Assembly: GCA_031213475.1 (NCBI GenBank)
Contig: JARUPZ010000005.1
Span: 3,325,732 to 3,389,731, forward strand
Source: Nereocystis luetkeana
Taxonomy: Eukaryota > Sar > Phaeophyceae > Laminariales > Laminariaceae
DNA length: 64,000 nucleotides
Direction: 5' to 3'
Both the position numbers and the translations under genes were made by a program. Below the pieces are notes generated by a model, which did no database searches, was not told the origin of the DNA, and was given only the letters and a program-made list of their open reading frames with translations. Shown here in pieces: positions 1 through 64,000 of the stretch. How positions within the stretch are numbered: position 1 is the stretch's first letter; the number at the start of each line of letters is the position of its first letter.

Positions 1-93
1 ATATTTGGTCCTGTGGTACATAAAAACCTACATATTTAAACTTTTTTACTATTAATAACAATATTTGGTCCTATTAACTATGGTCCCCCGTAA
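1..93 (-). mobile_element. MITE-TA copy 1 (carries TTAA scar)
   Basis: Copy of the short element whose ends read TTACGGGGGACC. The right end (CCCCCGTAA) is intact at 93; the other end is cut by the window edge and looks rearranged. At 50-57 it reads TATTAATA where other copies have a single TA (next to ACAATATTTGG). That is the very TA used by the nested MITE at 17261-17365, so this copy looks like one whose nested insert has left. Confidence 0.85.
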
Positions 94-117
94 TGCTTAT
101 ATTAGAGTGGCGGTCGC

Positions 118-147
118 CTAAATGGGACTGCAACTCTAAAAGGGATG
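118..147. repeat. Fragment of a second inverted-repeat element
   Basis: Reads like one arm of the small inverted-repeat element at 29044-29142: GGGACTGCA and CTCTAAAAGGGAT match, in opposite orientation, the arm reading ATCCCTTTTAG..TGCAGTCCC. Only one arm is present. Confidence 0.4.
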
Positions 148-170
148 AATGTGTACTCCCGGGACTACTA

Positions 171-281
171 TTACGAGGGACCATTGTTAACAGGACTAAA
201 TATTGTTGGTAAAATTGCGAAAATTATACCAGGTAGTTTTTTGTGTGCACCGTAGGTCCTATTTAATATGGTCCCCCGTAC
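171..281 (+). mobile_element. MITE-TA copy 2
   Basis: Full-length, diverged copy: TTACGAGGGACC at the left, GGTCCCCCGTA at the right. It contains TACCAGGTA at 227-235 where copies such as 6734-6838 and 17261-17365 have a plain TA before GTTTTT. Confidence 0.85.
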
Positions 282-1356
282 TCAACAAAGCTACTACTTT
301 ACTGCTGTAGACAGAACGCCAACTATTCCACCGACACTCCACGAATCGATTTTTTAGTTCCAAATTAATTATCGAAGTATCATACGACCACTCCTCCGCA
401 CCTAATCCCTCCCTACCTGGTATATAATGCCAGGTGCTATGTACAGTCATACGATTTGTATTCTTTTCTTTTTTTTTTGCCTTCCGACATATTATCAAGA
501 TACATTCATGCATCCGATGCGTGCCAACGTAGGGTTATACACTCCTCCTCCTGTTTGTTTCATACCCCGGTTGAGGAACTTCATACCCAAACCAATATAT
601 TATTATTACCCTGGTATTTCTCTTGCCATCCGACACCAATGTGCAGCAAGCATGATCTTCAACATGGATCACTCATAACTTTCCCGAAAGAAGAAAACCT
701 CGGAAACAAAAGGAAACCCATGCACCAAGTCTACCTCCCTTCCGTGCCAACTTTCAGCTTGTCTACTCTACTATTTGCTGTATTTGCTCCTTCCTTCTCA
801 TTACGTTCTATCCTTAAATCCTAAACTGCATCCAAGCTCCATCCCCACGCCATTGGGACTAAACGAGAAAATAACCCATGCAACGAACAATCCCTCCTCT
901 GTGCCCCACTGTATTATAGGTACAAACGCAAAGCGAACAATCAATCCCTCCTGTGGCCTACAGTGAGTGGGTACTTTGATAGTCGCCTACAGTAGGTACT
1001 TTGATAGTGACCTGCAGTGGGTACTTTGATAGTACGCCTGAATATAGGCTGATTGCCGGATAACAAAAGGTCTTTACTAGAAAACTCTGCATTGGGCGTG
1101 TGGTGTGCGCGGCTCCTGAGATACGTCGGGCTACTGGCTACTGCTGGGTATAGCATGATAGCTATCCTTAATAAAATGGGGCAGTATGGGGCGGGCCCGA
1201 CCACTCTGTAATGCAGAACCGCGAGAACACAGTCCCTCCTGTGGTCTACCGCTGTGAATTGCGAACGGGTGCTGTTCGAGCGATATTGGGTAGTTCGTCA
1301 GGCAAGGAGCCCCGTCAGTCACGATCAGTTTTGGTGAAGTGTCCAGAAGAAGAAGA
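282..1356. other. No gene seen; contains a 25 bp tandem repeat
   Basis: Low-complexity, A/T- and C-rich DNA. Open frames are short and mutually overlapping, with no recognisable protein. The only structure I see is the triple repeat at 964-1038. Confidence 0.6.
964..1038. repeat. 25 bp tandem repeat, 3 units
   Basis: Three imperfect units containing GGTACTTTGATAGT separated by CGCCTACAGT-like spacers. Confidence 0.85.
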
Positions 1357-1546
1357 GCAGCTTTATTCCTCGGAGAGCACGACGAAAGACTAAAAACGGC
1401 GTAGGGCTCGTTGCCTCTCCTGGGAAACCCCCTGGTTTCCCATCGAAGATACGCCTCTCAAGTGCTATACGAATACTACACCAAAACCACCCGTGTCCAG
1501 GCATTTTCCGCCCTTTCCAGTGTTCGAGGCAATATACCATAACATT
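1357..1546 (+). repeat. Fragment of LTR-like repeat
   Basis: Shares in order several blocks (CAGCTTTATTCCT, GAGAGCACGACG, AAACCCCCTGGTTT, AAGATACGCCTC, TTCGAGGCA, CATAAC) with the pair of direct repeats at 15872-16156 and 16697-16979. It is more diverged, with an extra stretch in the middle, and is probably a solo or truncated copy. Confidence 0.55.
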
Positions 1547-1553
1547 TCCCCTA

Positions 1554-1606
1554 CTACGGGGGACCATAGTTAATAGGACCAAATATTGTCAGTAAAAATA
1601 GGGAAA
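1554..1606 (+). mobile_element. MITE-TA copy 3, left half only
   Basis: CTACGGGGGACCATAGTTAA followed by AGGACCAAATATTG and the internal AGTAAAAAT; similarity ends at about 1606, so the right half is missing. Confidence 0.8.
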
Positions 1607-1624
1607 TACAAGGCGCTTCGCTCC

Positions 1625-1646
1625 GCGGGCGGCCTACGCCGCCCGC
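1625..1646. repeat. Perfect 9 bp GC hairpin
   Basis: GCGGGCGGC, loop CTAC, GCCGCCCGC, inside a wider CGCT/GCGA-rich palindromic stretch (1610-1660). It abuts the truncated MITE copy 3 and may mark its breakpoint. No terminator role is implied in a eukaryotic intergenic region. Confidence 0.7.
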
Positions 1647-2741
1647 TACGCTCGCTCAGGAAGGAAAAAAGTACATCAAATTATGCGAAGCGAACAGAGG
1701 TCCACGATTGAGTTTAGTGTTTTCAAGGATCGTAATTGCAAACCGGCGACTTGATAATGCCAAGAGTCCCGCCGCCATGCTTCAGGAAAAAACAGCTCCG
1801 ACGTCAGCTTGGATGCCACATATACGCTTCGCGTCGTGGATGTCGTACGTACGTACATACACCCCAGGTAGGGTACTACTGTCTGTACTTATTTTCTTCT
1901 TTCGATATGCTCTATGTCTGTACTGCTGTATGTACGAAGAAAGCGAAAGCACAGCACGGTACAGCAGCAAAAACAATGAAAATGAAAACGAAAACTCGGA
2001 AAGGGAAAAAAATCCCCGTCTCCTCTCGTGTAATATTTTTCTGCCTGATTGGAGCACCTTACACCCGGTCGAAAGAAGCAAAGAGAAAATCGCACAGAAG
2101 AGCTTCTCTCTCAGCCTCGTACGCCGCCCGCCCCTCTCGCGACCACCTCGCTACGGATTCGGTCCGGGTAAAGCTTTTATCACTCTCTGCCACAATCAGC
2201 CCCGTCGCCCGCCTCGCGTGAAGCCCGGTGCTCACCGTGGCCGTCGTTCGCCAGCTCGATAACGTTGGTGTTCAAACTGCACACCTCCCTCTTTCAACTT
2301 CAGCGTGGTCGCAAAAATAAGCACCGCTTGAATATTATCTTGCCGTCCCGAACGACCTTAATAACTCGTACATACTCTATCAACAATCATAAATCGAAGC
2401 CAGACAAAGCCCGTTCATGCATCCCTCGTGTCTCGAGGCACACGCGACGCCTAGGCACGAAAGCGGCGACCGCGCTCCTTGCAACCCCCCCTCTACCCGC
2501 CAGCACCCGCTGGCACCCGCGACGGTGCCGGGTCCTCCCGCGATGCCGTGCTCGGAGAACACGCTCGCACACGAAACGAAAGAAGAAAAAAGGAAGAAAG
2601 GACCGAGAAAACAAAGAACTGCTGGAAAGGTCCGGCAAGTAATGAAAGGAGGCGGTTTGGAAGTGGGAGCTCTGAGAGGCCAGGGATGCACCAACCGAGC
2701 ACGCTCAGGGGTTGTGATCTAAGTATGTAGTTCTATAGTTC
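1647..2741. other. No gene seen
   Basis: Overlapping open frames on both strands, the longest 184 codons, have biased Arg/Ser/Lys-rich products typical of random GC-rich reading. I see no splice-framed exon with recognisable protein. Confidence 0.5.
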
Positions 2742-2797
2742 TATATAGGGTTTTGTGTCTACCGCAGGTTCTTTTCGATATGGTTCCCCGCAATAGT
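2742..2797 (+). mobile_element. MITE-TA copy 4, degenerate right half
   Basis: TAGGGTTTTGTGTCTACCGC followed by AGGTTC and ATGGTTCCCCGCAA matches the right half of copies 2 and 6734-6838. Confidence 0.6.
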
Positions 2798-3398
2798 ATC
2801 GTACCACGCCTCATCCATATATGATATACCTGGTACTTGTGCGACTTGTTCAATACAAAGCAAATACGTAAAGCGCACCTTCTTTTCGTGAAACAAATGT
2901 TCGATGAGGTTCGGCAGGCGTTTTCCTCGGTGCTGTGTTATAGTCGAGTGCAGCGGTTGGTTGTCAACACAACACTGCCGCCTCGAAAACGCACAAAAAA
3001 GAGCTCCCTGCAGGTTGCACCTGTGGTATTATGTGGAGGGCGCGTGGTATATTGACACGAGTAAGTGGGACGTTTGACATACATGCACGATCGACAAAAC
3101 CAAAAGAAGAAGAATGCGGCATGTTTGCTGCCGGTGGAAACAGATCGACGGGCCCACCGGACGATGTCGAGACTATTACAGCGCAATCCTACCCTCGGGC
3201 AAAAGGGGCTGCCATTTTGCGGTGCTTTATCAACTCTAACCGCCATCCGATGGATTTTTGACATCTTCGGGGTTTGAAGCAAGGTCATCGGCTGCGGTTT
3301 TGTAGATGACCTGGTAGAGTTACCTTGCAGCAAGCAGCCGCGGCAGGATTCAGCCGCGTTTCCTTCGCTGTCGTGTGGGTGAAAGCATTGGGCGGCGT
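2798..3398. other. No gene seen
   Basis: Unique-looking DNA. A 227-codon minus-strand frame covers it but has no recognisable domain and overlaps a dispersed repeat at its N-terminal end. Confidence 0.5.
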
Positions 3399-3530
3399 GG
3401 GGGGGGGGGGGGGGGTACTCGATGTCATGCACGGCCGTAGTCGTATGACCATAGACCCTCGCATCCCTACAATGCCGAGTCGGAGCACGTGGGGTTTCAC
3501 CGACCAGGCAGGCATTGCTTGCACCAAGCA
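3399..3530 (+). repeat. Poly-G-linked dispersed repeat (PG), copy 1
   Basis: A run of 17 G is directly followed by TACTCGATGTCATGCACGGC and then CGTAGTCGTATGACC. The stretch to about 3512 matches, in reverse orientation, 31566-31690 (shared blocks include CCCTCGCATCC, TACAATGCC, CGGAGCACGT and GACCAGGCAG). Shorter matches lie at 53564-53610 and 49112-49141. Confidence 0.75.
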
Positions 3531-3665
3531 CGAAGCGTCGTGAGGTGTTCGAAGCGTTGGAGAGGGAGTTGGGACCGACGACGAGTTCACGAGTTGGCAG
3601 TTTTTCCGGTGTGTAGTCCATGCCTGGTGCTACTCGACGTTATAATAATGTGTTTATGTATACTA

Positions 3666-3847
3666 TCACGGGGGACCATAGTTACTATTATTAGAACCAA
3701 ATAGTGTCAGTAAAAATGGTTAAATATACTCTGGTAGGTTTTTATGTATATACCATAGGTTAATAGGACCAAATATTGTGAGTAAAAAGGGATAAATATA
3801 AAGTTTGTATGTATACCATAGGTCCTATTAACTATGGCCCCCCGTAG
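3666..3847 (+). mobile_element. MITE-TA copy 5, dimeric
   Basis: Bounded by TA at both ends (TA-TCACGGGGG .. CCCCGTAG-TA). The interior contains two successive copies of the TTAATAGGACCAAATA..ACCATAGG unit, so it is a head-to-tail partial dimer. The first unit has ACTCTGGTA at the site where other copies carry TACCAGGTA. Confidence 0.8.
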
Positions 3848-3849
3848 TA

Positions 3850-5997
3850 TGTATTCATAGTGTGTTTCGCCCTCTCCCAGGGAGGGGTAAATTACAAACG
3901 ATTTCACCCAATAATTCTCGAAAGAGGAACTCTCGTACTCGTATGATATAAATACATGACGAAAACGTCCAAACAGGATGTACGGGGATCATACATACCA
4001 GGTACGTATTAATTAATAGAAAGAATGAGGAACAACAACAAAGCACCTACGAGTATTATTAATGTTGACCAGTATAGCAATCGTATTAAAAAAAATGTCC
4101 AAGAACATAACTCCGCCTTCGGCGAATGGAAGGATGGGGGCCCAAAACCATTTTCACATTTTTACAGGGTCCAAAACAAACAATTTTTTACAGGCCGGCC
4201 GAAAACATTTTTTCACAGGGGGCGCGCTGCTCAAAACAACTTTTCACAGCAGTAAGTAGTGTTAATAGAGGGCCCGAAAAAACTTCCCCCACAGCGAAGA
4301 CGAAACAGGGCCCAAAATAGAGACATAGATGCTTCGAAAAAGTTTGTTTCGTCTTCGGCCAAGTAGTCGCCGCAATCATTGCATGACGCCGCCTGCGACG
4401 ACCGCGGAAAGTTGCGGCGCCAAAAAAACGCGTAGCGGCAAAAGCCAGCCTTCGCCGAGAGTCGCGGGAAACAGAGCCGTTTCAACTAAAAAAACGGTTG
4501 CGCCAGCGCACAACACTGCAACAACAGGAAATAATCGATGTGACCTTGTTGTGCTCAATGTTGCGCCAACAACGCAAAACAGCGCAACGGGCAATTATTA
4601 ATAATTCATAATGGCTTGGCGCCGAAGTTTCGGAGAAAGTTCGCGAGGGAGAAGGCAAGCAGTGCTGAATCCTTGTTGTCGCGATGTATAGAATATTAGA
4701 GATGATACTTACTTGTCAGTAACCATCATATTCGTTACTCGATTACACTTACGTCATCTATCTGGTACCTGGTACCTGGTATACATTTACGCATTCTATG
4801 TAGAACAGACAGTTTTCCAGTCTGAGTTATATAGTGGGATAGCAGCAGCTAGCTGTCTTTTTACGCATATATATACTGCTGTGCACCCGTACGCACAGAA
4901 TAAAGTCCCAATGACGAGTAGTGCCATGGATCTACTGTTTTGTTGTTGTGGTACGTACGTACATGATCTACGGTAGACAGCACATTTAGTACGTGCTATC
5001 ATTGGTACGTAATGGACAGGATATCTTCAGTATCCCTCCGAGACCGGTAGCATAGTTTTACTGTAGTTCTGGTTGGAGGAACAACATAGGCTACACTGGG
5101 GTCATGGATATGTACCCCAAGATATATTGTTCTTGACAGTAAATTTGGGGGTTATCTTCGTTGTTTTTAATTATTTTGAACGGAATACGAGGGTATTCCC
5201 TCATTTTGTTTTTGTTTGACCGAAGTGCAAGGGTCGTCCTTTGTTGCGAGCTGCGAGCGCACATACATGCGCACCGCCCTCCCCTTTGAGCTCACTCTAC
5301 TTTTGCTCACCATCATCAGCTTCCAGCTGAGCAATCAATCAACAATGTGGCTTGGGGTCACCACACCATCTTCTTCTTCTCTTCTATGTTGAAGCTTCAC
5401 GTACAAGTCACCTGACAGTGACTACGTGTTTGCCTCGAACATTTTGACTGTGTATTGCCGGCCATCGGCAATCGAGTCTAGGCGTACACACCAGCTACGA
5501 GCTGGTACACACGCCAATCGCCATACCTAGTAGGTTATGAGCCATGAGCCTTAATATAGAAGTGAAGAAAAAGGCCAGTACGGCACAGAAAAGGGTGTGG
5601 GGGGCCTTGGGGCGAGGAGACCTTATTCTTCCGGGTGACCTCAGATCGAAGCTACACAACGACAGCTAGCTGTTTGTTGTGCTACTCACCCCAGGCGGGC
5701 AACAGCAATCTACGATAATAATGAGAGAAAGAGATTTCGTGCCTGACGTTTTTCTGATACTACTATTAATACGTAGACTCGCGAGTTTTATACCAGGTAT
5801 GTATATACCAGGTATGTGTGTAGAATATTGTACCTGCGCTGGTCGCTCGTACCGGGGTCGTCGCGGAGATAGATGTCGTAAGGTAGAAGTCGCGGAGACG
5901 TATCTTTTATAAAGAGGAATGAATGTGTGTACTCAAAATAGAAAGTTTCGGTCTGGTCTCCCGCGCTTTCTGCTGTCTCCAATAACAATAGCAGATA
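3850..5997. other. No gene seen; degenerate tandem repeat at 4130-4252
   Basis: No recognisable gene or mobile element. 4130-4252 has about four degenerate 25-32 bp units with CAAAAC, a T/A run and TTTACAG or TTTCACAG. 4340-4600 is rich in GCGCC/GCAACA words. TACCTGGTA-type palindromes occur near 4760 and 5790-5815. Confidence 0.55.
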
Positions 5998-6073
5998 TTA
6001 CGGGGGACCTGAGTAAATAGGACCTATGGTGCAGACAAAATCCTACCAGGTATATATTTCGCTATTTTTACTA

Positions 6074-6189
6074 CTACGGGGGGCCATACCTGGTAGTTAA
6101 CAGGACCAAAAAAATATTGTTGGTAAAAATGGTTAAATATATAGGTTTTTATGTACACCATAGGTCCTGTTAACTAGGGTCCCCCGTAA
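6074..6189 (+). mobile_element. MITE-TA copy 6 inner, TA duplication
   Basis: CTACGGGGGGCC .. GGTCCCCCGTAA, 116 bp, with TA at 6072-6073 and 6190-6191. TACCTGGTA sits at 6087-6095 inside the left inverted repeat, where sister copies (48013, 17261) read simply CATAGTTAAC. Confidence 0.9.
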
Positions 6190-6222
6190 TAGCTAGCAAC
6201 ATTTATTTGGTCCTATTTACTA

Positions 6223-6576
6223 TATATATATATATATATTTTTGCTCATCCCATTCATTATCTTCGCACATCTTCTTCTCTCTCTCCTTCCAACTCGTAA
6301 CTCAGATCCGGGGTCACATAGCAGGCTCTTCTCCCCCCTTCCCGCTACGGTACGTGCCTTCATTGTTATCGCGAGAAGAATTCAGCCTTTTCTTCCCTCG
6401 TCGACTCGCATCGAATTGTGCCTACCCACGCCGCTGCAAGGCGCTCTCAACAATTGAATCCTTTTTTTTTTTTTTTTGCAAATAAAGTCAAATGTCCGAC
6501 CCACCTGGGGCTCGAACCCAGGACTCACACACAAGTAGAATTCGAGGTTAACCACTTGAACCACCGGGGCGACCGG
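6223..6576 (-). mobile_element. tRNA-derived SINE S1, full copy a
   Basis: Read on the minus strand: a tRNA-like head near 6576 (A box TGGTTCAAGTGG, B box GGGTTCGAGCCCC), a short linker with ACTTTATTTGC, an A-rich tract, then the S1 body (GAGTCGACGAGGGAAGAAAA, GGCACGTACCGTAGCGGGAA, CCCCGGATCTGAGTTACGAG) and an A-rich tail. It is a pol III-type retroposon, not a functional tRNA gene. It is inserted in the outer MITE. Confidence 0.9.
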
Positions 6577-6591
6577 TTGGTCCCCCCCCAA

Positions 6592-6733
6592 TAGTACCGA
6601 GGGTAACAAAAGTGGGTGTAGCACGATATCCTACCCCGTATAATATCATCTGCAGCCCCAGCAGTACTGCTCCAGTATTATGAATAGAATATATTAATAG
6701 TACAGTCAGTACTGCTGTTGTGAAGTATTAATT
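6592..6733. other. Spacer with a TATTAATA motif
   Basis: Nothing recognised except TATTAATA at 6692-6699 and repeated TACTGCT/CAGCAGTAC words. Confidence 0.5.
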
Positions 6734-6838
6734 TTACAGGGGGGCATTGTTAATAGGACCAAATATTGCTCGTAGAAATAGCGAAATATGTAGGTTTTTG
6801 TCTGCACCGTAGGTCCTATTTAAGATGCCCCCCCGTAA
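6734..6838 (+). mobile_element. MITE-TA copy 7, 105 bp, intact
   Basis: TTACAGGGGGGCATTG .. CCCCCCCGTAA. The interior reads ATATGTAGGTTTTTG with no TACCWGGTA insert, so it serves as an empty-site reference. Confidence 0.9.
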
Positions 6839-7184
6839 TATTAATAGTAGTAATAGTAACAGCAGCTGCAGTAGTTAGATGCCTGGTATACCCAACCAAA
6901 AGCAACACACACTCAGGCAGTCACTCACCGATTAGTCAAGCCCCGTTTTCGGTAATCTACTGCAGCTGCTGCTGTAGTAGTTGTTGTTGTATTGTTGATG
7001 AAGTTGCTGCGTTAAACAGTTGTACCGATGTAGTAGTACCAGGCAGCACACAGCACAGCTAGCTGGAGTTTGTTGTGAGGCAGATATGACCACCCGTGGA
7101 ACGAAGACAGTGGCGAGCAGTGGCGGCAGCGGTGGCAGCGGCAGCAGCGGCAGCTGCGGCAGTAGGGCAGCAGCGGCGGCGGCA

Positions 7185-7227
<43 letters not shown>

Positions 7228-7749
7228 CAGCAGCAGCGGTATTAAAAATAGTGTCTGAGAGGCCTGGTACACGATGCATCATCCAGAACCACGCGCAGAA
7301 CGGTCCTTTTGGAAATTTAGGAATATACCGCAGAAAAATCGCGTGGCGTGCTGTGTTGGTGCTCATTGGTGGTGTGTGTGTGCGTTGTCAGTTGCGCCGT
7401 CTCTGTTATAAATATTATTGTGCTATTAATAGAGATCCGACAAGCGTTGTTCTAATAAACGACTATTAATAACAGAAAGTGAAGAACTCTCCAGATTAAT
7501 ATTAATATTAATAGGGTGGACCGAGGTCATGGAGATTCGGCCACACTCGGTAATATATTTTATCAATATTAATAAAATTGTGAAATACGTCAGCAGCTGT
7601 GCGTGTGTTCTTTAAACCTTTCTTTCTACCCGTCGACACCCAGCACAACCAGTGTCCGTGCCGTGAGTTCAACTGATTATATAGTTGATACCCAGCTTTG
7701 CAAGCTGCGTAATATATATATATATATATATACCTGGTACGTCTCGTCT
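6839..7749. other. No gene seen; trinucleotide repeats and TATTAATA motifs
   Basis: 7118-7222 is a degenerate GGC/CAG/GCA repeat giving Gly/Ser/Ala-rich frames on the plus strand and Leu-rich ones on the minus strand; I do not regard these as genes. TATTAATA occurs at 7434-7441 and 7464-7471, and a triple ATTAAT run near 7497-7513. 7612-7665 is a fragment of dispersed repeat RA. Confidence 0.6.
7612..7665 (+). repeat. RA repeat fragment
   Basis: TTTCTTTCTACCCGTCGACA followed by CCCAGCACAACCAGTGTCC matches the 5' part of the RA family (11427 reading left, 11540, 44290). Confidence 0.8.
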
Positions 7750-7751
7750 AT

Positions 7752-7890
7752 TCGTATACCGTAGCGGGAAGGGGGTAGAAGAGCCTGCTATGTGACCCCG
7801 GATCTGAGTTACGAGTTGGAAGGAGAGAGAGAAGAAGATGTGCGAAGATAATGAATGGGATGAGAAAAAAAAAAGAAAAAAAAAAAGAAA
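7752..7890 (+). mobile_element. SINE S1 fragment b (3' body and tail)
   Basis: Starts within the body near CGTACCGTAGCGGGAA's equivalent and runs through the CCCCGGATCTGAGTTACGAG block to an A-rich tail. The tRNA head and first half are absent (5' truncation). Confidence 0.85.
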
Positions 7891-7919
7891 AAAATACCCC
7901 GTTTTTTCGAATTTTACTA

Positions 7920-7996
7920 TTACGGGGGACCATAGTTAATAGGACCAAATATTCTTCGTAAACATGGTTAAATATATACCATGGTACCTGGTAGGT
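7920..7996 (+). mobile_element. MITE-TA copy 8, left part
   Basis: TTACGGGGGACCATAGTTAA from 7920, preceded by TA. It stops after GGTAGGTT at about 7996; its other end lies at 10273-10307. The break is filled by the retroelement 7997-10272. It carries two scar-like insertions in a row, TACCATGGTA (7977-7986) and TACCTGGTA (7985-7993). Confidence 0.85.
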
Positions 7997-10272
7997 TACT
8001 TCTGAGGGGCATCGGTGTTCGCATTGCGGAAGGGGGTGGGGTAAAGGTGGTTGGCGTGCCCATAGGCACTGATGCAGTCGCGGTGAACAGCGCCGTTGTT
8101 GATAGTCCGAGATGGGGGAGCAGAGCAACTCGCGCGCATCCTGCCGCGCATGCCGGACAAACAGTCGGCGAACCTCATCGCCACCAGTTCAATGGTGCAG
8201 CGGACCTCCTACAGTGAGCGGGTAATGGACCCGGAGCTGTCACTATACCCGCGTGTCAGCGGGCAGACATTTTTTTTTTTATTTTTTTTGCTCATCCCAT
8301 TCATTATCTTCGCACATCTTCTTCTCTCTCTCCTTCTAACTCGTAACTCAGATCCGGGGTCACATAGCAGGCTCTTCTCCCCCCTTCCCGCTACGGTACG
8401 TGCCTTCATTTTTATCGCGAGAAGATTTCAGCCTGTTCTTCCCTCGTCGACTCGCATCGAATTGTGCCTACCCACGCTGCAAGGCGCTCTCAACAATCGA
8501 ATCTTTTTTATATTTATTTTTGCAAATAAAGTCAAATGTCCGACCCACCTGGGGCTCGAACCCAGGACTCAAACACCACTGTCCAGTAGAATTCGAGGCT
8601 AACCACTTGAACCACCGGGGCGACCGGATCTAGCGCAATGTGGATGCTCGAGCGCCTTCTCGTGCTTCCAGGGACAGCGGACGAACGTTCTTTGCGGACG
8701 GATGCCCGGCGAACCGGTTGACGCTACAGCCGCACCAGAAAGCGCAGGCGAGCCTCTCCACAGGGGCCGGGGGGTTTGGACTGTCGTCGGCTGAATCAAG
8801 GAGAATGTCAGCGTCCATCGGGAGCTTAGTGGCGACGGTGCCAGAGGTCCTTGCTGACCTCTCCGGTCCATTAGGGGAAAAAGTCCGAAGGGAGTTGCCC
8901 AATTCGGACCTCGTTCGCCGCATATGGAGCAGCGTCAGGGACCTTCGCGATATCCATGGGGTATCGGAGGAGGCAATGGCAAACGTAATCCCGGAAAGTT
9001 GGCGGAACAGGGCGCTCCGCGCAAGCGAGGAAGGAGGGACAGAACAGTATGATGTGGAGGTACTGCCGGCGCATGACGCCCAAACGATTAGCTCCCACAA
9101 GGCGCAATACAAGCTGGGGCAGCAGATCAACCGGGTACGGTACCAACGGTACGTTGCTTCTCTGGACCAGCTCCCCGAGGTAGCAGGCCCGTCGGATCGG
9201 GACGACGTGTTCGGGGGGACGGAAACCAGAGGTCTTGCCAAGGCTCGGCAACGGAGCCTATCGGGACCAGGCGCCGTCGTCTGTTTGCGTGCAAGGCCCG
9301 TGGACATGGCACGTATCATACCGGCTTCTGAGTTCGTGTCTATGGGACGGCGCTTCCTGGGAATGGAGGAGCCCATAGCGGCGAGGTGCCCCTGCTGCGA
9401 AGCGACGGATGTCACCACACGTCACGCGCGTACATGCCACCGAGCAGGCGCACAGGTTAACCAGTGTCAGCCGCTAGTCCACGCACTGTCTCGCACCTTT
9501 AAGCGGTTGTCCATCCGCCACCAAATGGAAAGCGGAGCGCCCTTCAACGCCGACAAAAACCTCCGCATGGACATAGTGATAGAGAGGGGAGGCCTCCGAG
9601 ACGCTACGTCGTCAGAGTAGCGCAACAAGGCGATACTCCTCGACATCACGCATGCAGACCCCCAATCGAGAATCCACATGCGGGCTGGCAGCGCTGATCG
9701 AGACGGATCAGCTGCGTCCACTTCTGAGGCGCGAAAGCGCAACCACTACGCTCGTGCAGGACAAGTGTCCTTCGACGAGCGCAGCCATAAACTTGTCACC
9801 CTAGCGGTGGAAAGCTTTGGACGCCTCGGGAAGGAAGGTAGCGATTTCATCGACCAGCTGGCGGCGAGCATCGTTGGAGGAACGGACGGGGGGGTCTTTA
9901 CCAAGAAAAAGGGTTTGTAAGGAACACCTTTTCCAGGTCATATCGGTGACTACCCAGGTCGCGATCTCGCGCAGAGTGCACCGATATAAGCTCGCCCTGC
10001 AAGACCGCCAGGCCGCCAGGGGGAGAAGGGAGGAGGAGGGAGGACTACTTCCCATGGCGTGGGGGTGGAATGTAGATGCGGAGTAGGAAGCGTGGCGTAT
10101 AGATACATAGTAGGTAAAATATCTCGGTAAATGGTGGGGGTGCAAGTGAGTATACGCAGGGAAGGAGAATTGGCTCGATGAAGTTAGTGGTATTCGATGA
10201 ATTATGTCAGCTTTTTCATTTTGAATGAATAACGCCCTGCACATTGTCAGAAGGCAAATAATGAATAAAAAA
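7997..10272 (+). pseudogene. R2-like non-LTR retroelement, 3' end, broken
   Basis: Coding relic of the C-terminal part of a retroelement protein, 5'-truncated. After a short reverse-transcriptase C-terminal stretch (VGVPIGTDA; ARILPRMPDKQSANLIA) comes a SINE insertion (8271-8626), then a long frame at 8640-9620 with a zinc knuckle CPCC-x8-H-x4-C near 9389-9440. This is followed by RMDIVI .. ILLDIT, which fits the PD-(D/E)xK restriction-like endonuclease of R2-type elements (family knowledge). Breaks seen: a frame change near 8090, a 2 bp insertion near 8247, a frameshift near 8695, an in-frame TAG at 9618-9620 and a frameshift near 9900; the C-terminal frame resumes at 9900-10086. The 3' end is the A-rich run at 10258-10271. 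It is inserted in MITE copy 8. It cannot make an intact protein. Confidence 0.75.
8271..8626 (-). mobile_element. SINE S1, full copy c, inside retroelement
   Basis: Same architecture as copy a, minus strand: head with B box GGGTTCGAGCCCC at about 8550-8562, A-rich tail seen as T runs at 8270-8290. It interrupts the retroelement frame between QRAD-like and AMWMLERLL-like residues. No clear target duplication is visible. Confidence 0.9.
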
Positions 10273-10307
10273 ATACCATAGGTCCTATCAACTATGGTCC
10301 CCTGTAA
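10273..10307 (+). mobile_element. MITE-TA copy 8, right part
   Basis: TACCATAGGTCCTATCAACT .. CCCCTGTAA followed by TA. With 7920-7996 it makes about 112 bp, the normal length less a few bases lost at the insertion point. Confidence 0.85.
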
Positions 10308-10324
10308 TAATACTATTAATACTA

Positions 10325-11430
10325 ATATGAATTATTTGTATCTGCCGTGGATGGTGTCCAAGGGAGTGGGGGTTGAGGGGGCAACAGGAAAAGTGGCAGA
10401 AAGCCCGACCAAGGGAATGCGGAGGGGGGGGGGAACAGGAGGGGTAGAAGGGAAACTGCGGTAGACGAAAGTATAGGAAGGATATGGCAGACAGGGTAGC
10501 AAGGCACCAGGCCGACAAGGGAGTAGAACATGACCATGCTACTATTAATAGTGCCACCAACTGGCGCAGCTGGTTCGAACGTGGTCTTCCCTTGTCTTCT
10601 CTTTTCGTTTTGTTTCTTTCTTTCTTGCGCTGACTCTCCGTGATTTTCATTTTATTTTATTTTCTCTTCCTTTTCTGATTGATACCCTGGTAAGCCGTAC
10701 TGACACTGAAGGAGCCGTGTGCCGTGGTTGGATGACAAACCCGCTCTGCTCGTTTCGTATTGTCTGACGCCAAGGGGCTGGGCATAGTTGACGAACGCAG
10801 GGCGGAAACGGCAGTCTGGGTAGCAAGAAGAGGTACCAGGCGGACTAGCAGGGGGGAACCTGGCTATACCACTAGTACCACAAACTGCTGCCGCCACCTG
10901 GAAGGTGCTTTGGGCTTTGGTCTGCCTGTTATTTCCCTTTGTTATTTTGTTATTTTCCCTTTGTTATTATTTTTTTTTCCCTTGGTTCTTTGTCTTACTC
11001 TGTTTACAAGCAGTGGTGTTTTTGTTATTTTTTTCTTTTTCCCAGCTCGTTCTTTTTCAAGTGTTGGCCACCTCGCCTGCGGGGGGGGGGGCACGACAAA
11101 TTGTTTCTCCTAGTTTTTGCTTTCATTTTTTTTCTTCTTCTTTTTCCCTTTCGATTTGTCTACTTTGTTTTTGTTTTCTCTTTGATTGTTTCTTTTCGTT
11201 TCCCTATTTCATAGATTGTGTATGTCGTGCCTGTCGTATCTAGTATGATGACACATGGCATTGCATTGCCCACTGCAGTGCTTACTGCATACCAGGTACG
11301 TGGCAACGTAGTATCTCTATGGCGTAGCTTTGTGACCACAGAACTTGTATCTCTCCTAGGATTGAAGAATCGGCACGGACATTGGTTGTGCTGGATGTCG
11401 ACGGGTAGAAAGAACGGTTTAATGTGAAGA
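10325..11430 (-). repeat. Dispersed repeat RA, copy 1 (about 1.1 kb)
   Basis: On the minus strand it begins ACATTAAACCGTTC near 11427 and runs through TGTCGTGCCCCCCCCCCGC, AAAGAACCAAGGG and the GTTCGAACCAGC block to CCCTTGGACACC near 10350. It matches 12790-13810 over most of its length in inverted orientation, and 44272-44856. No protein is recognised; the Phe/Leu-rich frames inside are low complexity. The nature of the element is unknown. TATTAATA at 10543-10550 is absent from copy 3. Confidence 0.85.
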
Positions 11431-11514
11431 ACGCACACAAATGATAAGCCGTTCGCGCGTATTCCAGATGTATTTCCTCGTTAGTGATATCGGCCAGTGT
11501 ATCAGTATATATAT

Positions 11515-11724
11515 ATGTTCTTCACACTACTAATAAACCGTTCTTTCTACCCGTCGACATCCAGCACAACCAGTGTCCGTGCCGATTCTTCAATCCTAGA
11601 AGATATACAAGTTCTGTGGTCACGTGGTCACACAAAGCTACGCCACACGCCAGAGATACTACGTTGCCACGTACCAGGTACCTGGTATGCGGTAAGCACA
11701 GCAGCGGGCAATGCAATACCATGT
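11515..11724 (+). repeat. RA repeat, copy 2 (5' 210 bp only)
   Basis: Begins TAATAAACCGTTCTTTCTAC and ends near CATGTCATCAT. It carries TACCAGGTACCTGGTA (11672-11687) where copy 4 (44402-44412) reads simply CACGTGTGCAG. Confidence 0.85.
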
Positions 11725-11980
11725 CATCATATGGGCATTTTCTTGCATAAAGAAATTGATTAGCGGAAAGCGCGAGAGCGTGAGTTACCTACATTAGATG
11801 AAAGTCGACGAGCAGTGTGAATGCTGAACCCTCTGCGTGACGAAAAAATAAAGGCACGTACCGGGGGGGGAGAAGGGTAGACACCTGTGACCACGGCTTG
11901 TCCAGAAGATCGTTGAGGGTCAAACCTCCTACGAGTTAGGCTGGAAAGTGAAAGTGATGATGGGAAAAAAAATAAATGTA
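11725..11980 (+). mobile_element. SINE S2, 5'-truncated copy
   Basis: Starts at GGGCATTTTCTTGCAT, then ATTGATTAGCGGAAAGCGCG, a body with GTCGACGAGCAG .. AAGGCACGTACCGGGGGG, and an A-rich tail at 11960-11975. It is the same family as 14965-15292 reversed. The core GTCGACGAG .. GGCACGTACCG is shared with S1, but the rest differs. Confidence 0.75.
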
Positions 11981-12296
11981 CCAGGTACCTGGTACTGGAT
12001 AATGGCGATCGTTGATATTCGTGTGGTAGTAAGGTTCGATTGCTCCTTTTTTCACTGCATATCCGCGAGAGAGTCTTCACTCTGACAGCACTCCAGATAG
12101 CAGGCAGGTGTGTTCCTCTTTCGTTTTCACGACTACCGTGCGTTTCGTACGGTGCAGGCAGCACTTCAGACAGCATCCGCTGTAGTCAGCAGCCACGAGT
12201 TGGTTAGTGGTGGGAACGGGGGTACTCTTCTATCTATGTTATAGTTGAGAGGATATACCCGCGGCCATGTTAGTTCATGATACCTTTCATTTTAGC

Positions 12297-12648
12297 CGGT
12301 CGCCCCGGTGGTTCAAGTGGTTAACCTCGAATTCTACTTGTTTGAGTCCTGGGTTCGAGCCCCAGGTGGGTCGGAATTTGACTTTATTTGCAAAAAAAAA
12401 AAAAAAAAAAAAAAGGATTCAATTGTTGAGAGCGCCTTGCAGCGTGGGTAGGCACAATTCGATGCGAGTCGACGAGGGAAGAAAAGGCTGAAATCTTCTG
12501 GCGATAAAAATGAAGGCACGTACCGTAGCGGGAAGGGGGGAGAAGAGCCTGCTATGTGACCCCGGATCTGAGTTACGAGTTGGAAGGAGAGAGAGAAGAA
12601 GATGTGCGAAGATAATGAATGGGAGGAGAAACAAAAAAAAAAAAAAAA
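12297..12648 (+). mobile_element. SINE S1, full copy d
   Basis: Best plus-strand copy. Head CCGGTCGCCCCGGTGGTTCA, A box and B box GGGTTCGAGCCCC at 12351-12363, linker GACTTTATTTGC, A(22)-rich tract, body and A-rich tail at about 12630-12648. Confidence 0.92.
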
Positions 12649-12786
12649 GTTTTGCACATTGGTTTTATCTTGTGTGCGCTTTTTCCGTCTCCTGTATTTT
12701 GAGGCAGCCGAATTTTCGTTTTTTTTCGTTTTTCGGATCTTCCTAGGGCTCCAGCACCTTTTGTGTGACCACGGACTCCTTCGTCA

Positions 12787-13812
12787 GAGAGTTAATGTGA
12801 GAACAACAACAACAACAACAACTACAACAACAACACTCGTACGACAGGCACGACACACACATTTTTTATTATTTTTTATTTTTATAGAGAAACGAAGGGA
12901 AACAAAGAAAAAACAAAAACGAAGTATATACGTACCAGGTACGAAGTACGAAGACAAATCGAAAAAGAAAGAAAGAAAAAATATATATATAGAAGGAACA
13001 AACTGTCGTGCCCCCCCCGCAGGGGCTGTGGCAGACACTTGCTTGTGAAAAATATCGAGCTGGAAAAAAAAGAAAAGTAAGAAAAACACCAATAATATTA
13101 GTCCTTGTAAACAGGGCAAGACAAAGAACCAAGGGGAACATAACAAACAGGCAAAAACCAAAGCACAAAGCGCCCTCCAGGAAGCGGCGGCAGTTTGTGG
13201 TACGAGTATATACGTATAGCATATCCAGGTTCTCCCTGCTAGTCCGCCTGGTACGTTGCTACGCTGTCTGCCGTCTCCGTCCTGCGTTCGTCAACTATGC
13301 CCAGCCCCTTGGCGTCAGACAATACGAAACAAGCAGAGCAGGCTCGGCATCCACCCACGCCACACGACACCTTCAATACGGCTCATCAATCGGAGAAAGG
13401 AAGAGCGAAAGAAATAAAATGAAAATCACAGAGGATCAGCGCAAGAAAGAAAAAAAAACATAATCTTTCGGGAAAGTTATGAGAGATCATTGTTGAAGAT
13501 CATGCTGCACATTGGCGGATGGTAAGAAAAACAATAATAGTAAAAGAAGAGAAGACAAAGGAAGACCACGTTCGAATCAGCTGTACCAGTTGGAGGCACG
13601 AGTAGAATAGTCATGTTCTCCTTCCTAATCGGCTTGGTGCCTTGCTACCCTGTCTGCCATCTCCTTCCTACTTTCGTTCCATAGCGGTTTCCCTTCTACT
13701 CCAGCTGTTACCCCCCCTCTCCGCATTCCCTTGGTCGGTTTTTCTGCCACTTCTCCTGTTGCCCCCCCTCCCCCCATTCCCTTGGACACTACACACGGCG
13801 GATGCGCGGCGC
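12787..13812 (+). repeat. RA repeat, copy 3, inverted to copy 1
   Basis: Starts GTGAGAACAACAACAACAAC, then CGACAGGCACGACACACAC and the shared blocks, ending near ACACACGGCGGATG. Together with 10325-11430 it forms a large imperfect inverted repeat with a 1.36 kb centre. The first 180 bp of copy 1 are replaced here by an (AAC)n run. Confidence 0.85.
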
Positions 13813-14382
13813 TTCCTACTCAGCACAGCCTCGGCCTCGTGCCACCTCACCATGAACCGTTAGGCTGCTTCAAGGATCCCCCGGTACCACCCCCCCCCCC
13901 CCCCCCCCCGCTTTTTTTGCTCCAACATATTCGCCTGATTGAGAGCGTAGTATCTGATTGAGAGCGAGATTGCGCGATACGCTGTAGCCGGACTACCGCT
14001 GAGAGGTGGAACTTGCTGTGTAGCTTGAATTGAAGGGCTAGCCCGTAGCTTCAAGCCGCTACCCTGGTCATCGTGTGGGAGTCTCTCGTTGTGGAGCTAC
14101 AGCCGGGAGCAGAAGCTACAGTAGAGCCCACCGCCCGAGGCGAAACAGTTTGAGGCAGGAATAATAGCCAATCTGGGGAAATCTAGCAACTTGTCTAGCT
14201 CCTAGCTGCAGCATCCGATGACGATGACACGCATATATATGCTCGCGACGCTGCTGACGAGACCTTCAATTTGCGCCGCTTCTTGGAATAGCCCGTCCCC
14301 TACTTACCAAGAAATGGCAAGAGGCGTCTGGACCCGAAATTTCAATTTATTTGGCTCTCGCTCTCAATCAGATACTTCGCTC
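13813..14382. other. No gene seen; 20-C homopolymer
   Basis: C20 at 13890-13909. GAGAGCGTAGTATCTGATTG and similar words recur near 13940 and 14360-14390. Nothing else is recognised. Confidence 0.55.
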
Positions 14383-14908
14383 TCAATCAGGCGAATATGT
14401 TGTTTCCAGTGGGTCACAACGCGCGGTCTCAACTCCAATCACCAAGGGGGCAACTTCCGTTGACCCTTCGGTTGCTCGGAACTCCCGAAGGTCTGCGACT
14501 GTGCATCTATGCCAAGTATTAAACTTTCCGCCTGGTCTCGGGTTCTCCCCACCAGCCTTCGTCCCGCACATTACCCGACTGGGCAATCGCTCCTTGCTTT
14601 GCCGTGCCACGCCCCCCGCAAAGAAGAGCCGCCGTTTACGAATGATCGTCTCGATGCTCTCGCAACGTGTCATCTTGAGGGCCTTCGCGTACGAGACGGT
14701 GGCATGGTCAGTACGAAGTCGGCGCTGGAAGCCGATGACTCGCAACAGAAGTTATTCGGTGGTGAGCCGTGCGAAGCTGGGCAAAGTGCTCCGCTCTGAG
14801 GGTCCACGTCACACACCCGCACGGCAGGGTCTCAATATCGGGGTCGGGGATCACCATGAGGCAGTTTCGTCCCGTGAGGTGAACCACATCTCGCGCTAGC
14901 ACGGGCAA
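14383..14908 (-). pseudogene. Non-LTR reverse-transcriptase C-terminal relic
   Basis: Two minus-strand frames joined by a frameshift near 14735. The upstream one reads ETLPCGCVTWTL and LRTAHHR, the downstream one ESIETIIRKRRLFFAG and KERLPSRVM. The order and residues match the intact-looking frame at 61345-62058 (ETLLYGCVTWS, LREVHHK, ESIETTVRRRRLLFAG, EERLPKRVM). This block is typical of the region after the reverse-transcriptase domain in LINE-type elements. It is non-functional. Confidence 0.75.
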
Positions 14909-14964
14909 CGCAACAAAATACGTCTAAGAAACGCTGGGGAGCGCTGAGAGCAGAGGGCCAACAA

Positions 14965-15292
14965 TATTATATTCTATTTTTTATTTTTTCATTTTTAATC
15001 ATCACTTTTACTCTCCAGCTTACCTCGTGAGAGGTTTCACCCCTAGCGGTCTTCTTCTGGACAAGCCGTGGTCACAGGTGTCTACCCTTCTCCCCCCCGG
15101 TACGTGCCTTTATTTTTTGCCGCGCATATATAGGGTTCAGCATTCCCACTGCTCGTCGATTTTCATCGAATGTAACTAACTCGCGCTCTCGCGCTTTCCG
15201 CTAATCAATTATCGTATGCAAGAAAATGCCCCTACGAGCATGCACTCGGTGAGACTTGAACCCACGAAATTGATCTTGATAGGCACGCGGAC
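14965..15292 (-). mobile_element. SINE S2, full copy with its own tRNA-like head
   Basis: On the minus strand: head GGTCCGCGTGCC .. B box GTGGGTTCAAGTCTCAC (about 15247-15263), GGGGCATTTTCTTGCAT, TTGATTAGCGGAAAGCGCGA, body with GTCGACG-like core and GGCACGTACCGGGGGG, ending in an A/T-rich tail at 14970-14995. The head differs from that of S1, so the two SINEs share a core but not a tRNA source. Confidence 0.8.
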
Positions 15293-15871
15293 CACCTACC
15301 TATATATACCTACCTATATTATATATATATATACATACCAGTACTATCTTCTTGCAGCTATTAATATTGAATTAACCTTACAGCAATATTAGTATGTACC
15401 TGGTATGAGTTAACTATTATTTCAAATTGTGGAATACGTCAGCTGTAAGTTCGACTGATTAAATAAATAGTAAAAATAACAAAGGAAACTGCTTGCTGTC
15501 AGAATCCCCCCTCCCTCCCGAATTAGAGACGCAAGAACGTTGAATTGGCAATATACGGTAAGTAAGGCATTAAATTTGCGAAAAAAAAGTCGCCAGCCAA
15601 ACACAGTTAGTTGATAGAACTGACTGTCTGTGTGGGCGAAAGCAACAAAAGGGTGAGCTGATCAGAGCTGATTATGATGGAATAGCGTAGCGGGGAAAGC
15701 ATGGAAATAAATATAAAAGGAAGAAGCCAACAAAACAGGAGTTAGTTGCTGCCCATAGACGAGTTGAATGAGAGGTGCAAGGCACGAGGGGAAGGCTAGC
15801 GCTAAGAAATAATGGGAAGGAGGAGAAACGCTTTGAGATATATATATGTGTATACGGGGAGTTAAGAGAAG
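15293..15871. other. No gene seen
   Basis: TA-rich stretch (15300-15350) and unremarkable DNA. No recognisable feature. Confidence 0.5.
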
Positions 15872-16156
15872 TGTTCAGATCAAGCAGGCGGGACACTTTG
15901 TAATCCCAGGACAGGTTTGCCTATTAATTCGGTACTCGTTGGTACTCACGCGTGTGTGTTGTTTGCTTAGAGATAGCAGAAGAGTATAGCTCTATCCCTT
16001 TCGTGCACGGGGAGACAGAGACCAAGTTCGTGCGTCTCTGGAAAACCCCTGGTTTTCCACCTAAGATACGCCTTCCAAGTACTACAAATACGATCCCAGT
16101 GCCTGAACCCACGTAATTACCGAGCTTTCAACCTCATACAAAGCAGTATCATAACA
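15872..16156 (+). repeat. LTR-like direct repeat, left
   Basis: Begins TGTTCAGATCAAGCAGGCGG, ends AGTATCATAACA. About 285 bp, matched in direct orientation by 16697-16979. The TGTT..AACA ends fit an LTR, but no primer-binding site or gag/pol is seen. Confidence 0.6.
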
Positions 16157-16696
16157 CTAGCCCACTCTAATGAGCCGTATATATATGCAGAACTATGGGA
16201 AATTAATGGAAACTCCGATTCCACGAACTAGAACATGAGTCGAAGATGCGGCTCCTCAAAGACCACTCCCACACCTCTGAACGGCCAGGCAACGAAGCCG
16301 GCAAAGCACCTAAAAAAATAAAATAAAACCTAGCCTTAAGGGGCAGGAAGACATTGTCAACGAAAGTCATCGCCATGTCACCCGCGACGGGGAGGAGAGG
16401 CGAGGAAGATACATGGAAAAGCGAAAAAAGTGAATATCGAAAACGAGAAAAAATAAAGCGGAAGACGCCAAAAACCACCTAAACCCAGACCACAAGTAGG
16501 TCTGGAAACGCGTCCTGTGCCACAAATAAGTGGCCCGATTACCCAGACCAGCCCCGACACTGAGCGGAGGGGGTAGGCAGGACAAAATAGTACGCATAAA
16601 CCATGCCTAACCAAGCCCCAAGAAGAAACAAACAAACCAGAACACCACCCCCCAAAGTCCAGGAAACGTTAAAAAAAATATCCGACGGCGCCACTT
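16157..16696. other. Interior between LTR-like repeats
   Basis: 540 bp with no recognisable gag, protease or integrase. A non-autonomous (TRIM- or LARD-like) element is possible. Confidence 0.4.
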
Positions 16697-16979
16697 CTTA
16701 AGATCAAGCAGGCGGGACGCATTGTATCCCTGGATGAACAGGTTTGCCTATTTAAGTCGGTACTCGTTGGTACTCACGTGTGTTGTTTGCTTAGAGATAG
16801 AACTGTAGCAGCTTTATTCCTATCGTGCACGACGGAGACTGAGACCAAGCTCGTGCCTCTCTGAAAAAAAACTGGTGTTCGACTTAAGCTACGCCTCCCA
16901 AGTACTACAAATACGATTCCAGTGCCTGAACCCAGGTAATTACCGGGCTTTCAACCTCATTCGAGGCAGTATCATAGCA
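16697..16979 (+). repeat. LTR-like direct repeat, right
   Basis: Matches the left repeat through GATCAAGCAGGCGGGAC, GGTTTGCCTATT, CGGTACTCGTTGGTACTCAC, CAAGTACTACAAATACGAT and TTTCAACCTCAT. The first few bases differ (TTCTTAAG against TGTTCAG), so it is not a perfect pair. Confidence 0.6.
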
Positions 16980-17191
16980 GAAGACACAATAATAAAGACG
17001 CATTTGCACGGCCCAACGGACTTCGTGAAAAAAAATAATGCTGAAACTGGGATTTGGTGTAGGCGACTTGGACCTGCCAGAAAGAAGAAAGTGGTACGTA
17101 CTTCGTATACCAACAGCCGGGAGGAGGAAGAAATATATATAGGAACAGATGTGCCCGTGTGGCAAGTCAATAAATAATAGAATTCACAATA

Positions 17192-17403
17192 TTCCGGGGG
17201 ACCATAGTTAATAGGACCTATGGTATTTATAAAAACCTATATATTTAACCATTTTTACTATTACGGGGGGGCATAGTTAACAAGACCAAATATTGTTAGT
17301 AAAAATGGTTAAATATATAGGTTTTTATGTACACCATAGGTCCTGTTAACTAGGGTCCCCCGTAATAACAATATTTGGTCCCATTAACTATGGTCCCCCG
17401 TAA
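17192..17403 (-). mobile_element. MITE-TA copy 9 (outer), host of nested copy
   Basis: TTCCGGGGGACC .. GGTCCCCCGTAA, TA on both flanks (17190-17191 and 17404-17405). Split at an internal TA by the inner copy. Without the insert the junction would read TTTTTACTAACAATATTTGG, as found in uninterrupted relatives. Confidence 0.92.
17261..17365 (+). mobile_element. MITE-TA copy 9 inner, 105 bp reference copy
   Basis: TTACGGGGGGGCATAGTTAA .. GGTCCCCCGTAA with TA at 17259-17260 and 17366-17367. It defines both the element ends and the TA target duplication directly. Confidence 0.95.
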
Positions 17404-17405
17404 TA

Positions 17406-18204
17406 GTGGGATAATGTTAAAAATAAAGGAGGAACGGGATGGGTTTGAGGAAGAAATGAGGAAAATAGTTGAATGGATGTGCCATTCATTGGAAAGTTTG
17501 GGGCATTAGATAGTGGCGAGAAACCGATCGCTACTATCCTCAACAAAGAAGGTGGCCACAGGCGGCGAAACACGAAGGAGATAAGATTAGCAAAAAAAAC
17601 TATGGAATACTTCGAAACAACGTACTGTGATGCGCGCCCGACTCTGCTGGAGACGTGTCTCTATCATTAACAGGAGGAGGAGTAGGAACGGTGCTCCATC
17701 TCGATAGGGATGCGTGGTCAATGGTAAAGTGATTAGGTAGGGGAAGCAACAAATTACTGCACCCCTGCAGCTGTAGTTAGTTGTAGCTTCTATCAACAAT
17801 ATGGTTATAGGCTGTGACCGCCTTCTGATAAAATAATATCCTGTTGACCCCCTGGGTACTGTCACCCAGGCAGCGGAGTCACTCTAGGAGTCAGCGACGT
17901 ACCGGCTTCAAGCGAGGTCATACGACCCCTACGAAACGCGCGGACGAATTATTACGCACAGTTTGCAAAGATGAGTTCCCAAAATCGATCTCATAGCTGC
18001 GTGTGCGGTGTTTTTATAAGTTTTAGGTCGGTTTCCAGCTTGGGTGGGTCTTTTTTTTTGTTTGTTCCTTTCCTCAACGCACACAAGTTGACGACGGTTA
18101 CAAGTATCCTGCTGCAAGATTCCCAGTCGACAGCTTTATTATCTTATGATTATGGAGTGTAATAAGGTGTGTATGACCAATGGCCATCGCTTCGATTGTA
18201 TGCA
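17406..18204. other. No gene seen
   Basis: Unremarkable DNA with short frames; no repeats recognised. Confidence 0.5.
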
Positions 18205-18478
18205 TGTCGGACTTTGACTTTATTTGCAAAAATAAATATAAAAAGGATTCAATTGTTGAGAGCGCCTTGCAGCGTGGGTAGGCACAATTCGATGCGAGTC
18301 GACGAGGGAAGAAAAGGCTGAAATATTCTCGCGATAAAAATGAAGGCACGTACCGTAGCGGGAAGGGGGGAGAAGAGCCTGCTATGTGACCCCGGATCTG
18401 AGTTACGAGTTGGAAGGAGAGAGAAGAAGATGTGCGAAGATAATGAATGGGATGAGAAAAAAATAAAATAAAAACCAA
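18205..18478 (+). mobile_element. SINE S1 copy e, tRNA head missing
   Basis: Starts at GTCGGACTTTGACTTTATTT, just 3' of the tRNA-like head, and runs to the A-rich tail. Confidence 0.88.
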
Positions 18479-20291
18479 AAAAATGTCGGTCGAATTCACA
18501 GCTGACTGGCGTGCAACGGATTTTACTAAAAAAAAAATACGAGGTAAAAAAAAATGGTTGGCAACGTGTTTTCTCGACATACATATACACATAAACTTTA
18601 GCTTACCTGTCCAGGTGATTTTTTGTTTATTTGCATTCATCGGCCAAAGGCCAACCGTAAAAAAACAAACAAACAAGCAAGCAAACGAAAGCATCGCATA
18701 CTCGTAACACGCAAATGCTTATATTGAATGCCAGGTATTCTCCACACATTCAGCCTACGAATTGATCTATTATTTTTGAATTGCAGGAGGGGGGCGGTCC
18801 GCTTCAGGTAACGGATCTTCACCATGGTCACGTCCGCGGTTGAAGCATCAATCGCCTGCGTCGCATCATGGGAATTCGGGCAGGGACACGACGGGAGGGG
18901 GTAGCAACGGCACGCAAGACAAGGCGCACCCTTCGTGGACATTCTAGGATGTTGGCGACGGCCTACTTCTCTCCCAACAGGGGGGGCGGCGCGCCCGCGT
19001 CAGAGGCCTTGGGTCACTTTCGCGGAGGCAACCCAAACCCATCGCCCGAGGTCATCATGCACCCTCGCAGGAGTTTCGGCTGTATTGAAGAGGTAAGGGC
19101 CGGTCGTAACGAGGGCGAAAAAAACGAAATAAAAGTAACAGATTTTCGTTGTCTGCAAAAAACAGCAGGTTAAGTCCTAGCGAGAAAAAAATAAACGAAA
19201 AAAAAAACGAAACAAAAAGAGGAAGCCGAGTCGAATTTTTACGCGGTACAATTTTTCGGAAGGACTTAACCGCCACAGCACGTAATTCCCGGCGGTAGCG
19301 CTCGACAGCGACCGTGGATAGACACAACTCGCACACGTGAGGCACCCTCCACAGCAGGCGGTTCTCGTGGTCCAACCCGCTCCCTCCGGATTGCCCTAGA
19401 CCTTGTGTATCGGCCGTCGCTGTTCGATGGCAGACGTTTGAATGTTGAGTGGGACTCATGTCGAAAAAAGACACCGCCACAGCCACTTCCTGATCCCCCG
19501 GTTTCTTGCGAGGGCACCCCATGGTGGTTCCCTACCCATATGTGCTCGCGCCGTCAGCAGACAAAAGCCGCGTGGCAGCCACATGTACTACCTCGGCCAT
19601 CGTGCGCTTGCCAACCGGTCGTAGGAACTTTATCGGATCTTCATCCCAACGCTTCGAGCTCCTCCTATGTTCCTCTTCGACCCTGGGTATCCCATAATAT
19701 TTCGTTTATTTGGCACCCATTTCGTATTTTTTCAAGTCCTCTGGGACTTGAAAAAAATTTCAAGTCCTCTGGGACTTAAAAAAAATGAAATGTGAAAACG
19801 GAGGTTATCGGGATCTCTACTTCTATTTTTTTTTAACTTGACCAGTAAAACTCACGTGCTCTTTAGTTCTGCTCTTCGTTTTTTTATTTCGTTTTTTTTT
19901 TTCGTTCATTTTGCCCCCGTTAGGACCGGCCCTAAGGGCGCAGGGCAGGGAGAGTGGCAGGGATGGCGAGTGTCAACGAGCCTCGCCCCACCAGCGTCGA
20001 AGACGCAAAAACTCCTTCAAGCCCCCCATCGACGGAGACGGGACCAAGGGCGGGACCCTCGACGGACAGGGGGAGGTGGGGGAGGGGGATACGAACAGAA
20101 GACGACCGGCTGAAGTGGAGGGCGAGGAGGTATAGTGTTGATGGGGGGGGGTGATAAGGATCGCTCGGCGCTCCGAACCAACGCCTCGTAGGGGAAGAGG
20201 GCCAACACCCATGGACTTGAACAGAGACAGAGCCCTCCCCAGGCGGTCGGACAGCGTAGGCAGCTCTGGAGGAGCAGCTGCGATCCGAGGG
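18479..20291. other. No confident gene; paired hairpins at 19735-19778
   Basis: 19735-19778 has two copies of CAAGTCCTCTGGGACTTG-type hairpins separated by A/T runs. GC content rises after 18880. Several frames look protein-like, but no family is recognised and no splice-consistent chain could be built. Confidence 0.45.
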
Positions 20292-21739
20292 TCAACACCC
20301 ATGAATGTGGACAGAGATAGAACCCTCCCAAAATGGTCGGGCAGCGTAGGCCAGCTCTGGGGGCGCAGTTATGACCGCCCGAGTCACTGGTGGTGGACAG
20401 GGGGGCTCTACTACTGGACCCTCCGGGGGAAGTGATGAGGGAGAAAATACGCTAGCCGGTGAGGGCCGCTGGAGTTCCGGAGCCAATTCCCCCCCTTCGT
20501 TACCACGTGGGGCAACACCGAGGTTTCGAAATGTCCACCACAAAGCATGACATTGTGCTAACACGGGGTCGTTGGTTTCTGGGAAAACCACGCCCACGGT
20601 ACAAGGGGGTCCTACGTACAATAGACGGACAGGACGGGGAGGGGAGCGGAAGGACGGTGGCCAAGCCGGTAGCAGCACAACTCTCCCCGACACAGATCTA
20701 CGCGGGGGACGGCGCCACACGATTCGCCCTTCGCCAAGAGAGTGGCACGTGTCGATCGAAAGGCAAAGGATAGCAACAAGATAGCATGTCGAAGGGTGTA
20801 CTTCCAGCAGGACGAGGGCGCGTCCACGGGAAAATGGTAAGGCGGAGGAACCTCGGGGAGGGGAGAAGCGGGGAGCGAGGGGATTTTGACAGGGATCGAC
20901 CATCGGAAGGTCCGCCTCCCCTTTGACGACTGTCTCCGACGCGGACTTTGCCTTCGGAACCGAGAACGAGGACGGTCTTGACACCGCAGCCGACGTCGGA
21001 TGAGCTGCTTGGGGGGACGCCGCCGCTTCAGGTGTCTCATCACCCTCGCCGTTGGTGCCGCAGTCTTTAGGGGAGGGGATGGCGGCAGCATCATCTTCGT
21101 CGCCGGAGGAGCCTTGCGGCACGCACGAGGACTTTTGGAAGCTTTGCCGCTTGCCACACTGGCGGGGCACCACAGGGACGGTTGCACAACGCCATACGCC
21201 GCTTTTCAGAGAAGGGGAACCGGCGCAGCCACCACCGACGTCAACACCGGCGCCGCTGTAATCGCCATCATGATTCAGTGCAGCAGCAGGTTTCGGAGAG
21301 GCTGTGGCACACTCACACTCAGGGAGGGACACCACCGCTACCTCTTGATACATCACCGTCCTCCCAGCCACCTCCACCGTCACTGAAAGAGCCGCTCTCG
21401 ACAATGAGAGCTGCTACTCGTACTCGTGGTTTCTGGAGGTGGCCCTAGCACCTGAACTGTCCCAGTTGATGCAACCGTCGACCTTGCCGCAGCTGCAGCC
21501 ACTGCCACTGCCGAAGGTACCGCCGGTGACTCCGATACAGACGCATTCACCGGCGACGTCGCCGGTACCTCCGCCGATCCTGCTTCCGGTGTCGTCGCCG
21601 ACATCTCTGCCCGCACCGTCACCGACCCGGCTGATGGGCTCGTCGTCGGTACCGCCGCCTTTGCCGGCGCTGCTTCGGACACCAGCGACGGAGACACGCG
21701 CGGAAACCGTGCCTGCGGCCGCACCGGCGAAGTCGCCAT
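20292..21739 (-). other. Long unclassified open frames (370 and 119 codons)
   Basis: The longest open frame in the window (20292-21404) follows a Ser/Thr/Ala/Pro-rich frame (21380-21739) on the same strand. I recognise no domain. Composition is GC-rich, and frames on the opposite strand are also open, so chance openness is quite possible. It could be a degenerate retroelement gag-like region or part of an unrecognised spliced gene. Confidence 0.25.
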
Positions 21740-23583
21740 GAAGCGTTATTAGTAGATGACCCACAGATGCACCTTAACTGTTGTACCTGCAGTCTCCATA
21801 TACCGTGTTTTTTTCTCTCTCCGCGTTGGGGCCGAAACTGACTTGAGTGTCGGGCGACCGCCACGGTAGACCCGTCCGACCAACGAGAGCTGCGGGAACA
21901 CGGCGACGAGGTGATGTCGGCGGCGATAACAACGGCCCGACGGGGAACGACGGAACGGAAGGAGAGGACAGCGCGAAGGGCGAGGTCTTCCGTAGGAGGA
22001 GAGGATGCAGCAAAGGGGTAGCCGCGTTTCCTGCAGAATAGGCAACGGAGTGGTGGCAGACCAGTCGTATATATATGCGGGTGGTCTGCTCATGTTAGCT
22101 TGTGCACCTTCGCTGCGCGCTTGGACGCGTGGAGGATTCAGCTTCTTCTGTCACAACCGGATCGACTACGATCACATACCCGAACCCCGCCTCACAGTCG
22201 GGGGCGCCAACACATCCCTGTCCCGACGGTCATTCGGATTGGCACGCGAGGTAAGGCCGCGGGTCTGCCTGACCGATTGAAATATTTTCTGCGCTTTCCA
22301 GCATGCAATAGCCGTGTATCCGCCCTCCATGGTCGCAAAATACTCGTGCCGGTGCTTTCATGCCCCCGATACCACTGATCGAGTCATCCAGGGCCCGTCG
22401 GTGGTAAGAGCATGGCTCGTTCCCCGCCTTCATGACCAGTCTGCCTCGTAATCGCCATCCTCCATTTCGTTTCGTTCTCCTAGTCACCTGCCCCCCCCAC
22501 GGCTTTTCCTCCCACAATCGGGCTTGGCTGTGCGGAGCTGTTGGCCGCCGCCCCTGCTGGAAACGCCGTCAATCCTCGTGTGGAGCCACGGTAGGAAGCC
22601 CACCCACTGGACTGCGCCCCGCCAGGACCGTCCGGCCTCCCCAAGCAGTGTTGATCTTGGATCTCTTCTCGCCCGCATCATCCGCGCCCTCGGCGGTAGT
22701 CAGCGCGCACCTAGGATGGGCGGCCCAGCTCGAGAAGCCAAACCTATCATGTAGCTCCATGTATGTTCTCACTACACATCCCACATGGCGTTCGTAAGTT
22801 CTGTTGCGGAGCAGACGCACCACGCCCATCCCCGTTCGCGTCGTGTCAAGTCCAACACTCCCTGCGTCGTGTTCGCGTCCGGGAATAGTATTTCAGTTTG
22901 AGGAACCCTTTCCGTCATAACAACTTATCCGTCAGGCTCAAAGCGTTCAAAGTTTATGCGCATCTGGGCCACGTGGGCCACGAGTGTTTTCTGATTTTGG
23001 CGCGCTTTTCTATCGAGTCCAGAAGCCAAAGACAATGTGCTGCTCCAAAGGCATCACCCCCTCCCCAGCTCTATGATCACGACGGACCAAGCTCGCACAC
23101 CGGAACACCGGCCGGAACATCAACCCTAGGTCCTGTCGACCGTCTCCAAAGGGTCGGAGCGATGCGCTGCAGAGACTCGCTTGCGCTGGTCTCTCCCTCA
23201 GGCAATCGGAGCACATCGATTGGGCATACGCGCGGAGGCTCTAGACCAAGAAAGAATACTGACCCACTGAGAATGTCGAAGTCTTCGCCCTGTCGCCTAC
23301 GGCTCGAGAAGATAATGCAAGAGACGCCATGCCCACTGATCGAAGATGATGATTGATCTTGTCGTGCGTGTCGACGGAGTAGCACCTGGTTCGGCTGGAG
23401 AGCGCGAGCACGCACATGCCCCCGCTGGACGGAACACACAGACTCGAGGCAACCAGGTAGAATCACCACCAACGGCCAACGGCCAGTCCCATTTCCCGCC
23501 ATTGCGCCAAATTCATCACGCCGCACACGACCTTAACATGTTCCAACACATACATCCACCACCTCCTCGTTTTGTTTTCCTTG
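21740..23583. other. GC-rich region, nothing recognised
   Basis: Overlapping frames in all phases; no supported exon apart from the candidate at 23584-23726. Confidence 0.4.
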
Positions 23584-23726
23584 CAGCCAACCCTCTCACC
23601 GACGACCCCCCTCCACCCGGCCGGCCAGCCAAGCGAGAGGCCCCACTTGCGCTTGACGCTGTGCAGCGCGAGGAGATCTTCTCGTCAGCGAAGCACCGTA
23701 TCTTCTTCGAGTCGGCAGCGTGCTGA
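23584..23726 (+). CDS. Candidate terminal exon, unknown protein
   Basis: After a pyrimidine-rich stretch ending TTTTCCTTGCAG (23572-23583) an open frame reads NPLTDDPPPPGRPAKREAPL .. AVQREEIFSSAKHRIFFES and stops at TGA 23724-23726. The acceptor is strong and the residues are mixed and protein-like, but I could not find the exon before it. It may be the 3' end of a plus-strand gene or chance. Confidence 0.3.
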
Positions 23727-23783
23727 CCCAAGAGGGCGCCGATATGAATACTCAAACGTTCTATAGATTTCCGGGCAGAATGG

Positions 23784-23842
23784 TAGACTATACTCCAGAC
23801 TCATCAGCATGAGTAGACTATACTCCAGACTCATCAGCATGA
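23784..23842. repeat. 30 bp tandem repeat, 2 units
   Basis: TAGACTATACTCCAGACTCA followed by TCAGCATGA, twice, nearly identical. Confidence 0.9.
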
Positions 23843-26160
23843 ACATTAAAAACCAGTAGCTACAGCAGTAGTAGCATCACGCCGTTTTTTTGCGTACAGA
23901 TTACTATAGACTTCGGAATGCCAAGCAGTAAGGTAGAGAGAGAGATGCACCATTTTTATTTTGGGAGGTTTCGTGACTTGATCGAGCCCTTGAAAAGTTG
24001 AAAAGTTCAACTGTAAATATGAAAAAAAAAAAATCCATGTCATACTCGTGGGTGTAAAAAAAAAAAACGTTCCGAAAAATAATTGGCTTTCCGAAGATTC
24101 TGGGTTAAGGAGCCCCGTCCTTCGGGAAACATTTTAGCCAAAATGAGCTTTACCTCTATTATCGTAGGACGCGTCTCTTTCGGGGTAGTATTAATAGATA
24201 CAGTAGCTATTAATAGATCCCTCATTGGCATTATCTGCACGGTCTAAGATGACGCTTGCTGGGTGGGATCACGCGGGGCTGTTGCGCACGCACATACGGA
24301 TATGTCATCATGCTGGCCGGGCGCTATTTGTATGGCACGGCTCGTCTTCTTGCACAACATCATCTTACAACGACATGTAAATACCTGGTATACTCGTATA
24401 GAGGATCTATACGATCTTAACAGTAGATCGTCATCCGCCCGACGGGTAAATCGATGGGGCCGCACCACGCACATACATACTGGTATGATTTCACCGCGAA
24501 CATTCGCCATCGATAACCGCCGCTCGGTCGGGACAATACCCGCGTGAACAGCCTGGTGGATTCCTGGTATACCAGTATGATATTAAACAAACATACGACA
24601 AAAAACCAGCGTGTACGCTCGAGAACGACAAGAGTCCTCACGTCATCGCGCAATCTACAACACAAAAGGCGTCAACGAAAGGAAAACAAAAAATGCTACC
24701 ATATCATAAAAAGCCCGACTTGTCTTTTTACCTAATCCCGTGACCCGTACCGTACCGTACAATACCGTTACCGTGCGTGCGGTAATACCATGCCGTGCAG
24801 ACATCCGTAACCTAAGCACCAGATTCAACCATCTGTACCTACTTAGTTACGCCGACACCAACTACATGCAAGTAGCCCCCGCCCCCCCTTTAAAAAACGC
24901 TCTCATATAGCGAGAGCCGTTCCAACCTCAAACTACGGAAAGAACCACCCAAACAATTAAAAAACGAAGGCTTGCTTGGTCGGCTGGAGCTGCTTCTGAG
25001 AGACAGCAGAAAAAGAAACGACTCAAAAGTCCCGACAAAAACTTACGTCTGTCTCTCCGTACGATAGATACGACATCGGCGCGACTTTTTGCGGCAGGTT
25101 GGTTGCCCGCAAAAAAGCAAATCAAGCGGTCTCAAGCATCGAACGACGCAGGTAGAGAGAGGGCAGAGCGTGCTTGATTTCTGAAAAAAAAAATACGTCT
25201 CGAGTCTTTCTACCGACAGGAGGGACTTTAAGTCCGCTTTCAAGACCGATCCCCGGTGTACGAAATCGAAACGATTCGCCATTCGCCAAAAAAAATGTGC
25301 TGTCGATGTGAATCAACTCTCAACGTCATGCTCCCTTCGTACGCCTAACTTTATCCTCGGCCGTGACTCCAGCCCTCCCCCCCAAACAGCCCGACAATAC
25401 CTAGCGCTAGCAACGTTGATAGGTTAGAGCTCTAGAGCTCGGGGGGGGGGGGGGGGGTTAAGGGGATTCCTACTTAAAAAATAAACTATGCTGTGAAAAT
25501 TACGTAGGAGCCCAGATTAGACATCATACTGTAAGAGTGGATGGGTGGGGAGCGGGGGCGGACGGGAGGGGGGCGCAGTCATACGTACTGTGTGCGTACC
25601 GTGGCGACGCCTACCGCTCGAAAGGGGAACGGGGGAAAAAAAAAAAAAAAAAAAAGAGTTCGACAAAACTACACATTTAACGCGAATACTATGCCCCGCT
25701 AGAATGCATCCCCTTTTATTCCCAACAGTGTTACAATGTACTGTATGTAGTACAACATACCCCCCGGCGGAACTGAGAAGGCCGCCTTTCCCAGCCCATC
25801 GTATAAAGCACAAAACAAAAAAGGCTGAATTGAGGAGGTGCCCTGCGCACACAGCCCATCGTCGGCTGGATCGCTCAGCAAGCCACCACCGACACCATCC
25901 AAATGCCCGTGCCCCCTCTCCTCTTCGACACCTCACCCCCCCCCCCCCCCCCCCCCCACTCCCCCGTTCAAACACACACAAACACCGAGAAAAATCGGGC
26001 AAATTACGGTAGCACACGCCCCCCCGCGCATCGCGAAATAATCCTTGTTTTCAGCAAAGCACCTTTCTTAGCCTAGCCGCTCGGAGGGGCAGCCAAAAAC
26101 ACGCCCCCCAATACCTCCCATCCTCGCCACCCCACCCCACTCCCGAACCTCGATCTGCCA
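23843..26160. other. No gene seen; ACCGT words and long G/C runs
   Basis: 24742-24798 repeats ACCGT-like words. G17 at 25441-25457 and C22 at 25936-25957. TATTAATA at 24189-24196 and 24208-24215. Open frames are low complexity. Confidence 0.55.
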
Positions 26161-26261
26161 CTAGTACTTCCCGTTCTTGTGCTCTTCCCCCGATGCATAG
26201 TTTGCGCCGTAAGGGTTAGACGATGTCGCTGACGGGGGCGCGGGTGTCCCCAGGTCCTTTC
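26161..26261 (-). CDS. Model B exon 6, C-terminal tail
   Basis: Acceptor CCACCTCAG after a T-rich tract. It completes a Gly codon and reads KDLGTPAPPSATSSNPYGAN, then YASGEEHKNGKY and TAG at 26161-26163. Confidence 0.75.
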
Positions 26262-26705
26262 CTGAGGTGGGAGAAAACCACAAACGATTAAAAAAAAAAA
26301 AAAAAAAATGCGGCCGCGCAGGGGGGGGGGGAGGGGGGTTCGGTGTCCGGTTCAGGTACTCGGTTAACAGGGTTGCGGTGAGATGTGGTGTGGTGTGGCC
26401 ATTGAGCATAACGCTGTCCTGTCCGGCGTGTGCGTTCGTGTGCCGCGAACTTTGAACCGAAATGTTTCATCGTTACACCGCTACGAAAATAAAAACTTCA
26501 ACTCCATGTGTAACGGTTAATTTCGTCCTCAAAACCAGGGTGGAAAAAGGGGTCACAGACTCAACCCATTGTTCCCTGTCCTGCATGTATAGGCGGGGAC
26601 GACGAAACGATGCCGTTTTTCTGAACGAATACTCGGAAGTACGTAGACTACATACATCCCCCCAACAATGGAAGAGACTATTGTTCGCTGTTGCATTGAA
26701 ATTAC

Positions 26706-26821
26706 CTGTGCCCGAGAAACCTTCCATCTCAGCTTCCTTGTCCCTGCGCCACTTGAAGAAGAAGAAGAGCATGGGGCAGATGCAGCACAAGACTACCGCG
26801 GCGTAGATCAACCACGCCCAC
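26706..26821 (-). CDS. Model B exon 5, second membrane segment
   Basis: Acceptor TGACAG, donor CACAG-GTAATT. Reads WAWLIYAAVVLCCICPMLFF then FFKWRRDKEAEMEGFSGT. The first base completes the Trp codon begun in exon 4. Same segment as WAWWVWLIYGLLVACC in model A exon 3. Confidence 0.82.
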
Positions 26822-28559
26822 CTGTCATGTCAACAGAAACGTTGAGCGGCGAGGGCAACAAAAAAAGGGGGGAAGGTTCGGACAACGTAACAGGTGTTTT
26901 GCAGCGCGCATCGACAATAGTGCGCATGTGCCTGTGGGCTAAGCGCTCGGGCACTCATCTATTCTCGCCTTGAGGTAAGCCCAAGGAGGGCTATCTATCG
27001 TTGCTACTGTGCTGTACAGTAGTAGTAAAAGCACGGACAACTTCTCCGACAGACTCGCACAACAATGCCCGGCATATTCGCTCAATATTCCCAACAGAAC
27101 AGACATCCCTGACCGAGTCGGTCAACCTCTCTGACAGACTCGCACAATACCTCCCACAGAGTCACACAACATCTCCAACAGAGTCACACAACATCTCCAA
27201 CAGAGTCAGTCGCACAACGTATACGACAGATTTTCACAAACGAACCGTAAGGTGGCATCACCAGGCAAGAGTCTAACCCGTACCGCCTTTTTTTGCACGC
27301 CATAAAAGCAGCGCAACATGTTACATCAATGGTACACCCCCATGACAAACATCGTGCATGCTTCCGTCTAACGTGAACGAAGGGAGGGAAGGCAAGGTCG
27401 AGCGAAGCGGCGCCACGGGCGCCCACCGTCAACAGTGCCTCTTTCTTTGCAATCGATTATGCTCTTCCCTTGTTTCTCGCCATGAACAAAATAGTTTTCC
27501 AAGTTTAAATCCGGATAGTTAGTCCCCAAAGCGTCGTCGGTTGCACCTATTAACAGCAAGGGGACAAGAGCCACCACTGCACTGTGTTGAACGGCTCGTC
27601 TTGCCGCCGATGGGCTGCAAATCTCTCGAACTTGAGCGGCTCTGCTCTTCACCCACACAGCCCAACTACCTGTATGTACAGCATGATGTACCTTATCAGG
27701 AGATAAAACCGACCAAAAAACGTATCACCAAAGTGCTTGTAACAGACAAATCTGAAAAATGGGAACGAAGCCTAAAATGAGAACCAAGCCGTATCTCCAG
27801 AACCATGTGGTGTATCAGAGAACCAAAATGATCCTGCGAAACCCCTTGGCCAGCCCTGTGAGAGGAGCTCGTCAGAACGGTCATGCTCCATCTCGTGATT
27901 TCGGGTGGGCGCAAAAAGCGATATACGCTGGCTCTATTGTGAATTCTCTAGATGCTGGCTACCGCGGCGATGCCGAGGACTTCCAGCCTGAGCGACAGCT
28001 CATTCGAAGGCTGCTGTACAGCCCCACAGGACTGTCAACTTTTTTCTTGGAGTTGTACACAATTGGTTTGCTTTCTAAAAAAACCCGTCCGTTCCCATTT
28101 TTTGTTTCGTTCCCATTTTTCCCTTTGGTCTGTTTTGTGCAGGGGTGACGCACCGGTCAGGAAGCTTTTGACAGCTCTCGTCCGACCGACCGCCTAGTCA
28201 CCTTGTGGACGGAGTTTCTGCTCCGCCGGTGAAGAAAAACAAACAAAAAAAAAACGGCTCCCAAAACCGATAGCCCGACCCGACACGAAGCTGCCATGAC
28301 CATCTAACATGATCATCGAATACAGCAACTATTTCCGCAGGGTAGGTAAATACAACGGCATGCTTTTTCTACGCTGTGAACCCAACAACAGAGCTACCGA
28401 CGGATTCACTTTGCTTGAGCTAATTTCGTCCACTGTTTGAACACCTACCTTGTCCGGAACGAACCATGATACTATTGGCCATCAACTGGATCTGCCGTCG
28501 GAAAATTCAACACGTCTCGGGAGTAACTGGTGCTATTGCGTATTACGTGCGGCGCTCAC
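26822..28559. other. Model B intron 4, with a minisatellite
   Basis: GT donor at 28559-28558, AG acceptor at 26823-26822 (minus strand). 27030-27232 is a degenerate repeat of CACAACATCTCCAACAGAGT-like units. Nothing else recognised. Confidence 0.6.
27030..27232. repeat. Degenerate minisatellite
   Basis: Units of 20-25 bp with ACAGAGTC(A/G)CACAAC(A/C); the last two (27170-27205) are nearly identical. Confidence 0.8.
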
Positions 28560-28708
28560 CATGGCCACCAGACGTCCGTCCCCCCAATGCTGACGACATC
28601 CTTGCTCTGGCTCGTCGCCTGAGTGCTCACAACATCCCCGCTAGAGTCAAGCCAGATCACCAAGAAACCCAGGCTCTCCAGGTCGAAGTCGCTGGCCACA
28701 GGGGTAAA
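28560..28708 (-). CDS. Model B exon 4, linker before membrane
   Basis: Acceptor TTCGTTTCTTCAG, donor GGCCATG-GTGAGC. Reads FTPVASDFDLESLGFLVIWL .. TDVWWP plus two bases of Trp. Corresponds to TSVETVDLSAADVVVATLGW in model A exon 3. Confidence 0.8.
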
Positions 28709-28744
28709 CTGAAGAAACGAAAACCAAGCGGCGCCAAGAAAAGG

Positions 28745-28875
28745 TTGGTATGGTATTGTGAAGTATGGTACGGTATGGTATGGGGTATGGTATCGTATGG
28801 TATGGGTATGGTATCGTATGGGGTAAGGTATAGTACGATATGGAATGGCATGATATGGTATGATATACCGTGGTA
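28745..28875. repeat. (GGTAT)n satellite in model B intron 3
   Basis: Irregular GGTAT/GTATG pentanucleotide array starting about 35 bp 5' of the exon 4 acceptor (in gene sense), on the other side of the AG. Confidence 0.9.
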
Positions 28876-29043
28876 CGTACGGCACAGCAGTTTAGGATAT
28901 TGCCGAAAACGTGGACAGTTTTCATTTCATTCGACGTGAAGCGATGTCGCGCTGTTTCAAGACGACCAACGTTCCACCAATGCGTCCATCATCCATGGTA
29001 TAGCCAAAGGCAGCAAAGGGCAGCAGGCAGAAGGATCGACACC

Positions 29044-29142
29044 GACTTAACCCTTTTAGTACTGCAGTCCCGTTTGGGAGACAAAACACTCAAATTTCAA
29101 GTAGTTTGTCCCCATGACGGGACTGCGGTTCTAAATGGGTTA
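29044..29142. mobile_element. Small inverted-repeat element in intron 3
   Basis: TTAACCCTTTTAGTACTGCA with GTCCCGT on the left, and ACGGGACTGCGGTTCTAAAT with GGGTTA on the right, are inverted copies with four or five mismatches. About 99 bp overall; MITE-like. Confidence 0.6.
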
Positions 29143-29349
29143 GCAACACTTGCACTTCAAGAAACTAATCGTAGTCAGCATGAACGCTTAGCTTATTCCG
29201 TTGACGCAACCAGCAACAGCAAGAACACGTGAAACATTACTTCAGTATCGATACCAACGGAAGAGATAAAACCATCAAGATTTTTGCCAGCTAGTCGAGT
29301 ATCAACATACACGAAAGTATACGGAAGCAGCAATCAACATGCGTATGTA

Positions 29350-29450
29350 TCATTGTCGATATCAACACCAATATCGGTATAAATATCGACGTCGATCTCG
29401 ATTTCAACAGCAATATCGGTTGTGATACCGATATCAACAAGATCGAAATG
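29350..29450. repeat. Degenerate ATATCG/CGATATC array
   Basis: Repeated ATCAACA, AATATCGGT, ATATCGAC and CGATATCAAC words, many self-complementary, within model B intron 3. Confidence 0.75.
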
Positions 29451-29494
29451 AATACCAGAGCACACCCAAAACACTCAACACACAGCGATCCCAC

Positions 29495-29584
29495 CTCTGA
29501 ATCCTGCGCGGTGATGGCCTCCGACAACTCCTTGAAGAATATCGACGTTTTGTTGACGGGGTTGTTCGGGTACATCGAGTCCAC
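29495..29584 (-). CDS. Model B exon 3
   Basis: Acceptor CTCTCCCACTCCAG (strong pyrimidine tract), donor TCAGAG-GTGGGA. Reads VDSMYPNNPVNKTSIFFKEL then SEAITAQDSE, with one potential N-glycosylation site NKTS. Aligns with DYVAYSSDDFKSLLTAYIND at the end of model A exon 2; the intron before it is absent in A. Confidence 0.8.
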
Positions 29585-29616
29585 CTGGAGTGGGAGAGCG
29601 AAAGGCCGAAAGATCG

Positions 29617-29920
29617 GACGACGAGCACACGCACACACACGTCCATCAGGGCAGACGACACTATTACGGGGGGCCATAGGTAATAGGACAAAATATTGTT
29701 AGTAAAAATGGTTCAATATATACCGGGTAGGTTTTTATGTACACCATAGGTCCTATTAACTACAGCATGACGACGAGCACACGCACACACACGTCCATCA
29801 GGGCAGACGACACTATTACGGGGGGCCATAGGTAATAGGACAAAATATTGTTAGTAAAAATGGTTCAATATATACCAGGTAGGTTTTTATGTACACCATA
29901 GGTCCTATTAACTACAGCAT
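29617..29920. repeat. 152 bp tandem duplication carrying a MITE
   Basis: Units 29617-29768 and 29769-29920 differ visibly by one base (TACCGGGTA against TACCAGGTA). The first unit's MITE is truncated at the junction; the second ends normally at 29932. It lies in model B intron 2, about 30 bp from the exon 3 acceptor. Confidence 0.92.
29664..29768 (+). mobile_element. MITE-TA copy 10a (right end lost)
   Basis: TTACGGGGGGCCATAGGTAA to ACTACAGCATG; cut by the tandem-duplication junction. Confidence 0.9.
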
Positions 29921-29932
29921 GGTCCCCCGCAA
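29816..29932 (+). mobile_element. MITE-TA copy 10b
   Basis: Duplicate of 10a plus the right end GGTCCCCCGCAA and flanking TA. Contains TACCAGGTA at the usual internal site. Confidence 0.92.
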
Positions 29933-31254
29933 TAGCCTGAAAACATAAATCATCCAGTCAGCCGGCCTTCGGTACCTTGTGGATATGAACTTGATGCGAC
30001 ATGTGAACGTGCGGGTATGTGTCTACGATCCCTTGCTGTTTGCTGTTGTTGCTACAGTAACTGCTGTGTCCGTCCTCCTTTCGACCGCCATGCTTTAGAA
30101 AGGCATACACGCATCCAATCAGGTCTGGTCTGGTTGCTCCAAATAGATTGGGAAACAGCATGCGGCAGCATCTCACCAATCAACTTTCAGCGGAGAACTG
30201 CAAGCGAGCTTTTTTTTTCAACAAGCAAAGGCTGGATAGAGCAGTTCGCCGCATCAGTGATGAGCCACTCTACCCCACCCCCGTTCCAACTAACTTGAGA
30301 CTCGCAGGCTGTGACCGAGCCTTTGTTCCTACATACCTGGTAGATAGATTACATTGTAGTGCTTGAGGTGGGGAGCAGTGGCTTTAGTTGGCGAGCTAAA
30401 CAGGTACCACCCTTGGATTTGTTTGCCACTTCCAAGCCCCTGTGCTAATCGACAACACCACCTCCTTGTGTGTCCTTCCGCAGCTGAGAATCATCACGTC
30501 TCCTTTTAGCGGTGAACAAACTACTGTACAGCAATTATACTCTCACGCTGCTGCCATTATTCATGAACCTGGGTCGACCGTGGTCCACGTCTACGCTCGT
30601 GTGCTACGGCTGCTACCACCGCTGCCACTACTGCTGCTGCTGCTGCTGCTGCTGCTTCTGTATGAAGCGTCCGTCAAGAAGAAGGGGAGTCAAGATGAGT
30701 CACATGCCGGTCTATTTTATTCTGGTGCCGAAAAAGCCTACCTGGTACCCCTGGTATGTGCTTTTATTTTGTTTATATTTTTTGGAATCCCCGGCGGAGA
30801 TCTGGAGGCGCATTTGTTGCGGGCGATCGACGGAAAAACCGAAACCTTCAGTTAGTCCACTTGATGTCGACCGACGGCTGTCGTAATGTTTGTTTCATAG
30901 TCATGATAAACTCGTCATATCACAGCTCCCTCCCTCCCTCCCTCCCCGCATCTTGAGATCTACTGGTGAAAAAAAAAAGCAATAAGAGCTCCCTCCCAAA
31001 GCTTGAGATATTTCGTATCACACCACAGCTTGATATATCAGCTCGCTCCCAGAGCTTGATATACACCTGGTATAAATTATATCACAGCTTGGTACATACA
31101 TATATATAGTATCATATCACAGCTTGACATATGTAACACAATACAGCTCACGCCCACAGTTTGTGTGGTGGCACAGTCCGCTACCGTAGCAAATGTGGTG
31201 CGCACCGTACACCCTGGCCCAATATGGACGCTGACGTGCGTGTGTGACAAGGTT

Positions 31255-31316
31255 CGTACAGCAGTAGTAGTAGCAATGGCAGGTGCGTACAGCAGTAGTA
31301 GTAGCAATGGCAGGTG
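31255..31316. repeat. 31 bp tandem repeat, 2 units
   Basis: CGTACAGCAGTAGTAGTAGC then AATGGCAGGTG, twice, identical. Confidence 0.95.
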
Positions 31317-31565
31317 CGTTCCGCATCGGGGTTAAGCCGCCTGCCTGCGCCCTTAATCCACGCCTTCACAATACGAGTGAGTGAGGTATGATACCGTAAA
31401 ACTTGCACCAGTATTACGTACCAGGTATTCGTGACTAACCGCAGTACGTTCCGAATCGGCCATATGCCATTCGCGTTTCTCTTATCAAACAAACAAAGAT
31501 CTAGAAGTAGACTGAGGCAAATAGAAGCATCTGGCGTGCTCGCGGTCTTTCCCGCCCCCGCCCCA

Positions 31566-31690
31566 ACCGCCATGTCTGCCTGGTCGCTGAAAACCCGACG
31601 TGCTCCGTCCTGGCATTGTAAGGATGCGAGGGCCTAAGGTCATACAACTACGGCCGTGCATGATAATGAGTACACCCTCCCCAACCGCCA
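31566..31690 (-). repeat. PG dispersed repeat, copy 2
   Basis: Reverse complement of 3409-3530 with moderate divergence. The G-rich edge is short here (GGGGAGGGTG). Confidence 0.75.
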
Positions 31691-31882
31691 ACCTGAGCAG
31701 AGGCCACATCCTCCGCAGAAACGAACGAGTAAAGTTGAACGCCAGCACAGGTATCAATCGATAGTGCTAAAAAAAAAAACTCAAGATAAGGTTGAAGGTT
31801 TTGTAAAGATAGTGGGCATGTTCGTGATCCCTCCTCCCCCCCCCACCCCCACCCCTAACCCCCCCCCTCCTCTCCACCTCAC

Positions 31883-32044
31883 CTGAGCAGAGGCCACATC
31901 CGCCGCAGATTCATCTTCCGTCGCCGTGTTGTACACCGACACCCTGCGCTGCCACGAGTCGACAACGCATCTCGTCACCTTGTTATCCACCTTCACCAAG
32001 TCGGGGTCTTCCAGCTCCAACACCGTAACGATCGCCGCCTTGAA
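31883..32044 (-). CDS. Model B exon 2, domain core
   Basis: Donor GCTCAG-GTGAGG is clear; the acceptor (AACCAG-TTCAAG) lacks a good pyrimidine tract, so the 5' edge is uncertain. Reads FKAAIVTVLELEDPDLVKVD, NKVTRCVVDSWQRRVSVYNT and ATEDESAADVASAQ. The Cys matches that of YMCDTEGMLQW in model A. Confidence 0.7.
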
Positions 32045-32825
32045 CTGGTTTCGTTTTTGTTTCACCAGCAAGGTTCCGTCCGGATACCGAATTACGGGAC
32101 CAAACGGTGCCGCCCAACACACATGAACCGAGAGGTGGATGCATGGGTGGGGACCGGACGGGGTGGGGGGGGGGCACGGCAGCGAGGGGCGAGGGGAAAA
32201 AATACCAAGTAGTGTTAACAAAAGGCGTGTGACAATTGACCTCTTTGGGATATCGTCTCTTCAAACAAAGGATCGATGATTGCACACTACCCATAGCTCA
32301 AGCACTTTACCGGGTATTGAAAGTCAACAAAAAAATGTGAGCCACCCCTAGCCCCCCTTTACACGTATATACCAGGTACGTATAAGGTTTCCTTTGCAGC
32401 AGGGCCCGGCCCGTCCTCTAAACTATATCGTTTTCCTCATAGGTGGAGGCTAGCGAATGTCTTAGTTCGCGTGAATTCACTGAATATTTGGCGCTGTTTC
32501 GTACCCTGGCAGGTTTCTGTGCATACAATGATGGCATGTTTCAAACGGGGGTCGTATTTGAGAGGGGAAAAATGACAAAAATAGATGAATACTGGCATAC
32601 CAGGGTATGTCAGCATACCAGGTGCCTGGTATACAACATCGGTCACACTACGTTAGTTAACCCTATTAACAATAGCTGTCGGGGTAGGCAGTAGGCGGTG
32701 CGTCCGAAGTGCAATGTACCAAGCCGCAACACACGCGCGCATCACGGCATTATTCGTCTATATTAAACACTGCTGCCTGCACGCTCTTCCTAGGGGGTTC
32801 TAAAGGGTGTATTGCACATTTCGGA

Positions 32826-33092
32826 CAGATAGATCATCTACAGATAGATAGATCATCCTCTAGATCCTGACCCGCCGCTCTGAGGTGCTGTGCGGGATCT
32901 GTAGATAGTACAAATCCAACCCAGCGAGCATGCCCTAGATAGATCATGCAGAATATAAAGCTTACACGAGGCACAACGCGAGCTAGATAATACAGATCAG
33001 ATCATACAGACCATCTTGCCCTGAAAGATCTACTATTAATATTAATACTCTGTAGATCATCACGTGAGAATGATCTAAATAAAGATGATCTG
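32826..33092. repeat. AGATCAT/GATAGATC-rich tract
   Basis: Many scattered AGATCAT, GATCTA and AGATAGATC words, too irregular for a simple satellite. Contains TATTAATATTAATA near 33034. Confidence 0.7.
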
Positions 33093-33467
33093 TCCGAGCT
33101 GTTTTATACAAATAACACCGCGCTTCTGGTTGGTTAGGCTGCTACACCTCGGTCCCCCCCCGCAAGAGCTAATACTGCTGCTGCTGCTTTTCCTGTTGCT
33201 GCTGTTGGGGAAGATGGGTCAGGCAGGGCATAACTTCGAGAGCGGCAGGTGCCAGGCAGTATTCTCTCGCCAGAACGGGGGACCAACTGTACCAACCCAC
33301 ATGAACCCACCGTACAGCAGCATGAACGCAAATTGTGAATAAGATGGCGTAATGCATCGTGGGAATAAAAAGGCGTACGTGCTGTAGACATCACCGCGGT
33401 TCTCGTTCCAAAAGGACATATCGCTCATCCTCATTGGCCCTATACCAATACCCCTTAGACACAAGAT

Positions 33468-33952
33468 AGCGCAACGTGTGCGCCGCGCAATGCAAGCGCT
33501 TATCTGTAGTAACATCTATTCGTAAGCCGCCGTCGTTAGCGACGGTTTTGACCGGAGACGCCGCTCACGTAACCCCCTGCGCAGCAGCGACGGGGACGTC
33601 CCGTCCTATCGCGCTCAGGGGAGTGGCCTGGTCGAAGCTTCGAGCAGACCCTTCCACTGGGCGTGGTTCGGCAGAACATCCCCGTTGCTGCTGCGCAGCG
33701 GTTTTCAAGCGAGCGACGTCTCCGGTCACTACCGTCGCACCTGGCGATGGCATACGAGCCGACGTTACTATAGATGGCGCTTGCATTGCGCGGCGCACAT
33801 GTTGACCATTGGTAACGTCGACCACGCCGTTTAGCAGTACGATTTTTGAAAAAAAAAAAAAAACGCCGGTATCGGCGGCGGCTAAAACGGCGTGGTCGAC
33901 GTTACCGACGCTCAACACGTGCGCCGCACAATACAAGCGCTATCTATAGTAA
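33468..33952. repeat. Foldback units, long inverted arms
   Basis: 33470-33513 is the inverse of 33765-33810 (GCGCCGCGCAATGCAAGCGC against GCGCTTGCATTGCGCGGCGC); inside them 33535-33600 pairs with 33675-33742. The arm at 33765-33836 pairs again with 33879-33952 around an A-rich centre. So inverted arms alternate along the DNA. Confidence 0.8.
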
Positions 33953-34050
33953 CCTGTGCTCAGTCCACGACCAGTATGATACCGGATGCCAGCAGATGGT
34001 ACAGCAGTATCCACACCGCCTAATGCCTACGTGCTTACTTATGGGTATAT

Positions 34051-34067
34051 CCTAACCCTAACCCTAA
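34051..34067. repeat. Short telomere-like CCCTAA run
   Basis: CCTAACCCTAACCCTAA, under three units; interstitial. Confidence 0.7.
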
Positions 34068-34321
34068 TAAGCCATACGTACATCATCACCAGAAAAAAAA
34101 ACTGTTCCTTGCACCTTTGCAAGCTCTCCTCCACCTACCAAGCCGCTGCGAGGAGACGGTAATATTCCGTCCTATCGCGCTCGGGGGAAGGGTCTGCTCC
34201 ACCATTGTTATCGAACGATAAATAGGTCGGTGACGGTGTGCGAGGACCGACTTGCTCTGAATGTTTGGCGACAACTTGAAACTTTCCTATTAGTAGGAGT
34301 ATACCAGGTAGTAGTACACCT

Positions 34322-34680
34322 GGTACCCGTTAGGCGATATTGACAATGCTGTACGACATTCTGGCATACGGTATCATATTGATGACTGAATGAGCAGACG
34401 TCATGTACCACGTACAGATAGTGCTTGCAATGCGCGGGGCACCCGTCTAACGTCGGCGACATCGGCCACGCCGTATGGTATACATGACCGGACAATGTCG
34501 TCTGACCGTACATTACCCGGTACCGGCGGCGGCTTACAAGACGGCATGGCCGATGAACCCGACGCTCAGCAGGTGCGGCGTGCACTGCAAGCGCAATCAA
34601 TCGTGACGTCTGCTCAGTTCCCAACCAATAGAGTACCGGATACCAGTACATGGTACAGCAGTAGCCATATCGGTTAATGT
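34322..34680. mobile_element. Foldback element of about 360 bp
   Basis: Arms of about 140 bp: outer parts GTTAGGCGATATTGACAATG against CATATCGGTTAA reversed, middle GAGCAGACGTCA against TGACGTCTGCTC, inner GCTTGCAATGCGCGGGGCAC against GTGCGGCGTGCACTGCAAGC. Right-end relatives lie at 33955-34035. No coding capacity. Confidence 0.7.
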
Positions 34681-37600
34681 GTGTGTATAAAACCAGTCCA
34701 CTATTCCTGCCCATTTGCAAGATTTTTTCGCTGGGCGCAGGTCTTTTCTCGCGGCCTCGGCTGCGGGGCACGCAAAAACCCGCCCGCGGGTGCACGCACT
34801 GCGTGCGGCGCACGTTTTGAGCCCCGGCTGGACTCCGTGGTGCGCGCTCTGCGCGTTTGAAGTCGCGCGAGCTGGCCCGTTGTCAAGAGATTAAGCTCCC
34901 CGCCCGCTTTTAGCCGAGCAGGGCCTAGGAAACCCATTATTTCCACATACAGCACAACGGCAGTCTCGCTTCAAGCTTTGCCTATTGTGACACCCACGAA
35001 CGGGCGGTGTCTATGCTTGTGTGTGCGTGTGCTTGCCATCCAACTGCAGGACCCAGGATCTTAGATTGGGAAATCGGAACTCGGAACACAATCTCAAGCA
35101 GACCAGCGGTGATTTTCGTTCAAATGTTAATCGCTCTACTGTTTTGATGCAGCTGTATCTTTATCACACCGCCCTCCTAACAGTTCGCCTTGAGGCCAAC
35201 GGTACAACAGCAGCCGCACTTCAAGGTCTTCCCTTGGTGCCAGGCGCAGACGATGCTTCTCCGTGTGTGCGTAAGTGTGCGCGCGTGTGCGTGTCATCCT
35301 AAGGAGCATCATCTATCTGGCCGATTTCAACGCACACTTCCTCCGAAATTCAAATGCGCAATCGCAGAATACAAGAGTCCAACAACAGCAACGGTACAAC
35401 AGCAGCCGTAGAACAAACAGAAGCGACCCCCCACATAGGTTAGGGTTATAGCTATACATGGACCGGCGTTCGCCCTTTTGAAATCGCGACGCCTCCGGGA
35501 TATCCCAACTCAAACCACATTTCATCCCGAAGAGGGAGCCTGTACGAAGTATAGGGCACTTGTCGCGAGATCGTCATGTCGGTCTCACCCCTCATACCCC
35601 TCCCGCACGCTCAAGAGGCGCAGTTCCAACAATTGCAAGGCGGTACGCAACTGCTTATAGCGTATAATGTCTATTTGCTTCGAGGATAGGGGTTGAGGAA
35701 CAGGCTGCCCTCAAGGCACCGACCGCACCATCTTTCGATCACACGGCCATATATATATACCAGGTAAGTAAGACCAGCAGCGGGTCAGACTCGGTGTTAA
35801 CTCGTAGCTCACAGCTGGAAGAAAAAGAGAAAAAACATGACTTCACTCCAGCTGTTCGACTTGTTCAGACTATAACATGAAACCATAACACACCGGAGTG
35901 GCAATATTTCACACATCGTAAAGGAAAGTTCGAAAGGCCATTTCAATAAAGGCGTCGCCGACACGACTTTCGAATAACAAAAACCAACGGAAGAGGGAAG
36001 AAAGCACTGACTTCGAGCATTTCGAGACCTGCAAGCTGCCGCGCACACAGATTACCGGCAACCCAGCGAATGCGAGGTCGACCGACTCCTGCACGACACC
36101 TGGTATATACGTACTAAAGGAAGAACGGGCTGCCGGTCTAAGGTATACAAGCAGTACAGCACCACCCGTGCCCGATTAGCTCACTCTATTTGCGTTAGTA
36201 CAGTGGGGGGCACGGTTTCAGAGCTGTCGCTCCAAGAGAAGTACTGGTTCAAGAGAACTCAAATGGCGAGACACGGGCATTATATACCCATTCCACATTC
36301 TACAGCAGTAGTTCAAGAGGAGTTACGCTTTGAGAGAAACCAAACGAGCCCGGCACCCCCCTCAACTACCTGCAACCCCACCGGGACCGAGGCAAGGAAA
36401 GCGACCCCAAGAGCGACGACAAGTGCAGTCTTATAGTAGTAGTAGTCTTAGCAACCTGCTATAATACCGTACCAGGTATGCAACACGCAAGATGACACCC
36501 CCCGTAGGACGATTGTCTGAGCTGAATTTATCCCAAACAAGGGAGGAAAACGAATACACATCGAAAAAGGTGATTTTGGAAAGGTCTCATCGAGATATTT
36601 CCATCGAAGCATCGCTCGGACTCTGCAACCTTCCCGGCGTCAGGAGAATCGGCTTGGGAATTCGTCCGGAAGGGTGTTGTACTACCTTGTTATCTCGAGT
36701 TGTCATACGGTAGATGCCACGTGACCTCGCTTCTGGCATGGCCTGAAGTCTTACGTGCAAAAACTGCTGCGTATTTTTCATGCCCCCTTATAGGTGAAAA
36801 AGATCTGCTGCGTCTTTTTCAAGTCCCCTTATTGGTGGAAAGGAGTGTACAAAAGTATGTTATACTCGTGCATGTACCAGGTATGGAAGTGTGTATTTCG
36901 TATACAGACAAGTTCACGTACACGTTTGCCCCCAATCACATGTCCAAATGCTCGAGAAATTCCTAGAAAAAAAACAAGTGTGCCTCGCTGTTTTGAGTAC
37001 TTAAAGGTGTTTGCCCTTAAAATATTCAATTCTGCGGAAAGAATTGCAAGCATAGCCGTATCAACCTATTAGCCGTGTATGGGACTGGCACCTAACCCAA
37101 CTTCTTTTGGGAACCCGTGACTCAATTATCAACATAAAATCAGAGTAATTTCACCAAAGATGAAGCACGCCTCGGCAGTACAAAACTTCCGCTGCTATAC
37201 CACGTGTAGACGAGTATTGCTACAGACCTTTGGCTGTCCCACAGAGTAGTTAGTCCCTTGATGTCCCGCCGTCTCGAGAGCGGCTATTTATGATGTCGCC
37301 AGAAGCCAGCAGGACAGACTTTTTGATTGATGACGGAATGGTGGGTGCCTCATGTGAAAGGGTCACTCACTTACAGCGGTGCCGTAGGTAAAGTCAAGTT
37401 CAGCTACAAACTGCTACCATGTGGTATGACCTTACGTATACGGACACACATATATAAAATATGCCGACATACATATGATATGTAAATATACGGACACAAG
37501 TACGAGTGCAAGCCAATTACTACTTCACTGTGAACCTGCAACTGAGAATTAGACGCAGCGCACAATCGCATCACGCACCAGGCATACAACAGCAGTACAA

Positions 37601-38389
37601 GTAGTACCGACATCGGTGATTATTGCAAAACTATCTTGTGCATGAGTGCTTCGCAAAACCGGACTGCTAACGAGCCTGAATCTAGATTGCTGCTTGGAGT
37701 AGATGTCCTGGGGCCTGGGACCGACCGCGACAACTTGTTGCTCCGTTGCTTCCTGTGTTGTTGCCGTATACCTGGTACCCGGTATATGTTTCATGTAAAA
37801 AAACCAAAAATAGGTATACCTTGTGGTACCATTGGAAGCGTTCAGCCATTTATATATTTTGTACTTGGGGCAACGCACACACACGACAATGAGTACGACC
37901 GGGTATACAAATACTGGTACTCTAGGATCTCGGATTACGGAACTACGTCTACACGGCGTGACGTTTTCGCGTTAAGCAATAGGAGTAGGCCGCGGCGAAA
38001 TTACGCGACCCCCCGAATCCCCAAACAGAAACCGTAAAAACCTGTAGGAAGGAAACCCCTGCATGTTTCCTTCCCAGCAGTCACATTTGGACTACTTGTG
38101 AGCTTGCGCTGTACCCCTGCCCAGCAGTCACATGTGCACTTTGACTTTGAGCCGTGACCCTACGACCTGTTGCGACTATGGCGATGGCATCTTCGACCGC
38201 GGAGAGCGGAGAGGCCCAACCACTCAGGCGTACGCGAGAAATTCGAACCCTGCATGGCAACAGGGCGGCCTCCGTTGTTGGCGTCATGCTGACAGAGGCT
38301 TGCAGCGCAACAACACGAACCGACATAGCAGGCCATCAATGCAGACAAGTTGCCAAAAGAATTACGGGTACGTGCGGTGAAAGTCGGGA

Positions 38390-38645
38390 CGGGAAAATGT
38401 GGTCGGGGCGGGAACGGGACGGGACGGGACGGAAACGTAAACCCCGCGTGATCTTGACCCGCGTGATCTTTCGTTCCCGACCGCAATTTCTCGACCATTA
38501 CCGACGGCAGTGTCTATTCCCGACCTGTACCATCATCCCGCTGTAGATGTCGTATTTCCGTTCCCGATTATTCCCGCTCCCACTGTCTGCCCAGTCCCGA
38601 ATATTCCCACCCCACTGTCTGCCCAGTTATTTTCCCGCCCCATCC
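38390..38645. repeat. GGGAC / TCCCG degenerate array
   Basis: GGGACGGGACGGGACGG at 38417-38433 changes into TTCCCG-rich DNA on the same strand, with CACTGTCTGCCCAGT twice (38580-38630). Confidence 0.75.
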
Positions 38646-40382
38646 CGACGTTGGCATGCAGTTTTCCCATCATATAAATACGACCATGGATGCAACTGGA
38701 TTATGCCACTTTCCGGATGCAACAGCATTACGTACGTATAAAAAAAGTACATATATCAAGGCTGGGTCTTATGCATTTTTTTTTTGAGTGATTGAAAAAG
38801 GCAGGAAGTCGGATTTTCCACCGGCAAAAGCCACACCAGATCGGTGCGCCACGTGCCGTCTTATCGTGATTTTGGTTTTGTTTCATGGGAGAACTAAAAC
38901 TCCACGACGGTCACGACACGAACGAGAGTACCTCACGCCGGGTTGGGCGATCAACCTTCACCACTAGCTCCTCGAAGGAAGCAGCGGAATGTGGAACCCC
39001 CTGGGGAGCTGCGTAAGGGGTTTGCTAATCGCTGGACCAGCAAGGAGCTCTCGCCCTCGCGGAGCATGAGCTGCTTGCGGCGGTCGTAGTCAGAAAAAAA
39101 ACGTTAGATTGTTTTGATAATGCTGCTGTAGTCTCGTCCTGTTCGTTTCCAAAGTTGTTTTGCCTAGAGCAGCTGCAGTTGGGCGGCCGCAAGGGACAAT
39201 AGGGTGGCCAAGGTACTGACGCCCTCCCTCTCCGTGGTGGCCGATGCACAAGTGTTGGAGCCCAGCTGTGTACAAGCGTAACCAAGCATGTGGCGTCGTG
39301 ACCCGTCATGAACCCAGTCTATAACCTAAACAAAAATGTATAATGCCACCGAGGTCTTGTGCAAAAGCAAATTTCATCACTTTCAGAGTTGACCAGAAAA
39401 GGCTGCCGAAAAAAATAATTTCATCGAATTTCAGGAGTGATAAAATCTAGGAGGAACGTTTTTTCCACCAAACAGGCCCCATAAGACATGATTTTGATAA
39501 AATCTGATGAGATATGGGACCAGATACCCCGAAGCCTCCGTAAACAGTAATATAATCACCTGAAAAAAAATGAATAAGATCCGGCCTAAATAACACGATT
39601 TGTCTTTTTCATTTTTGTAAAATTTAGGTGCGAACGTACAAACTTAAACTTGTATGAACCATTAAATCGGTCGAACTCACATATGTTGACTACCGCGTAT
39701 CAACACCAGGTACTTGAAACGATAATTTAATTAAAAGTCGGTCGTACATTTGCAACAAATATATATATATACCTGGTATACAAAACTAAAAAAAAAACTC
39801 ACACACACCCGGCGCAAACAAGGACATGGCAAGCATGGACAGCAGTTGTGGAGGTGGATGATTTTTGTTTCTCAGGCTCAACAGGTCTGCTTAATTCCTG
39901 GGATAGGGAAGGTTGTGAGAGGGTTGGAACTGTTGTTGTGAAACAGCATTTATTTGCCGTCAAAATCGCGGTAGCCGGCAATGTGGTGTAGGTACAAAAG
40001 ACAGACCCATTCAATGGTTTCTTCATTCACCGATGATTTTCTCCATTCGATGGTCCCTCCTTGCTCTTCTTTCGGTTTTTCGTTTGTTGAGTGACCACAG
40101 GCAGGCAGGAAATGAGCTATCAATATAATAGTGTACGAGTGACGAATAATAATGGGAGAACATCAACAATACCAGCGGTGGTGTCATCATCGAAAATACC
40201 AGCTGTGGTGTTTTTATTGCGGGCGATCCGGAAATGACGAAATAACATGACAAATAAACCGTTGAGAATGGCGACGGCTGTTTGTTGTTGCGCTCGTTCA
40301 ATAAAAAAGATACCAGTACACGAAGAAGATTTGATTTTGTCTACCTTTCGCTCCGCTCTTTGCACCCGTGTCTCCAGCTCGC

Positions 40383-40790
40383 GTTCCCGATCGTATTCCC
40401 AAACATTCCCAGCTGCGTTTCACGATTGCGTTTCCCGAATATGTTCCCGACCGATTCCCAGATCGTTTCCTGTCCCGTCCCGTCCCACCAAGAAATCCTG
40501 TAGTCCCATCCCATCCCAAACATGTTGCCGACTCCCGACAGGTTTGCCGACCTATTCCCAACCCGTTCACCGATCTTTTCCCGTCCCGTCCCGTGACGTT
40601 CCGCCAAAAAAAAAAACGACCCTTCCCGTACCACCAACAAATCGTGTCTTCCCGTCCTTCCCCGTCCCATTCCTATCCCACGGTAAATAAACGGGAACAT
40701 TTTTCCATCCTGTCCCTCGGGAAGATCCAAGAAAAATCCGCCTGCGGTGGGCAAAACCTTCCCTTCCCGTCCCGCGCCTACCCGTGCCTT
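40383..40790. repeat. TTCCCG / CCCGT degenerate array
   Basis: About 400 bp dominated by TTCCCGA, TTCCCA and CCGTCCCGTCC words. The open frames over it (up to 181 codons on the minus strand) simply reflect repeat phase. Confidence 0.8.
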
Positions 40791-43700
40791 CGTTACCGCG
40801 TGTATCCCTTGAAAAAAAGGACATCTACGTACTTGTAACATATTCATCCATATATTCACACGTATAAAGGTCTGCACGGTTTTCAACGTGCGTTTCGATC
40901 CTGGCGGAGGGGTGTCTTAAACGTCCCCTGTTTTGGCGTAATTATTGCGCGTATAAAAGCTTCGTTTTTTTTTTCTAGTTTGGCCGTACTACGCGTATAT
41001 ATATGAGGATAAGTTTTTGCTGGTTTTCCCTGGTACCTGGTAAATACGACACTACGTATACGTATAATAATACGAACATTAAAATTCACATTTCACATGA
41101 CGTGACGACGTGACAAAGTTTTGGTTCAAGGTTAAGGACAGAACCCAGGAAGAGGACTGCAAGCTCGGTACTACTCCTGTACCGAAATCCCAGATACCTG
41201 GCAGCATCTTTGTACAGGAGGAGTAGTTAGGGTTGTCCATCAACTCATGATCACGTGTTGATTATGATTATTTTGGTTAATACTTTTAATCGCGTGATGT
41301 GATTACTTGAAACCGATTGACTTATACATGACGTGTTGGTTATAGAACTTCATCATGATTGGTTGATTATTTTTCAACAGTAAAGAGGCGTGTTGTGCTG
41401 TAGTTTGTAAAACAATGTGCCTGCGGGGCAAGCAAAAGTGTACGTGATATATCAGACCAGCAGTCAGCCCGGCAGAAAAGCAGCGAGGGCTGTCTCTGTC
41501 TAAGAGGGACGAATTCATGAACGGAGGGGCCCCTTAAAAATCCGAGGTGGTTGCAGAGAATGCAATAGAAGCCGCAGGCGGGCCTCTATCTAATATGATG
41601 GACGGAAAATTCCTCTCGCATCTATCCCCCTGAGGCCACGCTAGCCCGCAAGTTTCTTGCGGTCCACGTGTCATCATCCGCTGCATCCAAACTCGTCTTC
41701 GTAGGCGGACTTGCCGTTACCAAGACACGCAGTCGTCTGGGCGGGCAAAGCGTGGTAAATAGTATTTACTCTCGATCGAAAGTATGAAACACGACGAACA
41801 CAGAACGCGTTACTGCTGTGTCTTGCAATTATTAATACTGCTTTCATGATGGCAATTTTAGCATGCACGCCATGCCTGGTGTCGTAACCGCGTGAACGGC
41901 GAAAACATACCGGGGTACGTAGTACAGTAAGTGCGACATTGTGAGGCTCAAGTGCTTCCGACACCTGGGTGTACATAATAATACCAGCTATGTAGTTAAA
42001 TTGAACACTGTTGCTGTAACTACTAGTAATACCGCCGTTTCGTACCGTACGCTACACTTGAGAGAGCGTGTGGGGCGAGGGACCCCATGCATGAGCGAAA
42101 CAACTTGTCATTGTCGCAGTTGCCGCCGCCGGTATCTGCGAAATAAACTGTTAAAAATCATCCAAGATGATGAATGTTGACCTCAACATCGTGTACATAG
42201 TTGATCGTGTTGATTTTAATAAACTCATCATGATTATATCAACCCGATTTAGACAGATGAATCCACACTAAGGCTGAGCCTTATGGGAGCCGAGACCGGA
42301 AAAGAGGGCCGGCATGCACTTCTGTTTTTCGTATGACCCAGATTAGTATATCGATGTTCGCGTTTTTCAATCTTACGTGTTGTGTTTCGTGGAAGTATGC
42401 CGGGGTTTCGTTTGAGTTGGGAGGACGATGGAGGGAGAAGTTACCGTAATATTTAAATTCGGCGGACACAGCAGGTAGTAGTGCACGCATCCTGTTTGGG
42501 ACCCGCCGGGTGACATGGGGCTTGCGTTCCCAGACTCGAGCTTCCTGGACTGGGTTGGCTTTCTCGAAGGATCCTCAAGCTTGGCAGTCTGGTGGTGCAC
42601 ATCAACGAGCAGTGCGTTGGCTTTGCAGAAAGCTCAATTAATATTGATACCACACAACAAGAACCGCCGAGAGCATGCGGTGTTGTCAGTTGTTCGGCAT
42701 CACCGGAGCTTGGAGTCTCCAGCTACCGCTATGTGCCGGGATACCGTGTCAGAGACACCGAGACAGTACAGCAAAAGAGTACTACAGGTAACTATAACAG
42801 CAGTAGTAGCGATGATATTTACAAGTAGTGAGACCCGCCACGTCAAGCCTCCTGTGTGGGGTTCAAAACCTCAGTTTCGGCCAGCTCTGGGGCCGTACAG
42901 AACTGAAATCTAGTTTCTTATGGCCACGCCATTTCTGATCGAAATACAGAAAATATTTCCGAGATTTCTATTAATAGTTTGTATCCATCGATAAGATTCG
43001 ATAAATCGGATCTGGCACGAAATTCTTCCTGGATCTCTCTAGAAACACTTCTGTTGTGTTTTCCGGTTTCGGCTCCCATACGTAAGAGTCACAAATCAGC
43101 CCCGAAATAGTTGGTGTGCAACAGCAGTTCACGATTTCATAGTGTATGTACGTATACAACGTACCGTATACAACAGTTTAATAAGATTAGGAGCAGAGAA
43201 ACTGCTACGTACGGGTACTCGTACACAAAACGACGTTACGTACAGAGTCTCACCGGGTACCAGTATGAGTGTTTATACAATTGCGGCTGTTCGTGTCTTG
43301 GTAAACTCGTACGCTGATTGATGCCAGATTATAAATATGTAAGAGCAACGTTGAATACTACCAGGTATGTTGTTACGAGTAGTAGCTGTGTAGACGTTGC
43401 GATGATTCTCGTTTAATCCAGGCGGGTCCGGGTCCGTCCATGGGTAAAACAAGGACAGCAGGACAGGTGTGGCCTGTACAAACAGGACGTATAGCTCAAG
43501 TACGAATATAGCGTATTGATATGATAGAAGGACGTATGATCCAATCACAAAGAGAGATACGAGTTCGACTTATCTTATCTTCTGTCATTGTACTGATATA
43601 TCAACGATGCAACTCGGAATTCGTACGTACGCTCGCTTATAATACGCGCACGAGTACGGGTTACCGTAACTTACGACGACTCATTGGCGTTTGTGAAAGA

Positions 43701-43934
43701 AACGTGTCTATTCTCTATTCCTGGTATTTTGTACCTGGTATTTTGTATTTGCCTCTCGAAGAAGTGTGCGACACGACCGCCGTATTGTTATCGCAAGATC
43801 AAAATCACCTATTTATGACCCGAGTAAGAACTGCGGAAACTCTACATATTTACTTGTAGTGTCCACGTCCATGTCCACCATCCATCTTTGCAGATACGGA
43901 TATTAACAGCACAAGCAGTACGTATACATAAAAA

Positions 43935-44096
43935 ATCAACGCGAAGTCGCGACGAGGCAACGGGTGGCAAAGTGTCTTATCTGCCCTCAGATGTCGTGGT
44001 AATGTGAGAACAACAACAACATACCTATATAATCAACGCGAAGTCGCGACGACGCAACGGGTGGCAAAGTGTCTTCTCTGCCCTCAGATGTCGTGG
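43935..44096. repeat. 65 bp direct repeat around an (AAC)n spacer
   Basis: ATCAACGCGAAGTCGCGACG .. CAGATGTCGTGG at 43935-43999 and 44032-44096, two or three differences. The 32 bp spacer contains GTGAGAACAACAACAACA, the same as the start of RA copy 3. Confidence 0.9.
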
Positions 44097-44271
44097 AAAA
44101 AAAAGTACTGCTGCACGAAGATAGCAGTAATCTGTCCGAAACTTTTCAAGTTCGGTGCACACTTCATATTTCAATTTGTCGTCCGTCTCCTGTGGAGTTG
44201 GCCAAAATGGGTGCAGCTCAAGTACGTATATACGCGTATGATACTCCCATTGATATGTGTGTGTGTGTGTG

Positions 44272-44856
44272 TGTGTTCTTCACATTAAACCGTTCTTTCT
44301 ACCCGTCGACATCCAGCACAACCAGTGTCCGTGCCGATTCTTCCATCCTAGAAGAGATACAAGTTCTGTGGTCACAAAGCTACGCCACAGAGATACTACG
44401 TTGCCACGTGTGCAGTGTGAACTGCAGTGGGCAATGCAAAGCCATGTCATCATACTAGATACGACAGGCACGACATACGCAATCTATGAAATAGTGAAAC
44501 GAAAAGAAACAATCAAAGAGAAAACAAAAACAAGGTAGACAAGTCGAAAAAGAAAAAGAAGAAAAATGAAAGCAAAATCTAAGAGAAACAATCTGTCGTG
44601 CCCCCCCCCCCGCAGGCGAGGTGGCCTACACTTGAAAAAGAACGAGCTGGAAAAAAGAAGAAATAACAAAAGACACCACTGCTTGTGAACAGAGTAAGAC
44701 AAAGAACCAAGGAGAAAGTAACAAGGAAAAATAACAAAGGGGAAATAACAGGCAGACCAAAGCCCAAAGCACCTTCTAGGTGGCGGCAGCAGCTTGTGGT
44801 ACGAGTAGTATAGCCAGGTTCTCCCTGCTAATCCGCCTGGTACCTTGATATTAAGG
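44272..44856 (+). repeat. RA repeat, copy 4
   Basis: ACATTAAACCGTTCTTTCTA to GGTTCTCCCTGCTAATCCGC; lacks the distal 500 bp of copies 1 and 3. At 44402-44412 it shows the uninterrupted CACGTGTGCAG site. Confidence 0.85.
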
Positions 44857-45649
44857 GTAATAGCTACTATTATTACTGCTCTATGATGTATGACACAGCA
44901 GTTTTAGGAACATGCTTCGAAGTAGCAGCTCAAGGCTCGAGTTGGAAGGAACACGGGAAAAGACGGCTTGCCGCTTGCCCCACCCCATCCAACGGTCTGT
45001 TCGAAATAACCAAAAAAAAGACGAGGCCGAGGTTGGCCGTGTGCTCTCTCTGCTCTTTTCATCTGTCTTTGCAGTTTATGAACAGGGGAGTGAAGCAAAA
45101 AGAGCTTTTCACAGCTATCTCCAATCTTCGTCTTGCTATTCCCAACTCTTATCTACAGCCCGAGAACGACTATAGTACTGGTACCATACGAGCATACGAG
45201 TATTAACATGTATCAGACGTACCAGCAGGTGCACCCGGAATAGATCGGCCAGTTCTCGGCCAGTTCGATACCATGTACTGTTTGTGTACCTGTTAGCCTG
45301 GGGGAGTCAGCAGTCAAACTATCAGGCACTCTTGGCTCGTAAAATAGCAACGGTACTCGTAGGTGGTGCCAGGTGAAATTGGCTCTACTATTAATACGTA
45401 TTGATACTACGGCGGTTAATACTGCTTTCCTACGCCAGGACAGAGGAGAGAGACGGCGGTCCGACAAGCAGTCCTGCTGCTGTGCGAACAATAATAGAAA
45501 CCAGAACCAGACCTATTTTTTTCGATTTTTTGGTATTTTTCTACGGCGTACATTACTTCTCATATAAACGCCATAGATAGGTACACTCAGGAGTACCTGG
45601 TAGCTGATAGTAGCACCCTAGCACGCTACGGAGCACACACAGCCCTCAC

Positions 45650-45910
45650 CTGCTCAGCGGATACAGACGCGGAGTCCGTGGTGTGCTCTTCCGTGAGGCA
45701 CACCGTCATCTCCAGCTGCGTGGCGAAGTCATACGTCGCCTGCAATCGCCGCTGCGACGCTCCCCCCTCAACGGCCTTTCGCTCCGATGTCTCGCCGTTT
45801 GCGGCCCCCTCCAAGTCCCCTCTCCCAGACGTGAAAACGCCCACGATCACCACGAACGGGACGAGAAATGCCAGGGCCATCAAACCCATTCTGCCTCGAC
45901 TTTGAGGCAT
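45650..45910 (-). CDS. Model B exon 1, N-terminus
   Basis: ATG at 45908-45910 (MPQSRGRMG), hydrophobic MALAFLVPFVVIVGVF, then RRLQATYDFATQLEMTVCLT and SVSAEQ. Donor GAGCAG-GTGAGG. An upstream TTG extends the frame but the first ATG is preferred. The QLEMTVCL stretch parallels QLELYLCN in model A. Confidence 0.75.
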
Positions 45911-46696
45911 CTCTACGAGTTCTCTTGGAGCCAATTCCCCCCAAGCGTCCGTGGGCTCCTTGGCGCCAGAAATAGTGTTCTCGCCTTGTCCAGCTAATCA
46001 ACGCGTTCCGTCCCTCCCAGTTTAGGACTTTTCAGCCGCGTGATGTCGTCCCACGCTAGCCGCTGTATCCGGGGTAGCTACCAGGGGAGCTGAAAAGTAT
46101 CTCCCGCTCCGATCCGCGTCTTTGCCTTTCCCTTCACTCGCCAAAGCTACCGCGCACGCCGCTCTGCTTTGACGTAGCCTAATGCCTCTTCCTTTTTGCA
46201 TTCGGGGGTTTTCAGGTATTTGCCCCTACCTAAGAAAAAGTTTTCCAACTTCGCTTCGAATTCTTTGCTTTTTGGGGTCGCGATGGTACCGAGCGAGAAC
46301 CCTGGATCATCGGTCAAAACATTTTCATGATCTTTTCATGATCTAAAATTGTAAGTTTTCGTCTAATTTATTGTTTTTGGGGGTACTGCAGCAGTACCCC
46401 AGGGTTCTCAGCAGGCTGCGAAACCCCACGTACACCAGCAGTAGCAGACTTGATTACCACCGCCCACTCTTCGCACCCGATAGCCTCGGCGGTTAGTGCC
46501 CTCGCGTACGATCGGCTGCCAGCTACTATTGCAGCTTTCGACTGATAGATACGAGTCCTCGCTTCTGCTTGTGAGCAAGGCGCTATACGAGATTCTCTGC
46601 TGCTGTACGAGTAGGTACGAGCTTTCGAACAAAGCAACACACGACTACTGCGGTGACTGTGAAGAGCAACCTTCGACGAGCGGCAAGCGGCAAGCA
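45911..46696. promoter_or_regulatory. Divergent promoter region of models A and B
   Basis: 786 bp between the two start codons, the only room for both promoters and 5' leaders. A hairpin GGGGTACTGC-AGCAGTACCCC lies at 46380-46401, and CATGATCTTTTCATGATC near 46325. No TATA box can be assigned with confidence. Confidence 0.5.
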
Positions 46697-47263
46697 ATGA
46701 GAGGAGCTACGACGGCACCGGTGCCGTCAGCCATGTCGAGGAGCGACGCCATGTCGAGGAGCGACACGCTGAGGATCCGCGGGTCCCGCAGAGCCGATAC
46801 GATCACCCAAAGACTTGTGAGAACAATGCCTGAGAGAGGACCATCCGGTTCGACGACGAGGGCGTGGCTCGCTCAAAACTTGAGGCTCGCCATCGTGGCA
46901 GCTGCAGCCATCGCAGCTGTGGCGTTGTCCCTGGGGGCCTCTACCCAGCTGGGGTCTCGTACAACAACAACAACAACACTGTCGCGTCCGGTGGGGCACC
47001 AGTCACTCTTCGCTTCGTCGTCCTACAACAGCGGCGGGATTTCCATTTCGCACCGCCCATCACGACGACGGACAACAAGCGGGCGAGTGCTGGCGGACGA
47101 GGAGGAAGAGGGGGAGGCTGTGAGCAAGCCTCTGGTGGCGTATGAGACGCAGCTTGAGCTGTACCTGTGCAACCCCAGCCTGGTCGTGGATGGAAACGAT
47201 GTTTATACGGTGGACAAGGCGCGGCTGGCCACGGCGCTGGGCAGGATCGCCGGGCTCGGAGAG
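46697..47263 (+). CDS. Model A exon 1
   Basis: ATG 46697 (MRGATTAPVPSAMSR); in-frame ATGs at 46733 and 46751 are alternatives and a non-ATG frame extends upstream. Contains the first hydrophobic segment and LVAYETQLELYLCNPSLVVD. Ends GLGE at donor GAG-GTGAGA. Confidence 0.75.
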
Positions 47264-48012
47264 GTGAGAATTTTGTCTTCGACGTGCTGTCATTCTACAG
47301 ACAGCAGCAGCAGAACTACTGCTTGTGTCGATCAGGATCGTGTGGGCGGGGTCGTCCTGTCCAATTTTCGAGGACGAAAATCCAGTCTCTGCTGCGGGCT
47401 GTTGCAGTCTCTGCTGCGGGCTGTTGCAGGCAACCGACGCACTGGGGTACTACTCTACCGCCGTGCCACCGTCAAACTAGTTAGATTCTAGATTTCCTGT
47501 TGAGGTGTGTTTGCTGTTGATTTATTTCGCCGTCGTTCGCTTCGCCTTTTTATTAAAATAAAGTAGACGTTGGTTCGTACAGACCCAAACTGTCATATAA
47601 TTTCATGATTTCGATTTCGGTCCATTTCTGCCTCATACAGATCATGCAGGCATTTTATGTACCAGGATTCGTATGCAGAAAGTAGTCTACTCGTACGTAC
47701 ACGAACGTGCACCATGTTTGTTCTCTTCGCTGGGGAGCGTCTGTACTTGCTGCTGCTGTGCCAGCAAACCCTAACTAACCTAACCCCCATACACGTACGT
47801 ATCATACCTGGTATTGAGGTCATTGCCTAATGCATGGTCTGTTTTGTTCGTCGGAGGCATGTGTATAGGGCGAAGAAACTCGAGGAATAGCTACATACGA
47901 CAACTCAGTAGCTGTACGTGAAGAATACCAACCGCCGCCAGAACGTGAATGAAGTCAAAGTGCGTATCTAAGGTCGACCCCTAAATCAAGTATGTTTTGA
48001 CACAGATACATA

Positions 48013-48117
48013 TTACGGGGGGCCATAGTTAACAGGACCAAAAATTGTTAGTAAAAAATGTTGAATATGAAGGTTTTTATGTATACCATAGGTCCTATTA
48101 ACTATGGTCCCCCGTAA
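48013..48117 (+). mobile_element. MITE-TA copy 11, 105 bp, intact
   Basis: TTACGGGGGGCCATAGTTAA .. GGTCCCCCGTAA, TA on both sides. No TACCWGGTA insert. Confidence 0.95.
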
Positions 48118-48563
48118 TAGTAGTGGTGGGCATACTTGATATGACGATGGCATCATTGGCCTCGCTGGGATGGATCAAAAAGTATGCAAACAGGGTTGTT
48201 TGTCGTTTGACGTAACTAACTGCTGTGTTTGGGTGTATCGTGGAGAAAATAGCAAAGCACCGATATATTGTATTCTCGGCGTGCACAGACAGCAAAAACG
48301 CACATTTGTCCCTTCCAGCGAGGGTATCATCCTGTCATTAATAACAGTACAGATCGTCCAGGTGTATCGCCCTGTCATGAATTAACAGTACAGATCGTCC
48401 AGGTGTCATGAGGTGTAGGCGAGCGTTTGGAAAAGCTTTCTATTTTTCGTATGTATATGGTCGTATAAAAATAATCGTTTATTTGCGTACACTAACGAGA
48501 TGTCACTCTGTTTACCTGAGATCTAGGAATTAATTATATTGTAAAAATGAGTCTTCCCATGGT

Positions 48564-48905
48564 ATCGCCCCGGTGGTTCAGGTCAAGTGGTTAACCTCGA
48601 ATTCTACTTGTTTGAGTCCTGGGTTCGAGCCCCAGGTGGGTCGGACTTTGACTTTATCTGCAAAAATAAAAAAGGGTTCAACTGTTGAGAGCGCCTTGCA
48701 GCGTGGGTAGGCACAATTCGATGCGAGTCGACGAGGGAAGAAAAGGCTGAAATCTTCTCGCGATAAAAATGAAGGCACGTACCGTAGCGGGAAGGGGGGA
48801 GAAGAGCCTGCTATGTGACCCCGGATCTGAGTTACGAGTTGGAAGGAGAGAGAGAAGAAGATGTGCGAAGACAATGAATGGGATGAGAAAAAAAAAAAAA
48901 AATAT
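48564..48905 (+). mobile_element. SINE S1, full copy f
   Basis: Head ATCGCCCCGGTGGTTCAGGT carries a small duplication (TTCAGGTCAAGTGG) in the A box. B box GGGTTCGAGCCCC at 48622-48634, body and A-rich tail. Confidence 0.9.
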
Positions 48906-49407
48906 ATATATATACGTACGTGGGATCAGGCAAACACACAAGCAGTGGAGCTCAATATATGGTCGGTTAGGGCAGGGGCAATGAAACCCCGTGCATGACA
49001 ATACTCCCTTCCTTGGGGATTCGGCCCTCCAGGGAGGGGGCAAGCATACACACTTGCAGCAGTCATTCAACCGTTGACCACGCATCTCTTTCGAGGCAGA
49101 TGGCTCTCCGGGGGGGAGTGGTACTCATGTCATGCATAGCCGCAGTCGGAAGGGGGGTCAGCCACACTATTGTAACGTCAATTGCTACCGTAAGTTGAGC
49201 AGGGGATAATTACTATGAATCCTCTCGATTTTTGTGGAATCCGACGTCGAATATCCCCAGTCAGCCGTTGGAGGGTAAAAATGTTTCACCTCGCCAAAAC
49301 AACGTGTTTTCCTTCCCGAGTCTCACCTCACACACGGGTCGGATGAACTTACTGTAACCTCACCGAACATGTGTGTTTGATTTGATGTTTGCCTTCCATC
49401 CATCCAG

Positions 49408-49647
49408 TCTACGACTAGCGATGATATCAAGGTCGACACGAAGACAGGGCCTGTCGACGCCGACGACGACTCGTACATGTGCGACACCGAAGGCATGCTT
49501 CAGTGGCACGCGCAAATCAAGTACGGTGCCGAGGCGGCCGCGGCAGCCGCCGCCACGCCTGCCGTGATGGCAGCGCAGGCCAACGACTACGTGGCCTACT
49601 CCAGCGATGACTTCAAGTCGCTCCTGACTGCCTACATCAACGATGAG
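49408..49647 (+). CDS. Model A exon 2, domain core
   Basis: Reads STTSDDIKVDTKTGPVDADD, DSYMCDTEGMLQWHAQIKYG, an Ala-rich run and NDYVAYSSDDFKSLLTAYIN; donor GATGAG-GTGGGC. Covers exons 2 and 3 of model B. Confidence 0.82.
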
Positions 49648-50128
49648 GTGGGCCACTACAGCATCATTACTCGTTTCTTCCCGTGACTTTGTCCCTTTAC
49701 TTTGTACCGTTTAACTACCGTGCTGCGTTCGAAATTATGGGTCCTTGCTTCCCACGACTGTTTGCCCCCTAACTTTCGTTGCCTCGAAACGGGTCCCAAG
49801 GCCCAGCACTTCGCTGTGTAGCTAGCCACAAGGTCGCGCTTGTTTTTTTTTGTTTTGGGATAGTATGTAGCTACACTGGATCAAAACAAATGTTGTATGG
49901 AATGGCGTGAAAATGTGTAACTGTAAAGCAGTATTCCAGCAGTACTATGAGATATATTGGTATAGTCCGGTATACTAATAATAGGTACATCTTACGTGAG
50001 AGCTACGATATACGGAGTAGGGGTACTTGGGGTACTGTAATTCGTGAAACTAAAAACTACTTGTTTCTTCCGTCTCGTCCCGTCCCGTCCCACGTGCCAT
50101 GTTCCCATTTCATCATGCATCACATCAG
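49648..50128. other. Model A intron 2
   Basis: GT-AG. Contains a CGTCTCGTCCCGTCCCGTCC run at 50071-50091, akin to the arrays at 38.4 and 40.4 kb. Confidence 0.7.
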
Positions 50129-50373
50129 TACGCGACAAGCGTTGAAACGGTAGACCTCTCGGCCGCTGACGTCGTGGTCGCCACGCTCGGCTGGATCGTC
50201 ACCTTCCCGTCGGAAGCATCGACCACGCAGGACACAACACCTGCAAGCAACTCCGGCGGGCTCGCCATCGATTTGGCGGAGGAGAGCGATCTGTGGGCCT
50301 GGTGGGTGTGGCTCATCTACGGGCTTTTGGTGGCGTGCTGCCTCATGCCCCTGTGCTGCTTCTTATGCAGGAG
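50129..50373 (+). CDS. Model A exon 3, membrane segment
   Basis: Acceptor CATCACATCAG. Reads YATSVETVDLSAADVVVATL, a polar linker and WAWWVWLIYGLLVACCLMPL then CCFLCR. Ends in the middle of an Arg codon at AGG-AG/GTGAGA. Confidence 0.83.
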
Positions 50374-51338
50374 GTGAGATGAGAGGTGGTCAAGCGTGCG
50401 GGTGTTTTACTTTAGCATTGTCTGGCAGCACACATATGTAGACCAGCAGCAGTGCACAACTATTGATTGTTATGTGTACCAGGTAGCAACTGCTGTGTAC
50501 AACCGTGTGCTGTGGTATTGCGTGTTGTTGGTACGTACACAAGTGAGTGTGTCGATGTGAGTTGATTTCATGCATATTCATACCAGGTATGTGCTCATGC
50601 TCGACAAAATAATGCCAGGCACCACAAAACAAACGTTTGGATTACGTGCACATACTACAGTAGTTTTTTTATTCGTTCAGGGAAAGACTGGCTTCATTCA
50701 CTAACTTCCACGCACGGATAAAATGAACACAAGCGATCTTGGGGAGACTCGACTGGCTAGCTTGTCTTGCAACTGACTTATTTTGTTTGGTTTTACTGCT
50801 GTGTCTGTTATTGACAACAGCCAATTTTAAAAAATCAACCAAGCAGGGCGTTTCGTTCTTTCCTTCCGTGATTCGATTCATATAATGACAAGAGCTAAAA
50901 CTCACCGCCCTCTTTATGTTTGTCGTTGCTTGTTTTTCTTTTCGATTGTTAAATATCAACTGCGAAACATCATCATCGCGCACTCTAATATTAATCAATA
51001 ACCCTATTACGGGGGACCATAGTTAATAGGACCTGTGGTATACATAAAAACCTAACCATAGTTAATAGGACCTGTGGTATACATAAAAACCTATATATTA
51101 ACCATTTCTACTTACAATATTTGGTCCTATGAACTATGGCCCCCCGTAATAATACGTGTTGCCGTTTAATTTTCTTGGTTCGATCACGGACATCAGCGAC
51201 ACGTTGTTGTTAGTTACCTTTCTTCCTTTTTTTTCTGTTCGACACTCACAACGGCAAATCATGACCGCCGGCCGCGCCCTGTGCTGCTGCTTGTTGTTGC
51301 TCGTTTTTTCCTTGATTCAATCCGCGATTGATTTGCAG
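50374..51338. other. Model A intron 3 with MITE
   Basis: GT-AG with acceptor GATTGATTTGCAG. Contains MITE copy 12 and nothing else recognised. Confidence 0.7.
51007..51149 (-). mobile_element. MITE-TA copy 12 with internal duplication
   Basis: TTACGGGGGACC .. GGCCCCCCGTAA, 143 bp. About 38 bp starting ACCATAGTTAATAGGACCTG is present twice in tandem. Confidence 0.92.
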
Positions 51339-51597
51339 GCGAAAGGAGGACACGAGCACGGTCAACGAATCGTTAGCGACCACCCGCAGCGGGCGCAAGG
51401 GAGACGGCCTCGACAAGATTCGCGGGCCGGAGTGGGGCATCACCGAGCTCGACTTCGAAGGGGACCATAGGACGTACGGAAACGAGGAAATGAAGAGGGA
51501 GTACGATGCCGCTGGCAGGGTCACGGAGCCGGTAGCGTACAAGTCGTCTCAGAGGCCGGGCCATCAGAGCGTCAGTGGCCAGGCGTGGATGCAGGAG
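51339..51597 (+). CDS. Model A exon 4, cytoplasmic tail
   Basis: Completes Arg, then RKEDTSTVNESLATTRSGRK .. IRGPEWGITELDFEGDHRTY .. SVSGQAWMQE; donor CAGGAG-GTAACT. Polar and charged, as expected on the membrane's inner side. Confidence 0.78.
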
Positions 51598-52834
51598 GTA
51601 ACTGGCGAGGCAATGAGCAGCGAGCGCGCACGGGGTATATTTTTTTCTTGTCGCAATGAGTGTATGCAGTGCAAGACACTGAGTCCTCATGGCACGCAGG
51701 CAGCACGTTAGCTACTTCCGTAAGCGTGTGGTTACTTTTGTTCAACGAGAGAATAAACCGGACACTGAGTCAACACTTGCCCTGCACGTTCGGTCTGTGA
51801 ACGAAATCTGAAATGAGGGGTAGCATATCCCCTTGTCTTGTTGAATTACCAGCATGTCTTGTTGAATTATCAGCAGCGACAAACAGGAACACTGGTCCGC
51901 GCTGGATTGATCGGTTTATGTTTTGGGAAAGGGTGCCTTCGACATACATTACATGTAGTGCAGCTTCTCCCCGAGTTTATAGTTACGTGTGTTACGTGTA
52001 CATCGTCAGCCTGTTTTTCCTCGTGCTGGTGTTTTATTTAAATCTTGGTAGCTTCCTCGCGCTGCTGTGTTCGTTTGTGCCTTTGCCTCCTCGAGACGAA
52101 TACAGGACTCCTCGAAAGGAAGCAGAGGCGCATAGTTTTTCCTCTCTCACGAAAGATTGCTGACTCAGGGAAGTCACGGGTAGGGTGGGTTCGGGGGGGG
52201 CTTTCACTGTCATAGGGGACAGAACGGACACGCAAAAAAAAAAAAAGATTTTCGTCCTGGTTGGACTGTCCGGACCTCTTTGTATTGGAGAAAATGGGGC
52301 ACAATGACAAAAGGAAGGAAGGAATTCTATAAAATAATTACATAGTTTTGGTTTCGTTTTACTTGAAATGTTCCTATTAATAACCTTCCTTCCTCGGTCA
52401 GCGGTTGGGTTGTTCGACTCACAACTAACTAACCCACTGCGCTCCTTTCCTTGTCTCTTCTTTGTTCGCATGCCCTGGGTTTCGAGCTGAATTTTGTTCG
52501 CCAAAAGGAGAGAAATACTGAGAAACATATCTGTAGCCTTTGCAACCTTTTCAAAACTAACGTGCTCCGTCAGCGGTTGCTTGTCTGTACACATGGTATA
52601 CTGGTACCTACACTCCAGCAGTGTTTGTTTACACTTTCCTGTGCCTGGCTTCGACAAAATGGTTGGCCGTGTCGGGGTAAGGCTAGGCAAGTGGATTTCA
52701 AACTTTGTCGGAAGCTGGGCCAAGGGTCAATCAAATCACTCACGGTCATGCTTCTCGTTTGCTCTTCGTGCCCACCACCGCCACTACCTCTCTACCTACC
52801 TACTCCTGCGATCGCCATCGAATGAATTTTGAAG
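51598..52834. other. Model A intron 4
   Basis: GT at 51598; the acceptor GAATTTTGAAG follows a pyrimidine-rich stretch. The 229-codon minus-strand frame inside has no recognisable features. Confidence 0.5.
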
Positions 52835-53140
52835 CGGGGGGAGAAGTCCGCGTGGGCACGGACGTCTTCCAACAGCCCTTCCAGGCAGCGGAACGGGGGG
52901 GGGCAATACCCAACCAGCAGCAAGAACAACGCGAGCGTGGCGAGGCGGTTCGACATCGACGAAGAAGAAGCCGCGAATGGCGTGGAGGCAGCGAGGGTCC
53001 GCGGCGGCAGACATCCCCACTACAGCTTCGACACCCGCGCCGGAGGAGAGCGTGATGTGCGTGCTGGGAGAGCTGGAGCTGCTGCTCGACAGGGTCGTCC
53101 TCGCCGGGGGGGAAGTGCTGGCGAAGCGAAGTCCTCCTGA
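52835..53140 (+). CDS. Model A exon 5, C-terminus (frame uncertain)
   Basis: Phase 0 from exon 4 reads RGEKSAWARTSSNSPSRQRN .. ASVARRFDIDEEEAANGVEA and stops TGA at 53138-53140. A second frame over the same DNA (ASTPAPEESVMCVLGELELL, stop after PPDGWID) looks equally protein-like, so a different acceptor or an extra small intron is possible. Confidence 0.5.
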   Translation, partial: RGEKSAWARTSSNSPSRQRNGGGQYPTSSKNNASVARRFDIDEEEAANGVEAARVRGGRHPHYSFDTRAGGERDVRAGRAGAAARQGRPRRGGSAGEAKSS

Positions 53141-55162
53141 TGGATGGATTGACTGATCTTGTAGTTTTTTTTTTTAGTATTTCCCGGCGGGTGTGTTGAT
53201 GTGGTAGGGAGGGGGGGGGGGGGAAGCAGGTTCTTCCTTGCCGTCCGGGTGGAGTTGGGAGAGGGGGGGTGGAGGAGGCGCTGCGTGACAGGGTCTCCGG
53301 GGGGGCGCGGAGAAGGCGGAGCAAAATCCTGATTGATTGAACGAATGCATGCTGCTGGATATTTTTATATACCCGCGGAGGGAGCGGTAATTTAGTGGTG
53401 GTGGAGGGGCGGGGGGGGGGTCGAAGAAAAGTCGATTGATTGATCCCTCCCTGCCGTACATTTATTGTCGCGGAGGGGGGGGGGGGAAGGGGCGGTAGAT
53501 TTGGGGGGAAGAGAGAGGGGTGGCGTGTCCTGGTTAATCCCTACTGTAGATTTTTTGTCGTCCGGGGGGGGGGGGGGGGGGGGTACTCGATATCATGCAT
53601 GGCCGTAGTCCGGGGGGGGTTGGAGTAGTAATCGTAGTGAGAGGTGTTGCTGAACGAAAAGTGTAGAAAAACTGGAAGCAGTCTATCCTTAACTTGTTTC
53701 ACGTGTGTTCGATATTTCACGAGCATCATTGTCAGATGTAATCGTCAGGGGCGGGACGGACAGACGGACGGATTTACCGGGGTGGGCTGGGATGAGAGTC
53801 GCTCGCAAAAAGAATCTGACGAGACGAAGACATCAAAGGAATTTGATGAAAGCGCCCTTGAGAATTTGGCGGGTGTTTTGTAATAGTGATTGTTAATCGA
53901 TGGAAACGTGTTGTGCCCTGTTAATTGCTCGGGACACGCCCATGTCTAATGAAGGTCAAGAAAAAGACGGGCAGTGTAGTCGGTTGAGCACAGTATGATT
54001 TGATACCCCAGAAGAGATGCTACTGCTCTAGATTTACTCCCCTTGTTGAAGGGGAAGAGGTGGATGCTATATTAATAGTAGCTACAGCAGTACGGGTACG
54101 ATATTTGCTCTTCGGTTTGATTTTGTGGTGTTTTCAGTATGATCGAGAGAGAGTTTCGCTCATTATCGTATCTCGGGGGTGTGGGCAGTGCGTGCTGTGG
54201 CCGTTCTTGTTTACGGCGCGGACTTTGGCGCCAAGCTTTGCTCGTATCATGTGTACCGGTACCTGTTTTGGGCTGTGAGTGAGTCGTCTCCTTTGAAGAC
54301 CTTTGCTCTTGTTATTAATAAGAAGATACAGCTCTGAAAGATGCTACCTTTCAAGCAAGCTGAATAAACACTACCCGGTGGCACACTGTTCAGTATCTGA
54401 TCTGAGCACACCGTCTGTGGCGCGACATATTTTTTCCGCGAAGGGGTGAACGATACGTACGCGATATATTTTCGTTTCGTGCGGGATGTGGAAAACGTTA
54501 CCATGCATGCCACAACTGCAGTTTTCTCTCCACATCGGCACTCACGACGTCGCCATTCGATCTCTCGTTTTTTTCAGAACGTCAGTACTCGGTCAATACT
54601 GTAACGTAACTCTCAGCTGGCTATGATATAATATTCGCAACACCCACGACAAACTATCAATTAATTGCCTAGGCGATCGTGCCGACTGACTGTTCATTAT
54701 TAATTTGTCTCTTCCAAACTCAACCGAGCGATAAAAGAATGATCAATTAGTTTGCCAGCAACACCAGAGAGATCATCGAAGATATATCCGGGACCGCGTC
54801 GTCGCCATCTTTCTTGGACGACACGTATCTGTCTGCATGCACGCACGTAACGGCGCCCGTACTGCTGTTCTGTGTTATATTATTAATGGTGAAATACCAA
54901 AGGTTCTCGACTTCTAGCACGAGTTTTTTTTTTGTTTGTCATCATCCTTCATCCCCCCAAAACACTCGCTCGGTGCCCGTGTTACATCAATTTTTCTTTA
55001 AAAAAACTCGACTATTGCGCGCTGCTTGCACGTCCGTCCTTCCATGGTTCGAAATGTTCTGCTCGCCATCTTTCTCGTCTCGAAATCAGGTTCGTTCGAT
55101 GCTTGAACAACTAACTACCTGCACCGAAACATCCAAAGTTCTCGATTACCCCTCCCGCGCTT
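53141..55162. other. Intergenic between convergent genes, G-run repeats
   Basis: 53200-53600 contains many G runs (G20 at 53564-53583, followed by TACTCGATATCATGCATGGC, the PG motif) alternating with TTGATTGA words. 54000-55162 has no supported gene; the 204-codon plus frame at 54814 overlaps the last exon of the TatD gene antisense. Confidence 0.55.
53564..53610 (+). repeat. PG repeat fragment with G20
   Basis: G20 then TACTCGATATCATGCATGGC and CGTAGTC, as at 3399-3445. Confidence 0.8.
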
Positions 55163-55315
55163 TTACGGTCGTAACTCTTCTGCCGCTATCTCCTTCATCC
55201 CAAAAAAAGCTCGACTGTTTCGTAGTGTTGCCCGGGCCACTTGCTCGAAAGGCAGCCCAAGACACCCGGCTAGTGCTTGAGCCACGGCTGGCAGCGCCGA
55301 AGGCACGTTCGGATT
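55163..55315 (-). CDS. TatD-family exon 9 (C-terminus)
   Basis: Acceptor GTTCCATGCAG. Reads NPNVPSALPAVAQALAGCLG, LPFEQVARATLRNSRAFFGM then KEIAAEELRP and TAA at 55163-55165. Confidence 0.92.
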   Translation of the reverse strand, partial: NPNVPSALPAVAQALAGCLGLPFEQVARATLRNSRAFFGMKEIAAEELRP

Positions 55316-55937
55316 CTGCATGGAACCGCGGACACAGACAACAGAGAGAGGGGACCAAAAAGGTAAACACGGGTTCTAATGAAAGGCTAAAAATCGAAGA
55401 GCTACTGTTACGGAGATCAGTCAAGTGATCGATTTCGTTGCTTTCAAAAATGAAAAAAGGGTCGATACATTTATCGTCACGAAAAGCATGACGACCTGAT
55501 AAAAACACTAAAGCGACGCACTTATCACGTGGTAAGGAAAAAGTTAAATGCCCGCGCCGGGCTTTCAAAACAGCCACGATTGGCCGGGCATTTACCTGGT
55601 TTACATCAATTCGGAATTTATCCCCCAACACGAAAAAAAACAGTTTTTGCTACAATAGTTTCTTGATGCCCTCCCAGCTTATTGTGCTCCGAACAAATGT
55701 CCTACGTACGTATTAAACTTTTATGCCAACAAGTCAAATTCTGCTAATTTAGACCACGGCAAATATTATGTTTGTATTGGCATGCTTTAAAGAAGGGAAT
55801 TGCGGTAGATATAAGCCTAGCCACTATCCACACCGTTTTCTTTTTAAACATACGAATACAAAACATACCACCAGGTACTATTTGTATGTACGCTAAAGCC
55901 AAAGTGAAATAGATCTAAGCCTAGACGCGGTCCGCAC
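55316..55937. other. TatD-family intron 8
   Basis: GT-AG. 55811-55845 is a diverged copy of the exon 8 end and donor region (AAGCCTAG .. ACCGTTTT) about 102 bp away, so local duplication has occurred here as well. Confidence 0.6.
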
Positions 55938-56036
55938 CGTTTTTTTGGGGTTGCTGTGTCCTTTTCGGCAACCCGTGAAGCCAAGATACGGTGCGTCCGT
56001 TTCAACCATAAGCCTATCCAACGGGATAAGCTTCAC
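55938..56036 (-). CDS. TatD-family exon 8 (metal-binding Asp)
   Basis: Acceptor CATGTCTCAG. Reads VKLIPLDRLMVETDAPYLGF then TGCRKGHSNPKKT; donor AAACG-GTGCGG. Its 5' 39 bp (gene sense) lie in the first unit of the 351 bp duplication; the rest, with ETDAP, is unique. Confidence 0.93.
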
Positions 56037-56699
56037 CTGAGACATGAGGGAGCACACCAAACACGTGAATCAGTACGTTCGAAGTTCGAAAGCATGCATT
56101 AGGTTTACCGTTGTAGCCCAGCAACATCGAAGACCGATGAGGTTCGACGCCGACATTTGACACTGACACGACATTATAAAATCCAATGGACGATAAAGTG
56201 AACTCCGAGCTCCCAGACCTTAGAAGATGCAGCTACTCGCGGTCTGGCGTGTGCCAATTATTTCAGTCGGATTGGATGCACATTTTAGTTTACCCCTTCC
56301 AAACGTAATGCCTCCTATCATTAAGTACTGCCAACCCAACCTGGAAAGCGTTTCAACCATAAGCCTATCCAACGGGATAAGCTTCACCTGAGACATGAGG
56401 GAGCACACCAAACACGTGAATCAGTACGTTCGAAGTTCGAAAGCATGCATTAGGTTTACCGTTGTAGCCCAGCAACATCGAAGACCGATGAGGTTCGACG
56501 CCGACATTTGACACTGACACGACATTATAAAATCCAATGGATGATAAAGTGAACTCCGAGCTCCCAGACCTTAGATGATGCAGCTACTCGCGGTCTGGCG
56601 TGTGCCAATTATTTCAGTCGGATTGGATGCACATTTTAGTTTACCCCTTCCAAACGTAATGCCTCCTATCATTAAGTACTGCCAACCCAACCTGGAAAG
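55998..56699. repeat. 351 bp tandem duplication across TatD exon 8
   Basis: Units 55998-56348 and 56349-56699. I see two differences (GGACGATAA/GGATGATAA and TTAGAAGATGC/TTAGATGATGC). Each holds the exon 8 acceptor and the code for VKLIPLDRLMVET; only the first unit runs on into DAPYLGF. Confidence 0.95.
56349..56387 (-). pseudogene. Duplicated partial exon 8 (decoy)
   Basis: The acceptor and VKLIPLDRLMVET are intact, but the sequence then continues LSRLGWQ without the Asp. A weak donor CCAG-GTTGGG lies close by. Inclusion would shift the frame of exon 8 or duplicate part of it. Confidence 0.8.
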
Positions 56700-57300
56700 C
56701 GAAGCTCCCAAGCCACTCTACTAAACGATAGTGCTCAAAAAGGCGTCGCCTGCTCGAAAAGTCTTCTTCGTCAGATAGCCAGTGCCGCCGAGTATGCCAC
56801 CGTAGAGGGGATATGATGCCATTATTGTGATATTATTTACAGGCTCCTAACAGGAGGAGCTGCTACACCTCTCCACGTGCTTTGAAAAAATCTGTTTGCG
56901 GAAACCACAACCTACAACGTTAATTTCGAAGCACAAAAAGGCATTGCAACCGCATTGGGTGGGTAGTTTCCAACGTCAGGAGGGGTGCCCCGTCAGCAAG
57001 AAATACCTGGGCCGGAAACTGCAGCACCGTACATAGCATGCCCCTCCCAGGCATCGCCTAGCCGAGGGTACTTCTCGAGCAATTAGCTAGAGCGTCACAG
57101 GTATCGCTTGTTATGAGGAAAAATAGTAATCAGAACCAAAAGTGGTAGGCAAGCGTAGGGGAATACCGCCTTTTTCGGGTCCATTGCGGGTTCTGATTAC
57201 CACCGCCCCGCGTCGTAGTATTCGCATATTTTTACATTTCGACAATTTTGTCGAAGCTGGGGCAAGGTCATTAAGGTCAATGCAGCCCGCCGAAGCTCAC
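56700..57300. other. TatD-family intron 7 (rest)
   Basis: GTAATCAGAACC (57127-57138) and GGTTCTGATTAC (57190-57201) form a perfect 12 bp inverted pair around 51 bp. Nothing else recognised. Confidence 0.6.
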
Positions 57301-57390
57301 CGCCTCCCTTAGGTCTGCCCCGTTCTTTTCCCTGCAGATGCCACCGGCCACGCTGATAAAGAAGCCCATGTCAAGGTACGCCGCCAGCTC
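57301..57390 (-). CDS. TatD-family exon 7
   Basis: Acceptor TTTTTTATAG, donor GAGGCG-GTGAGC. Reads ELAAYLDMGFFISVAGGICR then EKNGADLREA. Confidence 0.92.
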
Positions 57391-57958
57391 CTATAAAAAA
57401 ATACCACAAGAAGGAGAAGGTGACATACGGGCGCAGAAAAAATGTGACACAAGAACGCGGGAAACAAGCGGTCACAAGGCAAGTTGCAATCGGCACCGCA
57501 GCAACGTACGCCGCCAGCTTCTGCAGTACCACAAGAAGGGATACATCACAGGCAATAACGTGACAAGCGAATACAGACAATTAACCGCTACAAAGTGAGC
57601 TTATAGCCAGTGCCGCAGCACTCAGAAAGCTGATGACCACCGACAAAGGCTTCATGTGTATCTGAGGAACTGAAAGTTATGTTCTAAACACGACCGACGG
57701 TCGTGTAGGCGCCCCTGCACAGGTTGATCGCGATCACTTCGGGAGATCGCGATTGGGGAATTCTACTTCTGTATATCCGGCGATTTCAGCCCTGTCCGAC
57801 AGCCACAACCCCCTCTGAGCTCGTACGTCACGGCTACAAGATTGGCCCCAGCAGGTGTGCTGCAAACCTGGTGCAAAACTGATACCAGGGCGAAGTAATA
57901 CCGAGGGGGGTTTATAATGGAAAACGGCATTATTTCTTAATAACAATTGATCCCTCAC
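57391..57958. other. TatD-family intron 6
   Basis: GT-AG. GTACGCCGCCAGCT(C/T)CT appears in exon 7 (57377-57392) and again at 57507-57522, and ACCACAAGAAGG twice, so part of the exon 7 5' region is duplicated about 130 bp away. Confidence 0.65.
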
Positions 57959-58030
57959 CTCTTTCGACCCGGTAAAACAGTGCACTAAGCACGGGGGCAA
58001 ACCGTGGGAGGAGTCGAACCTTCGAAGTAC
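57959..58030 (-). CDS. TatD-family exon 6 (second metal His)
   Basis: Acceptor GCTGTGTCGCAG, donor AAAGAG-GTGAGG. Reads VLRRFDSSHGLPPCLVHCFT then GSKE. Confidence 0.93.
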
Positions 58031-58868
58031 CTGCGACACAGCCGCACAACGTTAAATAAAGAAAAACGCAGGGGGTCATCTACAAAGCATTCCTTGAGGG
58101 GAGGGTACCCGTGCTGGCCTCGTGATCTACAGGGCAGGCTGTAACTACTGCCACAAATCCTCGCAAGGCATCCATCTTCTCTTACAGGACATTCTATGGC
58201 AATATTGCCGCCTTTTAGGGGCACTGAATGCTTCGTGCGGGACGCCGCTCGCGCTTTTCAGTCAGGAGTGTTGATCTTGCGCATGATACAACTCCAAAAC
58301 GAAGCCCAGCCACAGACACGCTCGGTGTTACCTGACGGCCGCAGCGGGAGCTCTCTTTGTCTTCGACCGAGCGGCGGACGAACCGCGAAGTGATACATCG
58401 CTCATAGGTCTACGCCCTGGATACGTGTTCCTCCATGTACATTTCGAGTAGGTACAATCTAATCTAGGGGGGGAAGGGGAATAATATATTCGCATCACCG
58501 ACGAAGTCGTTTCCTCCCCGGCTGAGAATCCTTGTACGGCAGTGTTCACAGTTCTAGCACAGCGCGCAATTGTAGACTACATCCTGAACAAACAAAGGTT
58601 GACGAATCTGCAAACGCTACGGTTGACGATTCAGAAAAATCACGAAACGTGTGCGATCAAGTTTCAAGAAGGCGATAGCCGGCCAACCAGATGGAAGCGA
58701 CGACAAACGTATATATATCGAACGCATCACCACCTCACGCCCGCGAAGTCAGCATCGTGAAGCTCGCCCTTGGGGAATCACGCGTCCATACTACAGTAGT
58801 ATCCCTCATTAAATCAACCTCAAAGAGCTGCATGGCGAGGCGAACCAGCCAAGACACAGTCCCTTCAC
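58031..58868. other. TatD-family intron 5
   Basis: GT-AG; nothing else recognised. Confidence 0.7.
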
Positions 58869-58922
58869 CTCCAAAAATGTGCCGAATGCTGCCCGCTCGT
58901 GCAGAAACAAGGGCTTCTTCAG
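58869..58922 (-). CDS. TatD-family exon 5 (LHER)
   Basis: 54 bp. Acceptor TTTTTTTTTCTCAG, donor TTGGAG-GTGAAG. Reads LKKPLFLHERAAFGTFLE. Confidence 0.92.
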
Positions 58923-59610
58923 CTGAGAAAAAAAAAGTAACGGTGACACGAGACGAGGGCGCTCCGCTCATACCAGGTACAGGACAAAAGCTCCAATGTT
59001 TTTTCTGGGTGAGAGAGGCGAACAGCAGAGCAGTTGCGATGAGGGAGTTCGCGAAAAATACACTCACGACACACAACACAGCTGGTTGAGGAAGTGTGGA
59101 GAGCTCGATCTTCTCATCTCTTGCGAAAGAATCCCCACTCTAATGCCAAGTAGTTTGTCTCCAAAAATGTGGGTGCGGTGGTAAAGGGGTGGGTTAAGCT
59201 ATCTCTTCGTCAATCCGCCGCAGGACTGCAAGAAAATGGACCAGGTGCCATACCTGAAACACAAGATGTGCTAACAGTGGAGACTGCAGCAAGTCTCGCA
59301 ACATGTCACCACTGGGTTGACGTGCTCGACTAACTAGAAAAGGGAGCGAGAGCCAAACATACTGAGCGAGCGCTGGAGACAGTGACGATTCGAAGTCTCT
59401 TTACATCTCCACCCGCGTTTGGGAGGGGGGGGGGGGCTTCGCTTTGGAAATAGAGTAGGGTGTTTTTTCAGAAGAAGAAGTGCCTATACTAGTTTGACCC
59501 GAGTGCTCCGATACAAATTGCAGCGAATTTGACTACTTTATTCCCGAGAACAAACCACCCATGCTGCTTTCGACATTCACAACATCGCGGTGTTTGCGTG
59601 TTGGACTCAC
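58923..59610. other. TatD-family intron 4
   Basis: GT-AG; a run of 12 G near 59426. Nothing else recognised. Confidence 0.7.
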
Positions 59611-59711
59611 CTCGCACGCAAGCTGAACCTGTCTCTCGAAATACGGGAGCTGCTTGTCGGCCGCGGGGAACCCCTCCGAGTAATCCAACCCGCATTCTCC
59701 AATGCAGCGGA
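59611..59711 (-). CDS. TatD-family exon 4 (GECGLD)
   Basis: Phase 1 start. Acceptor TATCCGAAG, donor TGCGAG-GTGAGT. Reads (V)RCIGECGLDYSEGFPAAD then KQLPYFERQVQLACE. Confidence 0.94.
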
Positions 59712-60653
59712 CTTCGGATACAACGGCCAGGTCAAGTCGAGCGATAATCGACACAAGGCGACGAGGCGAAAGTTAAATCTTCAATCTTCCTTCAAGCCGA
59801 GCAATAAATCAGATGAGAGGACGAAATCAGACGTAGCCTACACGGAAGCAGGAACGCTCAATCCTCAACCTCTCTTCAGGTCGAGTCATCAATGAGACAG
59901 GAGGACGAGACGAAACGCAGCCTAGTGAAGCTTAATCTTCACGCTTCCTTCCACTCCAGAACTACGAGTTGTCGTGGGGCGCGGCAGAATAAAGGGGGTT
60001 CGGAAAAACGAAAAAACGAAAGAAAAAAAAAGGCGAGGAGTCTAAGGTGCCGGAAACGACAGAACGACAGGGGTCGTGAAACATCGTAAAGGATGCATGG
60101 TTGAGAATTGCCGTCAGGTCTTGACTCTTGACTCAAAAGATACCGCAGTAAAACTGCAGTAGTCTCGTGCCACACCAGCAGTTGTAGTAGATTTAACGAG
60201 TATATACCTTATTTTTCCGGTCTTGCTTGTGTTGTTGTGTTCTCGTACCCGGTACGCTGACACTTCACTTGCTTCACACTTGAATTTGCGATTTAGTTTT
60301 TATTTTCGGTCTTCCTCTCTCTGTCTCACAGTCTGTGGCCACAGAATCAGTATCTCTCTAGGATAGGGAATCAGGACGGACACTGGGTGTACTGATGAAG
60401 CTGGCTGGGTAGAAAGGACGATTTAATGTGAAGACAACAACATACCGCGGAGGTAAAGAGCAGGGAGCTGCGCAAAGTTTTATGGTCATAAATCAGCCGG
60501 AAAACTGGAAAAGCACCGAGCACGTAGAAACAGCACGCTCAATAGCGTAAGTGCAGAGCTTTAGAAGTGGAACTTCGATAGATACTCCACCAACCTACCA
60601 GGTATGGTACAACGTGAAAATTAGACATGCCCGCGTCTACCCCTCGTACATAC
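59712..60653. other. TatD-family intron 3
   Basis: GT-AG. 60300-60440 is a diverged minus-strand RA fragment (CTGGGTAGAAAGGACGATTT, AATGTGAAGACAACAAC). Repeated CTTCAATCTTCCTTC.. AAGCCGAG-like words at 59775-59965. Confidence 0.65.
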
Positions 60654-60756
60654 CTTCTTCCTCAGCTGCGAGGGTGGCGATGCTCGCCATAGCATCCTCA
60701 AGCGACACGCATTCTTCGACGTGATACGGGTGCACGCCAGCCGTCGCGAATACGAC
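60654..60756 (-). CDS. TatD-family exon 3 (GVHPY)
   Basis: Acceptor CACCTGGCAG, donor GAAGAAG-GTATGT. Reads VVFATAGVHPYHVEECVSLE then DAMASIATLAAEEE plus one base. Confidence 0.93.
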
Positions 60757-62327
60757 CTGCCAGGTGCAAGTCGGTCACAGTAAATCAGGCACTCTGGCAG
60801 AGCAACTTTACTGCTGTACCATCTCTGATCTACCTGGTACGTACCAGGTATTCTACTGCTGTGAGCGTGATCGATAGATGGGCCCGAATTAAACTCTGCT
60901 TGTACTTTGTTGTTGTTGTTGTTGTTCTCACATTAACTCACAATACAATGCAGTCCGTGGTCGCAGGACAGGCTCCAATAACTCTGGAGTGGAAGAAATA
61001 CCTCGGTAGTAAAACAGAGGCAAAAACAAAAAACAAGCATACGCACTCCACCACTGCGGACACCAGGGAAGCAAAAAGGAGACTATTAATAGCAGACAAA
61101 AACCTAAAAAAGAAAATGAAGCGAAGCAAAAAAAACAAAACAAAACAGAAGCAGATAGCAAAACGCAAAAAAGGCAAAACGGACCATACTAACAGAGACA
61201 CAAAGAGGTACAAACGGGAATGAAACATGAAAACAAAAAAAAGGGACAAAAAAGCGATAATCACGGGCAGGGGGAAAAGAAAATACGAAAGGCAGGCACT
61301 GGAGCATACAGACACGCAAAGTTGTCCAGGTGGCACCATGCTAGTTACTTGGGTCCCAAAGAAGGGAGTGCATCATAACGATGATGGCCATAACCAGGCT
61401 TCAGTCTGCTGAGCAGACCGCCTCCCCCCCTCCCCCCCCCATTCCCCCTCGTCCCCCTTTCGCCCCCCCCCTCTTCCCTGCCATTCTGCGCACTCGCGTT
61501 GGCGTCAACGGCTGTGGTCGTGGTTGCAGCTATTCTATGCCGTTCTGCCGATGCCTCCTTCTCATATGTATGCCATTTCCGCATGAAGGCCTCCGCCCCT
61601 TCCTCGACCCGTCGGAACCATCTGCCGGCTTTCTGTGCTGCCTCGCGCCACCCTTCGAGCTTGATGCCGAACTCCTTGAGGTCCTCCTCAAGGTACCCCA
61701 TCCAGTCCCACTCCTGTCCTCCGGAGTAACCCTTACCCCCAACCATCTCCCCAAACATCACCCTCTTCGGCAGACGCTCCTCTCCCATGCGTGTCACAAA
61801 GCCCGCAAACAAGAGCCTACGTCTGCGCACCGTCGTCTCAATGCTCTCAGATTTTGTCCTGAGAAGCGCGCTAGCATAGGATAGAATGTGGTCTTCGCGC
61901 TTTCGTTTTCGCCAGCCGATGCATCGGAGGAGCATCTTGTGGTGGACCTCCCGTAGCCTACCGTAATCAGTCTTGCTCGGGCTCCAAGTAACGCAACCGT
62001 AGAGCAACGTTTCGATCACCTCGGCTCTCAGCATTCGCACCTTCAGGCGTAGGCGCACACCCGGGCGTACTATCCATTGAGGACTCTAACTTCCGTACAA
62101 ATGTGGTACAGGGACTGCTGTACAAACCTTCATAAGAGTATAGTGCCATACGTGAATGCGTCGGGGTTTGGGGTGCAGCGTACCAGGTACGAGGTGGCAT
62201 ACCGTTGAAGAGTACTTGCTGGCACATGCAGCCAGAACACCAGTTTTATGGAAGAGCATGGAGAAAAAATCGAAAACTCGTGCCATCTGTAAAAAAATTA
62301 GAAATAAGACGTAAAAACGTTACACAC
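60757..62327. other. TatD-family intron 2, with LINE relic
   Basis: GT-AG. Holds (TTG)n at 60906-60924, a Lys-rich low-complexity stretch (61010-61330) and the retroelement frame 61345-62058 in the same orientation as the gene. Confidence 0.7.
61345..62058 (-). pseudogene. Non-LTR reverse-transcriptase C-terminal fragment
   Basis: An open frame of 237 codons reading ETLLYGCVTWSPSKTDYGRL, HHKMLLRCIGW, ESIETTVRRRRLLFAGFVTR, EERLPKRVM and a Gly/Arg-rich end. This is the region downstream of the catalytic part of LINE-type reverse transcriptases. The catalytic YxDD part is missing, so the copy is 5'-truncated and not autonomous, although its frame is undamaged, suggesting a fairly recent insertion. 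Related to the broken copy at 14383-14908. Confidence 0.8.
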
Positions 62328-62423
62328 ATTTGGCCTCCGCTGCGCGAGGTCTAGAGCTCCACGGCTGTCCACCACCGTGCTCCCTGGTACCACGAACTGC
62401 CTTACGCCCACCGATGAGGCCAC
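62328..62423 (-). CDS. TatD-family exon 2
   Basis: Acceptor TGATCTGCCAG, donor CCAAAT-GTGTGT. Reads VASSVGVRQFVVPGSTVVDS then RGALDLAQRRPN. Confidence 0.9.
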
Positions 62424-62691
62424 CTGGCAGATCAGAGGCAGATCAACGGCCGGATACGAGCTCGTAGAGGTCAGTTTCCAACACAGGTCACTGCAGCAGC
62501 AGAGCCCAACTGCTGTACCTGGTATGTAATAGTACCAGGTGGTTTACGTTGGTCACTTACCAGTCCTTTACAGTACAGCTATTAATAGTCGTTGGCACAC
62601 GAGCGTTTGTCACGAGACCACAGCAGAGCTGCTGCTGTGAGTGCTCATAGGGCTTGCCACAAGGATTTAATATACAGACGTTGGTGGCTAC

Positions 62692-62955
62692 CTGCAGGTG
62701 GTTGTCGATGTCGTCGACCAGGTTCGGATGCAAGAGGTTTGCATCCACGTCCACGAGATTCTCAACAGCGAGACTGCATGCAGCAGGCCGTTTTGCTCGC
62801 GTGCTAGCCGTACTACTCGTAGCAGCAGCAGCAGCAGCAGGAGCAGCAGCAGTGTGTCGTCCAGAGGAGGAGAGAGAAGCACGGGCACCGAAAGCTGCTG
62901 CTGGGCGGTTTACGGCTAGAGCCAAGAAAAGGCCTAGAACTGTACGATGCTCCAT
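62692..62955 (-). CDS. TatD-family exon 1, plastid presequence
   Basis: ATG at 62953-62955. MEHRTVLGLFLALAVNRPAA then AFGARASLSSSG gives a signal peptide and the AAF junction, followed by an Ala-rich run encoded by a GCT/GCA repeat and ENLVDVDANLLHPNLVDDID. Donor CTGCAG-GTAGCC. Confidence 0.9.
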
Positions 62956-63180
62956 CGAACTTGCTCACTTAGCTCAGCACTGCCAGCTGCTGTGAGCACT
63001 GCTGTAGGTGGCTTTCGGCTTTCGGCTTGCGGCGTGTGATTTACGATTTACGTATTTGTGGAGTTCATGGAAACTTGGCAGGCATACACGCTATCGCGTA
63101 CGTCTCGACTTACAGTAAATCTGAGAGAGCACAGCGCGCACGTATCAGTTATCCAGTACACACCCAACTACACGAACAAC
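62956..63180. promoter_or_regulatory. 225 bp bidirectional promoter region
   Basis: Lies between the start codons of two divergent plastid-targeted genes. Contains GGCTTTCGGCTTTCGGCTTG and GATTTACGATTTACG short repeats (63010-63055). No TATA box is evident. Confidence 0.6.
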
Positions 63181-63223
63181 ATGAAGGGGGTCGTCGCTTC
63201 TATGGTTCTCTCGGCCACAACGG
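63181..63223 (+). CDS. Plastid-targeted protein, exon 1 (signal peptide)
   Basis: ATG 63181: MKGVVASMVLSATT plus one base; donor CAACGG-GTGAGA. Joined to exon 2 it gives a short signal peptide ending at ASAF. First exon of a gene that leaves the window. Confidence 0.72.
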
Positions 63224-63575
63224 GTGAGAAAGCCACGGGAGAGGGCTCAATTGATGTCGCTTTTTCGATTATTCTCCCATTTTGCCAAAAAAAAGTACAC
63301 GGGGGTTTTGGGGATCATGTAAATGTTGCCGATGTTGCTCTCTCCCGATCGTGACGACAACGACTTGTGCGCTGTGCACTGCTGTGCATCACAGGCTTCA
63401 CCTCGAAAGCGAGGGATCTAGGCAGATATGTGCGTTGTTGTGTTATCTTGGCTTGGAATCTGTGGGGGGCGCATAACCGAAACACGGGCCCCGAAACATG
63501 AACAAACTTCAACAAACCTCGACCAATTGTTGTTGGTTTGCTTGCCCCGCAATCCCTTCGTTCTTGGTTCGACAG
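63224..63575. other. Intron 1 of the second plastid gene
   Basis: GT at 63224, AG at 63574-63575 after TTCTTGGTTCGACAG. Confidence 0.7.
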
Positions 63576-63709
63576 CCTCACTTGCGTCAGCGTTCGTCGC
63601 ATCTCCTCTCAGCCTGCGAGCTGTCACCAAGCCTGCCTTCTCCGTGCGTACGTGCCGCGTCCAGCCTGCTCGCATGACGGCGGACGAGGACGCCGATGAA
63701 GACGTAAAG
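63576..63709 (+). CDS. Plastid-targeted protein, exon 2
   Basis: Completes Ala, then SLASAFVASPLSLRAVTKPA and FSVRTCRVQPARMTADEDAD, EDVK; donor GTAAAG-GTTGGT. The ASAF motif at residues 18-21 and the basic Ser-rich stretch after it fit a heterokont plastid transit peptide. The mature protein begins around MTADEDADEDVK and is too short here to identify. Confidence 0.78.
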
Positions 63710-64000
63710 GTTGGTGTAAAAATCAGACTTTCCCAGGTACAGCATGTGCTGTTTTTAGACAACCTTGGGGTACGTACGTAGGCAACGCCCTGGTGTTGCT
63801 GCTCGCTGTATTTGACGCAGCAGCTGGCAACCCTGTCTTGATTGAAAACGACCCACAGCCAGCAGCACAGCAGCAACAGTAGCCCACACTCACCTCTTGC
63901 GCCTCTGCGATTCTTGGGTTTTGTTGCGATATGACCGCGCGTTGGGCCGTTGCGATACCGTGTCATTCGTTAATACGCAACCGGCGAAAGCCTGTGATGA
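63710..64000. other. Start of intron 2, to window end
   Basis: No second acceptor with a recognisable exon before the end of the window. Confidence 0.5.

What the first reader, a model, noticed from the sequence alone, without database searches (positions are those of the whole stretch)
6087..6095. TACC(A/T)GGTA micro-insertions at TA: scars of an unseen second transposon
Seen: sister repeats read CATAGTTAAC (48013 copy, 17261 copy) where this MITE reads CA-TACCTGGTA-GTTAAC. MITE copies 2, 5, 6-outer, 8 and 10 carry TACC(A/T/G)GGTA or a close variant where copies 7, 9 and 11 have TA before GGTTTT. RA repeats at 11290 and 11672 carry it where 44402 lacks it. The 9-mer is strewn over the window, often doubled. 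TA + CCWGG + TA with a variable centre is what pairing of identical CCWGG or CCA overhangs after mariner-type excision would give; TACCATGGTA at 7977 fits as the unpaired join.
Basis: partly seen in the sequence, partly recalled or inferred. Interest (0 to 1): 0.88.

Follow-up and report, generated by a model that had tools for sequence, protein, structure and literature searches.

The report
Scars of a vanished jumping gene
A nine-letter DNA word found almost 200,000 times in what is probably a brown alga's genome looks like the scar left when one kind of jumping gene cuts itself out, although no copy of that jumping gene was found.

Summary
TACCNGGTA occurs 49 times in the window (shuffles: mean 0.65) and 193,277 times in the 465-Mb genome (reversed control 3,643). 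In repeat families the 9-mer stands where sister copies have a plain TA, adding 7 bp. At one TA of a MITE family, 196 places carry a 2-16 bp insertion. Of the 100 listed, 85 re-duplicate the TA and 20 are a single CCWGG, the largest class. CA, CG, C(A/T)G and CTCG/CGAG scars share the same TA. Flanks show a symmetric target preference ending at +/-7 bp. Minor forms are polar: CCAG, CCAGGG, CCAGGGG and CCA+TGG are enriched, their CCT counterparts are not. This fits terminal remnants of an element whose ends begin 5'-CCA, most simply CCAGG, as does the 5' end of Mos1. TACCAGGTA and TACCTGGTA are one scar read on two strands, so a variable centre alone proves no mispairing. No intact element was found where I looked, and the one transposase search was empty. 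Most likely: excision scars of a Tc1/mariner-like transposon, now rare or extinct; a 5-nt stagger is inferred.

The parts
6087..6095 (.). Scar TACCTGGTA in an M1 MITE copy (6072-6192); the finding itself
   Evidence: sister copies at 48013, 17261 and others read plain TA
6072..6192 (+). Host M1 MITE copy (TIR TTACGGGGG-type, TA target)
227..235 (.). Scar in M1 copy 169-280, hot TA before GGTTTT
6044..6052 (.). Scar in inverted MITE copy, same hot TA
29721..29729 (.). Scar with G centre in M1 copy 29662-29762 (tandem-duplicated block)
29873..29881 (.). Scar in M1 copy 29814-29935 (tandem-duplicated block)
7977..7986 (.). TACCATGGTA: CCA+TGG scar, read as 3 nt from each end filled in; overlaps the next scar
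7985..7993 (.). Scar TACCTGGTA adjoining 7977-7986 (second event at a scar TA)
11290..11298 (.). Scar in RA repeat; homologous site near 44402 is empty
11672..11687 (.). Tandem double scar TACCAGGTACCTGGTA in RA repeat; single in 11290 copy, none near 44402
11979..11994 (.). Tandem double scar
4766..4781 (.). Tandem double scar
37769..37784 (.). Tandem double scar, second with C centre
60831..60850 (.). Two scars 11 bp apart
5791..5814 (.). Two scars 15 bp apart
32616..32631 (.). TACCAGGTGCCTGGTA, read as a double scar whose middle TA became TG
30746..30756 (-). TACCAGGGGTA on minus strand (7-nt remnant) next to scar 30739-30747
414..422 (.). Scar
2827..2835 (.). Scar
3996..4004 (.). Scar
7731..7739 (.). 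Scar at the end of a TA run
12933..12941 (.). Scar
15397..15405 (.). Scar
24382..24390 (.). Scar
30334..30342 (.). Scar
30739..30747 (.). Scar
31419..31427 (.). Scar
32308..32316 (.). Scar, G centre
32370..32378 (.). Scar
34302..34310 (.). Scar
34514..34522 (.). Scar, C centre
35758..35766 (.). Scar
36470..36478 (.). Scar
36875..36883 (.). Scar
39770..39778 (.). Scar
41034..41042 (.). Scar
43359..43367 (.). Scar
43732..43740 (.). Scar
45594..45602 (.). Scar
47805..47813 (.). Scar
50477..50485 (.). Scar
50581..50589 (.). Scar
58971..58979 (.). Scar
60246..60254 (.). Scar, C centre
60596..60604 (.). Scar
62181..62189 (.). Scar
62516..62524 (.). Scar

Best explanation
A TACCWGGTA site is the scar of an insertion-plus-excision cycle of a cut-and-paste DNA transposon (or a copy of such a scar inside a repeat). 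The element targets TA within a weak 16-bp palindrome (W-A-n-n-A-Y-R-TA-Y-R-T-n-n-T-W), duplicates the TA, and has ends beginning 5'-CCA, most simply CCAGG. When it leaves, a few terminal bases stay behind and the break is joined by the host, giving TA-CCAGG-TA (= TA-CCTGG-TA on the other strand) most often, and CCAG, CCAGGG, CCAGGGG or CCA+TGG less often. Shown here: the 7-bp insertion at TA, its recurrence at many TAs, the target preference, the CCA polarity of remnants and the genome-wide count. Inferred: the transposase (Tc1/mariner-like), a 5-nt staggered cut whose CCAGG overhangs pair with each other around one A:A mismatch, and loss of nearly all intact elements.
For: Enrichment: 49 vs 0.65; 193,277 vs 3,643 control. 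Empty alleles: 6087 against six MITE copies aligned with an exact 7-bp gap at TA; 29721/29873; 11290; 11672. In 25 MITE copies of the sample the aligner placed 7 insertions of 6 bp or more: 5 CCNGG-type (one with its first T changed; two from one tandem duplication), one TATTAA, and one (copy 169-280) placed elsewhere although that copy carries the scar at 227. Spectrum at one TA: of 100 listed (196 total) places with 2-16 bp inserted, 85 re-duplicate TA and 20 are single CCWGG. Symmetric flank preference, chi2/2 = 44 and 39 at -7 and -6, 2.9 at -8. Polarity: TACCAGTA 37 vs E 10.2 but TACCTGTA 12 vs 13.5; TACCAGGGTA 11 vs 0.9 but TACCTGGGTA 0; TACCATGGTA 5 sites vs 0.3 but TACCTAGGTA 0. At the MITE site, 11 of 11 forms with a non-T base after CCWGG were CCAGG and none CCTGG. 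At AAATATA-TA sites 81 of 100 listed (117 total) CCAGG-VB forms are CCAGGG|TA or CCAGGGG|TA. Tandem re-use: 8 doubles vs about 1.4 expected. Literature: SB footprint C(A/T)GTA (PMC3878927, passages); Mos1 5' ITR oligo reads TA-CCAGGTGTAC (PMC2642840, passage); Stowaway-like and Mariner elements usually leave footprints (PMC4561436 abstract).
Against: No element with CCWGG inverted repeats in about 280 kb, none at the MITE site genome-wide in the CCWGG-V class, and no continuation that reads like an element end among 100 of 117 VB-class and 63 of 63 TB-class hits at AAATATA-TA sites; the VA class did not complete. PF13358 found nothing in the genome (30 candidates scored; it rang in 3 of 14 control genomes). 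Reported Tc1/mariner footprints are 2-4 bp (PMC7913693 passage), so a dominant 5-bp scar lies outside the reported range. Full fill-in of 5-nt overhangs (TACCAGGCCTGGTA) was not seen (0). Other short TA words that this element need not explain are enriched too (TACCGTA 84 vs 40.8, TACGTA, TACTA). In one search the comparison set TACCNNN, which includes the scars, also departs from background at -2 and -6, far more weakly for its ten-fold size.
Confidence: 0.85

Rival explanations
1. Same kind of scar, but the cut is staggered by 3 nt (overhang CCA, as the model for mariner elements would give) and the 5-nt remnant comes from joining CCA to GG after loss of one base, not from a 5-nt stagger.
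For: CCA+TGG, the full fill-in product of a 3-nt stagger, is enriched (5 sites vs 0.3 expected); products with four or more bases from one end and three or more from the other are 0 or 1. Mos1 5' end is CCAGG and MLE breaks lie 2-3 nt inside (PMC2642840 passages).
Against: CCA+TGG is rare beside 134 CCWGG sites, and TACCATA, the one-sided 3-nt scar, is only 54 vs 40.5. CCAGGG and CCAGGGG scars (11 and 4 in the sample; 81 of 100 listed VB forms) need more than 3 nt from one end. CCA overhangs cannot base-pair with each other.
Confidence: 0.33
2. A tiny self-copying palindrome (a 7-bp mobile unit, comparable to mitochondrial GC clusters, recalled) that inserts at TA and never was part of a larger element.
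For: No larger element found.
Against: Ladder of remnant lengths with fixed CCA polarity, and known-type excision scars (C(A/T)G, CTCG/CGAG) at the very same TA.
Confidence: 0.08
3. A protein-binding or regulatory palindrome kept by selection.
For: Dyad symmetry; high copy number.
Against: Empty alleles with exact 7-bp loss, occurrence inside MITEs and RA repeats, decayed forms, alternative lengths.
Confidence: 0.03
4. Heptanucleotide microsatellite or assembly artefact.
For: Some tandem units (8 doubles).
Against: 41 of 49 window sites are not in a 7-bp tandem pair and their flanks differ; 22 of 25 random stretches on 20 contigs hold sites.
Confidence: 0.01

Closest known systems
Tc1/mariner excision footprints (Sleeping Beauty and Frog Prince C(A/T)GTA; table in PMC3878927, passages read)
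   Same: TA target, TA duplicated, a few terminal bases between the TAs, W centre as in C(A/T)G
   Different: Main remnant 5 nt instead of 2-4; about 193,000 sites of one class in one genome; element not found
Mos1 (mauritiana-type mariner, subfamily name recalled)
   Same: 5' end after TA is CCAGG (oligo in PMC2642840, passage read)
   Different: Only five bases compared; a 2-3 nt internal break is reported for MLEs; no CCAGGTGTAC among the 63 TB-class hits
Stowaway MITE footprints in Triticeae (PMC1925063, passages read)
   Same: Short TIR fragments (1-4 bp) between TA copies, re-insertion at a scar TA
   Different: Few loci there; genome-wide and of nearly fixed sequence here
Minos-type CGAG/CTCG scars (recalled)
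   Same: Longer-than-3 remnant between TAs; the same word occurs here
   Different: 4 nt, other sequence

Membership tests
Tc1/mariner superfamily element (the scar maker) | TA target duplicated on insertion | tested here: met
   Filled TA-X-TA vs empty TA; 85 of 100 listed inserts re-duplicate TA
Tc1/mariner superfamily element (the scar maker) | Excision leaves a few terminal bases of the element | tested here: inconclusive
   Polar ladder CCAG/CCAGG/CCAGGG/CCAGGGG, CCA+TGG fits, but the element's ends were not seen
Tc1/mariner superfamily element (the scar maker) | Terminal inverted repeats on an intact element | tested here: inconclusive
   None found in about 280 kb nor in the answered classes of two target contexts genome-wide; one class unanswered
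Tc1/mariner superfamily element (the scar maker) | DDE/D transposase | tested here: inconclusive
   PF13358: 0 matches, 30 candidates scored; PF01359, PF03184 not searched
Tc1/mariner footprints as reported | Remnant of 2-4 bp | tested here: not met
   Main class 5 bp; range quoted from PMC7913693. A reported range, not a definition
Mos1-like mariner | Terminus CCAGG... | tested here: inconclusive
   First bases CCA by polarity; the G's beyond cannot be told from bases of the other end; no CCAGGTGTAC seen
Mos1-like mariner | 3-nt stagger | tested here: inconclusive
   CCA+TGG present but minor
Protein-binding palindrome | No empty alleles | tested here: not met
   Empty alleles at 6087, 11290, 29721/29873 within repeat families; strains not compared

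The most novel reading that the evidence does not exclude
A single Tc1/mariner-like lineage with a 5-nt staggered cut, whose overhangs CCAGG pair with each other, went through perhaps 100,000 or more fixed insertion-excision cycles in one algal lineage and then all but vanished, so that it is known from scars alone: a hit-and-run transposon whose scars may outnumber its copies by orders of magnitude.
Probability: 0.4. Interest if true: 0.85.

Novelty: new variant of a known kind. Interest (0 to 1): 0.7.

Why it matters
The excision-scar papers seen here deal with a few to a few hundred loci. Here one genome seems to hold roughly 190,000 scar sites of one class, with readable end bases, target preference and repair-product spectrum. 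If the reading is right, it makes testable how often cut-and-paste elements are lost without trace, how breaks are joined in this (probably brown-algal) lineage, and how many unexplained short indels between strains are transposon scars. By count it adds about 1.35 Mb (7 bp x 193,277). It also warns that TE annotation by element copies can miss a very active family.

Tried and rejected
Rejected: RA repeat as the element. Its left part begins TACCAGGCGG (10834, 13253, 44842), but the inverted homology of 10834 and 13253 runs on beyond the TA, and the copy at 44268-44845 shows no inverted repeat of 14 bases or more. Rejected: the 25-bp TACCTGGCATAAATAATATAAACCAGGTA (seen in overlapping loci L016/L017) as a mini-element; read as two mutated scars. 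TACCTGGCAT and TACCAGGTG words are read as transition-decayed scars. TACAGCAGTA was considered as another scar, but the two mixed forms predicted by mispairing number 0 and 2 and triplet repeats confound it. In viral contigs the doubled scar gave 9 stretches with one site each (enrichment not tested), the MITE 25-mer none, the window's RT-like protein no relative. Rfam (gathering) and tRNA scans of the window gave nothing; Pfam gave nothing at E 0.01 for six ORFs. A first k-mer script timed out. One search's output was cut in the middle; its rows beginning with C were all shown. One search dropped low-complexity units, so TATTAATA is absent from its tally. Not in print as far as searched: each 9-mer with 'footprint' and 'transpos' gives 0 papers; TACCAGGTA alone gives 119 papers, of which the 15 listed looked unrelated by title; searches showed no such report in their listings; the Ectocarpus TE paper PMC12477816 has no 'footprint' or 'excision' in its main text (passages). 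PMC2581405 had none of the searched terms.

Full report
What is there. Position 6087-6095 reads TACCTGGTA. The window has 49 TACCNGGTA sites against 0.65 expected from dinucleotide shuffles; TACCAGGTA heads the filtered 9-mer list of the window (44 both-strand against 0.39). The host genome (465,085,209 bases, 1,987 contigs, unnamed) has 193,277 such sites against 3,643 for the reversed pattern, one per 2.4 kb; 25 further stretches of 10 kb gave 103 sites in 247.5 kb, the same mean density, with 22 of 25 stretches holding at least one. In the first 20 stretches the word ranks third among 9-mers, behind two TATTAATA words. The one named relative among the 120 listed proteins (172 hits) for the window's LINE-like ORF at 8634-9617 is from the brown alga Undaria pinnatifida at 62% identity, so the genome is probably a brown alga; that is a lead, not a test.

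Filled and empty alleles. Self-alignment shows the 9-mer at 6087 where six sister MITE copies align with plain TA and an exact 7-bp gap; likewise 29721 and 29873, and in the RA repeat 11290 (one unit) and 11672-11687 (two units) against a copy near 44402 with none. Scanning clean indels without regard to the motif (low-complexity units dropped), the only 7-bp TA-flanked insertion that recurs is CC[AT]GG, at five loci, plus a CCCGG one; single cases are CAGAC and CCTCG. Shorter recurring units are TA-CGAC-TA (seven) and TA-C-TA (four), which I did not resolve and which may be tandem repeats. In 25 copies of the MITE in the sample, 7 insertions of 6 bp or more were placed: five of CCNGG type (copies 6072, 29814, 29662, L023:208 with its first T changed, L035:7123), one TATTAA, and one in the copy at 169, which carries the scar at 227 but was aligned differently. 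29662 and 29814 are one tandem duplication, so not independent.

A spectrum at one TA. I asked the whole genome for any 2-16 bp inserted at the TA of CGGGGGNCCATA/GTTAAYAGGACC: 196 places, either end of the MITE, 100 listed; one of them is the finding itself. Of the 100, 85 end in a second TA. Classes: CCTGG 11 and CCAGG 9 (20 single), three scored as tandem pairs, TA alone 11, CA 6, CG 6, G 5, CTG/CAG 4, CTCG/CGAG 4, TTAA 1, CCAG 1, CCGG 1, several longer repeats of the MITE itself, and 15 without TA duplication. C(A/T)G is the printed Sleeping Beauty footprint (PMC3878927, passages); CTCG/CGAG and CA are recalled as Minos and Tc1 footprints. So this TA seems to have collected scars of several TA-targeting elements, and CCWGG is the commonest. 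I did not run a non-TA control position.

Target preference. With the scar collapsed to TA, flanks of 121 scars (242 oriented flanks) depart from the background of all TAs at -1 (R 85%), -2 (Y), -3 (A), -6 (A 49%) and -7 (A/T 82%), weakly at -4 and -5, and return to background at -8 (chi2/2 = 32, 18, 20, 39, 44; 10 and 7; then 2.9). A symmetric preference of fixed width around the TA is what a transposase leaves. The MITE hot site AAATATA|TA fits it and is filled in five of 25 copies, two of them one duplication.

Polarity of the remnants. Because the word is palindromic, TACCAGGTA and TACCTGGTA are one scar on two strands, so the W centre is not by itself evidence of mismatch repair. The rarer forms break the symmetry: TACCAGTA 37 vs 10.2 expected but TACCTGTA 12 vs 13.5; TACCAGGGTA 11 vs 0.9 but TACCTGGGTA 0 vs 0.9; TACCAGGGGTA 4 vs 0.3 but TACCTGGGGTA 1 vs 0.3; TACCATGGTA 5 sites vs 0.3 but TACCTAGGTA 0 (311.5 kb). 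TACCGGTA (12 sites vs 4.9) and TACCGTA (84 vs 40.8) are also raised and not polar; TACCATA is 54 vs 40.5. At the MITE site all 11 forms with a non-T base after CCWGG were CCAGG; reading 351 bases at each showed seven CCAGGG|TA scars and four with a changed TA, two of which are the same duplicated locus, and no element. At AAATATA|TA sites, of 100 listed (117 total) CCAGG-VB forms 69 are CCAGGG|TA, 12 CCAGGGG|TA and 19 others, of which only three share a continuation, that of the MITE body. Of 63 CCAGG-TB forms, 22 run straight into the MITE body (TACCA+GGTTTT, possibly joining at the GG microhomology, or a subfamily); of the other 41 (28 TG, 4 TC, 9 TT), five are TG followed by the MITE body, three share TGCGAGGTATATA (perhaps one locus on duplicated contigs, not checked), two share TGCCAGGT, and the rest look like decayed scars. 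The ends therefore begin CCA, and most simply CCAGG; strictly, the G's after CCA could come from the other end.

Mechanism. A cut-and-paste element inserts at TA, duplicates it, and on leaving donates terminal bases to the joined break. Five bases dominate (134 sites; 4-base 37, 6-base 11, 7-base 4, CCA+TGG 5). CCAGG strands from the two ends can pair at four of five positions with an A opposite A, as CAG strands can in Sleeping Beauty; that would explain why five is favoured. A 3-nt stagger (CCA) with later trimming is the main mechanistic rival. Scars are re-used as targets: 8 tandem doubles vs about 1.4 expected. Decay: about 72 excess single-substitution sites (64% transitions) and 15 with C/G centre beside 131 intact W scars, i.e. 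of the order of 7% per base at most if all were substitutions; some may be repair variants. Some of the 193,277 sites must be scars copied inside repeats (29721/29873), so the number of events is lower.

The missing element. No TA-flanked pair of CCWGG ends with matching inner bases was found in about 280 kb except scars and RA copies, no shared continuation but RA in about 330 kb apart from small repeats, none in the answered classes of the two genome-wide target contexts. In the sample, 152 scar sites stand beside no recognised element. PF13358 gave no match in the genome, with 30 candidates scored. The class CCAGG-VA and the count of standard scars at the same target did not complete. So intact elements are rare relative to scars, or use ends that I have not anticipated.

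What is known. Tc1/mariner footprints are described as 2-4 bp (PMC7913693, passages) with 2-3 nt overhangs (PMC3878927, passages; PMC2642840, passages). The Mos1 5' end is CCAGG (oligo in PMC2642840, passage). Stowaway footprints and re-insertion at footprints are known from single loci (PMC1925063, passages), and Mariner excisions between rice genomes (PMC4423477, passages). Ectocarpus has 17 Mariner-Tc1 families and almost 12,000 copies, mostly non-autonomous (PMC12477816, passages). I found no report of this word as a scar. Verdict: a known kind of event, in a new variant and on a very large scale; the element itself remains to be found.

Noticed in passing
window, 25 sites; also 52 in 20 random stretches: TATTAATA is strongly enriched (34-fold in the window, 41-fold in random stretches) and appears as a 6-bp TA-duplicating insertion (positions 50 and 10543; one case). 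It may be the scar of the TTACGGGGG MITE itself (2 nt from each end).
   Followed up: partly
window, 14 sites: TACGAGTA/TACTCGTA is enriched about 10-fold in the window and occurs 4 times in the insertion spectrum: a Minos-like scar class (Minos recalled). The random stretches hold 25, not among the ten most enriched words of its length there.
   Followed up: partly
MITE hot site AAATATATACCAGG, genome-wide: 22 of 63 hits read TACCA directly followed by the MITE body GGTTTT, with no second TA: microhomology joining at GG, or a MITE subfamily.
   Followed up: no
6239-6576, 8271-8627, 12296-12648, 18206-18487, 48565-48914: A repeat of up to about 350 bp, 91-95% alike, with a part that looks like a tRNA 3' half by eye: SINE-like. 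ARAGORN found no tRNA.
   Followed up: no
8634-9617: ORF of 328 aa with 172 relatives (120 listed), one named from Undaria; two of the listed carry an RT domain (PF00078): LINE remnant.
   Followed up: partly
55998-56701 and 29617-29921: Near-perfect tandem duplications (353 bp x2, 99.4%; 153 bp x2, 99.3%), the second containing a MITE copy with its scar.
   Followed up: no
L045 and L053: The same MITE locus with the same changed scar on contigs C6 and C1688: duplicated or alternative-haplotype contig.
   Followed up: no
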